Below, in pieces: positions 1 through 64,000 of a stretch of DNA of 64,000 bases; the stretch's first letter is position 1; the number at the start of each line of letters is the position of its first letter. The notes beneath the pieces are model-generated. The model ran no database searches, was not told where the DNA came from, and was given only the letters and a program-made list of their open reading frames with translations. The DNA comes from Hydrogenophilales bacterium (GTDB taxonomy: Bacteria > Pseudomonadota > Gammaproteobacteria > Burkholderiales > Thiobacillaceae): assembly GCA_023258975.1 (NCBI GenBank), contig JAHFRD010000006.1, positions 124,001 through 188,000 of the forward strand. The letters run 5' to 3'. Made by a program: the position numbers and the translations under genes.

Positions 1-1884
1 GTGTTTGGCTGTGGTGGTGGCCGCGATTCCGGCAAGCGCCCGGTGATGGGCGCGGTGGTGGCCGAGCGCGCCGATCAGGCCATCGTCACCAGCGACAACC
101 CGCGCCATGAAGACCCGGCCCACATCATCGCCGACATCCTCGCCGGCATGCCGCCGGGGCAGGACGCCATCGTCGATCGCCGCGCCGCGATCCGTGCGGC
201 GATCCATGCCGCCGGCCCGGAAGACATCGTCGTGCTGGCCGGCAAGGGACATGAGCCGTACCAGGAAATCGACGGGATCAAAACCCCATTCTCGGATTGT
301 GAGGAAGCGCGTCAGGCGCTTTCAAGTCGTTCGCCGGGCCGCCCCAAGAATGACTTGGCCCCCTTGGGGGGCGGCTCGGGCGCTTTTCCCGGGCCGGGGC
401 AGTATTTAATACAAGGAAACAACGTGCGACTACATGAAGCCGCCCAGGCCATCGGCGCCGGCGCCATCGGCGCCGACGTGGCGCTGGGCATCGTCTCCAG
501 CGACACGCGCGATCTGCCGCCGGGGTGTCTGTTCGTGGCGCTGAAAGGGCCGCGTTTCGATGGCCACGCCTTTGCCGCCCAGGCTTTGGAAAATGGCGCC
601 GCCGCCGTGATGGTGGCGGCGGATGCCGGCCTGGACGTCGCCCCCGCGCTGCTGGTGGAGGACACCCGCCTCGGCCTCGGTCGGCTCGCGGCCTGGCATC
701 GCTCGCGCATGCCCGCCAAGGTGGCGGCCATCACTGGCAGCAACGGCAAGACCACGGTGAAGGAAATGCTCGCCGCCATCTGCGCGGCGGCGGCCGGAGA
801 AAACGCGGTGCTCGCCACCGCCGGCAATCTCAACAACGACATCGGCATGCCGCTGACCTTGTTGCGGCTGACGCCCGAGCACCGTTACGCCGCCATCGAG
901 ATGGGCATGAATCATTCGGGCGAAATCGCTTACCTGACCGAACTCGCCCGCCCCGATGTGGCGCTGGTCAACAACGCCCTGCGCGCCCATCTGGAAGGCC
1001 TCGGCAGCGTCGAAGCCATCGCCCGCGCCAAGGGCGAGATCTACGCCGGCCTGAAAGACGACGGCATCGCCATCGTCAACGCCGACGACCCGCACGCCGA
1101 ATACTGGCGTGGCCTCGCGGGCGGGCACAAGGTGTTGAGCTTCGGTCGCGCGGAAGGCGCGGACGTGTGCATTCGTGGTGCTCGCGATGGCAACGGTGTC
1201 GTGCTGGACACCCCTCTCGGCCGTATCGAAACCAGCCTGCAAGTCCCCGGCGAGCACAACCTGCGCAATGCCGCCGCCGCGACCGCCGCCGCGCTGGCCC
1301 TGGGCATCCCGCCCGATGCCGTGGCGCGTGGCCTGGCCGATTACGGCGGCAGCAAGGGCCGTCTGCAAGCGCATGCCTGCATCCTCGGCGCAACGCTGAT
1401 CGACGACACCTACAACGCCAATCCCGACTCCGTGGCCGCCGCGATCGAGGTGCTGGCGGCGCGGCCGGGCCAGCGCATTCTGGTGCTGGGTGACATGGGT
1501 GAACTGGGGCCGGATGCCGCCGCGCTGCATCGGGAAGTGGGCGAGCGCGCCGCCAAGGCCGGCATCGACCGCCTGCTCTGTCTGGGCGACCTGTCGGTCA
1601 ACGCGGCGCGGGGTTTCGGCCAGGGTTTGGCAAACAATGCCGCCATGCACTTCGAGCGCATCGAGGAACTGCTGGCGGAAATCGAGTGCGCTTTGAATGT
1701 GGATGTGACCGTGCTGGTGAAGGGTTCCCGCTTCATGAAAATGGAGCGGGTGGTGCAGTCGTTCATGGAGGGAGTGGACAGCCCCCACGCTTCGCTGCCT
1801 GATGAAGCCCCTACCCTGCGGTACCCCGAGGGGGCGCATTGTCCTCCTCAGGGCGGCCTATCGGAGGACAAGCAATGCTCCTGA
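1..1884 (+). CDS. murE-murF: MurE (C-terminal part) fused in frame to complete MurF
   Basis: The 5' end is cut by the window. Codons 1-110 are the C-terminal domain of UDP-MurNAc-tripeptide synthetase MurE (FGCGG start, SDNPR motif near residue 31, GKGHE near 81). With no stop codon the frame runs through a repeat-derived linker (about residues 108-141) into a full MurF, UDP-MurNAc-tripeptide-D-Ala-D-Ala ligase, with its P-loop ITGSNGKTT at about residues 244-252. Together they would add diaminopimelate and then D-Ala-D-Ala to the cytoplasmic peptidoglycan precursor. MurF keeps its own ribosome site and a GTG start at 424, so a fusion, a separate MurF, or both could be made. MurE-MurF fusions are known in some betaproteobacteria such as Bordetella. 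The last ~30 residues of MurF are also repeat-derived, and the stop overlaps mraY. Function of both halves is certain; the state of the product is not. Confidence 0.9.
322..400 (+). repeat. Palindromic repeat inside the MurE-MurF linker
   Basis: The element contains near-complementary arms CAAGTCGTTC / GAATGACTTG around a GC-rich centre, then CCCCC/GGGGG arms. About 39 bases match the repeat at 19369-19475 with one mismatch. It lies exactly where MurE should end and is translated in frame as [14 protein letters not shown]. Confidence 0.8.
409..426 (+). promoter_or_regulatory. Internal ribosome binding site and GTG start of MurF
   Basis: CAAGGAAACAAC stands directly before a GTG at 424. The residues that follow ([10 protein letters not shown]) match a normal MurF N-terminus. 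A good Shine-Dalgarno with correct spacing suggests MurF can be translated on its own although the upstream MurE frame stays open. Confidence 0.6.
1778..1862 (+). repeat. Repeat-derived tail of MurF (AGCCCCCACGCT family)
   Basis: It begins AGCCCCCACGCT and contains GATGAAGCCCCTACCCT..CGGTACCCC and GAGGGGGCGCATTG. Parts match the repeats at 4170-4262 and 19369-19475 in reverse complement. It is translated as [13 protein letters not shown], nearly the same peptide as PDETPTLRYPVGA in the RND pump. Confidence 0.75.
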
Positions 1885-2960
1885 TGCTCGCGCAGTGGAT
1901 CGGCCACGACATCCGCCTGTTCAACGTCTTCAACTACATTACCCTGCGCGCGGTGCTGGCGGCGTTGACCGCGCTGGTCATCTCGTTCGTCGTCGGACCC
2001 TGGATGATCCGCAAGCTCACCCACCTGAAAGTCGGCCAGCCGGTGCGCGACGATGGCCCGCAGACGCATCTGGTCAAGGCCGGCACGCCGACCATGGGCG
2101 GCGCCCTGATCCTCGCCTCGGTGAGCATCACCACTCTGTTGTGGGCGGATCTGGCCAATCGCTATGTCTGGATCGCGCTGGTCACGCTGGTCGGATTCGG
2201 CGCCATCGGCTGGGTCGATGACTGGCGCAAGGTGGTGGAGAAGAACCCCAAGGGGCTGGCCTCGCGCTGGAAGTATTTCTGGCAGTCGTTGATCGGCTTC
2301 GCGGTGGCCGGCTGGCTGGCCTGGTCGGCGCACTTGCCGGCGCAGACCGAACTGATCGTGCCGTTCTTCAAGAATGTGGTGATGCCGCTGGGCGTGGTGG
2401 GTTTCGTGTTGCTGGCCTATTTCGTCATCGTTGGCACCAGCAACGCGGTAAACCTGACCGATGGCGCCGACGGTCTGGCCATCCTGCCCACGGTGATGGT
2501 CGCCGGCGCGCTCGCCATCTTCGCCTACGTGGCCGGCCATGCCGTGTTCTCGAAATACCTCGGCTTGCCGCACATCCCCGGCGCCGGCGAACTGGTGGTG
2601 TTCTGCGCCGCCCTGGTCGGGGCGGGCCTGGCCTTTCTCTGGTTCAACGCCTACCCGGCGGAAGTGTTCATGGGCGACGTCGGCGCCCTCGCGCTGGGCG
2701 CCGCCCTGGGCGTGGTGGCGGTGATCGTGCGCCAGGAAATCGTGCTGTTCATCATGGGCGGCGTGTTCGTCGCGGAGACGGTGTCGGTGATGTTGCAGGT
2801 CGGATCGTTCAAACTGCGCGGCAAGCGTGTGTTTCTCATGGCGCCCATCCACCACCACTTCGAGAAGAAGGGCTGGAAGGAAACCCAGGTGGTGGTGCGT
2901 TTCTGGATCATCAGCATGATGCTGGTGCTGATCGGCCTTTCCACGCTGAAGCTGCGATGA
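1875..2960 (+). CDS. mraY: Phospho-MurNAc-pentapeptide translocase MraY
   Basis: MraY moves phospho-MurNAc-pentapeptide from UDP to undecaprenyl phosphate in the inner membrane, giving lipid I. The 361-residue length is standard for the family. Visible hallmarks are the DDWRK aspartates in the first third, [20 protein letters not shown], and the C-terminal [12 protein letters not shown] motif, all between hydrophobic helices. The ATG at 1875 follows GGAGG with good spacing and overlaps the end of MurF. The gene overlaps murD by ATGA, so it is part of the translationally coupled dcw operon. Confidence 0.97.
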
Positions 2961-4537
2961 GTGCCTCACTCCTCACGCCTCACGCCTCGCCCCAGGGCCG
3001 CAAAGCCCTGGTGGTCGGCCTCGGCGATACCGGCGCGGCCTGTGTGCGCTGGCTGCTGGAACACGATGCCCAGGTGCGCGGCACCGATACACGGGCCGAG
3101 CCGCCGCACGCGCAGCATCTGCGCGAGGCTTTCCCGGAAGTGGCGTTGACCCTGGGTGGTTTCACAAAGGCGGACTTCGACTGGGCCGATCTCATCGTCG
3201 CCAGCCCCGGCGTCGCCCTCGCCACCCCGGAACTGCAAGCCGCCATTGCCGCCGGCAAGGAAGTGGTGGGCGACGTGGAGTTGTTCGCGCGCGCCATCCA
3301 GGGTTCCCAGGCCAAGGTCATCGCCATCACCGGCTCCAACGGCAAGAGCACGGTCACCAGTCTGGTTGGCCACCTGTGCGCGGCGGTGGGCCTGGATACC
3401 GTGGTGGCCGGCAACATCGGCCTGCCGGTGCTGGACGCGCTGGATAACCGCGAGACTCGGGGCCGCGACCCCGATGTATGGGTGCTGGAACTCTCCAGTT
3501 TCCAGCTGGAAACCACCTCCAGCCTGCATCCCGACGCCGCCACCGTGCTCAATATCTCGCAGGATCACATGGATCGCTACACCGGCCTGGACGACTACGC
3601 GGCGGTGAAGGCGCGGGTATTCGCGGGCGAGGGGGTGCAGGTATTGAATCGGGACGACCCGATGGTCATGGCGATGGCCCTGCCTGGGCGCGCGCAATGG
3701 ACCTTCGGCATCCCCCAGCCCCTCCCCCCCGGTGGGAGGGGCGTTTTCGGCCTGACCCATCGCAAGGATCGCCTCTGGCTATGTGAAGGCGAGGAGGCCT
3801 TGTTGCCGGTGGACAAGCTCCCCATCGCCGGCCTGCACAACGCGGCCAATGCCCTGGCGGCGCTGGCGCTCTGCCGCGCCATCGGCCTGCCCTATGCCGG
3901 CCTGATTCCCGCGCTGAAGACCTTCGAGGGGCTGCCGCATCGGGTACAGCGAGTAGCCGAGGTGGCGGGCCGCACTTTCTACGACGATTCCAAGGGAACC
4001 AACGTCGGCGCCACGGCCGCCGCGATGCGAGGTTTCAGCGTGCCGGTGGTGCTGATCGCCGGCGGCGACGGCAAGGGCCAGGATTTTTCACCATTGAAGG
4101 AGGCGGTGAAAAACGCGCGCGCCGTGGTGCTGATCGGTCGCGACGGGCCGCTGCTGGCGGAGGCCATCGAGGGGACATGCCCGCCGCCGGGCAGCCCCAA
4201 GGCGGGCAATGCGCCCCCCCGGGGGGCAGCGAACGAATGTGAGCGTGGGGGCTCTCCATGCCCATGCCATCGCGCGGAAAGCATGGAAGAAGCCGTGGCC
4301 CTGGCCTTCCAGCTCTCGAAGGTGGGCGACGCGGTGCTGTTGTCCCCCGCCTGTGCCAGTTGGGACATGTTCCGCAATTACGCGCACCGCGCAGAAGTAT
4401 TCATCGCCGCCGTGGCGGTGCTGCAAGCCGTGGCTGGCGAGTGCCGCCGCCAGCAGGAACGGCGCATCCGTAGCGCCACGACCCTGAGCGAGGAACGGCG
4501 CAACCGGGAGCGTAGGAGGGTGCGGGATGTTTCATAA
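2957..4537 (+). CDS. murD: UDP-MurNAc-L-Ala:D-Glu ligase MurD with repeat insertions
   Basis: MurD adds D-glutamate to UDP-MurNAc-L-Ala in the cytoplasm. The P-loop ITGSNGKST is near residues 124-131, and [12 protein letters not shown] and [12 protein letters not shown] mark the C-terminal domain. At 526 residues it is clearly longer than the usual ~450. The excess comes from a proline/glycine/cysteine-rich insert at about residues 406-440 (a dispersed repeat at 4170-4262), a smaller repeat near residue 255 (3713-3746), and an arginine-rich tail after the normal end at YAHRAEVF. All inserts keep the frame. The start overlaps mraY (ATGA) and the end overlaps ftsW by 11 bases. Identity is certain; whether the inserts disturb folding cannot be told. 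Confidence 0.95.
3713..3746 (+). repeat. Short CCCCCAGCCCCT-type palindrome inside murD
   Basis: CCCCCAGCCCCTCCCCCC followed by GGTGGGAGGGG can pair with itself. It resembles the longer repeat at 22059-22104 in the efflux adaptor gene. It is translated as [10 protein letters not shown]. Confidence 0.5.
4170..4262 (-). repeat. AGCCCCCACGCT-family repeat inside murD
   Basis: In reverse complement it reads AGCCCCCACGCTCAC, then TTCGTTCGCTGCC, then GGGGGGCGCATTGCCC, then CTTGGGG. This matches the repeat in the MurF tail and the other members of the family. It is read in frame as a Gly/Pro/Cys-rich loop of MurD. Confidence 0.75.
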
Positions 4538-5687
4538 CGCCGCCCTCAAGCGCACCGCGCTGACGCCCTATGACTGGGGCCTGGTGTTCGCAGCCACCGC
4601 ACTGCTGGTGATCGGCCTGGTCATGGTGTTTTCGGCCTCGTCCTCGGTAGCGGAAGCCAAATCCGCCGCGCATGAGCACACCTATTACCTGGTGCGCCAT
4701 GCCATGTATATGGTGATCGGCCTGGGCGCCGGTTATGCCGTGTTCCAGGTGCCGACCCCGCTCTGGCAGAAGCTGGCGCCGGGCTTGTTTATCGCCGGCG
4801 CGGTGTTGCTGCTGCTGGTGTTGATTCCCTTCATCGGCAAGGAAGTGAACGGCAGCCGGCGCTGGATTCCCCTGGGGCCGCTGGGCAATTTCCAGCCCTC
4901 CGAATTCATGAAGTTCGCCACCATTCTGTACGCCGCCGACTACACCGTGCGCAAGGCCGCGCACATGCAGAATCTGGCGCGCGGCTTCCTGCCCATGTTC
5001 CTGGTGATGCTGGGCGTGGGGGCGGTATTGCTGGTGGAGCCGGATTTCGGCGCCTTCGTGGTCATCATCGCCATCGCCCTGGCCGTGCTGTTTCTCGGCG
5101 GCCTCAACGCCCGCCTGTTCGTGGGCTTGATCGTCCTGCTGGGGGTGGGCTTCGTGCTGATGGTGATTCTGTCTCCCTACCGGCTGGCGCGGGTGACCAA
5201 TTACCTCGATCCGTGGAGCGACCCCTATGGCGCCGGCTACCAGCTATCGCATGCCCTGATCGCGCTGGGGCGTGGCGAAATCGTCGGCGTCGGCCTTGGC
5301 GACAGCGTGGAAAAGCTGTTCTATCTGCCCGAGTCCTATACCGACTTTCTGCTCGCGGTGATCGGCGAGGAATTGGGATTGATCGGCGTGATCGCGGTGA
5401 TCGGCCTGTTCGCCTGGCTGACCTGGCGCGCCTTCTCCATCGGCTGGCAGGCCAGTCTGATGGGGCGCAACTACGCCGCCCTGGTGGCACAGGGCGTGGG
5501 CGTCTGGATCGGCCTGCAAGCGTTCATCAACATGGGCGTCAACCTCGGCCTGCTGCCGACCAAGGGCCTCACCCTGCCGCTGATGAGCTACGGCGGCTCC
5601 GGCATCGTCGCCAACTGCCTGGCGCTGGCGGTGCTGCTGCGGGTGGATTACGAGAACCGCTGTCTCATGAAGGGGAAAAGGCTGTGA
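4527..5687 (+). CDS. ftsW: Lipid II polymerase FtsW (SEDS family)
   Basis: FtsW is the septal SEDS glycosyltransferase that polymerises lipid II at the division site together with FtsI. The 386-residue protein is almost wholly hydrophobic helices. It carries FSASS after the first helix, [16 protein letters not shown] in the centre, and the C-terminal [12 protein letters not shown] signature. The start overlaps the 3' end of murD by 11 bases, and the stop overlaps the GTG start of murG (GTGA). The place between murD and murG is the normal one for ftsW. Confidence 0.96.
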
Positions 5688-6769
5688 ACGCGCCCCTCGC
5701 GCCCAGAACCGCGCTGGTCATGGCCGGCGGCACCGGCGGCCACGTGATGCCGGCGCTGGCGGTGGCCGAAGCCTTGCGCGGCGAGGGCTGGCGCGTGGTG
5801 TGGCTGGGCACCCATGCCGGCATGGAGGCGAAACTGGCCGTGGCGAAAGGCTTCGACATGGCCTGGGTGAAAGTGGCCGGCGTGCGCGGCAAGAGCCTCG
5901 CCACCAAGCTGCTGCTGCCGTTCAACCTGTTGCTCGCCTTCTGGCAGGCCGCGCGCGCGATCTTCCGCGAGCGTCCCGATGTGGCTCTGGGGCTGGGTGG
6001 TTATGTCGCCTTCCCGGGCGGCATGATGGCGGTGCTGCTGAACAAGCCGCTGGTGATTCACGAACAGAACGCCGTCGCCGGCCTCACCAACAAGATCCTG
6101 GCGAGGTTGGCGGATCGTGTCCTCCTGGGCCTGCCTCTCGCGGCACCCCTGGCCGACGCGGAAGAGTGGGTCGGCAATCCGGTGCGGCACGAAATCGCCG
6201 CCTTGCCGGCGCCGCGCCAACGCATGGAGGGGCGGCAAGGGCCGCCGCGTTTGTTGGTGATCGGCGGTTCGCTGGGCGCGGCGGCGCTGAATGAAATGAT
6301 TCCGCGCGCGCTCGCGCTGTTGTCGGACGAGCGGCGCCCCGAAGTGCGGCATCAGTCCGGCGCGCGGCATCTGGAGACGCTCCGGGCCAACTACGCCGCT
6401 GCGGGGGTCGCGGCCGAGGCGCTCGCCTTCATCGACGACATGGCCGCCGCCTACGCCTGGGCGGACGTGGTGATCTGCCGCGCCGGCGCGCTCACGGTGG
6501 CGGAAATAGCCGCCGCCGGCCTGCCCGCGCTGTTCGTGCCCTTTCCGTTCGCGGTGGACGACCACCAGACCGCCAACGCCGCTTTCCTGGCCGACCAGGG
6601 CGCGGCCTGGCTGATGCAACAACGCGACCTCTCCCCGGAAAAACTGGCCGCGTGGTTTGGTGGATTGAATCGCGCGGAACTGTTGCAACGAGCAAACAAG
6701 GCGCGCGCCCTGGCGAAGCCCGATGCGACGGCAAACGTGGTCGCGGTGGTGAAGGAGTTGGGGAAATGA
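5684..6769 (+). CDS. murG: UDP-GlcNAc transferase MurG
   Basis: MurG adds GlcNAc to lipid I at the inner face of the cytoplasmic membrane to give lipid II. The protein has 361 residues, the normal length for this GT28 family. The N-terminal glycine-rich loop GGTGGHV lies near residues 15-21. [12 protein letters not shown] and HEQNAVAG follow, with GGSLGA at the start of the C-terminal domain and a UDP-GlcNAc site around [22 protein letters not shown] start is chosen because it follows AAGGGGAAAAGG and overlaps the ftsW stop. Confidence 0.96.
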
Positions 6770-8163
6770 AACACAAGGTCAACCGCATCCACTTCGTCGG
6801 CATCGGCGGCGCCGGCATGAGCGGTATCGCCGAGGTACTGCTCAACCTGGGCTACCAGGTTTCCGGCAGCGATGGCGCGAGTGGCGCGGTGACGCAGCGA
6901 CTGGCGAAGATGGGCGCGAGCGTGTTCCAAGGCCATGCCGCCGAAAACGTTCGCGGCGCCGATGTGCTGGTGATTTCCAGCGCCATCAAGGAAGACAACC
7001 CGGAAGTGCAAGCCGCGCGCGCGGCGCGCATCCCGGTGGTGGCGCGCGCCATGATGCTGGCCGAGTTGATGCGCTTCAAGCAGGGTATCGCCATCGCCGG
7101 TACCCACGGCAAGACCACCACCACCAGCCTGATCGCCAGCGTGCTCAACGAGGCCGGCCTTGACCCGACCTTCGTGATCGGCGGCAAGCTGCTGGCGGCC
7201 GGCGCCAACGCGCGACTGGGCACGGGCGAGTGGCTGGTGGCGGAAGCTGACGAGTCGGACGCCTCCTTCCTGCATCTGTCGCCGGTGGTCTCCATCGTCA
7301 CCAACATCGACGCCGACCACATGGAAACCTATGGCCACGATTTCGAGCGGTTGAAGTCGGCCTTCGTGGAGTTCCTGCACCGCCTGCCGTTTTGGGGCAT
7401 GGCCATCCTGTGCGCCGACGACCCCGTGGTGCGCGAGCTGCTGCCGCGCATCGACAAGCCGGTGATGACCTACGGCACCGGCGAGGACTGCGCCATCCGC
7501 GCGGTGGACATTCGCGCGGAGGATGGCCGCATGCGCTTCACCGCGATCCGCAACGGTGTGCGTTCGCCGGTGGACATCACCCTGAACATGCCCGGCCAAC
7601 ATAACGTGCTCAATGCCCTGGCGGCGGTGGCCGTGGCCTGGGAACTGCAGGTGCCCGATGCCGCGCTGCAACGCGCGCTGGCCAATTTCAGCGGCGTCGG
7701 CCGCCGCTTCCAGCGCTATGGCGAGGTGAAGCTGGCCAATGGCCACGTCTTCACCCTGATCGACGACTACGGCCATCATCCGGTGGAAATGCAGGCCACG
7801 CTCGCCGCCGCGCGCGGCGCCTTCCCCGGCCGTCGTCTGGTGCTGGCGTTCCAGCCGCATCGCTACACCCGTACCCGCGACCTGTTCGAGGACTTCGTGC
7901 GGATTCTGTCGCAGGCCGACGCGGTGTTGCTCACCGAGGTCTACGCGGCGAGCGAGCAACCCATCATCGCCGCCGACGGCCGCGCGCTCTCCCGCGCGCT
8001 GCGCGTGGCCGGCAAGGTGGAGCCGGTGTTCGTGGAAGACGTGAATGATCTGCCGCGCGCGGTGGCGGACTTCGCGCGCGATGGCGACGTGGTGCTGATC
8101 ATGGGGGCCGGTTCCATCGGCCAGATGCCAGGCAGGATCGCGGAAATGGGAGTACCGGGATGA
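6766..8163 (+). CDS. murC: UDP-N-acetylmuramate:L-alanine ligase MurC
   Basis: MurC is the first Mur ligase and adds L-Ala to UDP-MurNAc using ATP. The 465-residue product begins with the Rossmann-like [14 protein letters not shown]. It has the ATP loop GTHGKTTT near residue 111, the EADESDASF motif, and the C-terminal FQPHRYTRT segment. The ATG overlaps the murG stop (ATGA) and the stop overlaps the murB start in the same way, so translation is coupled. No odd feature is visible. Confidence 0.97.
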
Positions 8164-9200
8164 ACGCCAAGCCCGAAGAAAATCAGGTCGACATTTCCCC
8201 CATCCCCGCCTTGCGCGGAACCCTGGAACGCGAGGCCGGGATGAGCGGCTACACCAGCTGGCGCGCCGGCGGCCCGGCGGAGCGTTTGTACAAGCCGGCC
8301 GATCTGGAGGATCTGTGCGCCTATATGAAGACGCTGCCCGCCGACGAACCCGTGTGTTTCGTCGGACTGGGCAGCAACCTGCTGGTGCGCGACGGCGGGC
8401 TGCGCGGCACGGTGATCCACGTACATGGCGCGCTGAAGCAGTTGCGCTTCGAGGAACGCCGCTTGCAAGGCCGGCAGGCGGGTGAAGAATCCCGCTTCGG
8501 CGTGGTCTACGCCGAGGCCGGGGTGGCCAGTCCCAAGGTGGCGCGTTTCGCCGCCAACAACAACCTGACCGGCGCGGAGTTTCTCGCCGGCATTCCCGGC
8601 ACCGTGGGGGGCGCCCTGGCCATGAACGCCGGCTGCTACGGCCACGAAACCTGGTCCTATGTCTCGCAGGTGCTGACCGTGGATCAACAGGGCAACACGC
8701 ACAAGCGCTGCCCGCGCGATTTTCAGGTGGATTACCGCCACGTCGCGCCTACGCGGCAGCGCAGGGAATGGTTCGTGGCGGCCTGGTTCCTGTTCCCGAA
8801 AGGCGATGGCGAGGCCGGGCGCGCGGAGATCAAGCGTCTGCTGGAGCGCCGCGTCGCCAGCCAGCCGCTCGAACTGCCCAACGCCGGTTCGGTGTTCCGC
8901 AACCCGCCGGGTGATTACGCGGCGCGGCTGATCGAGTCCTGCGGCATGAAAGGGGTTCGTGTCGGCGACGCCCAGGTGTCGGAAAAGCACGCCAATTTCA
9001 TCGTCAATCTGGGTAGGGCCACGGCGACGGATATCGAAACCCTGATCGAAACGGTGCAAGAGAAAGTGAAGCTGAAACATGGCGTCGAACTGATTCGGGA
9101 AGTACGGATTCTGGGCGAAAAAGTAGCGCCGGCTTCCAGCCGGCTTGTTTGCCAGGTGAGCGGCTGGAAGCCGGCGCTACAGGAGACGGGCCATGACTGA
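8160..9200 (+). CDS. murB: UDP-N-acetylenolpyruvoylglucosamine reductase MurB with repeat-derived tail
   Basis: MurB is the FAD enzyme that reduces UDP-GlcNAc-enolpyruvate to UDP-MurNAc with NADPH. FAD-site motifs are visible: [12 protein letters not shown] near residue 63, [15 protein letters not shown] near 145, SVFRNP with the proton-donor serine, and the final KHANFIVN segment. The family's usual end is around EVRILGE. After that point about 25 residues (VAPASSRLV... to ...QETGHD) are encoded by a perfect 58-bp palindrome at 9123-9180. The stop overlaps the ddl start. The enzyme is certain; the tail looks like a tolerated insertion. Confidence 0.95.
9123..9180. repeat. 58-bp perfect stem-loop in the murB 3' end
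   Basis: GTAGCGCCGGCTTCCAGCCG (9123-9142) is exactly complementary to 9161-9180, with an 18-nt loop. The same arm recurs near 36698. Total length is 58 bp, as for the elements at 39740 and 49740. Confidence 0.9.
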
Positions 9201-10104
9201 TTTCGGCAAGGTGGCGGTGATGTTCGGCGGCGATTCCGCCGAGCGCGAGGTCTCCCTCAAGAGCGGCGCGGCGGTACTGGCCGCCTTGCAGAGCCGCAGC
9301 GTCGATGCCCACGCCTTTGATCCGGCCGTGCGGCCGCTGGATGAGCTAAAGAAAGACGGCTTTCAGCGAGTATTCATCGCCCTGCATGGGCGCGGCGGCG
9401 AGGATGGCACGTTGCAGGGCGCGCTCACCCTGATGCGCATTCCCTATACCGGCAGCGGCGTGCTGGCCTCCGCGCTGGCGATGGACAAGTGGCGCAGCAA
9501 GCTGCTGTGGCAGGCCGCCGGGCTGCCGATACCCGATTACGCGGTACTGGATGAATCTTCCGATTTCGCGGCGGTGGCGGCGCGCCTGGGGCTGCCCCTG
9601 TTCGTGAAGCCGGCGCGCGAGGGTTCCAGCATCGGCGTCATCAAGGTGAAGCGGGAGGCCGATCTGCCGGACGCCTGGCGCGAGGCCGCGCGCCATGACG
9701 ATCTGGTGCTGGCGGAACAGGACATGAGCGGTGGCGAGTTCACCGTGGCGGTGCTTGGCGATGTGGCTTTGCCCTCGATCCGCATCGTGCCGGCCACGGA
9801 GTTCTACGACTACGAAGCCAAGTATTTCCGCGACGACACCCGCTATCTCTGTCCGAGCGGCCTCTCCGACGCGGCGGAAGCCGAGATGCGCGATCTGGCC
9901 TTGCGCGGATTCCGGGCGCTGGGCTGTCGCGGCTGGGCGCGGGTGGATTTCCTGCTCGATACGTCCGGCCGTCCCTATCTGCTGGAAGCCAATACCGCCC
10001 CCGGCATGACCGATCACAGCCTGGTGCCGATGGCGGCGCGCGCCTCGGGTCTGGCGTTTCCGGATCTGTGTGTGCGCATCCTGGAGTTGGCCCATGTGGA
10101 ATGA
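9193..10104 (+). CDS. ddl: D-alanine-D-alanine ligase
   Basis: Ddl joins two D-Ala using ATP to make the dipeptide used by MurF. The 303-residue ATP-grasp protein shows [15 protein letters not shown] near its start, [11 protein letters not shown] in the central ATP lobe, and the Mg-binding [15 protein letters not shown] at the C-terminus. The length is that of the short DdlB type usual in dcw clusters. The ATG overlaps the murB stop by eight bases and the stop overlaps ftsQ. Confidence 0.96.
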
Positions 10105-10861
10105 TCCCGTCGCCCTCAACCGCCTGAGTCGCCTGATTCTGGCCGCCACGCTGTTGTTCACGTTGTGGACCCTGGGGAGGTCGGCGGCGGAGAACCTGGC
10201 GCCGTTCGGGCGGGTGAGCGTGCTGGGCGCCAGCCAGGAGGAAACCAGGGTGGCGGCTAAGGCGGCGTTGGGCAAGCTGCGCGGTGGTTTTTTCGCGCTT
10301 GATCTGGATGCGACGCGCGCGGAATTCGAGCGGCTGCCCTGGGTGCGCCGCGCGGATATTCGCCGGGTCTGGCCGGGGCGTCTGGCCATCGTGCTGGAAG
10401 AGCAACGCGCGGCGGCGGCCTGGAACGACCGCGCCCTGCTCAATACCCACGGCGAGGTGTTCGCGGTGACGGCGATGGATAAATACCTCGGCCGCATGCC
10501 ACGGCTGTATGCCCCGGAAGGCACGGAGCGCGAAACGGCGCGACGCTATGGCGAGTTCGTCGCCGTGGCGCAGCCGCTCAACATGCGCGTGGAGCAGATC
10601 GTGGTGACGGCGCGCCAATCCTGGCGCGTGCGTCTGCATGGCAAGGGCGGTGGCGGCGTGCTGGTGGAACTGGGGCGCGAACATCTCTCCGAACGGCTCG
10701 CGCGCTTCGCCCGCTTCTATCCGCAGGCGGTGGTGACACTGGGGCCGATCGCGCGCGCCGACATGCGTTACCCCAATGGTTTCGCGGCCCAGATCAAGGG
10801 CAGTCCGGTGGGAGGCCCGTTCACGGGCCGAAGAATGGCTAAGGACGTGAGAAAGGCATGA
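10094..10861 (+). CDS. ftsQ: Cell division protein FtsQ with repeat-derived tail
   Basis: FtsQ is a bitopic membrane protein that links early and late divisome proteins through FtsB and FtsL. The 255-residue product has one membrane helix at about residues 11-30. A POTRA-type domain follows, with the typical [20 protein letters not shown] strand-turn pattern, then the larger beta domain. The last ~17 residues ([17 protein letters not shown]) correspond to DNA resembling the intergenic REP element near 30860-30911, so the C-terminus seems to have been replaced or extended by a repeat. It overlaps ddl upstream and ftsA downstream. Confidence 0.93.
10806..10852 (+). repeat. REP-like element in the ftsQ 3' end
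   Basis: GTGGGAGGCCCG..CGGGCCGAA followed by ATGGCTAAGGACG aligns with the reverse complement of 30850-30911 (GTAGGAGGCCCG..CGGGCCGAA, then ATGGGTAAGGACG), with a short deletion. The inner arms GGCCCG/CGGGCC can pair. Confidence 0.55.
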
Positions 10862-12096
10862 GCAAGATTCGGGAAAACAAGGATTTCATCGTCGGCCTGG
10901 ACATCGGCACGTCGAAGATCGTCGCTCTGGTGGCGGAGGCGCTGCCGGAAGGCGGTCTCAACATCATCGGCATGGGCCAGGCACCCTCGCGCGGCCTGAA
11001 GAAGGGCGTGGTGGTGGACATCGAGGCGACCGTCGCGGCGATTCAACGCGCCCTGGAAGAAGCCGAGTTGATGGCCAACTGCAAGATCACCCAGGTGTAT
11101 ACCGGCATCGCCGGCAGCCACATCAAGGCGCAGAACTCCAGCGGCATGCTGCCGATCCGCGACCGCGAGGTGAGCCAGTCGGACAAGGATCGCGTGGTGG
11201 AAATCGCGCGCGCCCTCAACATCCCGGCCGATCAGCAGGTGCTGCATGTGCTGCCGCAGGAATACATCATCGACGGCCAGGACGGGGTGCGCGAGCCGCT
11301 GGGCATGTCCGGCGTGCGCCTGGAGGTGAAGGTGCACATCGTCACCGGCGCCGTCTCCGCCGCCCAGAACATCGTCAAGTGCGTGCGCCGCTGCGGCCTG
11401 GAAGTGCAGGATCTGGTGCTGCAACCCCTGGCTTCGAGCAAGGCGGTGCTGAACGACGACGAGAAGGATTTGGGCGTCTGCCTGGTCGACATCGGCGGCG
11501 GCACCACCGACATCGCCGTCTACACGCGCGGCGCCATCCAGCATGTGGCGGTGATCCCCATCGCCGGCGACCAGATCACCAACGACATCGCCATGACCCT
11601 GCGCACGCCGACGCGCGAGGCCGAGGATCTGAAGATTCAGCACGGCGTCGCCTTGCGCCAGCTGGCCGACCCCAAGGAAATGATCGAGGTGCCGGGCATC
11701 GGCGAACGCGGCCCGAGGATGCTTTCCAAACAATTGCTGTCGGAAGTGATCGAGCCGCGCGCCGAGGAGTTGTACAGCCTGGTGCAGGCGGAACTGCGCC
11801 GCTCCGGCTTCGAGGAGCAGATATCCTCAGGCATCGTGCTGACCGGCGGCAGCAGCCAGATGGCGGGCATGGTGGAACTGGCGGAAGAGGTATTCCACAT
11901 GCCGGTGCGAGTCGGCGTGCCGGACTACATCGGCGGTTTTTCCGAGCGCGTGAAAAGCCCGCGCTTCGCCACCAGTGTCGGCCTCTTGCTGATCGGCCTG
12001 GACAAGCATGAAACCGATCAGGCGGCGCGCATCCAGGGCGCGAGTTTCAAGCAGATCCTGGAAAGGATGAAGGCGTGGTTTCAACAGAATTTTTGA
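10858..12096 (+). CDS. ftsA: Cell division protein FtsA
   Basis: FtsA is the actin-like ATPase that anchors FtsZ filaments to the membrane and activates septal synthesis. The 412-residue protein has VGLDIGTSKIVALV at the N-terminus, VDIGGGTTDIAVY in the middle, and GIVLTGGSSQMAG towards the end. A C-terminal amphipathic helix rich in Lys, Phe and Trp (FKQILERMKAWFQQNF) would bind the membrane. It overlaps ftsQ by ATGA and is followed, after 103 bases, by ftsZ. Confidence 0.97.
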   Translation: MSKIRENKDFIVGLDIGTSKIVALVAEALPEGGLNIIGMGQAPSRGLKKGVVVDIEATVAAIQRALEEAELMANCKITQVYTGIAGSHIKAQNSSGMLPIRDREVSQSDKDRVVEIARALNIPADQQVLHVLPQEYIIDGQDGVREPLGMSGVRLEVKVHIVTGAVSAAQNIVKCVRRCGLEVQDLVLQPLASSKAVLNDDEKDLGVCLVDIGGGTTDIAVYTRGAIQHVAVIPIAGDQITNDIAMTLRTPTREAEDLKIQHGVALRQLADPKEMIEVPGIGERGPRMLSKQLLSEVIEPRAEELYSLVQAELRRSGFEEQISSGIVLTGGSSQMAGMVELAEEVFHMPVRVGVPDYIGGFSERVKSPRFATSVGLLLIGLDKHETDQAARIQGASFKQILERMKAWFQQNF

Positions 12097-12199
12097 TTCG
12101 GGGACGGGCATGCCCGATGGGGAATGGGAGAGGGTTTTCTTCCCCAACGCGTTGTTCCGTATCCGTATTTTGTGTAAGTCACCGTAGGAGGGACGCAAC

Positions 12200-13390
12200 A
12201 TGTTGTTCGAACTGGAAGACCTGAATACCCAGGAAGCCGTGATCAAGGTCATCGGCGTGGGCGGCTGCGGCGGCAACGCCGTGGATCACATGATCGGCAA
12301 GGGCATGGCGGGTGTGGAATTCATCACCATCAACACCGACTCGCAGGCCCTGCGCCGCAACCGCGCGCCGGTGCAATTGCAGATCGGCAACTCGGCCACC
12401 AAGGGCCTCGGCGCCGGCGGCAAATGGGAAGTGGGGCGCGAGGCCGCGCTGGAGGACAAGGAACGCATCGCCGCCCTGATCGACGGCGCCGACATGCTGT
12501 TCATCGCCGCCGGCATGGGCGGCGGCACCGGCACCGGCGCCGCGCCGGTGGTGGCGGAAGTGGCGAAGGATCTGGGCATCCTGGCGGTGGCCGTGGTGAC
12601 CAAGCCCTTCGTGTTCGAGCAGAACAAGCGCATGCGTTCCGCCGAACAGGGACTGAAAGCCCTGTCCGAGCACGTCGACAGCCTGATCGTCATCCCCAAC
12701 GAGAAGCTGATCCAGGTGCTGGGCGGCAAGACCAAGCTGACCGATGCCTTTGTCGCCGCCAACGACGTGCTGCACAGCGCGGTCTCCGGCATCGCCGAGA
12801 TCATCAGCAACCCCGGCATGATCAACGTCGACTTCGCCGACGTGAAGACGGTGATGAGCGAGGTCGGCATGGCCATGATGGGTTCCGCCCTGGCCGAGGG
12901 CGAGGATCGCGCCCGCGTTGCCGCCGAGCAGGCCGTGGCCAGCCCGTTGCTGGAGAACGTGGACCTCAAGGGCGCGCGCGGCGTGCTGGTGAACATCACC
13001 TCCAACGACAGCCTGACCCTGGACGAGTACTACGAGGTGATGAACACCATCCAGAGCTTCGCCGCCGAGGAAGCCACCGTCATCGTCGGCACCGCGCTGG
13101 ACGACACGATGGGCGAGGGCCTGCGCGTGACCATGGTGGCGACCGGCCTGGGCAACCCGGTCAAGGCCGTCAAGAAACCGGAGATCCGCATCGTCGAACC
13201 GGTGATGATGCAGGCCACCGGCACGGGTGATGCGCGCCCTTACTCCGGAAACTACGATGTCGATCTGGATATTCCCACGACTTTTCGCAACAACACCCGC
13301 CGCAACAGTCAGGCGGCGGTCGAGGTGGCGAAGTCGGCGGGCATCGATACCCTGGACATTCCGGCCTTCCTGCGTAAACAGGCGGACTGA
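12200..13390 (+). CDS. ftsZ: Cell division protein FtsZ
   Basis: FtsZ is the tubulin-like GTPase that forms the division ring. The 396-residue protein has the tubulin signature GGGTGTGAAP near residues 107-116, VGGCGGNAVDHM at the N-terminus, and the NADF-like INVDFADVKTVM segment. The conserved C-terminal peptide DIPAFLRKQAD contacts FtsA and other partners. The ATG follows a strong AGGAGGG site. The 103-base gap from ftsA holds a weak hairpin (TGGGGAA..TTCCCCA), so ftsZ may be regulated separately. Confidence 0.98.
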   Translation: MLFELEDLNTQEAVIKVIGVGGCGGNAVDHMIGKGMAGVEFITINTDSQALRRNRAPVQLQIGNSATKGLGAGGKWEVGREAALEDKERIAALIDGADMLFIAAGMGGGTGTGAAPVVAEVAKDLGILAVAVVTKPFVFEQNKRMRSAEQGLKALSEHVDSLIVIPNEKLIQVLGGKTKLTDAFVAANDVLHSAVSGIAEIISNPGMINVDFADVKTVMSEVGMAMMGSALAEGEDRARVAAEQAVASPLLENVDLKGARGVLVNITSNDSLTLDEYYEVMNTIQSFAAEEATVIVGTALDDTMGEGLRVTMVATGLGNPVKAVKKPEIRIVEPVMMQATGTGDARPYSGNYDVDLDIPTTFRNNTRRNSQAAVEVAKSAGIDTLDIPAFLRKQAD

Positions 13391-13532
13391 TTCGATTCCG
13401 GATTTCGGATTTCGGAGCATGTGTGCCACAAGTCCTTGTTTTGTCGCGTGATTATCTCGTCCGGGCGAACTCCCTCCCGCCCGGGCGGGGTAACATGCGC
13501 GCATCCCGCACCGCACCAATCGAGTTCATTTC

Positions 13533-14447
13533 ATGATCCGCCAACGCACCATCAAATCCCTGGTACGCGCCACCGGCGTCGGCCTGCATACGGGCGCGCG
13601 GGTCAATCTCACCTTGCGCCCGGCCGCGCCCGGCAGCGGCATCTGGTTTTGCCGTACCGATCTGGTGGAACCGCGCGAGTTTCGGGTGACTCCGGAATCG
13701 GTGACCGATACCCGCCTGTGTTCCGCGCTGGAAGGCAACGGCGCCAAGGTGGCGACCGTCGAACACCTGATGTCCGCCCTCGCCGGGTTGGGCATCGACA
13801 ACCTCCACATCGACCTGGATGGCCCGGAAGTGCCCATCCTGGACGGCTCCGCCGCTCCTTTCGTGTATCTCCTGCAATCCACCGGCATCGAAGTCCAGAA
13901 TGCCGCCAAGCGCTTCATCCGGGTGAAATATCCGGTGCGGGTCGAGGATGGCGACAAATGGGCCGAGTTCACGCCGCACGAAGGCTATACCCTGGCCTTC
14001 AGGATCGACTTCGACCACCCCGTGTTCAAACATTCCGCGCGCGAAATCAAACTCGATTTCGCGCGCCAGTCCTACGTCCAGGAAGTGAGCCGGGCGCGCA
14101 CCTTCGGTTTCATGAGCGAGGTGGAATATCTGCGCAGCAATGGACTGGCTCTGGGCGGTAGCCTGGATAACGCCATCGTCATGGACGATTTCCGCGTGCT
14201 CAACAGCGACGGCCTGCGCTATGCCGACGAATTCGTGAAGCACAAGGTGCTGGACGCGGTGGGCGATCTCTACCTGGCCGGGCATCCCATCCTGGGCGCC
14301 TTCTCCGCCTACAAATCCGGCCACGGCCTCAACAACAAACTGTTGCGCGGCCTGCTGGCGGACGCCGGCGCCTGGGAATGGGCGGAGTTCAAGGATGACG
14401 CCAGCGTGCCCAAGGGGCTGCTCAACCTGCATCCCCTGTCCGCCTGA
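13533..14447 (+). CDS. lpxC: UDP-3-O-acyl-GlcNAc deacetylase LpxC
   Basis: LpxC is the zinc enzyme that commits UDP-acyl-GlcNAc to lipid A synthesis. The 304-residue length is typical. The zinc ligands appear in [15 protein letters not shown] near residue 75 and in [15 protein letters not shown] near 235. The catalytic SGHGLNN motif is near residue 262. It stands 142 bases after ftsZ, its usual place at the end of the dcw cluster. The last base of its stop is the first of the next small gene. Confidence 0.97.
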
Positions 14448-14632
14448 TGCTGGGTGTCCGCCTCCTCCTGGTTCTGGTCGGCATCTTCCTGGTCATCAGC
14501 CTGCTCGGCTACGCCGTCAGCCGCGACCCCCGCTGGCTCCGCTTCGCCGGACTGGGCCTGAAAGGCGGCCTGGCGTTGATTCTGCTGATCTTGCTGGTCT
14601 ATCTGGCGGAACGGCTGGTCATGGTGGTCTGA
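14447..14632 (+). CDS. Small two-helix membrane protein after lpxC
   Basis: This 61-residue product starts inside the lpxC stop codon (TGATG), so it is likely translationally coupled to lpxC. It has a first hydrophobic helix (about residues 3-22), a short charged stretch (SRDPRWLRF) and a second helix (about 35-58). I do not recognise a named family. Its place suggests a role, if any, in the envelope. It is a plausible real gene because the overlap and hydropathy are clean and nothing else occupies this stretch. Confidence 0.6.
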   Translation: MLGVRLLLVLVGIFLVISLLGYAVSRDPRWLRFAGLGLKGGLALILLILLVYLAERLVMVV

Positions 14633-14654
14633 GCGGCCGTCCCCTCGCCCCGTT

Positions 14655-15788
14655 TCACGCCATAACGGCCCCGAGCGCCTTCAGGCAGGCCTCCACATTC
14701 TCGCGCCGCGCGGAGGCGCCCATCAGGCCGATGCGCCAGATTTTTCCGGCCAGGGCGCCGAGGCCGGCGCCGATTTCCAGGTTGAATTCATTGAGCAGGC
14801 GGGCGCGCGCGGCGGCATCGTCGATGCCGACGGGCAGGGCCACCGAGTTGAGTTGCGGCAGGCGCTCGCCCCCCGGCACCACGAAAGCCAGTCCCAGGCC
14901 TTCCAGCCCCGCCTTGAGCCGTTCGTGCATGGCGCGATGCCGTGCCCAGGCGGCGTCCAGGCCTTCCTCGGCGAGGATCACCAGCGCCTCGTGCAGGCCG
15001 TAGAGCGGGTTGATCGGCGCGGTGTGGTGATAGGTGCGTTTGCCTTCGCCACTCCAGTAGCCGAGCACCAGGTTGAGATCCATGAACCAGCTCTGCACCG
15101 GGGTCTTGCGCGCACGCACCTTGGCGAGTGCCTTTTCCGAGAAACTCACCGGCGACAGGCCGGGGGTGCAGGACAGGCATTTCTGGCTACCGGAATAGGC
15201 GGCGTCGATGCCCCACTGGTCGAGCAGGACGGGGGTTCCGCCGAGCGAGGTGACACAGTCCATGAGGGTCAGGGCGCCGTATTTTCGGGCGATGGCGGTC
15301 AAAGCGGCGGCGTCGGACTGGGCGCCGGTGGACGTTTCCGCATGCACGAAAGCAAGGATTTTTGCGTTGGGGTTGGCCTGGAACGCGGTGTCCACCTTGT
15401 CCGGATCAACCGCCCGGCCCCAGGCATCCTCGACCGGAACGGGGATGCCGCCGCAGCGCTTCACGTTCTCCAGCATGCGGCCGCCGAACACGCCGTTGAC
15501 GCAGACGATGACGGTGTCGCCCGGCTCCACCAGATTCACGAAACAAGTCTCCATGCCCACGGAACCCGGGCCGGAAACCGGAAAAGTAAGCCGGTTTTCA
15601 GTCTGAAAGGCGTAGCGGAGCAGGGTCTTGGTCTGCTCCATCATGTCCGTGAAAGCCGGGTCGAGATGGCCGATGGTGGGGCGTGCCATCGCGTCGAGGA
15701 TGCGTCGCGGTACATCGGACGGGCCGGGGCCCATGAGGATGCGGTGGGGCGGCTGGAAGGAGGAAATGGCGGGAGCAGGCTGGGTCAT
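14655..15788 (-). CDS. Class V aminotransferase (alanine-glyoxylate / serine-glyoxylate type)
   Basis: This 377-residue PLP enzyme begins with the family's substrate-binding [13 protein letters not shown]. It has a [10 protein letters not shown] segment, the HAETSTGAQ motif, MDCVTSLGG with the PLP-contacting aspartate, and [13 protein letters not shown] with the Schiff-base lysine. It probably moves an amino group from alanine or serine to glyoxylate; the donor cannot be told from sequence. The ATG at 15788 follows AGGAAA. It is convergent with the dcw cluster and divergent from the Rossmann protein at 15900. Confidence 0.88.
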
Positions 15789-15899
15789 GGGATTTCCTGT
15801 TGCGTGGACAGGCCGCGATTCTATGGGCTTGGGCCGTGTGCAGACAGGCCGAGGGCGGGTTCGGCCGATAGAATCCGGCCCTCGAACGGAGGATTGGGC

Positions 15900-16673
15900 A
15901 TGGACAAGAGTGTGGTGATGGTCGGCCTCGGCCAGTTGGGCCGGGTGATCGCGGGTGGGCTGCTGCGCAGCGGTCAGACGGTGGTTCCGGTGAATCGCGG
16001 CGACGATCTGCTGGCCGTGGCGGCGCATTGGCCGGATCCGGCGCTGGTACTGGTTTCGGTGGGCGAGAACGACCTGCATCCGGTGCTGGCCGCGCTGCCG
16101 GAAGTCTGGCGCGAAAAAGTCGGCCTGCTGCAGAACGAACTGCTGCCGCGCGATTGGCAGGCGCATGGCATCGTCGATCCCACGGTGATTTCGGTCTGGT
16201 TCGAGAAGAAGCAAGGTATCGACGCCAAGCCGCTGCTGTCCTCGCCCGTGTTCGGGCTGCGGGCGGCGCGTCTGGTTCACGCGCTGCGGGCCGTCGATCT
16301 TCCGGCACACGAAGTGGGGGATGAAGAAACCCTGCTCCGGGAACTGGTGCGCAAGAACCTCTATATCCTGACCACGAATATCGCCGGCCTGGAAACATGC
16401 GGCGATGTCGGCTCCCTATGGGCGCGGCGGGAAAGCCTGGCCCGCGCGGTGGCGGCGGATGTGCTGGACGTGCAGGACTGGCTGATCGGCCAGCCCTGCG
16501 AACGCGAACGCATGCTGGCTGGAATGCTGGAAGCCTTTCAGGCCGACCCGCTGCACGGCTGCGCCGGCCGCAGCGCGCCGGCTCGCCTCAAGCGCGCCCT
16601 GCACTACGCCGATGCGGCCGGCCTGGCGACGCCCACACTGCGCCGCATCGCGGCGGCACATGGCGTGAGTTAG
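15900..16673 (+). CDS. Rossmann-fold protein, ketopantoate-reductase-like, function unknown
   Basis: The 257-residue protein starts with a dinucleotide-binding fold ([21 protein letters not shown]), then has an all-helical C-terminal half. This layout resembles PanE/ApbA and related 2-hydroxyacid reductases, but the [16 protein letters not shown] region differs from the classical enzyme. I would not assign a substrate. The ATG follows GGAGG by a good distance. It is a single gene, divergent from the aminotransferase and convergent with the glutaredoxin. Confidence 0.7.
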
Positions 16674-16692
16674 CCGGGATGACCGGCCTGCT

Positions 16693-16950
16693 TCAAGCCG
16701 CCAGCAGCGGCTCCAGTTCGCCGCCGGCTTCCAGCGCGGAAATGTCGTCGAAGCCGCCGACGTGGCGGTCGCCGATGTAGATCTGCGGCACGGTGCGGCG
16801 GCCGGTGATGTGCATCATTTCCCGCATCTGGGCGGGATCGAGATCAACGCGGATTTTTTCGATGCTGGTGACCCCCTTCCTGGTCAGCAACTTCTCGGCC
16901 ATGACGCAGTAGGGGCAGGTGGCGGTGCAGTACATCTTGATCGGGGGCAT
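16693..16950 (-). CDS. grxC: Glutaredoxin 3 (dithiol)
   Basis: The 85-residue protein has the dithiol active site CPYC at residues 12-15, a TVPQIYIG cis-proline segment, and GGFDD, which helps bind glutathione. It reduces disulfides and mixed glutathione disulfides in the cytoplasm. It lies 13 bases downstream of the rhodanese gene on the same strand, so the two are probably co-transcribed and may share a sulfur/thiol role. Confidence 0.93.
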   Translation of the reverse strand: MPPIKMYCTATCPYCVMAEKLLTRKGVTSIEKIRVDLDPAQMREMMHITGRRTVPQIYIGDRHVGGFDDISALEAGGELEPLLAA

Positions 16951-16963
16951 CAGATTTCCTTGA

Positions 16964-17374
16964 TTATTTTTCGCGTGGCAGGCCGGCCTGTTCCCAGGCC
17001 TGCATGCCTCCAGCGAGGTTGTGCAGGTTCTCGAAACCGGCTTTCTTGAGGGTGCCGCAGGCGCTGCCGGAGCGATTGCCGCTACGGCACACCGCGATGA
17101 TCGGCTTGCCCTTGAACGGCTCCAGTTCGGACAGGCGATCCTTCAGCCTGCTCAGGGGGATGTGCCTGGCCTTGGCGATATGGCCGTCGCTCCATTCCGA
17201 GTGCTCGCGCACGTCCAGCATCAGGGCGTCTTCGTGGTTGAACAGCAGCACCGCTTCCTGCGGGCCGATTTGTTTGACCCCGGACAGGCGTCCGAACAGG
17301 CCGCCGCCCAGCAGCATGAAGCCGGACAGGCCGGCGAGCAGGATCAACCAGATGTTTTGTAGCGCGAAATCCAT
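16964..17374 (-). CDS. Membrane-anchored rhodanese-like sulfurtransferase
   Basis: The 136-residue protein has one N-terminal membrane helix (about residues 8-27) followed by a single rhodanese domain. The predicted active Cys is residue 96 in the loop CRSGNRSG, the form usual for PspE/YgaP-type rhodaneses that carry persulfide sulfur. It lies between grxC and a Uma2 gene and in the same direction as DUF2892 and the RND pump. Rhodanese and DUF2892 are the two domains of E. coli YgaP, which makes a shared sulfur-handling role likely here. Confidence 0.9.
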   Translation of the reverse strand: MDFALQNIWLILLAGLSGFMLLGGGLFGRLSGVKQIGPQEAVLLFNHEDALMLDVREHSEWSDGHIAKARHIPLSRLKDRLSELEPFKGKPIIAVCRSGNRSGSACGTLKKAGFENLHNLAGGMQAWEQAGLPREK

Positions 17375-17385
17375 GTGTTTCCTTA

Positions 17386-17958
17386 TCAGTCGAAAAAGAG
17401 GGACCAGTCCACGGTGACCTCGGGCAAGACGCCCAGGGCCAAAGTTCCTTGCATCTCCCTGATCTCGGGGCGGCCGTAGTGGCCATCAACCAGGCGATAC
17501 ACCGTGACCAGCCGGTCGGTCGGATGCAGCAGCCAGTATTCCCGCACACCGGAGCGTTCGTACAAGGCCAGCTTGACGATCAGATCGCGCTTGGCGGAGC
17601 TGGGAGAGAGCACCTCCGCCACCCAATCCGGCGCGCCGCGCACGCCGCGCTCGTCCAGTTTGGCTTCGTCGCACACCACCAGCACATCCGGCTGCACCAC
17701 CGTGTCCACCTTGTCATCCGCCTCGTCGGTGTGCGGCAGGCGCACGTCGAAGGGGGCGACGAAGGGCTGGCAGGGTTTGCCTTTGAGCGCGGTGGCGATC
17801 TGGCGAAACAGTTCACCCGTCAGGTTCTGATGTGTCCGCGTCGGCGCCGGCGACATGGCGTAAGCCACGCCGTCGATCAGTTCATAACGAACGTCGTCGG
17901 GCCAGGAACAGTAGTCGGCGTAGGTGTAGTGGTCGGTTTTGAGTCGTGGCAGACCCAT
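17386..17958 (-). CDS. Uma2-family (DUF820) putative nuclease-fold protein
   Basis: The 190-residue protein shows the Uma2 pattern: YELIDGVAYAMSPAPTRTHQ near the start, VVQPDVLVVCD, PDWVAEVLSPSSAKRD with the PD-(D/E)xK-like core, then KLALYERSGVREYWLLHP. Uma2 proteins are common and multi-copy in many bacteria; their function is not established. It interrupts the DUF2892-rhodanese pair with only short gaps and may be a later insertion. Its codon use looks like its neighbours. Confidence 0.88.
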   Translation of the reverse strand: MGLPRLKTDHYTYADYCSWPDDVRYELIDGVAYAMSPAPTRTHQNLTGELFRQIATALKGKPCQPFVAPFDVRLPHTDEADDKVDTVVQPDVLVVCDEAKLDERGVRGAPDWVAEVLSPSSAKRDLIVKLALYERSGVREYWLLHPTDRLVTVYRLVDGHYGRPEIREMQGTLALGVLPEVTVDWSLFFD

Positions 17959-17996
17959 GTCGATCTCCCGAGATTGCGTCGGAATCGGATTATCGC

Positions 17997-18224
17997 TTAC
18001 TTGCAGCAGGCGCCGCCGCCTTCCTGGAAACCGAGTTTCTTCAACAGTTTTTCCGGCGGGCAGAAACCGGTGAAGCCGGATTGCAGCAGGTTGAGGCCGA
18101 TGAAGGCGGTGAACCAGAGCCAGGACAGCTTGCTCAGGTCGATCTGGCCGCTGAAGTGGGCCAGGGCCAGGGACAGCACGATGAAGGCGCCGGCCATGAT
18201 GCGGATGATGCGTTCGATGCTCAT
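17997..18224 (-). CDS. DUF2892 (YgaP-type) membrane protein
   Basis: The 75-residue protein has MSIERIIRIMAG at the start, two hydrophobic helices (about residues 7-23 and 34-50), and a C-terminal GFCPPEKLLKKLGF with more cysteines at the very end (ACCK). This is the DUF2892 family, the membrane part of YgaP. It lies 135 bases downstream of the RND pump gene on the same strand, with two repeat copies in between. Confidence 0.9.
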   Translation of the reverse strand: MSIERIIRIMAGAFIVLSLALAHFSGQIDLSKLSWLWFTAFIGLNLLQSGFTGFCPPEKLLKKLGFQEGGGACCK

Positions 18225-18282
18225 ATGAAACTCCTATGGGTTAAGTGGATGGGGTTTTGCGCTGTCCCCGCAAGGGGGACAG

Positions 18283-18374
18283 CGAATCCGTAAGCGCTGA
18301 AGCGCTAACGGCTTCGCTGTCCCCGCAGGGGGGATGCCGAATCCGTAAGCGCTGAAGCGCTAACGGCTTCGCTG
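18283..18374. repeat. Two identical 37-bp palindromic repeats, 55 bp apart
   Basis: The 37-base unit beginning CGAATCCGTAAGCGCTGAAG occurs at 18283-18319 and again, identical, at 18338-18374. It is nearly self-complementary around AGCGCT-GA-AGCGCT. The CAAGGGGGAC / CGCAGGGGGG stretches next to the copies are also similar. The second copy contains the stop codon and last codons of the RND gene. Confidence 0.9.
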
Positions 18375-21300
18375 CCACAGCAGGTAAAGCAGGGGAATCA
18401 CCACCAGGGTCAGCGCGGTGGAGGCGAAAGTACCGAAAATCAGGCTGACCGCCAAGCCGCCGAACACCGGATCGGTGACCATGATGGCGGAGCCGGCGAT
18501 GATGGCCAGGGCGGTGAGCAGGATCGGGCGGAAGCGCACGGCTCCCGCCTCCATGACGGCCGCTTCCAGGCCGTAGCCCTGCTTGCGGTAGTCGAGGATG
18601 AAGTCGATCAGCAGCAGCGAGTTGCGCACCACCACGCCGGCCAGGGCGATGACGCCGATCATGGAGGTGGCGGTGAATGCCTGGCCGGTGGCCCAGTGGC
18701 CAGGGAATACGCCGATCAGGGTCAGGGGAATCGCACCCATGACGATCAGCGGCAGCATGAACGACTTGTAATAGGCCGTCAGCAGCAGGTAGATCAGCAC
18801 CAGGGCGACCATGAAGGCGGAGCCGAGGTCGCGGAACACGTCCAGGGTCAGGCGCATTTCGCCGCCCCAGAGCAGGGTGGTGTCGACCACGTCCTTCGGT
18901 TGCGCCTCGACGAAGCCGAGGTTGCCGGTGGTAAAGGTGGCGCCGGATTTCAGCTTCCGTCCATCCAGCATCCTGTCCAGGGCGAGCACGGCGTAGACCG
19001 GGCTGGATTGCAGCAGCTCGCCACCCACCGTGACCTGCGCGTGCTGGTCGCGGCCGCGCAGGGGCTTGGTTTCCACTTCGCGTTCGATACGGGCGATTTC
19101 CGACAGGGGGATTTGTATACCCTGGTGCGCGCCCTGGGCGTTGCCGATACGCAGGGCCAGGAGGGTGGCCGGGTCGGCGCGCTGTTCGCGCGGCAGGCGC
19201 ACGCGGATGTCCATCGGCTCGCGCGCGTCCACGGAATGCAGGGTGCCGATGGCGAAGCCGCTGACGTAATCGCGCAGCAGTTTGGCCACCTGACCGGGGG
19301 CGACGCCCGCGAGCATGGCCTTCTCGGCGTCCACCCTGACGCGGAAGCCCTCGACGCCAACGCACACAAGTCGTTCGCCGGGCCGCCCCAAGAACGACTT
19401 GGCCCCCACGGGGTACCGAAGGGTAGGGGTTTCATCAGGCGGCTCGGAGGTTTTTTCCGAGCCGGGGGTACAACCAACTGAATCATCGACGTTGGTGAGG
19501 CCGTAAGTCTTGTGGAAGGCGGCGTTCACTTCCAGGGCGCTGGCGCGCAGCACGTCGTAATCCGGGCCGTAGAGTTCGGCCAGGACTTGCGAGGACACCG
19601 GCGGGCCGGGGGGCGTTTCGTAGATCTTGATGCGGGCCGTGGGGAAGGCGGTGCGCACCGGTTTGAGGGCGGCGTCGAACTGGTTGGCGATGTCGTGCGA
19701 GGCGTCATCGCGATGATGTTTGTCGATCAGGTTGACGCGAATCTGCGCCAGGTTCTCGCCCTTTTTCAGCAGGTCGCCGCGCACCAGGGCGGCGAAGTCG
19801 ATGGGCGCCGCGATCCCCAGAAAGGTCTGGAAATTGTCCACATGCGGGTGCTTCGCCAGGGTGGCGCCGATCGCGCGCGCCACCTGGTCGGTGGCGGCCA
19901 GGGCGGTTCCGGCGGGCATGTCCACCTGCAACAACAGGGTGTTGGTGTTGTCGTTGGGCAGCATCTTGAGTTCCACGCCGAGCGGCGACAGCGGCCCGTT
20001 GATGCCGGAAGGGCGCACGAACTGCCAGGCGGGCATGACCATCGCGCCGATCAGGAGGCCGAGGATGATGAGAAAAAAGACATTGCGCTTGGGCGCGCTC
20101 GCCATTAGCGGCTTCACCGTCGCCAGGTAGACGCGGCGCAGCGGGTCTTGATCGGCGTGGCCGTGGTCTTCCAGAGTTTTTGCCTGTTCCAGCGCTTTCA
20201 TCGCTTTACCACGGAGAACCCGCCGCGCCGCCCAGGGAACCACGGAATAGGCGATGAACAGCGAGGCGAGCATGGCGACCGGCACGTTGATCGGAATCGG
20301 CCGCATGAACGGGCCCATCATGCCGGTGACGAAGGCCATCGGGATGAAGGCCAGCATCACCGCCACGGTGGCGACGTTGGTGGGGTTGCCGATCTCGTTG
20401 GCGGCGGTGACCAGGGCCTGGCCGAATTGATCCATCTTCACCTTGCCATGATGCAGGTGGCGGTGGATGTTCTCGATCACCACGATGGAATCGTCCACCA
20501 GCAGGCCGAGCGCCAGGATCAGGGCGAACAGGGTGATGCGGTTGATGGTCTGGCCGAACAGGAAGCCCACCGCCAGCACGATGAACAGGATCAGCGGGAT
20601 GGTCATGGTGACGATGCCCGCCTCGCGCCAGCCGAGGAACCACCACATCAGCAGGATGACGGTGAAGATGGCGATGCCGAGGTGTTCCACCAGCAGATTG
20701 ACCGCAGCGTCCGCCCGCTCGCCGTCATCGCGGGTGACGGTGATGTCGATGCCCTGCGGCACGGCCTGGCGCTTGAGTTGCTCCAGTTTTTCCAGCACCG
20801 CGCCGGAAACGGTGACGCCGTTGGTGCCGGCCTTCTTGGCGATGGCCAGGGTGACGGCGGGGGCGACGGTGCGGGTTGGCTGCCGCGCGGCGGGGCCGAA
20901 GCCGATCCACGACGATTCTTCCACCTCGGCGGCGCCGTCCTCGATCCGGGCGATGTCTTTCAGGTACACCGGGCGGCCGTTGGCGGCGCCGACGACGATG
21001 GCGCCGACCGCCCGCGCGTCGCCGAGAAAGCCATCCAGGCGCAAGGGGTGCGAACGGTTGCCCTGGGTCAGATTGCCCAGGGGGGCGGAGACGTTGGCGC
21101 CGCGCAGAGCTTGATCCACCCGGTCGAGGCTGAGACCGGCGGCGGCGAGGCGCTGCGGGTCGATCCAGACGTTGAGCGCCGGCGCGCGGCCACCCACCAG
21201 TTGCGAGAAGGAGACGCCGGGGACGTTGCGCAGATTTTCCAGCAGACGGGCGCCGACCTCGCGCAGGCTGCGCTCGTCATGGCTGGCGGAAGACAGGGTG

Positions 21301-21752
21301 AGGGTGAGGATGGGCACGTCGTCGACGTTGATCGGCTTGACGATGGGGTCGTTGGCGCCGGGCGGCATGCGATCCATGTTCTGCATCAACTGGTTATAGA
21401 GTTTTACCAGGCTGTCTTCCTGGTTCTGCCCCACCTTGAACTGCACGGTGACGACGCCGTAATCGTTGGCGGCGTAGCCGAAGGTGTGATCGACGCCGAA
21501 CTGCGAATGCATGATCGCTTCCAGCGGCTTGACGATGAGGTTGTCCACCTCTTCCGCGCTGGCGCCCGGCTTGGCGACGAGGATGCTGGCCGCCGGCACC
21601 ACGATCTGCGGGTTGTATTCGCGTGGCGTCATGATGAGGGCCATCACGCCCAGCATGAACAGGGCCAGGATCATCAGTGGCGTGATCTTGGATTCCAGGA
21701 AGTTGCCGGCCAGGCGGCCGGCGATGTTCATGGCCGTGTTGTGTTCAGACAT
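18360..21752 (-). CDS. RND efflux transporter, inner-membrane permease
   Basis: The 1130-residue protein is an AcrB/MdtB-type proton-driven pump. An N-terminal helix is followed by MTPREYNPQI, and the proton-relay GLLVDDSIVVIENIHRHL sits in the fourth helix; the two large periplasmic loops and twelve helices are in normal order. About 40 residues at 756-794 ([24 protein letters not shown]) are an in-frame dispersed repeat in the second periplasmic loop. The stop codon lies in another repeat. It follows the adaptor gene by 14 bases and belongs to the TolC-adaptor-pump operon behind the ArsR gene. The substrate is unknown; the regulator suggests sulfide or persulfide stress. Confidence 0.93.
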   Translation of the reverse strand: MSEHNTAMNIAGRLAGNFLESKITPLMILALFMLGVMALIMTPREYNPQIVVPAASILVAKPGASAEEVDNLIVKPLEAIMHSQFGVDHTFGYAANDYGVVTVQFKVGQNQEDSLVKLYNQLMQNMDRMPPGANDPIVKPINVDDVPILTLTLSSASHDERSLREVGARLLENLRNVPGVSFSQLVGGRAPALNVWIDPQRLAAAGLSLDRVDQALRGANVSAPLGNLTQGNRSHPLRLDGFLGDARAVGAIVVGAANGRPVYLKDIARIEDGAAEVEESSWIGFGPAARQPTRTVAPAVTLAIAKKAGTNGVTVSGAVLEKLEQLKRQAVPQGIDITVTRDDGERADAAVNLLVEHLGIAIFTVILLMWWFLGWREAGIVTMTIPLILFIVLAVGFLFGQTINRITLFALILALGLLVDDSIVVIENIHRHLHHGKVKMDQFGQALVTAANEIGNPTNVATVAVMLAFIPMAFVTGMMGPFMRPIPINVPVAMLASLFIAYSVVPWAARRVLRGKAMKALEQAKTLEDHGHADQDPLRRVYLATVKPLMASAPKRNVFFLIILGLLIGAMVMPAWQFVRPSGINGPLSPLGVELKMLPNDNTNTLLLQVDMPAGTALAATDQVARAIGATLAKHPHVDNFQTFLGIAAPIDFAALVRGDLLKKGENLAQIRVNLIDKHHRDDASHDIANQFDAALKPVRTAFPTARIKIYETPPGPPVSSQVLAELYGPDYDVLRASALEVNAAFHKTYGLTNVDDSVGCTPGSEKTSEPPDETPTLRYPVGAKSFLGRPGERLVCVGVEGFRVRVDAEKAMLAGVAPGQVAKLLRDYVSGFAIGTLHSVDAREPMDIRVRLPREQRADPATLLALRIGNAQGAHQGIQIPLSEIARIEREVETKPLRGRDQHAQVTVGGELLQSSPVYAVLALDRMLDGRKLKSGATFTTGNLGFVEAQPKDVVDTTLLWGGEMRLTLDVFRDLGSAFMVALVLIYLLLTAYYKSFMLPLIVMGAIPLTLIGVFPGHWATGQAFTATSMIGVIALAGVVVRNSLLLIDFILDYRKQGYGLEAAVMEAGAVRFRPILLTALAIIAGSAIMVTDPVFGGLAVSLIFGTFASTALTLVVIPLLYLLWQRSR
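19369..19475 (-). repeat. Dispersed repeat inside the RND pump gene
   Basis: It contains perfect arms CAAGTCGTTC / GAACGACTTG, identical in layout to 322-400. It continues with CCCCTACCCTTCGGTACCCC in reverse complement, which matches the MurF tail repeat at 1778-1862. It thus joins features of two other copies. Confidence 0.85.
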
Positions 21753-21766
21753 GCCCGCTCCCCGGC

Positions 21767-22903
21767 TCAACCGCCGATCCTGTCGCCAGACTCAAGTTTT
21801 TCCGCGCCGCCGCTGACGACGCGCTCGCCGTCCGTCAGCCCGGAGAGGATTTCCAGTCGCCCGTCGCGTTGTTCACCCGCGCGCACCATGCGGAACTGAA
21901 TGACGCCATCCTGGCCAACCACGAACACGCCGCTGATGCCGGCGCGGTTGACCAGGGCGCCGGCGGGCACCGTCAGCGTTTCGCGCTCGCCTTGCGGGAA
22001 CAGGACGCGGGCAAACAGGCCGCTACGTAAGATATGCGGCGCCTCGGCGTCGGTCGACGCTCCCCTCTCCCGTGTGCGGGAGAGGGGCTGGGGGTGAGGG
22101 AGATTGGAAATGTCGAGCTTGACCAGAAAGGTGCGGCTGACCGGGTCGGCGGCGGGCGAGATGCGAGCGACGCGCGCGGTTTGCGTCTTGGCCTGGCCAT
22201 CCACTTCCACCCGCACCTGGGCGCCGGGTTTCAGGGCGCTCAGGACTGATTCCGGCACCTGGGTTTCCACCTGCAACCTGCCCGTGTTTTCCACCACCAG
22301 CACCGGCTGGCCGGGCGTGGCGAGGTCGCCGGCATGGGCCATCTTCTTCGTCACCACGCCGGCGATGGGCGAGGTCACCGTGGCGTAACGCAACTGGCCG
22401 GAGGCGGTGTTGTGGCCGGCGCGCGCCTGCGCCAGGCGCGATTGCGCCAGCTCGTATTGCAGCTTCATCTTCTCGAATTGCTGGCGGGTGACGGCATCTT
22501 CCTTGAACAGGGCCTCGAAGCGCAGGAATTCCACCCTGGCGTCGGCGAGCGCGTCCTCGGCCTGCTTGAGGCCGGCGCGGGTCTGTTCGACCTGGCCTTG
22601 CACATCCACCGGGTCGACACTGAACAACTTCTGGCCGACCTGAACCGGCTGGCCCTCGACCACATCAATGGAACGGAGGTAACCCATCAGGCGCGAAGCC
22701 ACCTGAACCTGGTTTTCCGCGACCAGGGTGGCGGGGGTGGGGTGGTAGGCGGGCGCCTTGGCCAGGGTGGCGGTTTCCACGGGCGCCCGCATCACACGGG
22801 CGGCGGCGGGCTGTTTGGCTTCTTCCTGGCCGCCGCATCCGGCGAGCAGGGCGGCGGAGAGCAGGAGGGACAAAACTGCGAGCGGGAGCGAGCGCGGGAT
22901 CAT
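21767..22903 (-). CDS. RND periplasmic adaptor lipoprotein (membrane fusion protein)
   Basis: The 378-residue protein has a lipoprotein signal ending LLAGC with the lipidated Cys at residue 23. The order barrel / lipoyl / coiled hairpin / lipoyl / barrel follows, as in AcrA/MdtA. LFSVDPVDVQGQVEQTRAGLKQAE begins the hairpin and VTSPIAGVVTKK is the lipoyl half. Around residues 266-281 an in-frame repeat gives PHPQPLSRTRERGA inside a beta-barrel domain. It links the TolC-like protein (13 bases upstream) to the pump (14 bases downstream). Confidence 0.93.
   Translation of the reverse strand: MIPRSLPLAVLSLLLSAALLAGCGGQEEAKQPAAARVMRAPVETATLAKAPAYHPTPATLVAENQVQVASRLMGYLRSIDVVEGQPVQVGQKLFSVDPVDVQGQVEQTRAGLKQAEDALADARVEFLRFEALFKEDAVTRQQFEKMKLQYELAQSRLAQARAGHNTASGQLRYATVTSPIAGVVTKKMAHAGDLATPGQPVLVVENTGRLQVETQVPESVLSALKPGAQVRVEVDGQAKTQTARVARISPAADPVSRTFLVKLDISNLPHPQPLSRTRERGASTDAEAPHILRSGLFARVLFPQGERETLTVPAGALVNRAGISGVFVVGQDGVIQFRMVRAGEQRDGRLEILSGLTDGERVVSGGAEKLESGDRIGG
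22059..22104 (-). repeat. CCCTCACCCCCAGCCCCTCTCCC palindrome inside the adaptor gene
   Basis: In reverse complement: CCCTCACCCCCAGCCCCTC, then TCCCGCACACGGGA, then GAGGGGAG. The arms CTCTCCCG/CGGGAGAG pair. This repeat type is widespread between genes of proteobacteria; here it is translated as PHPQPLSRTRERG. Confidence 0.8.
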
Positions 22904-22916
22904 GTTCAATCCTGTT

Positions 22917-24257
22917 TCAAAGTTGTTCCGGATCGAGGGCGCCGGCGGCCTGCAATACCTGGCCACGGCTCACACTCAAGTCAAAACGCGCTTGGACGAG
23001 GTCGGCGCGGGCGCGGTCAAGCTGGGTCTGGGCGGAGAGTAGATCGACCAGGGTGGTGACGCCGTTCTCATAGCGCAGCCGGGTCAGGCGCTGCGCCTCC
23101 TCGGCCTCCTTCACCGCCTCGCCGCGCGCCGCCAGGCGCTCCTCCGCTTCCAGGGCGCGGCGGCGCGCCTCGGTCACCTGGAAAGCAATGGCCTCCTCGG
23201 CCTGGCGCAGTTTGGCGGCCTGTTCCAGGCGCGCGGCCTGGGCGCGGTCGATGGCTGCACTATTGTGGCCACCGTCGAATACGTTCCAGGAGAGAGTGCC
23301 GCCCAGGGTGTAGGAAGCGGCGCCGAAGCCGAGGTCGCGGTCGTTCCAGTCATGCCGCGCCATCACGTTCACTTGCGGCATTTTCGCGCCGCGCGCGGCG
23401 GCGGTGGCGGATCGCGCCGCCTCGACCTGGCCACGCAGGGCTTGCAGGGCGGGATGTTGGGCGACGGCCTGGCGGCGCAGCGCCTCGGCATCGCCGGCCG
23501 GCAGCTTGGGTTGGGCCTCGCCGGCGACGTCGATGTCGTCCCCCAGCTTGCGCCCCAGCAACAGCTTCAGGCGATCCAGCGCGGTGGCTTCCTGGCGGCG
23601 CGCCTCGGAAACGCGCAATTTGGCGTTCTCCAGGTTCACCCGCGCCGATAGCAGGTCGCTTTTCACCACCATGCCTTGTTGATGCAGGCTGCCGGCCACG
23701 CGCACGTATTCCGTCGCCGCCGTTTTCGCCTGTTCGCTCACCTGGAGATAGGCGCGCGCCAGGTGGATGCCCTGATAGGCCTGGAGCACATCAAGCACGA
23801 CCTGCTGTCGCGCGGCGGCGTCGCCCGCTTGCGCGGCGCGCACATGCGCTCGCGCCTCTTCCCGCCGCGCGTCGATCCGGCCGCCGCTGTAGAGCGGCGC
23901 GGTCACTTCGACACGGGTATTGAAATTACTGATCGCGGCGGGGTTGTTGAGGGTCGCCGGATTGAAATCGGCGGCCGATATCCGCTCCTGTCCCAACTTC
24001 AGGCCGAAGGCGCTCAGGGCATCGTTGGTATGGGTGGCATTGAGGGAAACATCGACCCGGGGCAGGCGCGCACCATCGGCCTGCCTCAGCCCGGACTCGG
24101 CCTGGGCGATGCGGGCCTGGCTGATGGAGAGTTCCGGATTCTGATTCAGCGCGATTTCTGCGGCCTGGCGCGGACTCAGGGTTTCCGCCCCGGCGCTGCC
24201 CCAGAGCAGGCCCAGCAGAAATGGCAACGCGCTCCATCGCGGGTACGAATTCGTCAT
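22917..24257 (-). CDS. TolC-family outer membrane efflux protein
   Basis: The 446-residue protein has a signal peptide (cut near GSAGA-ET) and the two tandem TolC repeats. These show long coiled segments such as ARIAQAESGLRQADGARLPRVDVS and QVEAARSATAAARGAKMPQVNV, each followed by a beta strand region. The YENGVTTLVDLLSAQTQLDRARADLVQARFDL motif near the end is typical. As first structural gene after arsR it should form the outer channel for the adaptor and pump encoded just downstream. Confidence 0.94.
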   Translation of the reverse strand: MTNSYPRWSALPFLLGLLWGSAGAETLSPRQAAEIALNQNPELSISQARIAQAESGLRQADGARLPRVDVSLNATHTNDALSAFGLKLGQERISAADFNPATLNNPAAISNFNTRVEVTAPLYSGGRIDARREEARAHVRAAQAGDAAARQQVVLDVLQAYQGIHLARAYLQVSEQAKTAATEYVRVAGSLHQQGMVVKSDLLSARVNLENAKLRVSEARRQEATALDRLKLLLGRKLGDDIDVAGEAQPKLPAGDAEALRRQAVAQHPALQALRGQVEAARSATAAARGAKMPQVNVMARHDWNDRDLGFGAASYTLGGTLSWNVFDGGHNSAAIDRAQAARLEQAAKLRQAEEAIAFQVTEARRRALEAEERLAARGEAVKEAEEAQRLTRLRYENGVTTLVDLLSAQTQLDRARADLVQARFDLSVSRGQVLQAAGALDPEQL

Positions 24258-24299
24258 GGCTCACACCTCTTGCGGGTACTCCCCACTTGCGCGGAGAGG

Positions 24300-24326
24300 C
24301 TAATATTAGAAACGGCTAATATTAGC
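24300..24326. promoter_or_regulatory. Two CTAATATTAG palindromes upstream of the TolC gene
   Basis: Perfect palindromes CTAATATTAG (24300-24309) and GCTAATATTAGC (24315-24326) have centres 16 bp apart in a short AT-rich island 43-70 bases before the TolC start. They could be operators. No protein can be assigned with certainty; the adjacent ArsR repressor is the natural candidate. Confidence 0.5.
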
Positions 24327-24337
24327 GATTAAAATTA

Positions 24338-24353
24338 CTTATAACAAGATAAG
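24338..24353. promoter_or_regulatory. Inverted repeat CTTAT-N6-ATAAG upstream of the TolC gene
   Basis: The sequence has the same TAT-N6-ATA plan as the site in front of arsR (24871-24886), in the same AT-rich island. It is a possible second binding site for the ArsR protein. Confidence 0.4.
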
Positions 24354-24484
24354 CAATATCAAGAGGATATCAAGGGGGGGTGGAAGTGTTGCCGCGATGA
24401 TGGATGAGGACGAAAGCCACACCTGAGACCAACAAGGGGAACCTTGCCGTGGCGAGCACGGACAGAGTGGTGTTCAGAGCGGTG

Positions 24485-24802
24485 TTACTTCGCGAAACCG
24501 CAAAACACGTCGCGCATCATGCCGATGAGCAGCAGGGTGCGGGTGTCGCCGACGCGGTAATAGACACGGTTGGCGTCCTTGCGTGTTCGCAGAACGCCTT
24601 TGTCACGGAGGATGGCCAGATGCTGGGAAATGTTGCTTTGCGAGGTGCCGACGCTTTCCACGATATCCTGGACGCTCACTTCCTTGTCGCCCAGCACGCA
24701 CAGAATTTTCAATCGCAAGGGGTGCGACATGGCTTTGAGGGCTCGGGATGCTTGTTCGATGTGCTCGTCCTTGTCGATGAGATCGGTGGACTCGTTGGTC
24801 AT
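24485..24802 (-). CDS. ArsR-family repressor with SqrR/BigR-type cysteine pair
   Basis: The 105-residue winged-helix protein has ALKAMSHPLRLKILCVLG at the start, the recognition helix VGTSQSNISQHLAILRDKGVL, and the wing RKDANRVYYRVGD. Cysteines are residues 35 and 101, 66 apart. That is the spacing of the persulfide-sensing pair in SqrR (41/107) and BigR (42/108). The metal ligands of classic ArsR (CVC motif) are absent. The inference is a sulfide or persulfide sensor that controls itself and the TolC-RND-DUF2892-rhodanese genes downstream. The ATG follows GGAG. It is divergent from gpmI. Confidence 0.88.
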   Translation of the reverse strand: MTNESTDLIDKDEHIEQASRALKAMSHPLRLKILCVLGDKEVSVQDIVESVGTSQSNISQHLAILRDKGVLRTRKDANRVYYRVGDTRTLLLIGMMRDVFCGFAK

Positions 24803-24870
24803 TGTGGGCTCCGTGCTGCCGGTTGTATAAACGCGCGGGCTGCTGCCAGCCGCGCAAGTATAGTTCGTAA

Positions 24871-24886
24871 AGTATTCAAATATACT
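24871..24886. promoter_or_regulatory. Putative operator AGTAT-N6-ATACT in the arsR-gpmI gap
   Basis: A perfect inverted repeat lies 69-84 bases upstream of the arsR start. A TATACT box for the arsR direction lies at 24857-24862, so the site would overlap the -35 region. It shares TAT-N6-ATA with the site at 24338. It is likely the autoregulatory site of the repressor. Confidence 0.5.
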
Positions 24887-24931
24887 AAAATACGTCATGA
24901 AAAAGACCGTTAGAGACGATAAAATCCGCTG

Positions 24932-26479
24932 ATGCCTTCCGCTTCCGCCAAGCCTGTTCTGCTCGTCATCCTCGATGGTTTCGGCTGTCGTCGCGCCGAT
25001 GCCAATAACGCCATCACCAGTGCCAGCAAGCCCAATTTCGACCGTTTCTGGAAAGAACATCCGCACAGCCTGATTCAGGCATCGGAAGCCGCCGTGGGTT
25101 TGCCGGCCGGCCAGATGGGCAATTCCGAAGTCGGCCATCTCAATATCGGCGCCGGCCGTGTGGTGTATCAGGAATTCACCCGCATCGACCGCGCCATCCA
25201 CAACGGCCATTTTCCCAGCAACCCCGCGCTCAACGAGGTCATCGCCAAGCTCAAGGCGAATGGTGGCGCCCTGCATATATTCGGCCTGCTCTCCGACGGT
25301 GGTGTGCACAGCCACGAAAACCACATCCACGCGATGCTGGAACTTGCTTTGCGGCAAGGGCTGGCCAAGGTTTACGTGCATGCCTTCCTGGATGGCCGCG
25401 ATACACCGCCAAAGAGCGCCGAGGCCTACATCCGTTGCCTGCAGGACAAGATGGACGGATTGCGTGGTGGCCGCATCGCCAGCATCGTGGGCCGCTATTA
25501 CTCGATGGATCGCGACAAGCGCTGGAACCGGGTAAAGATCGCCTTCGATCTGGTGACCTTGGGCCGCGCGGAGTACCAGGCGCCCAGCGCCGCGCTTGGA
25601 CTGGAGATGGCCTACGCGCGCGGTGAAACCGACGAATTCGTGAAGCCCACCGCCATTGTCGAGAAAGGGGGGGAGCCGGTACGCATGCGCGATGGTGATG
25701 CCATCGTGTTCATGAACTTCCGCTCTGATCGCGCGCGCGAGATCACCAAGGCTTTCATCGAGCCGGGTTTCCACGAATTTGAATGCGAATACGTGCCGAA
25801 ACTTTCCAGTTTCTGCACGCTCACCGGCTACAGCGAGGAGTTCGATGTTCCGGTCGCTTTTCCGCCGGAACGGGTGCGCAACGGTTTCGGCGAATATATC
25901 GCCAACCTGGGCTTGCGCCAGTTGCGCATCGCCGAAACCGAGAAGTACCCGCACGTCACCTACTTCTTCAATGGTGGCGAGGAAACAGTTTACCCGGGCG
26001 AGGATCGCATCATGGTGAAGTCGCCGATGGTGCCAACCTATGACCTCAAGCCCGAGATGAATGCCTTTGAAGTGACCGACAAACTGGTCGAGGCGATCGA
26101 AAGCCGCAAGTACGATGCCATCATCTGCAACTATGCCAACTGTGACATGGTTGGCCATACCGGCATCATGGAAGCCGCCGTACAGGCCGTGGAGGCGGTG
26201 GACATCTGTCTCGGGCGGGTAGTCGGAGCCATGCGTGGCGTCGGCGGCGAAGTGCTGATTACCGCCGACCACGGCAATGCCGAGACCATGCTGGATATTT
26301 CCACCAATCAACCCCATACCGCCCACACCACCAATCTGGTTCCGTTTCTGTATATCGGCCGTCCGGCGCGCATGGAACACAGCGGTGCGCTGGAAGATAT
26401 CGCGCCGACCATGCTGAAGTTGATGGGGTTGCCGCAGTCTGGGGAAATGACCGGCCACGCGCTCATCGAATTCGAATGA
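24932..26479 (+). CDS. gpmI: 2,3-bisphosphoglycerate-independent phosphoglycerate mutase
   Basis: GpmI interconverts 3- and 2-phosphoglycerate in glycolysis. The 515-residue length is standard. LVILDGFG near residue 11 binds one metal; the catalytic serine is residue 65 in MGNSEVGHLNIGAGR; FLDGRDTPP, NYANCDMVGHTG and TADHGNAE complete the alkaline-phosphatase-type metal site. It opens a cluster with an EnvC-like gene (one base after its stop) and a CtpA-type protease. Confidence 0.97.
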   Translation: MPSASAKPVLLVILDGFGCRRADANNAITSASKPNFDRFWKEHPHSLIQASEAAVGLPAGQMGNSEVGHLNIGAGRVVYQEFTRIDRAIHNGHFPSNPALNEVIAKLKANGGALHIFGLLSDGGVHSHENHIHAMLELALRQGLAKVYVHAFLDGRDTPPKSAEAYIRCLQDKMDGLRGGRIASIVGRYYSMDRDKRWNRVKIAFDLVTLGRAEYQAPSAALGLEMAYARGETDEFVKPTAIVEKGGEPVRMRDGDAIVFMNFRSDRAREITKAFIEPGFHEFECEYVPKLSSFCTLTGYSEEFDVPVAFPPERVRNGFGEYIANLGLRQLRIAETEKYPHVTYFFNGGEETVYPGEDRIMVKSPMVPTYDLKPEMNAFEVTDKLVEAIESRKYDAIICNYANCDMVGHTGIMEAAVQAVEAVDICLGRVVGAMRGVGGEVLITADHGNAETMLDISTNQPHTAHTTNLVPFLYIGRPARMEHSGALEDIAPTMLKLMGLPQSGEMTGHALIEFE

Positions 26480-26480
26480 C

Positions 26481-27671
26481 GTGCTCACCTGTTTGTTGAC
26501 TCGCGTCGTTCTCCTGTTTCTGGCCTGGTCCTGCGCCGCGTTCGCGGCGCAGGATGCCGGCAAGCAACAGGAACTCAAGGATTTGCGCGGGCGCATCGAA
26601 GCCCTGCAACAGGAATTGGAACAGGCCAGCGAAGACCGCGCGGAGGCGGCCGACGGCTTGAAAAAATCCGAGCGGCGTATTTCCGATGTGGCGCGCAGCC
26701 TGCGCAATCTGGAGGCGAAACAACGCAGACTGGCGCGCGAGTTGAAGAAACTGGAAGAAGAGGCCCATCTGGTCAACGATGAGATCGCGAACCAGCGCAA
26801 GCGTCTGGCCGCGCTGCTGCGGGAGCGATACGCGCGCGGGGGCGACGATGCCATGAAGTTGATTCTCAACGGTCAGGATCCCGGCGAGGTGGCGCGCAAT
26901 CTCGAGTACTACGGCTACATCGGCCGTGCCCGGGCCGGACTCATCCGCGAGTACCAGAATTCTCTCGCCCGTCTGAGCGCGCTGAAAAACAAGGCACAGG
27001 CGCAACGCGACGATATTGGCCAGGTAAAGGAAGAGCGTGTGGCGCAGAAAAAGGCCCTGGAGGATGAGAAAAGCGCGCGTCAGCAGGTGCTCTACAAGCT
27101 ATCCAGGCAGATACGCACGCAGCGCAAGGAAATCGACTCCCTGGCGCGCGACGAGAAACGCCTGACTCGCCTGATCGAACGACTTGCCCGACTGGCCGTG
27201 GCGAAACCGCAGGCCGCGGCCAAGCCCGGACAGAAGGTGAGCAGGGTGGCCGATGCCAGTCTGGCCGGGCTGGATTTCGATCACCTCAAGGGCAAACTCG
27301 CTCTGCCTGTCGCGGGTGAAATCCTGCATCGCTACGGACAAAGCCGGGATGGCGGTGGACCGGCCTGGAAGGGCCTGTTCATCCGCGCGCGGCAAGGCCA
27401 GGAAGTGCGCGCCGTCGGCACCGGCCAGGTGGCTTTCGCGGACTGGCTGCGCGGCTTCGGAAACCTGCTGATCATCGACCACGGCGACGGTTTCCTCAGC
27501 CTGTACAGCAATAATGAAAGCTTGTATAAACAGCCGGGCGACCCTGTCCGCGCGGGTGATGTGGTGGCGACGGTAGGCGCCACCGGAGGCCAGGATGAGC
27601 CCGGCCTCTACTTCGAACTGCGCCGTCAGGGCAAACCTTTCGACCCCTTAGCCTGGGTCAATCTCAAATAG
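26481..27671 (+). CDS. envC: EnvC-like murein hydrolase activator (degenerate M23 domain)
   Basis: The 396-residue protein has a signal peptide (cut near AAFAAQ). Long coiled coils run from about residue 26 to 130 and again 165-240, and a C-terminal LytM/M23 domain begins near residue 275. The zinc ligands of active M23 enzymes are replaced: the usual HxGxD stretch reads WKGLF and the usual HxH reads GLY. As in E. coli EnvC, it should not cut murein itself but activate an amidase at the septum. A GTG start is used two bases after gpmI. The order gpmI-envC-ctpA is common in proteobacteria. Confidence 0.88.
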   Translation: MLTCLLTRVVLLFLAWSCAAFAAQDAGKQQELKDLRGRIEALQQELEQASEDRAEAADGLKKSERRISDVARSLRNLEAKQRRLARELKKLEEEAHLVNDEIANQRKRLAALLRERYARGGDDAMKLILNGQDPGEVARNLEYYGYIGRARAGLIREYQNSLARLSALKNKAQAQRDDIGQVKEERVAQKKALEDEKSARQQVLYKLSRQIRTQRKEIDSLARDEKRLTRLIERLARLAVAKPQAAAKPGQKVSRVADASLAGLDFDHLKGKLALPVAGEILHRYGQSRDGGGPAWKGLFIRARQGQEVRAVGTGQVAFADWLRGFGNLLIIDHGDGFLSLYSNNESLYKQPGDPVRAGDVVATVGATGGQDEPGLYFELRRQGKPFDPLAWVNLK

Positions 27672-27682
27672 CCAGAGGCATC

Positions 27683-29110
27683 ATGGCCAGCAAATTCAAG
27701 CAAATCAGCCTGTTGGGCATGGGCGTCATGATCGGCGCCGCGCTCACCCTCAATTATTCCGCCATCGCGGAACGCGAGCCCGAGCCCTTGCCGCTTGAAG
27801 ACCTGCGGGCATTCAGCGAAATCTTCGGCAAGATCAAGAGCGATTATGTCGAGCCGGTGGAAGACAAGAAGCTGATCACCGAAGCCATCAACGGCATGCT
27901 CTCCGGGCTGGATCCGCATTCCGCCTATCTCGACAAGGATGGCTTCAAGGAACTCCAGGTCGGCACCCAGGGTGAATTCGGTGGCCTCGGGATCGAGGTC
28001 GGCATGGAAGACGGCTTCGTCAAGGTGGTTTCCCCGATCGAAGACACCCCCGCGTTCAAGGCCGGAGTGAAAAGCGGCGATCTGGTCATCAAGCTGGATG
28101 AGACGCCGGTCAAGGGCATGACCTTGAACGACGCGGTCAAGCGCATGCGCGGCAAGCCCGGAACCGACATCACGCTCACCATCATCCGCAAGGGGGAGAG
28201 CAAGCCGCTCACCATCACCATCACGCGCGCGGTCATCAAGATCAAGAGCGTCAAGTACAAGTTGGCCGAGCCTGGTTTCGGCTATGTGCGCATCACCCAG
28301 TTTCAGGAGCATTCCGGCGAGAACCTCGTGGATGCACTGAAGGATCTGGGCGAACAGAACAAGGGCGCGCTCAAGGGCCTGGTGCTGGATCTGCGCAACG
28401 ATCCGGGCGGCTTACTCAACACCGCCGTGTCGGTTTCCGGCGCCTTCCTCAAGCAGGGCGATCTGGTGGTCTATACCGATGGGCGCACCGAAGACGCCAA
28501 GATGCGACTGACCAATTCGCGCGAGAACTACCTGCGCCCCGGCGAGGCCGACTATCTCAAGAACTTGCCGGCCTGGGCCAAGACCGTGCCGCTGGTGGTG
28601 CTGGTGAATGGTGGATCGGCTTCCGCCTCGGAGATCGTCGCGGGTGCGCTGCAAGACCACAAGCGCGCGCTGGTCGTCGGCACCCAGTCGTTCGGCAAGG
28701 GCTCGGTGCAGACCATCCTGCCCCTCAACAACGGCACCGCCATCAAACTCACCACGGCGCGCTACTTCACTCCGGGTGGCCGCTCCATCCAGGCCAAGGG
28801 CATCACCCCGGACATCACGGTGGAAGATGCGACGATTTCCTCGGGCGAGGCGCCCAAGATGGAAGTGCGCGAGGCTGACCTGGAACGCCATCTCAGCAAT
28901 GGCGACGAAGACGGGGCGGCCAACAAGTCGCCGCATGCGCCCAAGGGCGATAAATCCAAAGACGAGAAACCCAAGGATGACAAGGCCAGGGGCGGCAAAG
29001 GCAAACCGGCTCTGGAGCCCGGTGAGATCGTCAGCAAGAGCGACTACCAGTTCAACCAGGCGCTGATCCTGCTCAAGGGCCTCAACCTCCTGCAGGGCCG
29101 CAAGGAGTAA
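27683..29110 (+). CDS. ctpA: S41 carboxyl-terminal processing protease (CtpA/Prc-like)
   Basis: The 475-residue protein starts with a signal anchor (about residues 7-28). It has a PDZ domain (GGLGIEVGMEDGFVKVVSPIEDTPAFKAGVKSGD), then the S41 core with the serine segment NGGSASASEI and the lysine segment FGKGSVQ, which form the Ser-Lys pair. A Lys/Asp-rich low-complexity linker (about residues 415-450) precedes a short C-terminal helix. It would trim periplasmic proteins, possibly murein hydrolases, together with the EnvC-like factor just upstream. Confidence 0.94.
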   Translation: MASKFKQISLLGMGVMIGAALTLNYSAIAEREPEPLPLEDLRAFSEIFGKIKSDYVEPVEDKKLITEAINGMLSGLDPHSAYLDKDGFKELQVGTQGEFGGLGIEVGMEDGFVKVVSPIEDTPAFKAGVKSGDLVIKLDETPVKGMTLNDAVKRMRGKPGTDITLTIIRKGESKPLTITITRAVIKIKSVKYKLAEPGFGYVRITQFQEHSGENLVDALKDLGEQNKGALKGLVLDLRNDPGGLLNTAVSVSGAFLKQGDLVVYTDGRTEDAKMRLTNSRENYLRPGEADYLKNLPAWAKTVPLVVLVNGGSASASEIVAGALQDHKRALVVGTQSFGKGSVQTILPLNNGTAIKLTTARYFTPGGRSIQAKGITPDITVEDATISSGEAPKMEVREADLERHLSNGDEDGAANKSPHAPKGDKSKDEKPKDDKARGGKGKPALEPGEIVSKSDYQFNQALILLKGLNLLQGRKE

Positions 29111-29113
29111 GAC

Positions 29114-29509
29114 GTGTCGGCGGCCTGTGACGTCGACAAGCTGCGGGAGATCGTTTTTCATCCTCTCCCCCCCGAGCAGGTCGAGCGCGCGCTCAACCTG
29201 CTCCGCGAACTGCCCGGGTTGACAGCCACCCGGGCTGGACCGCAGAGCTTGCAAATCACCTATTCCGTCACTGAACACACGCTGCAGGATCTGGAAACGC
29301 TGCTCGGCCTGCGCGGTTTTCACCTGGAAGCCACCTTGTTGATTCGGGTGAAGCGTGCGCTGGTCTACTACTGCGAGCATGTACAGCGGGAAAACCTGCA
29401 CAAGCCGGAAGTGCAGACCAAGAAATACAAACCGCACATGGAAGCCTGGGAAAAGCACCCGCACGGCGACCACGACGAAACGCCGACCGAGTGGCGGCAG
29501 TACAAATAA
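29114..29509 (+). CDS. Conserved small protein between ctpA and the ThiF-like gene
   Basis: This 131-residue product starts with GTG three bases after the ctpA stop and ends in a charged His/Lys-rich tail (KHPHGDHDETPTEWRQYK). The first 75 residues (ERALNLLRELPGLTATRAGPQSLQITYSVTEHTLQDLETLL) look like a small beta-alpha-beta fold of the HMA/ACT size. No metal-binding CxxC is present. The place next to ctpA is what I would expect for an uncharacterised conserved neighbour. No function is assigned. Confidence 0.7.
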   Translation: MSAACDVDKLREIVFHPLPPEQVERALNLLRELPGLTATRAGPQSLQITYSVTEHTLQDLETLLGLRGFHLEATLLIRVKRALVYYCEHVQRENLHKPEVQTKKYKPHMEAWEKHPHGDHDETPTEWRQYK

Positions 29510-29589
29510 CCGGATTGCGAATGGCGAATGGCGGGTTGAACCACCCATGACCGCGTCTGAAACGGCTCCCTCGTAACCAGCAACTTGAA

Positions 29590-30336
29590 TTGAACGACTC
29601 CCAACTCCTCCGCTATTCCCGCCATATCCTGCTCGACCAGGTTGGCATCGCCGGCCAGGAAGCGCTGCTGGCGGCGCATGCGCTGATCGTCGGGGCCGGT
29701 GGCCTCGGCTCGCCGGTGGCGCTCTACCTGGCCGCAGCGGGCGTGGGACGCATCACCCTGGCGGATCATGACGTGGTCGACCTCACCAATTTGCAACGCC
29801 AGATCGCCCACGATCTCGCCAGCGTGGGGCGGAACAAGGCGCACTCCGCCGCCGCGCGGATGCGGGGGATGAATCCGGATGTCCATGTGATCGAGCTGCC
29901 GTTGCGCCTGGAGGGAGCATCACTCGATGCCGCCATCGCCGCCGCCGACGTGGTACTCGATTGCTCCGACAACTTCGCCACCCGCCACGCCGTCAACCGC
30001 GCCTGCGTGGCGCACCGCAAGCCTCTGGTATCCGGGGCGGCGGTGCGCTTCGACGGGCAGGTCGCGGTGTTCGACCTGCGCCGCGAGGAAGCCCCTTGCT
30101 ATGCCTGCCTGTTTCCCGAGCATGCCCAGGACGCGGAAATGCGCTGCGCGGAATTCGGCGTGTTCGCGCCCCTGGTCGGCGTGGTGGGCGCGATGCAGGC
30201 GCTGGAAGCCCTGAAACTGCTGATCGGCATCGGCACAAGCCTGTCCGGCCGCCTGTTGCTGTTCGACGCGCTCGCCGCAGACTGGCGCGCCATCCGCCTG
30301 AAACGCGATCCGGGATGCGGGGTGTGCGGGCAATAA
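29590..30336 (+). CDS. HesA/MoeB/ThiF-family adenylyltransferase
   Basis: The 248-residue E1-like protein begins RYSRHILLDQVGIAGQE, with the ATP loop GAGGLGSPVALYLAAAG near residues 36-51 and the DCSDNFATRHAVN segment. Two CxxC pairs (CYAC and CGVC) bind structural zinc. It would adenylate the C-terminus of a ubiquitin-like sulfur carrier (MoaD or ThiS) for molybdopterin or thiamine synthesis. The partner is not in this window. The best start is the TTG at 29590. Confidence 0.93.
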   Translation: MNDSQLLRYSRHILLDQVGIAGQEALLAAHALIVGAGGLGSPVALYLAAAGVGRITLADHDVVDLTNLQRQIAHDLASVGRNKAHSAAARMRGMNPDVHVIELPLRLEGASLDAAIAAADVVLDCSDNFATRHAVNRACVAHRKPLVSGAAVRFDGQVAVFDLRREEAPCYACLFPEHAQDAEMRCAEFGVFAPLVGVVGAMQALEALKLLIGIGTSLSGRLLLFDALAADWRAIRLKRDPGCGVCGQ

Positions 30337-30355
30337 GCCCACGAGTCGAAAAGAA

Positions 30356-30380
30356 AAAAGCCGGCTAAACGCCGGCTTTT
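30356..30380. terminator. Bidirectional terminator between thiF/moeB-like gene and grxD
   Basis: AAAAGCCGGC-TAAAC-GCCGGCTTTT is a perfect 10-bp stem with A and T tracts on both sides. It serves the two convergent genes. Confidence 0.9.
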
Positions 30381-30401
30381 ATTCTTCCAGCGAAGCGGAA
30401 C

Positions 30402-30725
30402 TCAGGCGGGCTGGGCGACGGCGGCCAGCAGCTTCTGAAGTTCGCCAGTCTGGTACAGGTCGCGCATGATGTCGGAACCGCCGATGAACTGGCCGCCGAT
30501 ATAAAGCTGGGGGATGGTCGGCCAGTTGGCGTAATCCTTGATGGCGACGCGGATGGCGTCATCCTGCAACACGTTGACCGCGACGAAGTTGGTCAGCCCG
30601 CAGGCCTTGAGGATGTTGGCCGCGTTGGCGGAAAAACCGCACTGGGGAAACTGCGGCGTGCCCTTCATATAGAGCACGACCGGGTTGCCGGTGACCAACT
30701 GGTGAACCTGTTCTTTCATATCCAT
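30402..30725 (-). CDS. grxD: Monothiol glutaredoxin Grx4
   Basis: The 107-residue protein has the monothiol active site CGFS starting at residue 29 (PQCGFSANA), KGTPQFPQ before it, and WPTIPQLYIGGQFIGGSDI with the glutathione-binding elements. Such proteins hold and pass on [2Fe-2S] clusters, often with BolA. ATG codons at 30725 or two codons later are both possible. It ends at the shared terminator. Upstream lies a cluster of REP-like repeats. Confidence 0.95.
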   Translation of the reverse strand: MDMKEQVHQLVTGNPVVLYMKGTPQFPQCGFSANAANILKACGLTNFVAVNVLQDDAIRVAIKDYANWPTIPQLYIGGQFIGGSDIMRDLYQTGELQKLLAAVAQPA

Positions 30726-30785
30726 GACCGTACCTTGAGCGAAGTTGACAAAATCTGTCGGGAATTATACGGATCGACTTTCGAC

Positions 30786-30911
30786 GTGGCAAGCGGGCTC
30801 CGTTCATGGTCGCCCCTGCGGGAGCGCCGTTCGCGGCGCGATTACCACCTCCGCGAAGCGCGCTCGTCCTTACCCATGCAGGCCTCCATTCGGCCCGCGA
30901 GCGGGCCTCCT
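30786..30911. repeat. Cluster of REP-like palindromes
   Basis: Several small palindromes lie in a row: GGGAGCGCCGTTCGCGGCGC, then CGCGAAGCGCGCTCGTCCTTAC, then ATTCGGCCCGCGAGCGGGCC. The last, in reverse complement, resembles the DNA that encodes the FtsQ tail. It fills the gap between grxD and the ferredoxin reductase gene. Confidence 0.65.
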
Positions 30912-31914
30912 ACTGGTAGTCGAAGGCATCCGAGAAAAAAGCGTCCTCCGGCAGGCCGCGCGCCAGGAAGTCGCGCCGCGCCGCTTGCACCATGGGCGGG
31001 GCGCCACAGACATAGACCTCATGGCCGCAGAGATCGGCGAAGTCCGCCAGCACCGCTTCATGCACATGGCCCGTGCGGCCCGGCCAGTGATCCTCCGGCC
31101 TGGGCTGACTGAGCACGGGTATGAAATCGAAACGCGCATGTTCTTGTTGCCACCGCGCCGGCAGATCCGGCTGGTATAGATCGCGCGGGCCGCGCGCGCC
31201 CCAGTAGAAAACGAACTGGCGGTCGATTTCATGGTGGAAGGCGTGGGCGAGCATGCTCTTGATCGGCGCGAAACCGGTGCCGCCGGCCACGAAAATCACC
31301 GGCTTGTCCGAGTCGCGCAGGAAGAAGGTGCCATGCGGCCCGTTGATGCGAAGGATGTCCTTGGCCTTCATCGCGCCGAATACCTGGCCGGTGAACTGCC
31401 CGCCCGGCACATGGCGGATATGCAGTTCCAGCAGACCGTCTTCCTCCGGCGAGTTGGCCAGCGAGAAACTGCGCCGCTTGCCGTCCTTGAGGAGAAAGTC
31501 GAGGTACTGGCCGGGCAGGAACTGCAAGCGCTCATTGGCCGGCAGTTTGAGCCAGATGGCCATCACGTCGTCGGCCAGTTTCTCCATGCGCTCCACCCGG
31601 CATGGCAGGGTCTTGACCGGCACGTCCTTGGCGGCGCCCACTTCCTTGACCTCGATGCTGAGATCGCTCTTCGCCGTGGCGCAGCAGAACAGGACCATGC
31701 CCTTGGCCTTGTCTTCCGGGGATAGCGCGCTGTCCTGGTAAACGCCGAAATCCACCTCGCCGCACAGAACCTTGCCCTTGCACGCGCCACAAGCGCCGTT
31801 GCGGCAGCCGTAAGGGAGGGAGAAGCCGGCGTTGAGCGCGGCCGCGAGCAGGGTGTCACCCGCGTTGACGGTAAACTCGTGGCCGCTGGGCTGGATCGTG
31901 ACCTGGTGAGACAT
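30910..31914 (-). CDS. Ferredoxin-FAD-NAD(P)H oxidoreductase (AscD/RfbI-like)
   Basis: The 334-residue protein has an N-terminal plant-type [2Fe-2S] domain with Cys 37, 42 and 45 (YGCRNGACGACKG) and the fourth Cys at 77 or 78. An FAD domain (RRSFSLANSP) and a NAD domain (GTGFAPIKSML, YVCGAPPM) follow. This is the layout of CDP-6-deoxy-glucoseen reductase and of phenol or methane hydroxylase reductases. No partner oxygenase or sugar gene lies near, so the electron acceptor is open. It is divergent from the epimerase gene, 29 bases away. Confidence 0.88.
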   Translation of the reverse strand: MSHQVTIQPSGHEFTVNAGDTLLAAALNAGFSLPYGCRNGACGACKGKVLCGEVDFGVYQDSALSPEDKAKGMVLFCCATAKSDLSIEVKEVGAAKDVPVKTLPCRVERMEKLADDVMAIWLKLPANERLQFLPGQYLDFLLKDGKRRSFSLANSPEEDGLLELHIRHVPGGQFTGQVFGAMKAKDILRINGPHGTFFLRDSDKPVIFVAGGTGFAPIKSMLAHAFHHEIDRQFVFYWGARGPRDLYQPDLPARWQQEHARFDFIPVLSQPRPEDHWPGRTGHVHEAVLADFADLCGHEVYVCGAPPMVQAARRDFLARGLPEDAFFSDAFDYQ

Positions 31915-31943
31915 TCCGATTTCCTCTCTGCACTGAAAAACTG

Positions 31944-32798
31944 ATGCGTATCCTGATTGTGGGTTGCGGCGATGTCGGCCTGCGCGCCGCGCGTCTTCTC
32001 GCGGGACATGCCCGCCTCTACGGCTTGATCCGGTCGCCGGAACGCGGCGCAGAACTGCGCGCCGCCGGCATCACGCCCCTCCTCGGCGACCTCGACGACC
32101 GCGCCAGCCTGAAACGCCTGGCCGGCCTTGCCGACGCTGTTCTGCACTTCGCGCCACCACCCGGGCAAGGGGAAAGCGACCCGCGCACCCGCCGCCTGCT
32201 GGCCACCCTCGGGCGCGGCAGTCTATCCCAATTGATCTATATCAGCACCAGCGGGGTCTATGGCGACTGCGGCGGAGAGGTGGTGGCGGAAACCCGGCCG
32301 GCGCGGCCCAACAACCCGCGCGCCCGGCGCCGCGCCGATGCCGAGGCGCGGCTGCGCCGATTCGGCAGGCACGGCACCCGGGTCTGCCTGCTGCGCGCCC
32401 CAGGCATCTACGCCCAGAACCGCATGCCGGAAGAACGGGTGAAGAAGGCCCTGCCCGCCATCGTCGGCGCGGACGATGTGTATACCAACCACATCCACGC
32501 CGACGACCTCGCGCGTCTGGCCATCGCCGCCCTGTTCTGCGGGCGCCACAACCGCCTCTACAACGCCGTGGACGACAGCGGCCTGAAAATGGGCGACTGG
32601 TTCGATGTGGTCGCCGACCATCTCGGCCTGCCGCGCCCGCCGCGCTTGCCAAGGGAACAGGTCATCGCCGCCGTCACCCCGGCCATGCGCACCTTCCTCA
32701 CCGAATCGCGCCGCCTCGCCAATCGGCGCATCAAGAAAGAACTGGGCTTCCGCCTGCGCTACCCGACGGTAAGGGAAGGCTTGCGCGGCAAGGGCTGA
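31944..32798 (+). CDS. NAD-dependent epimerase / SDR-family protein (YeeZ-like)
   Basis: The 284-residue protein begins MRILIVGCGDVGLRAARLL, a dinucleotide-binding loop of the extended SDR type. It has YISTSGVYGDCGG, where the tyrosine sits as in SDR enzymes though the usual YxxxK is not clear, and a C-terminal substrate domain. YeeZ-like proteins are annotated as epimerases but their substrate is unknown. The start ATG is clean, and the gene is divergent from the ferredoxin reductase. Confidence 0.82.
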   Translation: MRILIVGCGDVGLRAARLLAGHARLYGLIRSPERGAELRAAGITPLLGDLDDRASLKRLAGLADAVLHFAPPPGQGESDPRTRRLLATLGRGSLSQLIYISTSGVYGDCGGEVVAETRPARPNNPRARRRADAEARLRRFGRHGTRVCLLRAPGIYAQNRMPEERVKKALPAIVGADDVYTNHIHADDLARLAIAALFCGRHNRLYNAVDDSGLKMGDWFDVVADHLGLPRPPRLPREQVIAAVTPAMRTFLTESRRLANRRIKKELGFRLRYPTVREGLRGKG

Positions 32799-32889
32799 CC
32801 AGGAGAAGTGGCCGCATCCGGCGGGGAACTCCCGCGAGCCGCCCGCCTCCTCCATTGTTCCGAGAGATACGACAGCACCGAGACCACTC

Positions 32890-34842
32890 ATGTACGAACA
32901 AGCTTCCCACTCGCTTCTGAACGAAATCCTGATCGAACTGAAACCCGAGATCGGCAACGCGCGCATGCGGCATTTCTACACTCGTCTCGGCGCGAACTTC
33001 TACGCCATCCACTCCCTGTTCCATCTGCTGTACGGCGAGCGTCCGGACTTCAAGGAGCAGATGGCCAGCCTGGTCGAGACGCTCGCCTCCCGCTACCTCG
33101 AACGCGCGCCCGGCCTGCGCAAATCCGACCTGGCGCGCGAGAAGGACTACAACTGGTTCCTCAGCCAGAAATGGGTCGGCATGGCGCTGTACTGTGATCG
33201 TTTCGCCGACGACCTGAAGGGCCTGCGCGCAAAACTGCCTTACCTGCAGGATCTGGGCGTCAACATGGTGCATGTCATGCCCATCCTCGACTGCCCGGCG
33301 GACAACAGCGACGGCGGTTATGCGGTGCGCGACTTCCATCAGGCCGCTGCCCGTTTTGGCACCATGCGGGATATGGAAGACCTGGCCGCGACCCTCAAGA
33401 AGCGCGACATGCTGCTGGTTCTCGATATCGTGGTCAATCACACCTCGGACGAGCACGAATGGGCGCGATGCGCGCGCGCGGGCGAAAGGAAATACCAGGA
33501 TTACTACTTCGTCTTCGACGACCGCGAGACCCCCGACATTTTCGAGGAAACCATGCCGGAGATCTTTCCGGCCACCTCGCCCGGCAACTTCACCTGGGAC
33601 GCGGAGATGGGCAAGTGGGTAATGACGGTGTTCAACCACTATCAGTGGGATCTGAACTACCGCAACCCGGCGGTGCTGATCGAAATGATCGACATCATCC
33701 TGTTCTGGGCCAACCAGGGCGCGGACATCCTGCGCCTGGACGCAGTGGCCTTCCTGTGGAAAAAGATGGGCGGCGTGTGCCAGAACGAGCGCGAGGCGCA
33801 TCTGCTGCTGCAACTGATGAAGGACTGCTGCCAGGTGACCGCGCCGGGCGTGTTGTTCATCGCCGAAGCCATCGTCGCGCCGGGTGAAATCTCGAAATAT
33901 TTCGGCGAGGACGCGATCAACGCCAAGGAATGCGAGATCGCCTACAACGCCACCTTCATGGCCTTGCTCTGGGACGCGGTGGCCACAAAGAACGCGAAGC
34001 TGCTCAACCAGGGCGTGAAAAGCCTGCCCGGCAAACTGGAACGGGCGACCTGGCTCAACTACGTGCGCTGCCACGACGACATCGGCCTCGGTTTCGACGA
34101 CAACGATATTCGCCTGGCCGGCTTCGACCCGGCGCAACACCGGCGTTTCCTGATCGACTACTTCACCGGCCGGTTTCCCGGTTCGCCCGCCAGGGGCCTG
34201 CCGTTCGGCGAGAACCCGAAGACGGGCGACGCGCGCATCTCCGGCTCGCTCGCCTCGCTGGTCGGGCTGGAGTCCGCGCTGGAGAGCCGGGATGAGGTCG
34301 CCATCGAGGCCGCCATCAAGACCATTCTGCTGCTGCACGGCATGATTCTCTCGTTCGGCGGCATTCCGCTGCTCTACTACGGCGACGCGATCGGTACGCT
34401 CAACAGCCTGGAATACCTCGCCGACCCCGCCAAGGCCGCCGACAACCGCTGGATGCACCGCTCGCACTTCGACTGGAACAAGGCGCAAAAACGCCATGAG
34501 ATCGGCTCGGTGGAACAGCGTATTTTCAGCGCGTTGAAAAAAATGATCGCGCTACGCAAGGAAATCACCGCATTCGCGGATTTCGACAACCGCCAGTTGC
34601 TGGCGGTGGACAACCTCAACCTGCTGCTCTTCTCACGCACCGACCCGCGCAACAATCGCAACCGGGTGTTGGTGATGGGCAACTTCAGCGTCGCGGAGCA
34701 GGAGCTGCCGGTCGGCGCGTTGAGGGCGCAAGGCTTCTTCCAGAGGGAAGGGATGAAAGACCTCTGCTCGGGCGAACGTATCCTGGTGGAAAACAACGCC
34801 ATCGTCCTGCCGCCACTGTCCTGCAATTGGCTTACGGACTGA
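32890..34842 (+). CDS. Amylosucrase (GH13)
   Basis: The 650-residue enzyme has the amylosucrase layout: an all-helical N-terminal domain (about residues 1-90), then a (beta/alpha)8 barrel. The nucleophile Asp284 is in ILRLDAVAFLWK, the acid/base Glu326 in LFIAEAIV, and His395-Asp396 in VRCHDDIG, very close to positions 286, 328 and 392-393 of the Neisseria enzyme. The family uses sucrose to make alpha-1,4-glucan and free fructose. No sucrose uptake, fructokinase or glycogen gene is adjacent, which is odd. It ends at a strong terminator. Confidence 0.92.
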   Translation: MYEQASHSLLNEILIELKPEIGNARMRHFYTRLGANFYAIHSLFHLLYGERPDFKEQMASLVETLASRYLERAPGLRKSDLAREKDYNWFLSQKWVGMALYCDRFADDLKGLRAKLPYLQDLGVNMVHVMPILDCPADNSDGGYAVRDFHQAAARFGTMRDMEDLAATLKKRDMLLVLDIVVNHTSDEHEWARCARAGERKYQDYYFVFDDRETPDIFEETMPEIFPATSPGNFTWDAEMGKWVMTVFNHYQWDLNYRNPAVLIEMIDIILFWANQGADILRLDAVAFLWKKMGGVCQNEREAHLLLQLMKDCCQVTAPGVLFIAEAIVAPGEISKYFGEDAINAKECEIAYNATFMALLWDAVATKNAKLLNQGVKSLPGKLERATWLNYVRCHDDIGLGFDDNDIRLAGFDPAQHRRFLIDYFTGRFPGSPARGLPFGENPKTGDARISGSLASLVGLESALESRDEVAIEAAIKTILLLHGMILSFGGIPLLYYGDAIGTLNSLEYLADPAKAADNRWMHRSHFDWNKAQKRHEIGSVEQRIFSALKKMIALRKEITAFADFDNRQLLAVDNLNLLLFSRTDPRNNRNRVLVMGNFSVAEQELPVGALRAQGFFQREGMKDLCSGERILVENNAIVLPPLSCNWLTD

Positions 34843-34875
34843 CGGCAAGCGGTCGCGCCGCGAACGGAACAAAGG

Positions 34876-34900
34876 AAAAGGGGGCCGAAGCCCCCTTTTT
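34876..34900. terminator. Bidirectional terminator after amylosucrase
   Basis: AAAAGGGGGC-CGAA-GCCCCCTTTT is a perfect hairpin with T and A tracts. It lies between two convergent genes and before the MITE inserted probably served both. Confidence 0.92.
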
Positions 34901-34921
34901 CACGCCTGCTGAAAACCAGGA

Positions 34922-35164
34922 ATTACCCTAGAAACGGCAGTTGAACGCGCCTGCTGGTGCGTCCGGGCGGGTGGCTGGCGCGAAGCGACGACGCAGCGGG
35001 CCGGGGCCCGCAAGGAGGAGCGACAAAGCCAGACGCCCGCCCGGACGTGCCAGCGGGTGCGTAGCGGGCTAACCCAATGGGTGAGAGTGATCGAAGGCAC
35101 TTTCGCCAGCATCCACGCGGCCTCACGAGGGCGAATAGCGTTCAACTGCCGTTTCTAGGATTAC
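34922..35164. mobile_element. 233-bp MITE-like element with perfect 22-bp ends and ATTAC target duplication
   Basis: CCTAGAAACGGCAGTTGAACGC at 34927-34948 is exactly complementary to 35138-35159. The element is flanked by ATTAC on both sides (34922-34926 and 35160-35164). Inside, 34954-34971 pairs with 35036-35053 (16 of 18 bases). It has no transposase gene. The right-hand ATTAC contains the TAA stop codon of the peroxiredoxin gene, read on the - strand. Confidence 0.9.
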
Positions 35165-35763
35165 AGCTCGCCAGCGTGCTTGGCCAGGTATTCGGCCACG
35201 CCCGCAGTGCTGGCCTTCATGCCCTCGTCGCCTTTCTTCCAGCCGGCGGGGCAGACTTCGCCGTGCTCTTCGGTGAACTGTAGAGCGTCGATGACGCGCA
35301 GCATTTCGTCGATGTTGCGGCCCAGGGGCAGGTCATTGACGACCTGGTGGCGCACCACGCCGGCCTTGTCGATCAGGAAGGAGCCACGGAAGGCGACGCC
35401 CGCGTCATGTTCCACGTCGTAGTCCTGGCAGATGCTGTGCTTGATGTCGGCGACCAGGGGATATTGCACCTGGCCGATGCCGCCGTTGTTGATGGCGGTG
35501 TTCTTCCAGGCCAGATGGGTGAAATGGGAGTCGATGGAGACACCGATCACTTCCACGCCGCGCGCCTTGAACTCGTTCAGGCGGTGGTCGAAGGCGATCA
35601 GTTCGGACGGGCACACGAAGGTGAAGTCGAGCGGGTAGAAGAACACCACCGCGTACTTGTCCTTGATCTGCTCGGACAGAGTGAAGCTTTCGTTGAAGCT
35701 GTTGTCGCCCATGACGGCGACGGCGGTGAAATCGGGGGCTTGTTTGCCAACTAGGACTGCCAT
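35161..35763 (-). CDS. 2-Cys peroxiredoxin (AhpC/Prx1 type)
   Basis: The 200-residue protein reduces hydrogen peroxide and organic peroxides. The peroxidatic Cys is residue 51 in DFTFVCPSE and the resolving Cys is 171 in GEVCPAGW, both intact. RGSFLIDKAGVVRHQ is also typical. The ATG at 35763 follows AGAGG and gives the normal N-terminus MAVLVGKQAPDF. Its stop codon lies in the 5-bp target duplication of the adjacent MITE. No ahpF is near, so its reductant must be encoded elsewhere. Confidence 0.95.
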   Translation of the reverse strand: MAVLVGKQAPDFTAVAVMGDNSFNESFTLSEQIKDKYAVVFFYPLDFTFVCPSELIAFDHRLNEFKARGVEVIGVSIDSHFTHLAWKNTAINNGGIGQVQYPLVADIKHSICQDYDVEHDAGVAFRGSFLIDKAGVVRHQVVNDLPLGRNIDEMLRVIDALQFTEEHGEVCPAGWKKGDEGMKASTAGVAEYLAKHAGEL

Positions 35764-35972
35764 GTTTACGGACCTCTTTGCGATTGAATTGACGGAGTTT
35801 TCCGGCCGGCCTGATTCCCCGATGACGAAGTAGCCATTCAGCCACTCATTCAGCCACCATCCGAGGCACCGGATAAGACTCATTCTAACTGGTGTCTCCA
35901 CTCCGAGAAACAAGGCCGTGGCCAAGCGGCATCATGCAACGGTTGCGGGGCGGATGCCACGGCGCAGTGGCG

Positions 35973-36686
35973 TTACTCGCCGAGGTAGGCGGCGCGCACC
36001 CGCAGGTCGTTCGCCAGTTCGGCGGAAGGGCCGGACAGAGTGATGGTGCCGCTTTCCATGACGTAGGCGCGGTGGCTGACCTTGAGGGCGAGGTGGGCGT
36101 TCTGTTCCACCAACAGAATGGTCACACCCTCGTCGGCGATGGTGGCGATGGTTTCGTAAATCTTCCGCACCATCAGCGGGGCCAGGCCCATGCTGGGCTC
36201 GTCCAGCAACAACAGGCGCGGGCGGCCCATCATGGCGCGGGCGATGGCGAGCATCTGCTGTTCGCCGCCGGAGAGCGTACCGGCCAGTTGCGCGCGGCGT
36301 TCGGCCAGGCGCGGAAACAGGTCATAAGCGCGTGCCAGGTCGGCCCGGATGCCGGGCTTGTCGGCGCGGATGTAGGCGCCCATGTCGAGGTTTTCCGCCA
36401 CGGTCAGACGACCGAAAATGCCGCGTCCTTCCGGCACCAGCGCGAGGCCGCGGGCGACGATGGCGTGGGTGGCCGCATGGCGCGGGAGTTCGCCATCGAA
36501 ATGGATGGCGCCGCCATGCGGCACCAGGCCCATCAGCCCCTTGAGGGTGCTGCTCTTGCCCGCGCCGTTGGCGCCGATCAGGCAGACCAGTTCCCCCCGG
36601 GCGACCTCGAAGTCGATGCCGCGCACTGCGTGGATGCCGCCATAGGCGATCTTGAGGCCGTGGACGGAGAGCAGGGGGGCGGTCAT
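35973..36686 (-). CDS. livF: Branched-chain amino acid ABC transporter ATPase LivF
   Basis: The 237-residue ATPase has Walker A GANGAGKSS near residue 38, the signature LSGGEQQMLAIARA, and Walker B LLLLDEPSMGLAP. The length and the sequence VPEGRGIFGRLTVAENL are typical of LivF. It pairs with LivG to drive uptake through LivH/LivM. It is the last gene of the operon (livK-H-M-G-F, - strand) and is separated from livG by REP-like repeats. Confidence 0.95.
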   Translation of the reverse strand: MTAPLLSVHGLKIAYGGIHAVRGIDFEVARGELVCLIGANGAGKSSTLKGLMGLVPHGGAIHFDGELPRHAATHAIVARGLALVPEGRGIFGRLTVAENLDMGAYIRADKPGIRADLARAYDLFPRLAERRAQLAGTLSGGEQQMLAIARAMMGRPRLLLLDEPSMGLAPLMVRKIYETIATIADEGVTILLVEQNAHLALKVSHRAYVMESGTITLSGPSAELANDLRVRAAYLGE

Positions 36687-36697
36687 TGGGCGCCCTT

Positions 36698-36769
36698 GTA
36701 GCGCCGGCTTCCAGCCGGCTTGTAGGGCTGATTAGAAGTACGAGGCAGGCAGGATGCCCGCGCTACACG
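36698..36769. repeat. REP-like repeat between livG and livF
   Basis: TGTAGCGCCGGCTTCCAGCCGG at the left matches the arm of the murB repeat at 9123. GCCCGCGCTACA at the right can pair with TGTAGCGCCGGC with one mismatch. Confidence 0.75.
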
Positions 36770-36771
36770 AG

Positions 36772-37533
36772 TCATGCCTCGCCTCCCAGGTAAGCGGCGA
36801 TGACGGCGGGGTCGTTGCGCACTTCCTCGGCCCGGCCTTCGGCGATCTTGCGGCCGTAATCGAGCACGGCCACACGGTCGCACAGGCCCATGACCAGTTT
36901 CACGTCGTGTTCGATCAACAACAGGGTGACGCCGCCTTCACGCAGCTTGCGGAACAGTTCGCCCATCCGCCCGCGCTCGTTTGGATTCATGCCGGCGACC
37001 GGTTCGTCGAGGGCGAGCAGCCTGGGTTCGGTGGCCAGCGCGCGGGCGATTTCCAGACGGCGCTGGTCACCGTAGGATAAATGGCTGGCGAGGCTGCGGC
37101 TCTTGTTGGCGAGGCCGACGTAACGCAGCAGTTCCTGCGCGCGTTCGCGAATGCCGGCCTCCTCGGCGCGGGTCTTGCGGCAACGCAGCACCGCGCCGAT
37201 CACGCTGGCGTGAGTGCGGGCATGGCGGCCGACCATGACGTTTTCCAGCGCGCTCATGTTGGCGAACAGGCGGATGTTCTGGAAGGTGCGGGCAAAGCCG
37301 CGCTTGACGATCTGATGCGGCTTCAAAGCCTGCACCTCGACGTCCTCCAGGCGCACGACGCCGGAGGTCGCCGTGTAGAGGCCGGTCATGCAGTTGAACA
37401 GGGTGGTCTTGCCGGCGCCGTTGGGGCCGATCAGGCCGTAGATCTCGCCGGCCTGTACCGAGAGCGAAACCTCCTCCAGCGCGGCGAGGCCGCCGAATCG
37501 CTTGGTGATGTTCTCGACACTGAGCAGGGTCAC
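36772..37533 (-). CDS. livG: Branched-chain amino acid ABC transporter ATPase LivG
   Basis: The 253-residue ATPase has Walker A GPNGAGKTT near residue 36, the signature LSYGDQRRLEIARALA, and Walker B LLALDEPVAGMNP, the form typical for LivG. It starts with GTG at 37533. It works with LivF on the cytoplasmic side of the LivHM permease. A 157-base repeat-rich gap separates it from livM. Confidence 0.95.
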   Translation of the reverse strand: MTLLSVENITKRFGGLAALEEVSLSVQAGEIYGLIGPNGAGKTTLFNCMTGLYTATSGVVRLEDVEVQALKPHQIVKRGFARTFQNIRLFANMSALENVMVGRHARTHASVIGAVLRCRKTRAEEAGIRERAQELLRYVGLANKSRSLASHLSYGDQRRLEIARALATEPRLLALDEPVAGMNPNERGRMGELFRKLREGGVTLLLIEHDVKLVMGLCDRVAVLDYGRKIAEGRAEEVRNDPAVIAAYLGGEA

Positions 37534-37587
37534 GGACGTCCTCCCGCCGGGCCGAGCCGTTCGCGCCGCAAGCGGACGCTCCCATGT

Positions 37588-37690
37588 GGGGGGGGCGGCG
37601 GTTTCATGTCAGTTCCGCACGGCCGTTCCGAAGGAACTGACCTCCCCCTCGGGGGGAAACGAGCGTAGCGAGTAAGGGGGCAGTTTCATC
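37588..37690. repeat. Repeat region between livM and livG
   Basis: TCAGTTCC (37609-37616) pairs with GGAACTGA (37633-37640). CCTCCCCCTCGGGGGG then GAGCGTAGCGAGTAAGGGGGCAG follow, of the CCCCC/GGGGG type seen in the dcw repeats. GTTTCATG and GTTTCATC flank the unit. Confidence 0.65.
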
Positions 37691-38803
37691 TCAGGCTTTC
37701 GTGTCATAAAGGCTGGACTGTTCCTGCGCGGCGACGCCATCCTCGGCGGCGAACTCGCGCTTCCTTTGCCGCGAGGGCAGCAGGCCGGCGGGGCGGAACA
37801 GCATCATCGCCACCAGGGCGGTTCCGAACAGCAGCATGCGCAGGTCGGACGGATCCACCACCACATGGCCCAGGGTGGCGCGTTGCAGGTCGCCGATGTA
37901 GCGCAGCGCTTCGGGAATCACGGTGAGCAGCACCGCGCCCAGGATCACGCCGGGAATGTTGCCCATGCCGCCCAGCACGATCATGCACAGCACCAGGATG
38001 GACTCCCACAAGGTGAAGCTCTCCGGGCTGATGAAGCCCTGGAAGGCCGCGAACAGACCGCCGGCCAGACCGCCGAAGGTGGCACCCATGGCGAACGCCA
38101 GCAGCTTCATGTCGCGCGTGTTGATGCCCATCGCCGCCGCCGCGATCTCATCCTCGCGGATCGCCGCCCAGGCGCGGCCGATGCGCGAATCCCGCAGGCG
38201 CAGGGCGACGAACATGGCGAGCAGGGTGAAGGCGAGGAACAGGTAGTAATAGAGATAGGTGGATGGCAGGGTCAGGCCGTGGAAATGCAGGGTCTTGCCG
38301 AAGGAGAGGCCGCCCAGTTTCACCGGGTCGATCAGGTTCATGCCCTGCGGGCCGTTGGTGAGATTGAACGGCGCGTTCAGATTGTTCATGAAGATGCGGA
38401 TGATTTCGCCGAAACCGAGGGTGACGATGGCCAGGTAATCGCCGCGCAGGCGCAGCGTCGGCGCGCCCAGCAGCACGCCGAACAGCCCGGCGAAGGCGGC
38501 GCCGATGGGCAGCACCGCCCAGAACGGCAGATGCAGGCCGAAATGCGGGCTGGCCAGCCAGGCATAGAGATACGCGCCCAGCGCATAGAAGGCGATGTAA
38601 CCGAGGTCGAGCAGGCCGGCATAGCCGACCACGATGTTCAGGCCGATGGCCAGCAGCACGTAGAGCAGGGCGAAATCCAGCACCCGCACCCAGGAATTGC
38701 CGAGGCCGGCGCCGACCAGGAAGGGCAAGGCCGCGAGCAGGGCGGCGAGCAGCGCGAAGGCCAGAAGCGGCCGCGCGCGCAAGGGTTCAAGCACGCGATT
38801 CAT
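37691..38803 (-). CDS. livM: Branched-chain amino acid ABC transporter permease LivM
   Basis: The 370-residue membrane protein has about nine helices and the conserved loop GRAWAAIREDEIAAAAMGINTRDMKLLAFA, which docks the ATPases. YAGLLDLGYIAFYALGAY is also typical for LivM. The start overlaps the end of livH (ATGA), so both permease subunits are coupled. The C-terminal ~40 residues after RPAGLLPSRQRK are variable. Confidence 0.95.
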   Translation of the reverse strand: MNRVLEPLRARPLLAFALLAALLAALPFLVGAGLGNSWVRVLDFALLYVLLAIGLNIVVGYAGLLDLGYIAFYALGAYLYAWLASPHFGLHLPFWAVLPIGAAFAGLFGVLLGAPTLRLRGDYLAIVTLGFGEIIRIFMNNLNAPFNLTNGPQGMNLIDPVKLGGLSFGKTLHFHGLTLPSTYLYYYLFLAFTLLAMFVALRLRDSRIGRAWAAIREDEIAAAAMGINTRDMKLLAFAMGATFGGLAGGLFAAFQGFISPESFTLWESILVLCMIVLGGMGNIPGVILGAVLLTVIPEALRYIGDLQRATLGHVVVDPSDLRMLLFGTALVAMMLFRPAGLLPSRQRKREFAAEDGVAAQEQSSLYDTKA

Positions 38804-39729
38804 GCCCGATTCGCCACCCGCTCGCCGAGCAGGCCGGAGGGGCGGAATACCAGCACGCCGATCAGCACGAAGAAGGCGAACACGTCCTGGTAGTGGCTGC
38901 CCAGGAAACCGCCGGTGAGGTCGCCGATGTAGCCGGCGCCGAGCGCCTCGATCACGCCCAGCAACAAGCCGCCCAGCATGGCCCCGAAGAGGTTGCCGAT
39001 GCCACCCAGCACCGCCGCCGAGAAGGCTTTCAGGCCGAGCATGAAGCCCATGTAGTAATGCGCCAGGCCGTAGTACGCGCTCACCATGACGCCGGCGATG
39101 GCGGCGATGGCGGCACCGATGATGAAGGTGGCGGAAATCACCCGATCCACGTTCACGCCCATCAGTTGCGCCACTTCCCGCGATTGCGCGGTGGCGCGCA
39201 TGGCGCGGCCGAGGCGGGTCTTCTCCACCAGCAGCCAGAGTCCGGCCATGATCGTCAGCGCCAGGGCGACGATGACGATCTGCAACAACGTGATATGCGC
39301 GCCGAAAAACTCGAAACTGGCCCGTGGCAGCAGCGGCGGGAAGGAGATGTACTGGCGTCCCCAGATCAGCATCGCCAGATTCTGCAGAATGATGGAAACG
39401 CCGATGGCGGTAATCAGCGGCGCCAGACGGGGTGCGCGGCGCAGCGGCCGATAGGCGATCTTCTCGATGCCGAAGGCCAGCGCCATGCAGGCGGGAATCG
39501 CCACCAGAATGCCGGCCAGCACCACCATCACTCCGGGCAGGTCGGGCGCCGCGCCCATCAGCGCGCCGATGACGCTCAAGGCCACCATCGCGCCGATCAT
39601 GACCACCTCGCCGTGCGCGAAATTGATTAGTTCCAGGATGCCGTAGACCATGGTGTAGCCCAGCGCCACCAGGGCATAGATGCTGCCCAGCACCAGGCCG
39701 TTGACGAGCTGTTGGAGGAAGATGTCCAT
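38800..39729 (-). CDS. livH: Branched-chain amino acid ABC transporter permease LivH
   Basis: The 309-residue membrane protein has LVNGLVLGSIYALVALGYTMVYGILELINFAHGE at the N-terminus, the most typical LivH stretch, and the ATPase-docking loop GRAMRATAQSREVAQLMGVN. The ATG at 39729 gives the normal start; the open frame upstream is only translated REP sequence. A 58-bp perfect hairpin fills most of the gap to livK. Confidence 0.95.
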   Translation of the reverse strand: MDIFLQQLVNGLVLGSIYALVALGYTMVYGILELINFAHGEVVMIGAMVALSVIGALMGAAPDLPGVMVVLAGILVAIPACMALAFGIEKIAYRPLRRAPRLAPLITAIGVSIILQNLAMLIWGRQYISFPPLLPRASFEFFGAHITLLQIVIVALALTIMAGLWLLVEKTRLGRAMRATAQSREVAQLMGVNVDRVISATFIIGAAIAAIAGVMVSAYYGLAHYYMGFMLGLKAFSAAVLGGIGNLFGAMLGGLLLGVIEALGAGYIGDLTGGFLGSHYQDVFAFFVLIGVLVFRPSGLLGERVANRA

Positions 39730-39739
39730 GCGAGGGGGC

Positions 39740-39797
39740 GTGGGAGCGGGCTTGCCCGCGATCAATCGTGGGAGATCGCGGGCAAGCCCGCTCCCAC
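39740..39797. repeat. 58-bp perfect stem-loop between livK and livH
   Basis: The 23-base arm beginning GTGGGAGCGGGCTTGCCCGC (39740-39762) is exactly complementary to 39775-39797, with a 12-nt loop. In the livK-livH mRNA it would sit 5 bases after the livK stop and 10 before the livH start. A near copy is at 49740. Confidence 0.95.
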
Positions 39798-39802
39798 GGC
39801 GG

Positions 39803-40945
39803 TTACTTAACGGTTTCCAGCACCTTCCAGGCGCCGTCCTTGACCTCATACAGGGTCACGGCGCCGCCGGTGGTGTCGCCCTTGGCGTCGAACTTGATCG
39901 GGCCGCTGACGCCTTGCAGGTCGGTCTTCGGCAGTTCCGCCAGCACCTTGGCCGGCACGGCGGAATTGGCGCGCTTCATGGCGTCCACCAGGACATTGAC
40001 GGCATCGTAGGCGTAGGGCGCGTAGAGCTGGATCGGGCCGTGCTTGGCCTCGTAGCGCTTGCGGAAGTCCGGCCCCCCGGGCATCGAGTCGATCGGCAGG
40101 CCGGGCGAGGAGGCCACCACGCCCTCGGCGTCGGCACCCGCCAGTTTCAGGAAATTGGCGTTCTGCATACCGTCGCCGCCCAGCAGCCTGGCGTTCAGGC
40201 CCAGGCGCTTCAACTGCTTCGCCATCGGCCCACCCTGCGGATCCATGCCGCCGAAGAACACCAGATCCGGTGACTTGCCCTTGATGCTGGTGAGGATGGC
40301 GTTGAAATCGGTGGCGCGGTCGTTGGTGAACTCGTGCGCGACGATCTCGCCGCCGGCAGCCGTCGCGGCCTTCTCGAACTCGTCGGCCAAGCCCTGTCCG
40401 TAGGCGGTGCGGTCGTCGATGATGGCGATTTTTTTGGCGCCCATCTTGCCCACCGCGAACCGGCCCAACGCCTTGCCCTGTTGGGCGTCGTTGGCCATTA
40501 CCCGCCAGGCGGTGTTGTAGCCCTGCGCGGTGTAGGCCACGGCGGTGGCGGAGGGGGAAATCTGGGGAATGCCGGCGTCGTGGTAAATCCGGGAAGCCGG
40601 GATGGTGGTGCCCGAGTTCAGGTGGCCGATCACCGCGACCACGCCGGCATCCACCAGCTTCTGCGCGACGATGGTGGCGGCCTTGGGTTCCGCCTGGTCG
40701 TCCTCGCCGAGGAGTTCCAGTTTCACCTTCCTGCCGCCCAGCATCAGGCCCTTGGCGTTGATTTCATCCACCGCCAGGCGGGCGCCGTTTTCGTTGTCCT
40801 TGCCGATGTGGGTTTGCGGGCCGGTCAGGGGGGCGACGGAACCGATCTTGATGACATTGCCGGCGTCCTCGGTCTTGCCGCAGCCGGAAAGGGAAAACGC
40901 CAGCGCGAGGGAGAGCGCGGAAATCGCGAACTTGTGGAATGTCAC
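39803..40945 (-). CDS. livK: Branched-chain amino acid binding protein LivK, lipoprotein form
   Basis: The 380-residue type I periplasmic binding protein begins IKIGSVAPLTGPQTHIGKDNENGARLAVDEIN after its signal, the standard LivJ/LivK start. RATDFNAILTSIKGKSPDLVFFGG is also typical. The signal ends FSLSGC, a lipobox with Cys at residue 22, so it seems to be a lipid-anchored variant instead of a free periplasmic protein. As first gene of the operon it needs the highest expression, and the hairpin just after its stop may protect its mRNA. Confidence 0.93.
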   Translation of the reverse strand: MTFHKFAISALSLALAFSLSGCGKTEDAGNVIKIGSVAPLTGPQTHIGKDNENGARLAVDEINAKGLMLGGRKVKLELLGEDDQAEPKAATIVAQKLVDAGVVAVIGHLNSGTTIPASRIYHDAGIPQISPSATAVAYTAQGYNTAWRVMANDAQQGKALGRFAVGKMGAKKIAIIDDRTAYGQGLADEFEKAATAAGGEIVAHEFTNDRATDFNAILTSIKGKSPDLVFFGGMDPQGGPMAKQLKRLGLNARLLGGDGMQNANFLKLAGADAEGVVASSPGLPIDSMPGGPDFRKRYEAKHGPIQLYAPYAYDAVNVLVDAMKRANSAVPAKVLAELPKTDLQGVSGPIKFDAKGDTTGGAVTLYEVKDGAWKVLETVK

Positions 40946-41135
40946 CTGAGTACCCCTGAAAGCCTGAAAAAACGCGCGATTTATATCACAGGACGCCCGG
41001 ATACATTCCGGTCAACAGCCGGCCACGGTCAACTCCACCGCGTCGGCGGATCGAGGGTAAAGGCGGTCGGCGGCCGTGCTCGCATCGGGGTGGCGCGATG
41101 CGGAAAGTCAGGCACGTTGAACCTGGAAACGAAAA

Positions 41136-41179
41136 GACGCCGACGCTACAAGTGGCGCCACGAATGTAGCGCCGGCGTC
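41136..41179. repeat. Small inverted repeat between the DUF4384-like gene and livK
   Basis: GACGCCGACGCTACA (41136-41150) pairs with TGTAGCGCCGGCGTC (41165-41179), one mismatch. It shares TGTAGCGCCGGC with the repeats at 9123 and 36698. The rest of the 262-base gap (40946-41207) holds no gene that I can see and must include the livK promoter. Confidence 0.7.
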
Positions 41180-41207
41180 CCCGCCGGCCCGTTTTCAAGG
41201 CGGCTGG

Positions 41208-42056
41208 CTACTGGCCGCCCTGCTTGTGCTCGATGCCGATGGCTTCCGAAATCACCGGATACTGGCCCGGCTTCACTTCCTGCACGAAGTTGGAACCGGC
41301 GCTTTCATCCTTGCGGAACACCCGCGCGGTGGCCGCCTGGCCGGCTTGCAGGGAGCGCGGGTCGCGCACGGTGAGGGTGAGCTGGTCGCGGCCGACATCG
41401 CCGGCGAATTGCAGATACTCCTGTTTGCCCAGGGGCAGCAGGATTTCCTTGCCGGCGGGGATGGAAATCGCCTGGCCGGGGGCGGCCGGGTAGATCTGGC
41501 GCTGCGCACCCTTGGGCGTGATGTTGCCCAGCACCACCACCGCGTCGAAGGTGGAGAGCACCCGCAGCTTGAAGCGCTCGCCGGTGGTGAAGCCGTCGGC
41601 GACGGCGCGGAAGCCGGTGGGCTTGCCGTTTGCATCGACAGCGACCAGGGCGACGTTCACGCCCTGGTAGTTCTCGCCGTCCTTGCCGGTCTTCAGTGGC
41701 GTTTCCGGGGTGCCGAGCGCGGCATTGGGGGCGGCGTTGGCGCTGACGCCGCCGAGCACGATGTCCTTGCCGGCCAGGTACCCGTTGAGGTTGACGATGA
41801 CGGCCAGCGCGGCGTTGCCGGCCAGGTATTCCAGGGAGTCTTCCTTGTAGGTGGCGGCGATCTTCTTCTTCACCCAGTCCGAAAAGAAATCGAATACCAC
41901 CGGTGCGACCAGTTTGATCAGGATGCCCCAGACGAACTTGCCCTCGGCCTCCTGTTGTGGCGGTGTCGCGGTGGCGGGTGGCGTGGCCTGCGCCAGGCTG
42001 GCCGTGCTGAACGTGAGCGCGGTCAGGGCGGCGACGAGTTTGCTAGAGCGGGGCAT
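41208..42056 (-). CDS. Secreted DUF4384-like protein downstream of the caspase gene
   Basis: The 282-residue protein has a signal peptide (MPRSSKLVAALTALTF, cut near SLAQA) and a Pro/Ala/Thr linker. A hydrophobic amphipathic stretch (FVWGILIKLVAPVVFDFFSDWVKKKI, about residues 40-65) follows. Its C-terminal half has the DUF4384-like pattern FTTGERFKLRVLSTFDAVVVLGNITP, IYPAAPG, IPAGKEILLP. The upstream caspase-like protein has the same kind of domain. The ATG at 42056 follows GGAGA and lies 11 bases after the caspase stop, so the two are one operon. No enzymatic motif is seen; a partner or substrate role is a guess. Confidence 0.72.
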   Translation of the reverse strand: MPRSSKLVAALTALTFSTASLAQATPPATATPPQQEAEGKFVWGILIKLVAPVVFDFFSDWVKKKIAATYKEDSLEYLAGNAALAVIVNLNGYLAGKDIVLGGVSANAAPNAALGTPETPLKTGKDGENYQGVNVALVAVDANGKPTGFRAVADGFTTGERFKLRVLSTFDAVVVLGNITPKGAQRQIYPAAPGQAISIPAGKEILLPLGKQEYLQFAGDVGRDQLTLTVRDPRSLQAGQAATARVFRKDESAGSNFVQEVKPGQYPVISEAIGIEHKQGGQ

Positions 42057-42067
42057 GGCGGGTCTCC

Positions 42068-43861
42068 TTATTCGACTTCTTCCAGGGTGATGAGATCGGC
42101 GCCGTAAGCGTCGGAACAGGCGGCGACCACTTCCAGGTTGCGCTTGGCGCCGGTTTTCCCACAATCCGGCTCCACGGCATGCGCGGAGGTGGCGGAGACG
42201 AACTGGATGTCGCGCGCGCTCATGGCCGAGGTGGCGAGCACCGAGAATGGCCCGGCCGGTTTCATGCCCAGCGCGGCGAAATCACGCGGTGTGTCGCTCA
42301 CCACCGCCAGCAGATGGTCGCGTCCGGCCGGCCCGCCGGCGCGGATGCCCCAGCCGGGACGCGGCAATTGCCAGGTTTCCCCGGCCAGGATGTGGTTGCG
42401 GTCGTCCTTCCTGTTGGGAAACAGCAGATCGAAGCTCTTGCCGTCGCTGCCCACCATGAGCAGATAGACATAACCTTCGTGGCTGCTGGAGAGGCTGAAG
42501 CGCACTCGATCCTGCCCGGCCTTGTAGGCTGGTTTGTCGGCGCTCAGACGCACCACGCGGCGGTCGTCGCGGTTGGCGTGGATGTCCTTGAGCGCGGCGA
42601 CGGCGGAAGGCGCGACGACCGGGACGGGTGGAATACCGGATGTTCCCGCCGACGTCGCGATGGGATCGGGTTCGGGCGTGGCCAGCACCATCCCGGTATT
42701 TCCGGTCAGCGCCAGGTGATGCGCGCCGAAGCGGCTGTTGCCGGCGGCCTGGCGTTCGATCCTCGGTTGCGCGCAGGCGGCCAGTTCCGCGACCGAGAGG
42801 CCGGAGGAGGCATCGCGGTCGCGCGCCGCGCCGGAGAGGCAATCGAGCCAGGCCAGGGTGGCGAGGCCGCCGCGACCGCCGTCGTCGAGCGCCACCTCGT
42901 CGTCGCGCGCGGCGGCGATGTGGATGAAGTTGAGTTTGCCCTCGCCGGGTTGGGCTTCCCGCAGGCCGCGCACCAGGACATTGCTGGGGCGCTCGCAGGT
43001 TTCCGCGCCTGACTTCGCCCAGAACTTGCCGCTCAGGTTGCCGCTCGCAACGGTGCGGGTGGTGGCGCCACCGGCATGGCAGGCATCGAGGAACACCACC
43101 AGACGACGCGCCTTGGCGGCGATGCGTTGCAGGCGATCCTGCAATTCGTCGTCCATCAAGGCTTGCGCGTCCGCCGTCACCAGCGCCTCGGCGCAACGCG
43201 CGGCGCGGCCGTCGAAGGCGTTGAGGCGAGTGCCGTGGCCGGAGTAATAGAGGAACACTTCGTCGTTGGGCATCACCCGCGATTCCAGGCCATCGAGCGC
43301 GGCGCGCATCCCGGCCAGGTCGAGGGCGGCGTCGCGCAGCACCGTGGTATTGGCGTCCGGAACTCCCAGCGCGCGCGCCATCAGCGCGGCGCTGTCGGCA
43401 TCGTGGGCGACGCCGGGCAAGGGCGGCACGCCGCCAGCGTAGGCGCCGATGGTAAGAATCAGCGCGTGCGCGGAGGGGCGCGGCGGCGGCAGGCCACGGA
43501 AGCCGGCGACGGCGACGATGCGCTGGTTTCCTCCCGCATCGGCGCGGAACAGTTCCGCCACGTTGCCGGCGGCGGGTAGCGCCGATCGGGCTTCCCGCAG
43601 GGCCAGCACGCGCAGCCAGCCTTCCTTGCCATCGGCCCGCACCCGGCTCCAGCCGCCGCGCCGCTCCAGTACGTCCACGCGCGCGTCGGCCGCCAGCGGC
43701 GCGACCTCGGTTGCCAGGCCGTCGGGCGCGGCCAGTAGCGGCTGCGCGCGGATCAGCGTGGCGGGGCTGCTGGCCGAGGCCATCACGGGCCAGGCGAACA
43801 AGCCACATAGGCAGCCCCACAGGCAACCCCATAGGTACGACGAAATTCGCTTCGAATGCAT
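42068..43861 (-). CDS. Exported caspase-like (C14) protease with SH3 and DUF4384 domains
   Basis: The 597-residue protein has a signal peptide (about residues 1-30) and an SH3b-like domain (about 40-90, ERRGGWSRVRADGKEGWLRV). A caspase/metacaspase fold runs about 128-390, with the catalytic dyad His209 (YYSGHGTR) and Cys261 (FLDACHAGG) both present. A Pro-rich linker and a DUF4384 domain (about 440-525, GYVYLLMVGSDGKSFDLLFPN) follow. Bacterial caspase homologues usually cut after Arg/Lys and take part in signalling or cell death; here the signal peptide puts it in the periplasm. It is divergent (83 bases) from a TPR-CHAT gene, itself a caspase relative. Confidence 0.9.
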   Translation of the reverse strand: MHSKRISSYLWGCLWGCLCGLFAWPVMASASSPATLIRAQPLLAAPDGLATEVAPLAADARVDVLERRGGWSRVRADGKEGWLRVLALREARSALPAAGNVAELFRADAGGNQRIVAVAGFRGLPPPRPSAHALILTIGAYAGGVPPLPGVAHDADSAALMARALGVPDANTTVLRDAALDLAGMRAALDGLESRVMPNDEVFLYYSGHGTRLNAFDGRAARCAEALVTADAQALMDDELQDRLQRIAAKARRLVVFLDACHAGGATTRTVASGNLSGKFWAKSGAETCERPSNVLVRGLREAQPGEGKLNFIHIAAARDDEVALDDGGRGGLATLAWLDCLSGAARDRDASSGLSVAELAACAQPRIERQAAGNSRFGAHHLALTGNTGMVLATPEPDPIATSAGTSGIPPVPVVAPSAVAALKDIHANRDDRRVVRLSADKPAYKAGQDRVRFSLSSSHEGYVYLLMVGSDGKSFDLLFPNRKDDRNHILAGETWQLPRPGWGIRAGGPAGRDHLLAVVSDTPRDFAALGMKPAGPFSVLATSAMSARDIQFVSATSAHAVEPDCGKTGAKRNLEVVAACSDAYGADLITLEEVE

Positions 43862-43944
43862 GTGATTCTCCCCGCGAGTCGCTAAAGTCTAGTCTTCCGC
43901 TCAGGTATTGTTGCCAGGAATTTTCATTCCAAGGAAAACGCTTC
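43862..43944. promoter_or_regulatory. 83-bp divergent promoter region between caspase and CHAT genes
   Basis: The only non-coding DNA between the two divergent protease genes must hold both promoters. It is AT-richer than its surroundings and contains GGAAT-TTTC-ATTCC (43917-43930), a small inverted repeat. No clear -35/-10 pair was identified. Confidence 0.5.
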
Positions 43945-46836
43945 ATGACACGCCCATTCCTCCGCGTATTGCTGTGTGCCTGTTGCCTGTCCGCGCCGCT
44001 CGCCTGGGGCAACGCCGAGGCGGTCAAGTCCTTGCTGGAGAAAGCGCAACAGCTCAATCAGAGCGGCCAACCGATTGAAGCAGAACCGCTGGCGCGCCAG
44101 GCGATCGCCCTGGCCGAATCGTTCAGCGGGCCGACTGGCGCGCGCGAGAAGCTGCTGGCCGTCGCCCGGCAGCGACTGGGCGTCTCACTACGCCTGCAGG
44201 GCCGCCATACCGAGTCGGAACCGGTATTGCGCGAGGCCTTGCGCGGGGTGGAGCAGGCGCATGGCCATGCTTCGCGGCTGGCGGTCAAGACCGAGATCCA
44301 GTTGGGCCTGGCCATTCTCGGCCAGGGCCGCTATGCCGAGGCCGACAAGCCGTTGCGTGACGCTGTGCTGCGAACCCCCGAGCCGAAGGATGCCGAGACG
44401 CTGGAAGCCTGGCTGGACGCGCGCACACGCCTGGGGCGCTTGCAAATTCTGGCGGGAAATTACGCCGAAGCCGAGAGCCTGTTGAACACGGTGCTGGTGA
44501 AAAGCGAAGGCGTCGGCGACGTGGGCGTTTCTCGCTGGCGGCAAAATGCCAACATGGCGCTGGCCCTGCTGCGCATGCGCCAGGGGCGAACCGATGCGGC
44601 GGAGCCCTATGCCCGCGCCGGCGCGGAACTGGCCGCGACCTCCTGGGGTTCGCGCCATGCCGCGACGGCGGAAGCTTATGACCAACTTGGCCAGGTGCTG
44701 CTCAAACTCGGTCGCCTGGATGAAGCGGAAGACTGGCTGCGCAAGGCGGCCGCCCTATCCGAGCCGTTGATCGGCCTGAGTTACGGCGCGGCCTCGAAAC
44801 CGTTCCGCAACCTGGGGCAGTTGCTGGAGAAAAAAGGCCGGACGGCCGAGGCGGAAGCCCTGTTCAACAAGGCCATGTCGGCCGCCGAAAAAGGCGCCAG
44901 CAGCGAGGTTCTGGCGCAAACCCTGCACGCGCGGGCGCGCTTTCTCGCGCGCCAGGGCCGCCCGGAGGCCGCGCAACCGGTGTATGACCGCGCGATCACG
45001 CAGGCTGATCGCCTGTTCACCCTTTCACGCGGGCTGGAGGAAGCCGCGCGCGAAAACATGGTGGCCTTCCTGCGCCCGATCTACAGCGAGGCGGTGAGCA
45101 ACCGGGTGGAACTGGACGCGAAGCTGCCCGGCAAGGGCCATGACCACGCCGCCCTGGCCGATGTTTCCCGCACCCAGAGCCGGCTGTTCACCGAGATGCT
45201 GCGCGCCGCCGACGTGGCGCGCCTGGCCGGCGACGACGCCTTCGTGAAACTCAAGGCGAGCCGCGATACGGCCCTGTCGCGCCTCAATGAATTGCGCCAT
45301 CGCTTCACCTTGACCGCGCGCATGGATGAAGCCGGCGAAGAGGCGCAGCCGGCCAGGCCCATCGACGACCCCTTCGTGCTGGAACGCTGGCGGCGCGAGG
45401 TGGCGGGATTGCGGGGCGACATCGCCCGGGAGGAACGCGCGCGCGATGCGGCGGAAACCCGCCTGTGGCGCGACTTCCCGCGCTTCATGGAACTGGAGGA
45501 GCCGCGCCCGGTGAGCGTGGACGACCTGCGGCAACGCTGGCTGCGCCCCGACGAAACCCTGCTTGTCTATTTCCGCCTGCAACACCAGTTGCTGATCTTC
45601 CTGGTCAGCCGCGAGGACTTCCGCCTGTTGCGCGTGCCGGTGGAAATGGAGGAAATCGACCGTCTGGTGGCGGCCGCGCGGCTGCCGATGGAAAGCGGCG
45701 GCCGCCTGGATGGGCTTGCCAGGCTCGATCCCGGCGTACTCAACCGCCTCTACGAACTGTTGTTGAAACCGGTCGAGGCGCAACTGCCGGCGGGGCGGCA
45801 CCTGCTGACGGTGGGCGACGGGCCGCTCTACACCCTGCCCTTTGAAATGCTGGTGGCGCGCTGGAACGAGGCCGAGCGCAAAGCCTTCGCGGCGGCGCGC
45901 GCCCGCGACCTCTCCGAATACGGCCGCCTCGACTATGCCGGAGCGAAGTGGCGCTTCTCCTACCTGCCCAGCCTGGCGGCCCTGGCCATCCAGCGCGGAG
46001 AACAGAAGGGCAGGGTGGAGTTCGAACAATCGCTGATCGCCTTCGCCGACCCGGTGTTCGAACGCGCCGACGCCACACCCGGCGCCGCCACCCGCTCACT
46101 GCTGGCGGAACTCGGCGCCTCGCGCGGCGGCCAGGTCGGCATTCCACGCCTGCCGGAAACCGCCGACGAGGTGGAGTCGGTGGCGGCCATTCTGGGTGGC
46201 AAGCATGAAATATTCCTGCGCGAAGCTGCCCAGGAAACCCGGGTCAAACACGGCAACCTGAGTGGCGCGCGTTACCTGCACTTCGCCACCCACGGTTTGC
46301 TGGGCGGCGAATTCGCCATGCTCAAGGGCTACGCGTCCGGCGCGGAAGTGGCCAAGGACGGCCGCACCCGCAACCTGGTCGTGGTGGAAGACGAAGAGGC
46401 CGCGCCCGTGGCCGCGCCGGCCAAGGGCCAGCCGGCGCTGGTGCTCACCCTGGTGGGCGACCTCGCCGGCGAGGATGGCTTGTTGACCATGAGCGAGGTG
46501 ATGGGACTGAAGATGAACGCCGACCTGGTGGTGCTCTCGGCCTGCAACACGGCGGGCGAACGGGTCGAGGCGCGCAACGGCGAAGGCTTCGCCGGCCTCA
46601 CCCGCGCCTTCATGCACGCCGGCGCGCGCGGCCTGCTGGTATCGCACTGGAGCGTGGAAAGCCTGGCCACGCGCGACCTGATCACCGACTTCTTCCGCCG
46701 CCGGAAAGCCGGCACCGCCACCCCGGAAGCCCTCGCGGCGGCGCAGGCCGACCTGCGCGCCAGCCGCGACGCACGGCTAAACCTGTCGCGCGCGCATCCC
46801 TTCTTCTGGGCGCCGTTCGTGCATGTGGGGGATTGA
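43945..46836 (+). CDS. Exported TPR-CHAT protease-like protein
   Basis: The 963-residue protein has a signal peptide ([22 protein letters not shown]). Several tetratricopeptide repeats follow (about residues 25-340, repeated pattern A..YxxAExLxxxAL), then a helical linker, and a CHAT domain from about residue 620 to the end. The CHAT dyad is intact: His783 in [11 protein letters not shown] and Cys867 in [14 protein letters not shown] proteases are separin/caspase-like; cytoplasmic ones act in Craspase and in gasdermin activation, but this one is predicted to be exported. The ATG at 43945 follows AAGGA; the longer frame upstream overlaps the caspase gene and is rejected. The divergent caspase gene suggests joint function. 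Confidence 0.92.
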
Positions 46837-46847
46837 ACGCGAGACAT

Positions 46848-47057
46848 TCAGGCATCGGAAGCCGGCTTGGGCTGATCCGCTGCCGCCTCGGCATCCAGCC
46901 CCCAATCCTGCCAGTCCTCACCCAGCATCTCGGCCGGGTGCTCGGTACGTCCGGAGCCATTGCCGCAGATCAGCGCATCCGCCGGGCAATATTTATCGCA
47001 GCCCCAGCAGATGCGCTCGGGGTGCCTGGGGTTCAGTGGGAACTTTCTTTTCGCCAT
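46848..47057 (-). CDS. DUF3079 small cysteine-rich protein
   Basis: The 69-residue protein begins [24 protein letters not shown] and continues [19 protein letters not shown], the DUF3079 pattern with four cysteines (CWGC, C, C) that may bind a metal. Function is unknown. The ATG at 47057 is preferred to an earlier one because known members start at this point. It is convergent with the CHAT gene, 11 bases away. Confidence 0.85.
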
Positions 47058-47164
47058 GCGCGAGACACTACCGCGTTTCAGCATGCCGCCCAAGGGAGGG
47101 TATCCTTGCGCCCCCTCTTCATCCTCTCGGGCCCGGATTGCGGCGAGTCCGGGGATTTACAAGC

Positions 47165-48091
47165 ATGGCCGATTCCGAACTCCACAAGGGCGCCGCCAAG
47201 ACGGCGCGCATTCCGATCAAGATCGTGCCCAAGCCGCGCATGAAGCTGCCGGCGTGGATCAAGGCTCAGGCGCCCTCGGCGCCGGAGGTGATCGAGCTCA
47301 AGGCGATCCTGCGCGAGGCGAAACTGCACACCGTGTGCGAGGAGGCGTCCTGCCCCAACCTGGGCGAGTGCTTCCGCCACGGCACCGCCACCTTCATGAT
47401 CCTGGGCGATCTGTGCACGCGGCGTTGTCCGTTCTGCGATGTCGGCCACGGCAAGCCGTTGCCGCCCGATGTGGAGGAGCCGCGCCATCTCGCGGAGACG
47501 CTGGCGGCGATGCGCTTGAAGTATGTGGTCATCACCAGCGTGGACAGAGACGACCTGAAGGATGGCGGCGCCGGGCATTTCGTTGCTTGCATCCGCGCTG
47601 CCCGCGCGGCGTCGCCCGGCACCCGCATCGAAATCCTCACCCCGGACTTTCGCGGTCGTCTCGATGTCGCGCTCGACATTCTCGCCGCCGATCCGCCGGA
47701 CGTGATGAACCACAACCTGGAAACCGTGCCGCGCCTGTACAAGGCCTGCCGCCCCGGCGCCGATTACGCGCATTCGCTGCGGCTGTTGCAACGCTTCAAG
47801 GAACGCTGTCCGGGCGTGCCGACCAAGTCCGGAATCATGCTGGGCCTGGGCGAAACCGATGCGGAGGTGTTGAACGTGCTGCGCGACCTGCGCGCGCATG
47901 CGGTGGACATGCTCACCATCGGCCAGTACCTGCAACCCTCCGGCCAGCATCTGCCGGTGGAGCGTTTCGTGCCGCCGGCACAATTCGTTGAGTTTGAACG
48001 GTTGGCGCTGGAGATGGGCTTCCGGAATGTCGCCAGCGGGCCGATGGTGCGCTCCAGTTATCACGCGGATCGGCAGGCGGCGGGCGTTTGA
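47165..48091 (+). CDS. lipA: Lipoyl synthase
   Basis: LipA is a radical SAM enzyme that inserts two sulfur atoms into protein-bound octanoyl groups. The 308-residue protein has the auxiliary cluster Cys58, Cys63 and Cys69 ([12 protein letters not shown]) and the SAM cluster Cys84, Cys88 and Cys91 (CTRRCPFC). It also has [15 protein letters not shown] and the C-terminal VRSSYHAD, whose serine binds the auxiliary cluster. No lipB lies beside it here, although the two are often paired. Confidence 0.97.
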
Positions 48092-48175
48092 GGCGCGTCC
48101 GCGAGCACTCGATCAGCCGGCGCACGCCTTCGGCGTACCGCTCCGCCATTCCGGTGGGGGCGGTGAGGTCGGCCC

Positions 48176-49681
48176 TCAGCGCCGTCCCCCCAGAATCGAC
48201 CCCAACACACCGCGAATGATGGCGCGGCCGACCTGGCTGCCGATGGCGCGGGCGGCGCTCTTGGCCAGTGTCGCGCCGACCCCTTCGCGGCGCCCGCCGC
48301 CGCCGAACAGGTCGCCCAGCATGCCGCCGAGTCCGCCGCCCGAGTTCGCCGGCTGCGGGGGCCGCGCGCGTGGCGCGGCCTGTGCCGGGGCGGGCGCGGC
48401 GCGGCTATTGAGGATCTCGTAGGCTGATTCCCGATCCACCGCTTGTTCGTAAACACCGGCCAATAGCGAGGTGGCCATCCATTGTTTGCGGGTGGCGGCG
48501 TCGATCGGGCCGATCCGGCCGCCGGGCGGGATGATGAAGGCGCGCTCCACGACACCAGGGCGGCCTTTTTCATCGAGACAGGACACCAGTGCCTCGCCCA
48601 CGCCCAGTTCGGTGATGGCGGCGACCTCATCCAGATCGGGGTTGTCGCGCATGGTTTCGGCGGCGGCCTTCACCGCTTTCTGGTCGCGCGCGGAGAAGGC
48701 GCGCAGGGCGTGCTGCACCCGGTTGCCGAGTTGGCCCAGCACCTTGTCCGGCACGTCGGCCGGGTTCTGGGTGACGAAAAATACGCCCACGCCCTTGGAG
48801 CGGATCAGGCGCACCACCTGTTCGATCTTGTCCACCAGGGCGGCGGGGGCGTCGTTGAACAATAGATGCGCTTCGTCGAAGAAGAACACCAGTTTGGGCT
48901 TGTCCAGGTCGCCCGCTTCGGGCAGATGTTCGTAGAGCTCGGAAAGCAGCCAGAGGAGGAGGGTGGCATATACCTTCGGCGCCTGCATCAGCCTGTCGGC
49001 AGAGAGGATGTTGATGACGCCGCGGCCGGCGTCGTTCTGGATCAGGTCGTCGATGTTCAGCATCGGTTCGCCGAACAGTTTGTCGCCTCCCTGGGTTTCC
49101 AGAGTGAGCAGGCCGCGCTGGATGGCGCCGATGCTGGCGGCGGAGAGGTTGCCGTATTCGGTGGTGAAGGTTTTCGCGTTCTCGCCCACATATTGCAGCA
49201 TCGCGCGCAGGTCTTTCATGTCCAGCAACAACAGGCCGTTGTCGTCGGCCACCTTGAACACCAGTTGCAATACGCCGGCCTGGGTTTCGTTCAGTTCCAG
49301 CATGCGCGAGAGCAGCAGCGGCCCCATGTCGGAAATCGTGGCGCGCATCGGGTGGCCCGCGCTGTCGTCCCCCTCGCCCATGACATCCCAGAACGTGACC
49401 GGACATGCCTGGTGCCGGAAATCGTCCAGGCCCAACTTCGCCACCCGTTCCACCACCTTGGCGTTGCCGCCGCCTGCCTGGGAAACGCCGGAGAGATCGC
49501 CCTTCACGTCGGACATGAAGCAGGGCACACCGATGTTGGAGAACCGCTCGGCCAGCATTTGCAGGGTCACCGTCTTGCCGGTGCCGGTGGCGCCGGTGAT
49601 GAGGCCGTGGCGATTGGCCATCTCGGGTAGCAGGAATATCTCGGCGTGGTCGTTCTTGGCGATCAGCAGGGGGGCGGTCAT
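48176..49681 (-). CDS. HerA-like ATPase (DUF853 / YjgR family)
   Basis: The 501-residue ATPase has Walker A GATGTGKT at residues 30-37 and Walker [13 protein letters not shown]. The [26 protein letters not shown] arginine-finger region follows. A Gly-rich tail ([18 protein letters not shown]) ends in a hydrophobic stretch. YjgR proteins are related to the HerA/FtsK pumps; their role is not settled. The ATG at 49681 gives the family's usual start; the open frame upstream is translated REP DNA. Confidence 0.9.
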
Positions 49682-49739
49682 GGCGCTCGCGGGGGATGGA
49701 GGACGGCGAATTATCCTATTTCCCGCAGTTGCAGGTGCT

Positions 49740-49797
49740 GTAGGAGCGGGTTTGCCCGCGAATGGCCGCGTTCTATCGCGGGCAAGCCCACTCCTAC
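49740..49797. repeat. 58-bp stem-loop between the HerA-like gene and pcm
   Basis: GTAGGAGCGGGTTTGCCCGC (from 49740) pairs with 49776-49797 with two mismatches. It is a near copy of 39740-39797 and has the same 58-bp length. The rest of this 283-base gap (49682-49964) shows no gene and must hold the two divergent promoters. Confidence 0.9.
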
Positions 49798-49964
49798 GGG
49801 TGACGTTTCCACTCACCCCGCGGGTGAAGCGAACAATCACCGGCCATGCCTTTGCCCACGCAGCTTTCGAGCGTTTTGCGTATGACCAACTGCTGTTTCC
49901 AGGATTATGGGGATCGGCGGCTATCCGGGCGGTGGCCTACAGTGGGGTTATCGGGAACGAAACC

Positions 49965-50633
49965 ATGACGCCATCACCGGAAATGCGGGCTCTGCTGGAT
50001 GAAATCCGCGCCGAGGCGCGCGAAACCCGGCAATACACCGGTCGCGCCGCGCTCTCCGAGCGGGTGCTGGAGGCTTTCGCGGCCGTGCCGCGCCATGCCT
50101 TCCTGCCCGATGTGCTGAGGCCCGCCGCTTACGCCAATCGCCCCTTGCCCATCGGCCACGAGCAGACCATCTCGCAGCCCTACATCGTCGCCCTGATGAC
50201 CGATCTGCTCGACCCCGAAGCCGGCGACGTGATTCTGGAGATCGGCACCGGCTGCGGCTACCAGGCGGCGGTGCTGGCGAAGCTGGTGCAGCGGGTCTAC
50301 AGCCTGGAGATCGTCCCCGAGCTGGCGGAACAGGCGAGTGAACGCCTGCGCCGCCTGGGCTATGACAATGTCGAAGTGGCTCATGGCGACGGCCACGCCG
50401 GCTGGCCGCGACACGCGCCCTATGACGCCATCATCGTCACCGCCGCCGCGCCTGATATTCCTCCGGCATTGATCGAACAACTCAAGCCCGGTGGCCGTCT
50501 GCTCATTCCGGTCGGTGGACGCTACAGCGGCCAGGAATTGCTTCTGGTCGAGAAAGACCGGCACGGCCGGGTGAGCCGAAAGAGCGTCCTCCCGGTAATA
50601 TTCGTGCCGCTGACCGGAATCTCGGAATCATGA
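49965..50633 (+). CDS. pcm: Protein-L-isoaspartate O-methyltransferase
   Basis: Pcm methylates isoaspartyl residues of aged proteins using SAM and so starts their repair. The 222-residue protein has PRHAFLPDVLRPAAYANRPLPIGHEQTISQPYIVALM, the hallmark of the family, then the SAM site VILEIGTGCGYQAAVLA and VTAAAPDIPPALIEQLKPGGRLLIPVG. The ATG at 49965 is the best start. It is followed after 83 bases by the hibernation factor gene. Confidence 0.95.
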   Translation: MTPSPEMRALLDEIRAEARETRQYTGRAALSERVLEAFAAVPRHAFLPDVLRPAAYANRPLPIGHEQTISQPYIVALMTDLLDPEAGDVILEIGTGCGYQAAVLAKLVQRVYSLEIVPELAEQASERLRRLGYDNVEVAHGDGHAGWPRHAPYDAIIVTAAAPDIPPALIEQLKPGGRLLIPVGGRYSGQELLLVEKDRHGRVSRKSVLPVIFVPLTGISES

Positions 50634-50716
50634 CGGCCATCCTGTTTGAAACAGGGGGAGGCAGCAGCCCCGGCCCGGGAGAACCGGCCGGATTCATCAA
50701 CTTTGGAGTATTGACC

Positions 50717-51103
50717 ATGCGTATCCCACTTGAAGTCACCTTCCGCCACATGGAACCCTCGGCCGCCGCCGAAGCGCGCATCGCGGAAAAAGTTGCCAAG
50801 CTGGAACATATCTACAACAACATCACCCGTTGCCACGTTACCGTCGAAGCCCCGCATGAGCACAATCGCCAGGGCAAACTGTTTCACGTCAGCATCGACC
50901 TGACCGTACCCGGCGCCGAATTGCTGGTCACGCGCGGCCATAACCATCAGAGCCACGCGCATGAAGACGTCTATGTCGCCATCCGGGACGCTTTCGATGC
51001 CGCCAAACGGCGTCTGGACGACTACTCGCGGCAACAGCGCGGCGACGTCAAACACCATGAGCGCCCACAGGCGCGCGTGGACGAAGAGTCCGTGCCTGAA
51101 TGA
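50717..51103 (+). CDS. Ribosome hibernation factor, HPF/RaiA family
   Basis: The 128-residue protein has the beta-alpha-beta-beta-beta-alpha pattern of the S30AE/YfiA family: PLEVTFRHMEPSAAAEARIAEKVAKLEHIYNNI, then the strands CHVTVEAPH and FHVSIDLTVPG, then VYVAIRDAFDAAKRRLDDY. It is longer than short HPF but lacks the C-terminal dimerisation domain of long HPF. It would bind the 30S decoding region in slow growth. It overlaps the following FMN reductase by ATGA. Confidence 0.85.
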   Translation: MRIPLEVTFRHMEPSAAAEARIAEKVAKLEHIYNNITRCHVTVEAPHEHNRQGKLFHVSIDLTVPGAELLVTRGHNHQSHAHEDVYVAIRDAFDAAKRRLDDYSRQQRGDVKHHERPQARVDEESVPE

Positions 51104-51681
51104 GCGGCGCGCCGCGTATCCTGATCTTCGCCGGCAGCGCGCGGCGCGAGTCGTGCAACCGGCGATTCGCCCGCGTGGTGGCGCAACAAGTCGCCGCGTC
51201 CGGCGTACGGGCCACCTTGCTGGAACTTGCAGATCATCCCCTGCCGCTCTACGACGGTGATCTCGAAGCGGCCTCCGGATTGCCGGAAAACGCCTTGCGG
51301 CTGAAGGAAATCTTCATCGCCCACGATGCCTTCATCATCGTCTCGCCGGAATACAACAGCTCGATTCCGCCGCTGTTGAAAAACACCCTCGATTGGGTCT
51401 CGCGACCTCTGCCGGAACAAAGTGGCTACGTTCCGTTCAGCGGCAAGCCCGCCGCCCTGTGCAGCGCTTCCCCCGGCTTTCTCGGTGGCATGCGTGGCCT
51501 GCGCCATCTGCGCGAGGTGCTCACCGAATTGCGGATGATCGTCCTGCCGCAACAGGTTGCCCTCGCGGCCGCCGACAAGGCCTTCGACAACGAAGGCCGA
51601 CTCATCGACACCTCCACCACGCGTCGCCTGGGCGAATTGCTGGAAGAATTGTCGGGAATGGCGGAGCGGCTGGCGAGGTAG
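51100..51681 (+). CDS. NADPH-dependent FMN reductase family protein
   Basis: The 193-residue flavodoxin-like protein has the FMN phosphate loop GSARRESCNRR near residue 12 and the family segment VSPEYNSSIPPLLKNTLDWVSRP near residue 80. It probably reduces FMN, quinones or chromate with NADPH; the in vivo substrate is open. It is coupled to the hibernation factor gene by an ATGA overlap, an unusual pairing. Confidence 0.9.
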   Translation: MSGAPRILIFAGSARRESCNRRFARVVAQQVAASGVRATLLELADHPLPLYDGDLEAASGLPENALRLKEIFIAHDAFIIVSPEYNSSIPPLLKNTLDWVSRPLPEQSGYVPFSGKPAALCSASPGFLGGMRGLRHLREVLTELRMIVLPQQVALAAADKAFDNEGRLIDTSTTRRLGELLEELSGMAERLAR

Positions 51682-51687
51682 GTGACC

Positions 51688-51848
51688 GGCGCAGGTGGGC
51701 CATCCCCTGCTCGATCTCGACCCGCCATTTCCTGCTTACCCCGCATGTCGCCTGGTTCAGCCGGGAGGCGTTGCGGCGGCTGGGGGATCCGTTGATCGAC
51801 AACATCGAGGCGTTCGCGCACGGCGAGACGCGCAATCGAGTGGTGTGA
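51688..51848 (+). pseudogene. 3' remnant of a D-2-hydroxyacid (glycerate-type) dehydrogenase gene
   Basis: One frame gives GHPLLDLDPPF, and the next frame gives HFLLTPHVAWFSREALRRLGDPLIDNIEAFAHGETRNRVV to a stop. Together they match the last ~55 residues of glycerate dehydrogenase-type enzymes, including the catalytic-His segment TPHVAW, with one frameshift. The rest of the gene, with the NAD-binding domain, is absent because the FMN reductase gene lies directly before it. I see it as a decayed fragment. Confidence 0.65.
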
Positions 51849-51876
51849 CGCCGGGGTGGGGATGTCCCGGCCGGCC

Positions 51877-52671
51877 TCACTCCGGCGTGGGCGTGGCCTC
51901 GGGGCGTTTGCGCAGGCGCCGATGGATGCCGATGACGTAACCGGACAAGGCGTAGGCGACCAGGAGCAGAAGCAGGACGATGGGTGGGTCGATGGCGACC
52001 AGGGAAATCGACAGCGCGATCAGGACGATGACGATGAAGGGCACGCTGCGCTTGAGATTGATGTCCTTGCCGCTGTAGAAGCGCAGGTTGGTCACCATGC
52101 TGACGCCGGCGAACAGGGTCATGGCCCAGGCCATCCAGTGTACGTCGACGCCTTTGACATGGTTGTCGACCAGAACCCAGACCAGGCCGGCCACCAGAGT
52201 GGCCGCCGCCGGGCTGGGCAGGCCCTGGAACCAGCGTTTGTCCTGCACGCCGATCATGGTATTGAAGCGCGCCAGACGCAGCGCCGCGCCCGCGCAATAG
52301 ACGAAGGCGGCGATCCAGCCGAGCTTGCCCATGCCTTTCAGGGCGAAGCTGTACATGACCAGGGCCGGGGCCACGCCGAAGGAAACCATGTCGGAGAGGG
52401 AGTCGTATTCCGCGCCGAATTCGCTTTGGGTATTGGTGAGGCGGGCCACCCGGCCATCCAGGCCGTCCAGAATCATGGCCACGAAAATGGCGATGGCGGC
52501 CTGCTCGAAGCGGCCGTTCATGGCCTGGACGATGGAGTAGAAACCGGCGAACAGAGCGCCGGTGGTGAACAGGTTGGGCAGCAGGTAGATGCCGCGCCGA
52601 CGCGGCTTGGTGGAGACTTCTTCCTCGGGAGTTTCCGGCTCCAGGGCGGGACCGGCGTCGGGTTCGCCCAT
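51877..52671 (-). CDS. pssA: CDP-diacylglycerol-serine O-phosphatidyltransferase
   Basis: PssA makes phosphatidylserine in the membrane. The 264-residue protein has the CDP-alcohol phosphatidyltransferase motif DGxxGRxAR...GxxxDxxxD (DGLDGRVARLTN then FGAEYDSLSD) near residues 69-94, and about eight hydrophobic helices. It lies two bases after psd, whose product decarboxylates phosphatidylserine, so the two act in turn to give phosphatidylethanolamine. Confidence 0.95.
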   Translation of the reverse strand: MGEPDAGPALEPETPEEEVSTKPRRRGIYLLPNLFTTGALFAGFYSIVQAMNGRFEQAAIAIFVAMILDGLDGRVARLTNTQSEFGAEYDSLSDMVSFGVAPALVMYSFALKGMGKLGWIAAFVYCAGAALRLARFNTMIGVQDKRWFQGLPSPAAATLVAGLVWVLVDNHVKGVDVHWMAWAMTLFAGVSMVTNLRFYSGKDINLKRSVPFIVIVLIALSISLVAIDPPIVLLLLLVAYALSGYVIGIHRRLRKRPEATPTPE

Positions 52672-52673
52672 GC

Positions 52674-53327
52674 TCAGAGTTGAGCCAGGATATCGCTGGA
52701 CGCGCTGACCTTGTCACCCAGCGCGACGCGCGGGCGGGCGCCGAGCGGCAGGTAGACATCCACCCGTGAGCCGAAGCGGATGAAGCCGTAGCGCTCGCCA
52801 CGACGCAGTTGAGCACCGGGCTCCACGTAACACAGGATGCGGCGGGCGATGAGGCCGGCCACCTGGACGCAGGTGACGTCCTTGCCGTCCTGGGTCTTGA
52901 ACCAGACGGCATTGCGCTCGTTCTCGGTGGAGGCCTTGGCAAGATCGGCGTTGATGAACTTGCCGGGGTTGTACCAGGTTTCCTTCACCTCGCCATCCAC
53001 CGGCGCGCGGTTGGAGTGGACGTTGAAGACGTTCATGAACACGCTGATCTTGAGCGCGCGGCGCTTGAGCCAGGGGTCGTCGGTTTCCTCCACCGCGACG
53101 ATGCGGCCGTCGGCCGGCGACAGAACCAGGCCCGCACCAGCCGGGGCGGGTCGCGCCGGGTCGCGGAAGAACTGCAGCACGAACAGGGTGATGAGCCAGA
53201 GGGGGGAGGCCCAGAGCCAGCCTGCGCCCGCCGTGGTGACCATGGCGAGGACGAAGGACATCGCCAGAAAGGGACGACCCTCCCGGGCAAAAATGGGGTG
53301 CGGCCAGGGGGCCTTTTTTTGGGACAT
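52674..53327 (-). CDS. psd: Phosphatidylserine decarboxylase (short, archaeal-type)
   Basis: Psd converts phosphatidylserine to phosphatidylethanolamine. The 217-residue precursor is the short form. It has [12 protein letters not shown], the [16 protein letters not shown] segment with the conserved His, and the self-cleavage motif RFGS near the C-terminus, where the Ser becomes the pyruvoyl group. Two hydrophobic helices lie near residues 20-50. The start MSQKK is my choice; a GTG fourteen codons upstream is possible because no clear ribosome site is seen. It follows ilvC and precedes pssA, a common order. Confidence 0.93.
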
Positions 53328-53384
53328 GGTGCTCACGGAGGTAGCAAGTGGCGAGGTAGCTACCGCCACTCGCCACTCACCAAT

Positions 53385-54912
<1,528 letters not shown>

Positions 54913-54922
54913 TGCTATGGCC

Positions 54923-56632
54923 CTACACCAGAATCATTTCGGAAAGCCCCTTGCCGGCGGGGATCATGGGGAACACGTTCTCGCGCGGGTCGGTCAGAAA
55001 GTTGATGAACACCAGGCGATCCTTGTATTTGCCGAAGGCATCGCGCAGGGCGGGTTCCACGTCCTCGGGCTTCTCGACCTGGATGCCTACATGGCCATAG
55101 GCTTCGGCCAGTTTCACGAAATCGGGCAGCGAGGTCATGTAGGACTCGGCGTAGCGTTCCTCGTAGAAGAACTCCTGCCACTGCCGCACCATGCCCAGAT
55201 AGCCGTTGTTGAGCAGGATCACCTTGATCGGCAGCTTCCATTCCTTGCAGGTGGACAGCTCCTGGATGTTCATCTGGATGCTGCCCTCGCCGGTGATGCA
55301 GGCCACGGCGGCATCGGGAAACGCCATCTGCACGCCCATCGCGGCGGGCAGACCGAAACCCATGGTGCCGAGGCCGCCGGAATTGATCCAGCGGCGTGGC
55401 TGGTCGAACGGGTAATACTGCGCCGCCCACATCTGGTGCTGACCGACGTCGGACGTCACGTAGGCCTGGCCGCCGGTCACCTCGTACAGTTTCTCGATGA
55501 CGTACTGCGGCTTGATCTTGCCGGACTCGCGGTCGTACTTCATGCAGTCCTGGGCGCGCCAGAGTTCGATCTGCGTCCACCAGGCCTTGAGCGCCGTCTG
55601 ATCGGGCTTCTCTTTGCTGGCCTTGATCTGCTTGAGCATCTCGTCGACCACCTGCGCCACCTCGCCGACGATGGGCACATCCACCCGGACGCGCTTGGAA
55701 ATGGAGGAGGGATCGACGTCGATATGGATGATGCGGCGCGCTTCCTTGGCGAAATGCTTGGGGTTGCCGATCACGCGATCATCGAAACGGGCGCCCACGG
55801 CGAGCAGCACATCGCAATGCTGCATGGCCATGTTGGCCTCGATGGTGCCGTGCATGCCGAGCATGCCGAGGAACAAAGGATCGGGCGCCGGGTAGCCGCC
55901 CAGACCCATCAGGGTACTGGTCGCGGGATAGCCGAGCAGGCGCACCAGTTCGGTGACCTGCGGCGCGGCATTGCCCAGCACCACGCCACCGCCGGTGTAG
56001 ATCATCGGCCGCTTGGCTTCCAGCAGCATCTGCGCGGCCTTCTTGATCTGGCCGGCGTGTCCCTTGCTGGTGGGGTTGTATGAGCGCATGGAAACGCTCT
56101 TGGGGTATTCGTAGACGCAACTGTGCTGGGTGATGTCCTTGGGAACATCCACCAGAACCGGGCCGGGGCGGCCGGTCGCCGCGATATAGAAGGCTTTCTT
56201 GATGGTGCTCGCCAGGTCGCGCACGTCCTTGACCAGGAAATTGTGCTTCACGCAGGGGCGGGTGATGCCCACGGTGTCGACTTCCTGGAAGGCGTCCTGG
56301 CCGATGGCGGCGGTCGGCACCTGGCCGGAGATGACCACCATCGGTATGGAGTCCATGTACGCGGTGGCGATGCCGGTCACCGCGTTGGTGGCGCCCGGCC
56401 CGGAGGTGACGATGGCCACGCCGACCTGCCCGGTACAGCGCGCGTAGGCATCCGCCGCATGCACGGCCGCCTGTTCGTGGCGTACCAGGATGTGCTCGAA
56501 AGCGGTCTGCTTGTAGATCTCGTCGTAGATATTGAGAACGGCGCCGCCGGGATAACCGAAGACGTGCTTGACGCCTTCATCCCGCAAACAGCTGCAGACG
56601 ATCTCCGCACCAGTCAATTCCATGTCCGCCAT
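54923..56632 (-). CDS. ilvB: Acetolactate synthase large catalytic subunit
   Basis: IlvB is the thiamine diphosphate enzyme that makes acetolactate or acetohydroxybutyrate. It has FGYPGGAVL with the catalytic Glu-containing LVRHEQAAVHAADAYAR near the start, a central FAD-binding domain, and the ThDP motif GEGSIQMNIQELSTC...NNGYLGMV near the end. The start at 56632 (MADMELTG) or three codons later (MELTGAEI) are both possible. It leads the ilvBHC-psd-pssA cluster. I saw no leader peptide or attenuator in front. Confidence 0.96.
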   Translation of the reverse strand: MADMELTGAEIVCSCLRDEGVKHVFGYPGGAVLNIYDEIYKQTAFEHILVRHEQAAVHAADAYARCTGQVGVAIVTSGPGATNAVTGIATAYMDSIPMVVISGQVPTAAIGQDAFQEVDTVGITRPCVKHNFLVKDVRDLASTIKKAFYIAATGRPGPVLVDVPKDITQHSCVYEYPKSVSMRSYNPTSKGHAGQIKKAAQMLLEAKRPMIYTGGGVVLGNAAPQVTELVRLLGYPATSTLMGLGGYPAPDPLFLGMLGMHGTIEANMAMQHCDVLLAVGARFDDRVIGNPKHFAKEARRIIHIDVDPSSISKRVRVDVPIVGEVAQVVDEMLKQIKASKEKPDQTALKAWWTQIELWRAQDCMKYDRESGKIKPQYVIEKLYEVTGGQAYVTSDVGQHQMWAAQYYPFDQPRRWINSGGLGTMGFGLPAAMGVQMAFPDAAVACITGEGSIQMNIQELSTCKEWKLPIKVILLNNGYLGMVRQWQEFFYEERYAESYMTSLPDFVKLAEAYGHVGIQVEKPEDVEPALRDAFGKYKDRLVFINFLTDPRENVFPMIPAGKGLSEMILV

Positions 56633-56724
56633 GGCGAGGGTTTCTTGAGCTTTTGAAAGGGGTTGAACACTAGCGATTGCGCCCCATCCGGTCAAGCCGA
56701 GGGGGCGTTTCGCGACATGCAAAC

Positions 56725-56755
56725 AAAAAGGGGCTTGGCCTGCGCCAAACCCCTT
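56725..56755 (-). terminator. Terminator after the two tRNA-Lys genes
   Basis: On the - strand AAGGGGTTTGGC-GCAG-GCCAAGCCCCTT is followed by TTTT. It lies directly downstream of tRNA-Lys(CTT) and before ilvB. Confidence 0.88.
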
Positions 56756-56760
56756 GTTTC

Positions 56761-56836
56761 TGGTGGGCTGTGAGTGGCTCGAACACTCGACCTACGGATT
56801 AAGAGTCCGCTGCTCTACCAACTGAGCTAACAACCC
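56761..56836 (-). tRNA. tRNA-Lys (CTT anticodon)
   Basis: The 76-nt gene folds into a full cloverleaf with acceptor arms GGGTTGT/ACAGCCC and encoded CCA. The anticodon loop CTCTTAA gives anticodon CTT, and the T loop is TTCGAGC. It lies 21 bases downstream of the second tRNA-Lys. Confidence 0.96.
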
Positions 56837-56857
56837 TGACTTCTGTTACCGCGTATC

Positions 56858-56933
56858 TGGTGGGTCGGGCGAGATTCGAACTCGCGACCAACGGATTAAA
56901 AGTCCGCTGCTCTACCGGCTGAGCTACCGACCC
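56858..56933 (-). tRNA. tRNA-Lys (TTT anticodon)
   Basis: The 76-nt gene folds into a full cloverleaf with acceptor arms GGGTCGG/CCGACCC and encoded CCA. The anticodon loop CTTTTAA gives anticodon TTT, and the T loop is TTCGAAT. It is co-oriented with the other tRNA-Lys and shares its terminator. Between this tRNA and 56997 only a small GC hairpin (CCCGGTCAACCGGG) is seen. Confidence 0.96.
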
Positions 56934-56996
56934 CGGAAAAGGCCGCGATTATTCAGAAAAAGCGGCGCCCGGTCAACCGGGTGGTGAGTACCTTTT

Positions 56997-57629
56997 TTAG
57001 TAGGTCACGGTCCTGCCGCCCTTCTTGGAGGCCGGCACGGCTTTGGGGGAAGTGGCGGACTCGGGCTTGCTGTAGGTCACGTCCTTGATGGGGGAGGCCG
57101 CCTCGCCGCCCTTGCCGTCGGCGTACTGGGTGTTCTTCTTCTTGTACTCGTCCATGAAGGCGATGATGCGGTTCATGCGTACCTGGCCCGGGATGAACAT
57201 GACGATTTCACCGTTGGGGTCGTAGATGTAAGAAGTGGGATAAAAGTCCACCGGGCCAACCTGGCGGAACGGGCTGTCGGGATTACGCCGCGCGCCGCCG
57301 GCGACGACGGCATGGAGTTCGAGGTTGTGGCGCTTGGCGGTGTCGCGCACCACACCTTCATCGGGGCCATAGTCCAGACCCACGCCGATCACCACGAAAT
57401 CACGGCGCTTGTTGAGTTCGTTGAGGGTCGGAACTTCCACCCAGCACAAGGGGCACCAGGGCGCCCAGAAATTCACCAGTACCCACTTGCCCTTGAAATC
57501 CGACAACTGAATGGATTTGCCGCTGATATCGGTGAACTGGAAGTTGATCGCCTTGACGGACTCCTCCGCGCGGGCGGTAGACATCCATACCGCCGCGCCA
57601 ATCAGCAACATGCCCAGTATTTTTTTCAT
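56997..57629 (-). CDS. Exported TlpA/ResA-like thioredoxin
   Basis: The 210-residue protein has a signal peptide (cut near STARA-EE) and a thioredoxin fold with the redox pair Cys59-Cys62 (FWAPWCPLCWVEVP). The cis-proline segment DFYPTSYIYDP follows. A charged, Ser/Lys-rich tail of ~45 residues lies beyond the fold. Such proteins reduce periplasmic disulfides, for example in cytochrome or Sox protein maturation. It is 90 bases downstream of a YeeE transporter gene on the same strand, which suggests a role in periplasmic sulfur handling. Confidence 0.9.
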   Translation of the reverse strand: MKKILGMLLIGAAVWMSTARAEESVKAINFQFTDISGKSIQLSDFKGKWVLVNFWAPWCPLCWVEVPTLNELNKRRDFVVIGVGLDYGPDEGVVRDTAKRHNLELHAVVAGGARRNPDSPFRQVGPVDFYPTSYIYDPNGEIVMFIPGQVRMNRIIAFMDEYKKKNTQYADGKGGEAASPIKDVTYSKPESATSPKAVPASKKGGRTVTY

Positions 57630-57719
57630 CAGATGGATCCTTTTATCTCTCACCGCCTCGCGCGGCCACGCGAAGTCTTATCGGCCCAGCATCCTAATGT
57701 CTTCAATGATTCATGGAAA

Positions 57720-58823
57720 TCAGGTGGAGCGCATGAGCAGAAAATACTGAATTTTCATTGTCACCGCCGCACCGGCGACGATGCCGAAGAAGACGATGAA
57801 GGAACTGATCGCGAGGGTCGAAACGCCGGTCACCGCCTGGCCAATCGTACATCCGGCGGCGGTGACGCCACCGAAACCCATGAGCACGGCGCCGACGATA
57901 TGCCGGAACATGTCCTGCGGGGAATTGAAATATTCCCAACGAAACGAGCGATTGAATACCGAATAGATGAAGGAGCCGACCACCACCCCGAATACGCTGG
58001 CAATGCCGAAGGTGACGCTTTTGTCGCGCCAGTAAGCCCACAGGTCCATGGTGTAGGCCAGCGGCCCGACGAAGGTCATGGATTCGGCCAGCTTGGAGTC
58101 GGTGCCGAGGTAGGTTTTTTCCATGAAGTCGTTTTCGGCGTAGCCCATGTGTCCGGTGACATACCAGCCGGCCGCCACGACCAGGCCGACGACCAGTCCG
58201 GCCAGGATGTTGTCGTTGTTTTCGCGAAATTCCTTGTTGATGAATACAAACACCAGAATGATCGCGCACAACGCCACGGCCAGCATCAGCGCGGAATCCT
58301 TGTCCGCCAGGCCGAGCAGGCTGGGCAGGGTTTGCAGTTTTCCCAGGCGCACGGTGAAGAGTTCGGTGCGCAGCACGTTGTCCACGACCACCCGCAGGAT
58401 GCCGTTCATGGTCACCAGCGCGGCATAACCGAGGAACAGGAATACCACCACGGATTTCAGATTGCCGCCGCCCAGACGCACCAGGGTGCGCTGCCCACAG
58501 CCACCAGCCAGAGTCATGCCGATGCCGAAGGTCAGCCCGCCCACCAGCGCGCCCATCCAGTACACCGTGCCACGGGTGTAATAGGTCTGCCCGAGGTCGA
58601 GATAACCGAAATAAACCAGGAGATTGGTGCCCAGGATGGCGACTGCGATCCCCAACAGCCAGGCGCGCATGCGTCCCCATTCGTTCATGTTCACCACATC
58701 CGACACCGCTCCCATGGTGCAGAAGCTGGTTTTGTTGGCGACATAACCGAATATGAAGGCCAGGACGAACCCCAGCCACGCCACCGTTTGCGCCACATTG
58801 TGAGTGTTTTCCATCGTCTCCAT
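57720..58823 (-). CDS. YeeE/YedE-family transporter (TsuA, thiosulfate uptake type)
   Basis: The 367-residue membrane protein has about ten helices. The three motifs with a conserved cysteine expected for TsuA/YeeE are present: Cys35 in TSFCTMGAVSD, Cys109 in AGGCGQRTL and Cys325 in AAGCTIGQAVTG. In characterised members these cysteines pass thiosulfate through the membrane. No tusA/yeeD gene is beside it; a TlpA-like thioredoxin gene is. The start at 58823 has AAGGA nine bases before; an ATG three codons later is an alternative. Confidence 0.9.
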   Translation of the reverse strand: METMENTHNVAQTVAWLGFVLAFIFGYVANKTSFCTMGAVSDVVNMNEWGRMRAWLLGIAVAILGTNLLVYFGYLDLGQTYYTRGTVYWMGALVGGLTFGIGMTLAGGCGQRTLVRLGGGNLKSVVVFLFLGYAALVTMNGILRVVVDNVLRTELFTVRLGKLQTLPSLLGLADKDSALMLAVALCAIILVFVFINKEFRENNDNILAGLVVGLVVAAGWYVTGHMGYAENDFMEKTYLGTDSKLAESMTFVGPLAYTMDLWAYWRDKSVTFGIASVFGVVVGSFIYSVFNRSFRWEYFNSPQDMFRHIVGAVLMGFGGVTAAGCTIGQAVTGVSTLAISSFIVFFGIVAGAAVTMKIQYFLLMRST

Positions 58824-58920
58824 CTCCAGGTTTCCTTGGACATTTGTTTGTAACAGCCGGGCGGATTATAGGGGCAAGGCTGATAGTGGTATGGCTTCTC
58901 TCAAGAAACACGCCGGGTGC

Positions 58921-59586
58921 TCAATAACGCGTCGGATCGGGAACTCCGGCCTCCACAAAACCTTGCCGGCGCAGGCGGCAGGAGTCGCAACGGCCGCACG
59001 CGCGGCCGGTCGCGCCGGCCTGATAACAGGAGACGGTTTGCGCGTAGTTCACGCCCAGGCTCAGGCCCAGGAGAATGATTTCCGCCTTGGACAAATGGAT
59101 CAGCGGCGCTTCGATCATGATCGGCCGCCCTTCGATGGCGCGCTTGGTGGCGACATCCGCCAGGCGTTGGTAAGCGGCGATGAAGTCGGGGCGGCAATCC
59201 GGGTAGCCGGAATAATCCAGGGCATTGACGCCGATATAGATGGCGGCGGCGTCCAGTACCTCCGCCCAGCCCAGCGCCAGGGACAGCATGATGGTGTTAC
59301 GCGCCGGCACATAGGTAACGGGAATACCCTCACTCGGGCTTTCCGGTACGGCGATGCTGGCGTCGGTGAGGGCGGAGCCGCCGAACGGCCCCATATCCAG
59401 ACGCATGACACGGAGTTCCCGCACGCCCTGGCAACTGGCGACGGCGCGGGCCGCCGCCAGCTCCGCATGATGGCGCTGACCGTAATCCAGGCTCAACGCG
59501 TAACAGTCATGGCCCTGAACGCGCGCCACGGCAAGGGCGGTGGCGGAATCGAGGCCACCGGAAAGGAGTACCACGGCGCGCGTCAT
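58921..59586 (-). CDS. queC: 7-cyano-7-deazaguanine synthase QueC
   Basis: QueC converts 7-carboxy-7-deazaguanine to preQ0 with ATP and ammonia in the queuosine pathway. The 221-residue protein has the PP-loop [13 protein letters not shown] near residue 8, [17 protein letters not shown], and the zinc site with four cysteines near the end (SCY...CGRCDSC). The ATG at 59586 overlaps the stop of queE. Confidence 0.96.
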
Positions 59587-60230
59587 TTCCCGCGCGCCTC
59601 TTTCCATAACAATTTGTGCAACTGCACCTGCATGCGCACCGGCAGGCCATCGCGCAGTATCCATTCCGCCAGAAGGGCCGGTTCCAGGCAGCTCCAAGCC
59701 GGCGAGAACAGCACCGGACAGCGCGCCGCGATATCGCGCTCGCGCAGAACCGCCACCGCCCAAAGGTAATCCGCCTCGCCGGTGAGCACGAACTTCACTT
59801 CGTCGCGTGGGTTGAGCAGTTCGAGATTGGGCCAGAGATTGCGCTCCACCTCACCCGAGCCCGGTGTCTTCACATCGACGATGCGCGCCACCCGCGCGTC
59901 CACCTGGCCGATATCGAGGGCGCCGCTGGTTTCCAGGGATACGTCAAATCCGGCATCACACAGCGCCGTGAGCAGGTCGAGACAGCCTTTCTGGGCCAGC
60001 GGTTCGCCGCCGCTGACCGTGACATGGCGCGTGGGATGGGCGCGCGTCAGCGCCAGGAGGTCGCCGACCACGCGCCACTCCCCTCCCTGGAAGGCGTATT
60101 CGGTATCGCAATAAGCGCAGCGCAGGGGACAGCCGGTCAGGCGGATGAATACGCTGGGGAGGCCCACCCGGCTGGCTTCACCCTGCAAGGAAAAAAAGAC
60201 CTCGCTGACGCGCAGCCGGGTATCGAACAA
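59583..60230 (-). CDS. queE: 7-carboxy-7-deazaguanine synthase QueE
   Basis: QueE is a radical SAM enzyme that makes 7-carboxy-7-deazaguanine in the queuosine pathway. It has [12 protein letters not shown], the SAM cluster motif in [16 protein letters not shown] (CxxxCxxC) and VSGGEPL. The start is uncertain: a TTG at 60230 with AGG nine bases before is preferred, a TTG at 60239 is possible, and an ATG at 60311 would overlap cpoB by 65 bases. Its stop overlaps queC. The order cpoB-queE-queC is common. Confidence 0.93.
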
Positions 60231-60246
60231 GGTGTTCAACCTGGTT

Positions 60247-61050
60247 TCAGTTGAGCGTGGCGAGCAGTTTCTTGCCCGTGGCGGCGGCCTTGCTGACGGG
60301 GTACTTGGCAATCAACTGATCCAGCGTGGTACGGGCCTGGGCCAGTTCATTCGATTGAATCCGCGCGCGCGCCAGCGAAAGCATGGCATCGGGCGCCTTG
60401 CTGCTGGTCGGATAGTCGTCGATCAGTTTCTGGTAGGAGGTCGCCGCGCCGGGAAAGTCGCCCAGGTTGACCTGCGAGAAGCCCATCCAGTAAACCGCGT
60501 TGGGCGCCAGGCTGCCACTCGGATATTGCTCCATGAAGGCGCGCATGGCCTGCACCGCCTCCGCGTACTTGCCGCTTTTTACCAGTGTGTGAGCCGCGCT
60601 GTAGGCGCGCGATTCCGCCTCGGGATCGACCACGACGGGAGGCGCGGCCGCCGGCACGCTGGATAGCGTCTGCGCCGTTTGCAAACGGAAGGTATCCGCC
60701 TGCGCGGGCATGGGCCGGTTCGCCAATTCCTTGACCTGATTGAGGCGCGTATCCAGATCCATGAACAGATCCTTGACGCGCTTCTCCGCCACGTCCATCT
60801 GGTACGCCTGCTCTTCCTGGAAGCCGCGCAGGCGGGCCACTTCGGCCTTGAGCGCCTCGATCTGGTTGAGCAGGCCGATCACGCCCTGGTTCTGCATCTG
60901 CGCTTCCATGCGCGTGATCCGTTCCTGCTGCGCCTGCAAGGTTGTCCGCAATTCGGCGGCGCGCGCCAGCGCGTCCTCCGCCGGGCCGGCATGGGCGCAT
61001 GGCACTGCGAGAAAAACGGCCACCCGGAGCATCCGCGCCATCTTGTTCAT
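60247..61050 (-). CDS. cpoB: Cell division coordinator CpoB (YbgF)
   Basis: CpoB links outer membrane constriction (Tol-Pal) with septal peptidoglycan synthesis. The 267-residue protein has a signal peptide (cut near CAHAG), an N-terminal coiled coil (about residues 30-95, trimerising in the family) and a Pro/Ala linker. TPR-type repeats (YSAAHTLVKSGKYAEAVQAMRAFMEQYPSG and two more) follow. The ATG at 61050 lies seven bases after AAGGAG. It belongs to the tol-pal operon. Confidence 0.94.
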   Translation of the reverse strand: MNKMARMLRVAVFLAVPCAHAGPAEDALARAAELRTTLQAQQERITRMEAQMQNQGVIGLLNQIEALKAEVARLRGFQEEQAYQMDVAEKRVKDLFMDLDTRLNQVKELANRPMPAQADTFRLQTAQTLSSVPAAAPPVVVDPEAESRAYSAAHTLVKSGKYAEAVQAMRAFMEQYPSGSLAPNAVYWMGFSQVNLGDFPGAATSYQKLIDDYPTSSKAPDAMLSLARARIQSNELAQARTTLDQLIAKYPVSKAAATGKKLLATLN

Positions 61051-61086
61051 CAAAAAACTCCTTGATTCAGACATCGGTTCCGCGCG

Positions 61087-61884
61087 TCACTCGCCGTGAT
61101 AGACGATCTCGGCGCGGCGATTCTGCTGCCAGGCGGTTTCGTCATGCCCCTCGGCGACCGGCTTCTCCTCGCCGAAGGAGACGGCTTCCATTTGTGAGTC
61201 CGACACACCCAGAAGATTCATGGCCTTGAACACGTTTTCCGCGCGGCGCTGGCCCAAAGCCAGGTTGTATTCGCGGCTGCCGCGCTCGTCGGCGTGGCCT
61301 TGCAGAATGGCTTTGGCGTCCTTGTGGGCTTTCATGAACTTGACATGCGCCTCAAGCACCGGCCGGTATTCGTCGCGAATGGTGGCGCTGTCGTAATCGA
61401 ACAGCAAACGCCGCTTCGACAGGGGGTTCTCGGGGTTCTTGAGATCGCCCCACGACGGCGCGGCATCGGGCTGCGGCAGGGTGGAGGCGTCTTGCGCGGC
61501 GGGCTTGCCTTCCGCGGCGACCCCGCCGTTCTTTCCATCCACCGTGGCGGACTTGCCATCGGCCAGGGGTTTGACCTCGCTGCCCGGCGCCGCCACGCCA
61601 TGCGTTTGCACGGAGTCCGTGGTCTTGGTCGAGACAGTTCGGGTCGACGCGCCCGAAGTCTTCACGCCTTCACCGGATTTGTTCGCCGTTTCGGATACCG
61701 GCGCCGAGCCGGTGGCCGCCTTGGTCTCGACCCGGGCAGCCTCGACGATTTTCGCGCCCCCCGCCGCTTCCAACTCCGTGGCCTTGATGCCGCGATCCTC
61801 AATGGCCGCTTCCTTGGAAGGGGTGCCGGAACAACCGGCCAACAGCGCGGCCAGCAGAAGGACAGAATAAGCGAGTTGTTTCAT
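61087..61884 (-). CDS. pal: Peptidoglycan-associated lipoprotein Pal
   Basis: Pal is an outer membrane lipoprotein that binds peptidoglycan and TolB. The 265-residue precursor has a lipobox LLAGC near residue 20 and ends in an OmpA-like domain (FDYDSATIRDEY, LQGHADERGSREYNLALGQRRAENV). The linker between them (about residues 25-145), rich in Ala, Thr, Ser and Lys, is much longer than the ~40 residues usual for Pal, so the total is ~90 residues longer than in E. coli. The ATG follows GGAG. It sits between tolB and cpoB as usual. Confidence 0.95.
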   Translation of the reverse strand: MKQLAYSVLLLAALLAGCSGTPSKEAAIEDRGIKATELEAAGGAKIVEAARVETKAATGSAPVSETANKSGEGVKTSGASTRTVSTKTTDSVQTHGVAAPGSEVKPLADGKSATVDGKNGGVAAEGKPAAQDASTLPQPDAAPSWGDLKNPENPLSKRRLLFDYDSATIRDEYRPVLEAHVKFMKAHKDAKAILQGHADERGSREYNLALGQRRAENVFKAMNLLGVSDSQMEAVSFGEEKPVAEGHDETAWQQNRRAEIVYHGE

Positions 61885-61940
61885 GGGAACTCCTTGCATG
61901 AAGTTGAGTGATCTTGGTGATCGCAATCCGGTAAAGAATA

Positions 61941-63215
61941 TCAGGGGCCCCAGGCCGGCTCGCGCAGGTCACCGCTTTGTGAAAGCCGCTGTTTCACCTT
62001 GCCGTCCACGCTCACCGTGGCGAGAACGCCGCGATCATTGACCAGGGTGGCATAAAGCAGCAGGCGGCCATTGGCCGCGAAGCTGGGGGATTCGTCATAC
62101 ACGGTCTCGGTAAGCACCTGCATCTGGCGGCTGTTCAGATCCATCACCGCGATGTGGAAACGGCCATCGCGCCGATGCACAAACGCCAGTGTGCGGCCAT
62201 TCGGGGATAGCGCCGGCGACACATTGTAGCCTCCCTCGAAGGTCACCCGGGTCGCCGCCCCGGTCGCCAGGGACGCGCGGTAGATCTGTGGCGAGCCGCC
62301 GCGGTCGGAGGTGAAATACAACCACTGCCCATCCGGGCTGAATGTCGCCTCGGTATCCAGGGCGCCGCCACGGGAGAAGCGGGTGGCCTCGCCGGTCATC
62401 AGATCGAGCAGATAGATCTGCGAGGTTTCGTCCTTGGACAGCGTCACCGCCAGGCGGCGGCCATCCGGCGACCAGGCCGGCGCCGAGTTGGAGCCGCGAA
62501 ACCGGGCAACCGCGCGGCGGCTGCCGTCCACCAGATTCTGCACGTAGACCACCGGCTTCTTGTCCTCGAACGAGACATAGGCCAGGCGGCGGCCATCCGG
62601 TGACCAGGCGGGAGAAATAAGGGGTTCGGGGGAGGCCGTCACGGTCACCGCGTTCTGGCTGTCGGCGTCCGCCACCTGGAGTTCATAACGGCCATTGCGC
62701 TTGAGAATGTAGGCGATACGCCCGCCATAGGCGCCCGGCTCGCCGAGCAATGCCTGGTGCACCGCGTCCGCGATTCGGTGCGCCACGGTGCGCAAGCCTT
62801 CCGGCGTGGTGGTGTAGGCGAGCGCGGCCAGGGTGGACTGGCGCACGGCGTCGAGCAGCCAGAAGCGCGCTTCGACGCGGTCGCCGCCCAGCGACCGGAT
62901 TTGGCCGATCACCACGGCATCGGCGCCGCGACTTCTCCAGGCCGGGAGCTGTAATTCGTGAGGTTCGGCCGGTGGTGAGGTTACGTCTACCGTATCCAGC
63001 AACTTGAAGTAACCGCTGCGCCCGAGATCGCCGGCCACCACCTCGGCAGGATTTTGCAAGCCACGCGGCATGCCCGGCGCCACGGGCATCGAAAACGGCA
63101 GGATCGCGACGGGAATGCGGTTGGCGGCGCCACCGACGATCTCGATGGTCATCGCCGCCGTGGCCGGGAGGGCCAGAAGAGAAAACAACAAGGGAAGGAA
63201 TCGACGAAAGAACAT
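61941..63215 (-). CDS. tolB: Tol-Pal system protein TolB
   Basis: TolB is the periplasmic beta-propeller that carries signals between TolA and Pal. The 424-residue protein has a signal peptide (cut near ATAAM), an N-terminal alpha/beta domain and a six-bladed propeller. The propeller shows repeated WSPDGRRLAYVS, WSPDGRRLAVTLS, FSPDGQWLYFTSDRGG and LSPNGRTLAFVH. The ATG at 63215 is chosen for the signal peptide; no clear ribosome site is seen. Confidence 0.95.
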   Translation of the reverse strand: MFFRRFLPLLFSLLALPATAAMTIEIVGGAANRIPVAILPFSMPVAPGMPRGLQNPAEVVAGDLGRSGYFKLLDTVDVTSPPAEPHELQLPAWRSRGADAVVIGQIRSLGGDRVEARFWLLDAVRQSTLAALAYTTTPEGLRTVAHRIADAVHQALLGEPGAYGGRIAYILKRNGRYELQVADADSQNAVTVTASPEPLISPAWSPDGRRLAYVSFEDKKPVVYVQNLVDGSRRAVARFRGSNSAPAWSPDGRRLAVTLSKDETSQIYLLDLMTGEATRFSRGGALDTEATFSPDGQWLYFTSDRGGSPQIYRASLATGAATRVTFEGGYNVSPALSPNGRTLAFVHRRDGRFHIAVMDLNSRQMQVLTETVYDESPSFAANGRLLLYATLVNDRGVLATVSVDGKVKQRLSQSGDLREPAWGP

Positions 63216-63259
63216 GGGCAATACCGAATGGAATGTGGGCAATGTTATCAGCAAAAAAA

Positions 63260-64000
63260 CTAGCGACCCCCGGTCGCATCCTCGCGCGGGCGGAACTTGA
63301 GAATCAGATCCTCGCGGAAAACAGCAGCGACATCGCGGTCGTTGGGCAAGGGCAGCGGCGAAGCCTTGAGAATGGCGCGCTCCATTTCCATGTCGTAGGC
63401 CGGCTGCCCGCTGCCGCGCGCCAGGGTCGCGCGCACCACTTCCCCGTTGGGCAGCAACGTCACCCTGAAAACCACTTCCGGATTGCCGTTGAGGTTATGC
63501 GGTAGACGCAGATAACCCAGGATCTTGGCGCGTATCCGATCCTGGAATTCGCTGACCAGATGGGCCTGCCGGTTGTTTCTGGCCTGGCTCTGCTGCTGTG
63601 TGCGGCGTAGCTGGGCCTCTTCGGCAAGCAGTTCATCCTGGGCCTGGCGAGCAAGTTCCCGTTCCATTTCCCGGCGCGCTTGATCGCGCCGCAAATTCTC
63701 GCGCAGCAACCTGTCCGCACGCTCCACCCTTTCCGCTTCGATGCGCGCGGCCTCCTCGGCCTGGCGCCGCGACTCCGCCTGTCGCGTGGCTTCCTTGCGT
63801 TGCAACGCCTCCTGTACGCGTGCTTCCTTCTCGCGTCGTTTCTTCTCTGCGCGTTCCAGGGCGATGTCGGGTTTGGCTACCTCGGTTTTGACTACCTCGG
63901 GCTTCGCCGCCTCAAGTCTGGGCACTTCCGGTGGCTGCGGCGCGGGGAGCGGTTCGGGGGGGGATTCGGTCACGAGCATGGCGGGTGGATCCGGCAACGC
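63260..64000 (-). CDS. tolA: TolA, C-terminal part (5' end beyond the window)
   Basis: TolA spans the periplasm from the inner membrane and uses energy from TolQ-TolR to pull on TolB-Pal. The visible ~246 residues are a Pro-rich segment, a long charged helix (many Arg/Glu/Ala repeats, about 110 residues), and the TonB-like C-terminal domain (LPNGEVVRATLARGSGQPAYDMEMERAILKASPLPLP). The N-terminal membrane helix is outside the window. The gene is directly followed by tolB. Confidence 0.93.
   Translation of the reverse strand, partial: ALPDPPAMLVTESPPEPLPAPQPPEVPRLEAAKPEVVKTEVAKPDIALERAEKKRREKEARVQEALQRKEATRQAESRRQAEEAARIEAERVERADRLLRENLRRDQARREMERELARQAQDELLAEEAQLRRTQQQSQARNNRQAHLVSEFQDRIRAKILGYLRLPHNLNGNPEVVFRVTLLPNGEVVRATLARGSGQPAYDMEMERAILKASPLPLPNDRDVAAVFREDLILKFRPREDATGGR

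Follow-up and report, generated by a model that had tools for sequence, protein, structure and literature searches.

Bacterial caspase-like and CHAT proteases have been studied mainly as cytoplasmic effectors, Craspase is itself cytoplasmic, and in gasdermin systems the protease has as its neighbour a small protein that carries a hydrophobic stretch. In Craspase, the TPR-CHAT protein (Csx29, type III-E CRISPR) is bound to Cas7-11 (PMC9729208, PMC9935389). Prokaryotic orthocaspases and metacaspases include some that are probably exported, some with DUF4384 and some pseudo-enzymes (PMC3501461; PMC6426788), the pseudo-orthocaspases making up 8.6% of bacterial orthocaspases (PMC6426788), and possible export of caspase homologues was suggested already in 2012 (PMC3501461). 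The window (the whole stretch of DNA that was analysed, 64,000 nucleotides) contains a three-gene cassette with the following layout:

39803-40945, minus strand: LivK-like periplasmic binding protein, left flank, outside the cassette
41208-42056, minus strand: SMALL, export-like DUF4384-like partner (282 aa, ATG at 42056, stop included)
42068-43861, minus strand: CASP, export-like protein with SH3-like region, caspase (Peptidase_C14, H209/C261) and C-terminal DUF4384 (597 aa, stop included)
43862-43944, no strand: divergent CASP/CHAT spacer (83 bp)
43945-46836, plus strand: CHAT, export-like TPR-CHAT protein, H783/C867 (963 aa, stop included)
46848-47093, minus strand: DUF3079, right flank, outside the cassette
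about 47165-48091, plus strand: lipoyl-synthase-like gene, right flank, outside the cassette

An initial annotation of this DNA had placed a caspase, a TPR-CHAT protein and a small protein here, and we found the genes, domains and dyads all present; we found no description of the CASP-SMALL-CHAT trio in the open literature. In both Craspase and the cassette, TPR repeats precede a CHAT domain that contains a His-Cys pair, but the cassette protein has a signal-peptide-like N-terminus, and Craspase identity was rejected on finding neither a RAMP match (PF03787, 0 matches in the own assembly) nor a CRISPR-like array (window 30000-58000, with a single tRNA-like repeat pair). As in gasdermin systems, a protease adjoins a small protein bearing a hydrophobic stretch, whereas SMALL is DUF4384-like and export-like, carries the stretch N-terminally and has no gasdermin match in Pfam (E up to 0.1) or in the PDB profile search. 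With orthocaspases and metacaspases the cassette shares the caspase p20 fold, the H/C dyad and an export that is likely for some of them, but the pairing with an exported TPR-CHAT protein and a DUF4384-only partner is absent from the descriptions in the parts of PMC3501461 and PMC6426788 used here.

Domains and apparent export of the three proteins

CASP matched Peptidase_C14 (PF00656) at 66.9 bits, and its profile matched metacaspase structures (best E 8.5e-14); with H209 within YYSGHGT and C261 within LDACHAGG, it has the p20 match and His-Cys dyad that define caspase family C14. D154 and D259, kept in 16/16 relatives, align with metacaspase Asp residues that we take to bind P1 Arg/Lys. The SH3_4 match was below the cut-off (22.4 against 24.1 bits), and CASP scored 39.8 bits against the EACC1-associated caspase model (NF047832), where membership begins above 140 bits. 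CHAT matched PF12770 at 185.5 bits and has the H and C of the CHAT family, the equivalents of H783/C867 being kept in all six full-length CHAT rows; no second CHAT match was found in the 3.63-Mb assembly, and a phmmer comparison of CHAT with the PDB (E up to 0.01) retrieved 14 kinesin light chains and one design, but no TPR-CHAT structure. Both dyads are intact, as the initial annotation had it, and its residue numbers for CHAT and its divergence of 83 bases are correct with the ATG at 43945. The spacer measures 72-114 bp in G265, G252, G273 and G226 with the start codons chosen here. A conserved promoter within it was rejected, with no sigma-70-like consensus site in the 83-bp spacer and a weak alignment.

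The small protein of the initial annotation is present, but the earlier 318-aa ORF starts at a TTG within CASP; the most likely start is ATG 42056, which lies 11 bases after the CASP stop and is preceded by AAGGAG. Its DUF4384 label was partly misplaced: SMALL is DUF4384-like, but by itself it scores 19.4 bits against PF14326, below the 27-bit cut-off, and the strong DUF4384, which had been missed, belongs to CASP (residues 446-525, 59.5 bits). Aligned to that CASP region, the SMALL profile gave an hhalign E of 5.7e-4 at a probability of 30%, and the best PDB hit of the profile search (E 0.82) was not convincing. After its signal peptide, SMALL has a stretch KF[VIA]WG.. kept in 8/10 rows, with Lys40 just ahead of it conserved in 9/10. 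This stretch had been called amphipathic; it is hydrophobic instead, with a helical moment reached by 21-80% of shuffles and outstanding in none of the 10 rows, and an amphipathic effector helix was rejected. Gene calls in relatives came from our own codon-score script, which makes errors: it called antisense frames across CASP (window, L051, L053) and across SMALL (L063). CASP, SMALL and CHAT were placed in relatives by tblastn and ORF reading.

Signal peptides were judged by crude scoring of an N-terminal 10-residue hydrophobic core (no SignalP). Such a core (mean hydropathy 1.9-3.5) was found in 15/16 CASP rows, the remaining row being cut by a contig end, in 9/10 SMALL rows (the start in L056 is unclear), in 7/7 CHAT rows of A3 and in 6/7 further CHATs (L060a as called has none), and the CHATs of L055, L060b and L069 have a lipobox. 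From residue 31 on, the number of non-catalytic Cys is even in 16/16 CASP rows, SMALL has no Cys in 10/10 rows, and the catalytic Cys is the only one in 4/6 full-length CHAT rows. These signal-peptide-like N-termini and cysteine patterns support export, and the trio apparently leaves the cytoplasm, in agreement with the signal peptides first noted on all three. As an export argument the cysteine pattern is partly post hoc, since other window genes are Cys-poor too and the gene caller got CASP itself wrong.

Linkage, distribution and comparison with defence systems

The linkage predicted for other genomes was found when co-occurrence was checked: the three genes lie together within about 11 kb in 6/16 CASP loci, in three arrangements, while at L057 and L062 CASP has no CHAT, SMALL or CHASE2 nearby. 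Relatives were also sought by a genome scan with two short peptide patterns, which can miss those that lack the patterns; Sphaerotilus mobilis DSM 10617 and Ideonella livida TBM-1 have a CASP relative but no CHAT match. Among 100 family genomes, 7 have CASP and 7 have CHAT, with both in 6 and either in 8 (hypergeometric P 4e-8 in the family and 4.6e-4 within 23 genus genomes, kinship uncorrected). SMALL was found in 4/100 family genomes, 1/200 order genomes and 1/369 class genomes, and as the own genome was the sole holder in the order and class sets, SMALL as a widespread family was rejected. In the same genus one relative has an empty site and one a relic, and we therefore regard the cassette as accessory. 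Our tentative reading, to which we give a little under an even chance, is that this accessory cassette carries out proteolysis under regulation, either in the periplasm or on the surface of the cell.

We consider it unlikely that the cassette is an anti-invader periplasmic module, in which TPR-CHAT would sense a phage, a contact-dependent toxin or another invader and switch on CASP, after which a cleaved protein, SMALL or some other, would kill or block the cell. Its patchy and rare presence, as for defence genes, together with the empty site and the relic, would suit such a role, and PADLOC matched CASP to the generic 'caspase' PDLC02987 (E 4.6e-13); both TPR-CHAT proteins and caspases have known or proposed roles as effectors in defence (Craspase, PMC9729208, PMC9935389; DGR conflict systems, PMC10907252). 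However, PADLOC matched neither SMALL nor CHAT, and its matches in 4 of the 10 flanking window genes seem generic (two liv-type ATPases with mad3, mad8 and others, a HerA-like protein at 48179-49681 and an ORF at 49974-50630 with mad2, partial), so a known anti-phage system was rejected, the matches to defence models being weak, generic or sub-cut-off and forming no apparent complete gene set. A cassette carried by plasmids or phages was also rejected: plasmid records gave no match to the DNA or, at E up to 1e-20, to the CASP protein, and phage records gave none to the CASP protein at E up to 1e-10. The neighbours in relatives, among them genes for CHASE2 cyclase, Mla and M48 proteins, also argue against defence. 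We propose regulated envelope proteolysis in preference to phage defence.

Neighbourhoods in relatives and a proposed envelope role

Near CASP and CHAT relatives we found genes for CHASE2 cyclases, MlaE/MlaD, SH3 and M48 proteins and ShlB/two-partner secretion (FecR-like, ABC-ATPase-like and other neighbour labels lacking a Pfam call were given by eye), and these neighbours strengthen an envelope role; the reading as envelope homeostasis is guilt by association with them. CHASE2 lies less than 10 kb from CASP in 6/16 loci and less than 5 kb from 3/17 CHAT genes against 0.12 expected, a count that excludes the three CHAT genes belonging to the L055 and L060 clusters. At the window locus neither CHASE2 nor Mla genes are neighbours; this context was seen in relatives and on a different contig of the own genome, and the contigs of genus loci carrying the CASP-CHAT pair gave no CHASE2 match. 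L048 and L067 have a cluster of SH3, M48, CHASE2-cyclase, PDEase_II-like and MlaE-MlaD genes, and in L067 a CHAT gene lies inside it, behind an ORF of unknown type. The SH3 region of CASP matches the SH3 proteins of this cluster, and the SH3-M48 fusion there parallels the SH3-caspase of CASP; the cluster is also present in the own genome, but that copy is without CASP and the window cassette is on another contig.

For regulated envelope proteolysis we envisage that the whole trio is exported, probably via Sec. The TPR part of CHAT may sense or scaffold an envelope client, with the CHAT domain as the constant catalytic part, while the SH3-like domain would hold CASP at the wall or envelope, where active CASP would cut after Arg/Lys. 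SMALL and the DUF4384 of CASP could together provide a common part for docking or for presenting substrates, with SMALL resting on a membrane by way of its conserved hydrophobic stretch. The output would help to maintain the envelope; other lineages would combine it with CHASE2-cyclase signalling and Mla-type lipid transport, and certain genomes with wall hydrolases or two-partner-secreted surface proteins. A conserved, exported CHAT, caspase and DUF4384 unit, if tied to envelope signalling and to the transport of lipids, would mean that these folds also work outside the cytoplasm and would offer a role for DUF4384 that can be tested; the idea of 2012 that some prokaryotic caspases are exported (PMC3501461) would become testable in one small three-gene cassette.

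Less probable still, we think, is a maturation role, in which CHAT and CASP would trim or release secreted substrates such as two-partner-secretion proteins and the cassette would do the processing for a secretion pathway. Caspase-like peptidases can act as processing enzymes of secreted toxins, and the CASP relative at L059 stands behind ShlB and a TPS-domain protein, as the L067 CHAT gene does behind its ORF; yet this L059 copy lacks both dyad residues, and inspection by eye of the genes called in the window, L050, L051 and L053 revealed no ShlB/TPS gene.

Dyad loss and selection

Both dyad residues are kept in 13/16 CASP rows and the dyad is lost in 3/16, at three places in the tree, and one dyad-less CASP adjoins an intact CHAT. 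In G273, a 58%-complete MAG, the loss is one codon (GGC) and a possible assembly error, and the L058 CASP is on a long branch. With 3/16 dyads lost, we conclude that caspase catalysis is not always needed and reject it as obligatory, with the same reserve for G273; the caspase-CHAT cascade of the initial annotation is weakened by these losses, one of them beside an intact CHAT. Its overall envelope-protease reading keeps the conserved linkage, the export-like products and the envelope-type neighbours, and it loses the amphipathic stretch and an unfailing dyad. We hold as improbable a specific periplasmic two-protease switch, in which an envelope signal would trigger TPR-CHAT, licensing the SH3-caspase to cut SMALL after Lys40 and free a membrane-acting DUF4384 protein, wired into CHASE2/Mla in Gallionella-type bacteria; if true, it would be the first extracytoplasmic caspase-CHAT pathway, as far as literature searches show.

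Against G252, dN/dS was 0.23 for CASP, 0.21 for CHAT and 0.16 for SMALL, and against more distant relatives it reached 0.46 (CASP, CHAT) and 0.43 (SMALL); judged from these sequences, the trio is evidently under purifying selection. A mostly structural module, with CASP and SMALL as SH3/DUF4384 envelope scaffolds, the caspase fold as a binding domain drifting to a pseudo-enzyme and CHAT as the sole protease, would fit the scattered dyad losses, the unbroken H and C of CHAT and the known pseudo-orthocaspases (PMC6426788), but we find it improbable in view of the 13 retained dyads, the invariant D154/D259, a caspase part whose dN/dS (0.155 against G252) is below that of the other two CASP parts and a long L058 branch as expected of decay. 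At the level of sequence, the architecture, dyads, export-like N-termini, linkage, purifying selection and neighbourhoods appear well established. The own genome has one more gene row of this kind (L025, G000:C35), ordered caspase-SMALL-SMALL-M23/SLT/Kazal; although it has no CHAT match and its caspase is only 29% similar to CASP across 150 alignment columns within the caspase part, it presents a second export-like caspase together with SMALL relatives.

Gene layout and linkage across genomes

Reading both strands of the window gave three genes:

43861 to 42068, minus strand (ORF reading): CASP, a 597-aa caspase protein
ATG 42056 to 41208, minus strand: SMALL, a 282-aa DUF4384-like protein; start preceded by AAGGAG, 11 bases behind the CASP stop
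ATG 43945 to 46836, plus strand: CHAT, a 963-aa TPR-CHAT protein; divergent from CASP, with 83 bases between the two starts

CASP has a signal-peptide-like stretch at the N-terminus and an SH3-like region whose SH3_4 score of 22.4 bits falls slightly below the 24.1-bit cut-off; its caspase domain (PF00656, 66.9 bits) carries H209 and C261, and DUF4384 (59.5 bits) occupies the C-terminus. CHAT has TPR repeats and a CHAT domain (185.5 bits) with residues H783 and C867 and is the sole CHAT match of the assembly, 83 bp from CASP. The initial annotation had the coordinates and residues right; its small ORF began at a TTG within CASP instead of at ATG 42056, and it had overlooked the SH3 and DUF4384 regions of CASP itself.

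In the family set of 100 genomes, full-length CASP (E < 1e-90) was present in seven (the own genome G000 and G252, G265, G273, G256, G226 and G249) and CHAT (E < 1e-20) also in seven, six of them in common (6/8 of those holding either), and SMALL was present in four, all within these six. The sharing of CASP and CHAT had P = 4e-8 over the 100 genomes and 4.6e-4 within the 23 genus genomes, kinship being ignored in both values. CASP and CHAT were divergent with a spacer of 72-114 bp in G265, G252, G273 and G226; the G256 locus was split over two contigs and had an extra ORF between the CASP start and CHAT (L042 320-1066, Uma2-like by eye).

Two CASP peptide patterns, run against the genome collection, matched 112 stretches, 15 of which encoded a relative (7 being already known genus loci); all 15 were used, making with the window 16 CASP genes in 15 genomes. 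Within about 11 kb of CASP, CHAT was found at 8/16 loci and SMALL at 9/16 (L061 counted on a 34% match alone, 7.5 kb off), and all three were together at six (window, L049, L050, L055, L060, L063), or seven if the split G256 locus is included. Missing partners weigh little at L052 and L056, where the sequence ends close to CASP, and at L054, with only 2.8 kb ahead of CASP, because the sequence there is short; neither CHAT nor SMALL was near CASP at L057 and L062. The order was SMALL-CHAT-CASP, collinear, in Gallionella (L055) and Ca. Ferrigenium straubiae (L060), and CASP, SMALL, a WD40/caspase-like gene, two lipoprotein-like genes and CHAT in a gammaproteobacterial MAG (L063). Linkage thus outlasts rearrangement, and the proposed co-occurrence of the three families held in some other genomes. 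The L063 protein between SMALL and CHAT (11511-14765, 1085 aa) has 14 WD40 stretches and a caspase-like C-terminus (29% tblastn match).

By comparison of flanks (up to 1.5 kb each side) of the left neighbour livK, found in 20/23 genus genomes, the cassette is accessory. SMALL and CASP lay beside livK in 3/20 (G000, G252, G265), G167 had only SMALL residues 219-277 there (41.5% identity, a relic), and in 15/20 neither the cassette nor lipA was seen in these flanks. In G254 livK was followed directly by DUF3079 and lipA with no cassette, an empty site seen in this one genome. In G273 and G226 the CASP-CHAT pair and livK were on different contigs. The G167 relic is preceded by an ORF, tyrosine recombinase-like by eye (L081 3-1023), next to livK.

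Active sites, selection and predicted export

The catalytic His-Cys dyad was intact in 6/6 full-length CHAT rows and 13/16 CASP rows, the exceptions being L040 (G273; C to G, adjacent CHAT intact), L043 (G256, contig 35; H replaced by Y and C by S) and L058 (G249; both residues lost). These losses occupy three tree positions, several forks being weak and the L058 branch very long. D154 and D259, kept in 16/16 CASP, align with metacaspase Asp residues and presumably form an acidic S1 pocket. As judged from dN/dS, all three genes are under purifying selection (0.16-0.23 vs G252, the caspase part of CASP 0.155; up to 0.43-0.46 vs the most distant genus relatives).

We infer export of CASP, SMALL and CHAT from a crude scoring of the N-terminal hydrophobic core, which was retained, though letters vary, in 15/16 CASP rows, 9/10 SMALL rows, 7/7 CHAT rows of the alignment set A3 and 6/7 further CHATs. 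Rows without it were L041 (contig end), L056 (start unclear) and L060a as called; the L044 CASP had no net charge ahead of the core, and an A-x-A site, sought in all rows, was absent from some. Window CASP and CHAT may be lipoproteins, because a lipobox pattern also matches both. From residue 31 onward, non-catalytic Cys of CASP were even in number in 16/16 rows (6 in 14, 4 in 2), SMALL had zero Cys in 10/10 rows, and CHAT had the catalytic Cys alone in 4/6 full-length rows, the other two having one more. At the window rate (0.87 Cys per 100 aa, averaged over the 55 genes called) CHAT would be expected to have 8.2 (P = 0.0025, for a single gene picked after looking; other window genes are also low in Cys); CASP is not Cys-poor (7 vs 5.0 expected) and the zero of SMALL is not significant (P = 0.10). 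This pattern fits an oxidising compartment, short of proof.

CHASE2 and Mla neighbourhoods

A CHASE2 gene was located within 10 kb of CASP at 6/16 loci: with a cyclase domain at L055, L056 and L059, with GGDEF and EAL at L058, alone at L054, and at L060 from a whole-genome search; none was found near any window-type locus. MlaD was confirmed near CASP at L054 and L055, and MlaE at L054 and, at 8 kb, L060. Among 20 CHAT genes in 15 genomes, selected for carrying CASP, 6 had CHASE2 no more than 10 kb away, against 0.32 expected, and without the three CHATs of the L055 and L060 clusters 3/17 were within 5 kb (0.12 expected, P = 2.3e-4). The second CHAT of G252 (L067) was directly ahead of genes for an SH3-M48 fusion and CHASE2; MlaE lies opposite. 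At L059 the dyad-less CASP sits behind ShlB and a TPS-domain protein; one row (875-15851) holds ShlB, the TPS-domain protein with DUF5650 repeats, the caspase (Y/S), a GAF-HD protein and a CHASE2-cyclase.

A cluster of the own genome that resembles L067 but is without CHAT (L048, G000:C22 2330-9659) contained SH3, M48, CHASE2-cyclase and PDEase_II-like genes, with MlaE and MlaD opposite; it is an envelope cluster with domains to make and break a cyclic nucleotide. Any CASP match was present in 93/100 family genomes, most best matches (list read by eye) lying in residues ~20-125 and the remaining ones being full-length or in the caspase part. Because residues ~20-125 match SH3 proteins of this SH3/M48/CHASE2 cluster, and of many family genomes, CASP looks like an SH3-protease with a caspase in place of the M48 of an SH3-M48 protein.

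Possible role and further caspases

The best reading would be regulated proteolysis at the envelope, in which, given export, CHAT would be the constant enzyme with its TPRs as client sensor, CASP a second protease tethered to the wall and DUF4384 the interaction part in common; in other lineages, CHASE2-cyclase signalling and lipid transport of the Mla type may be coupled to it. Alternatively, the locus may serve in defence, in secretion-processing or as a scaffold. PMC6426788 reports QC pseudo-orthocaspases, fused to trypsin, that end in a C-terminal DUF4384, and PMC3501461 describes likely signal peptides and a metacaspase-CHASE2 fusion in Trichodesmium. No description of the trio was found in open-licence literature, including passages of these two, PMC8195603 and PMC10907252, nor was CHAT domain found there together with CHASE2 or DUF4384, or peptidase C14 with CHAT domain-containing; such absence falls short of proof, because the search covered open-licence papers only.

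The own genome has a second exported-looking caspase (L025, G000:C35 4674-14723). Unknown proteins of 684 aa and 307 aa precede this caspase, two SMALL relatives come after it, and a protein of 1374 aa with M23, SLT and Kazal domains lies 44 bases after the SMALL relatives as called. Additional exported-looking caspases were clustered with CASP relatives at three loci:

L055: 13729-15303 and 19574-21178
L060: 1883-3964 and 11580-14012
L061: 7934-17920

One L055 caspase has a C-terminal FGE-sulfatase domain, and the others are alike by eye.
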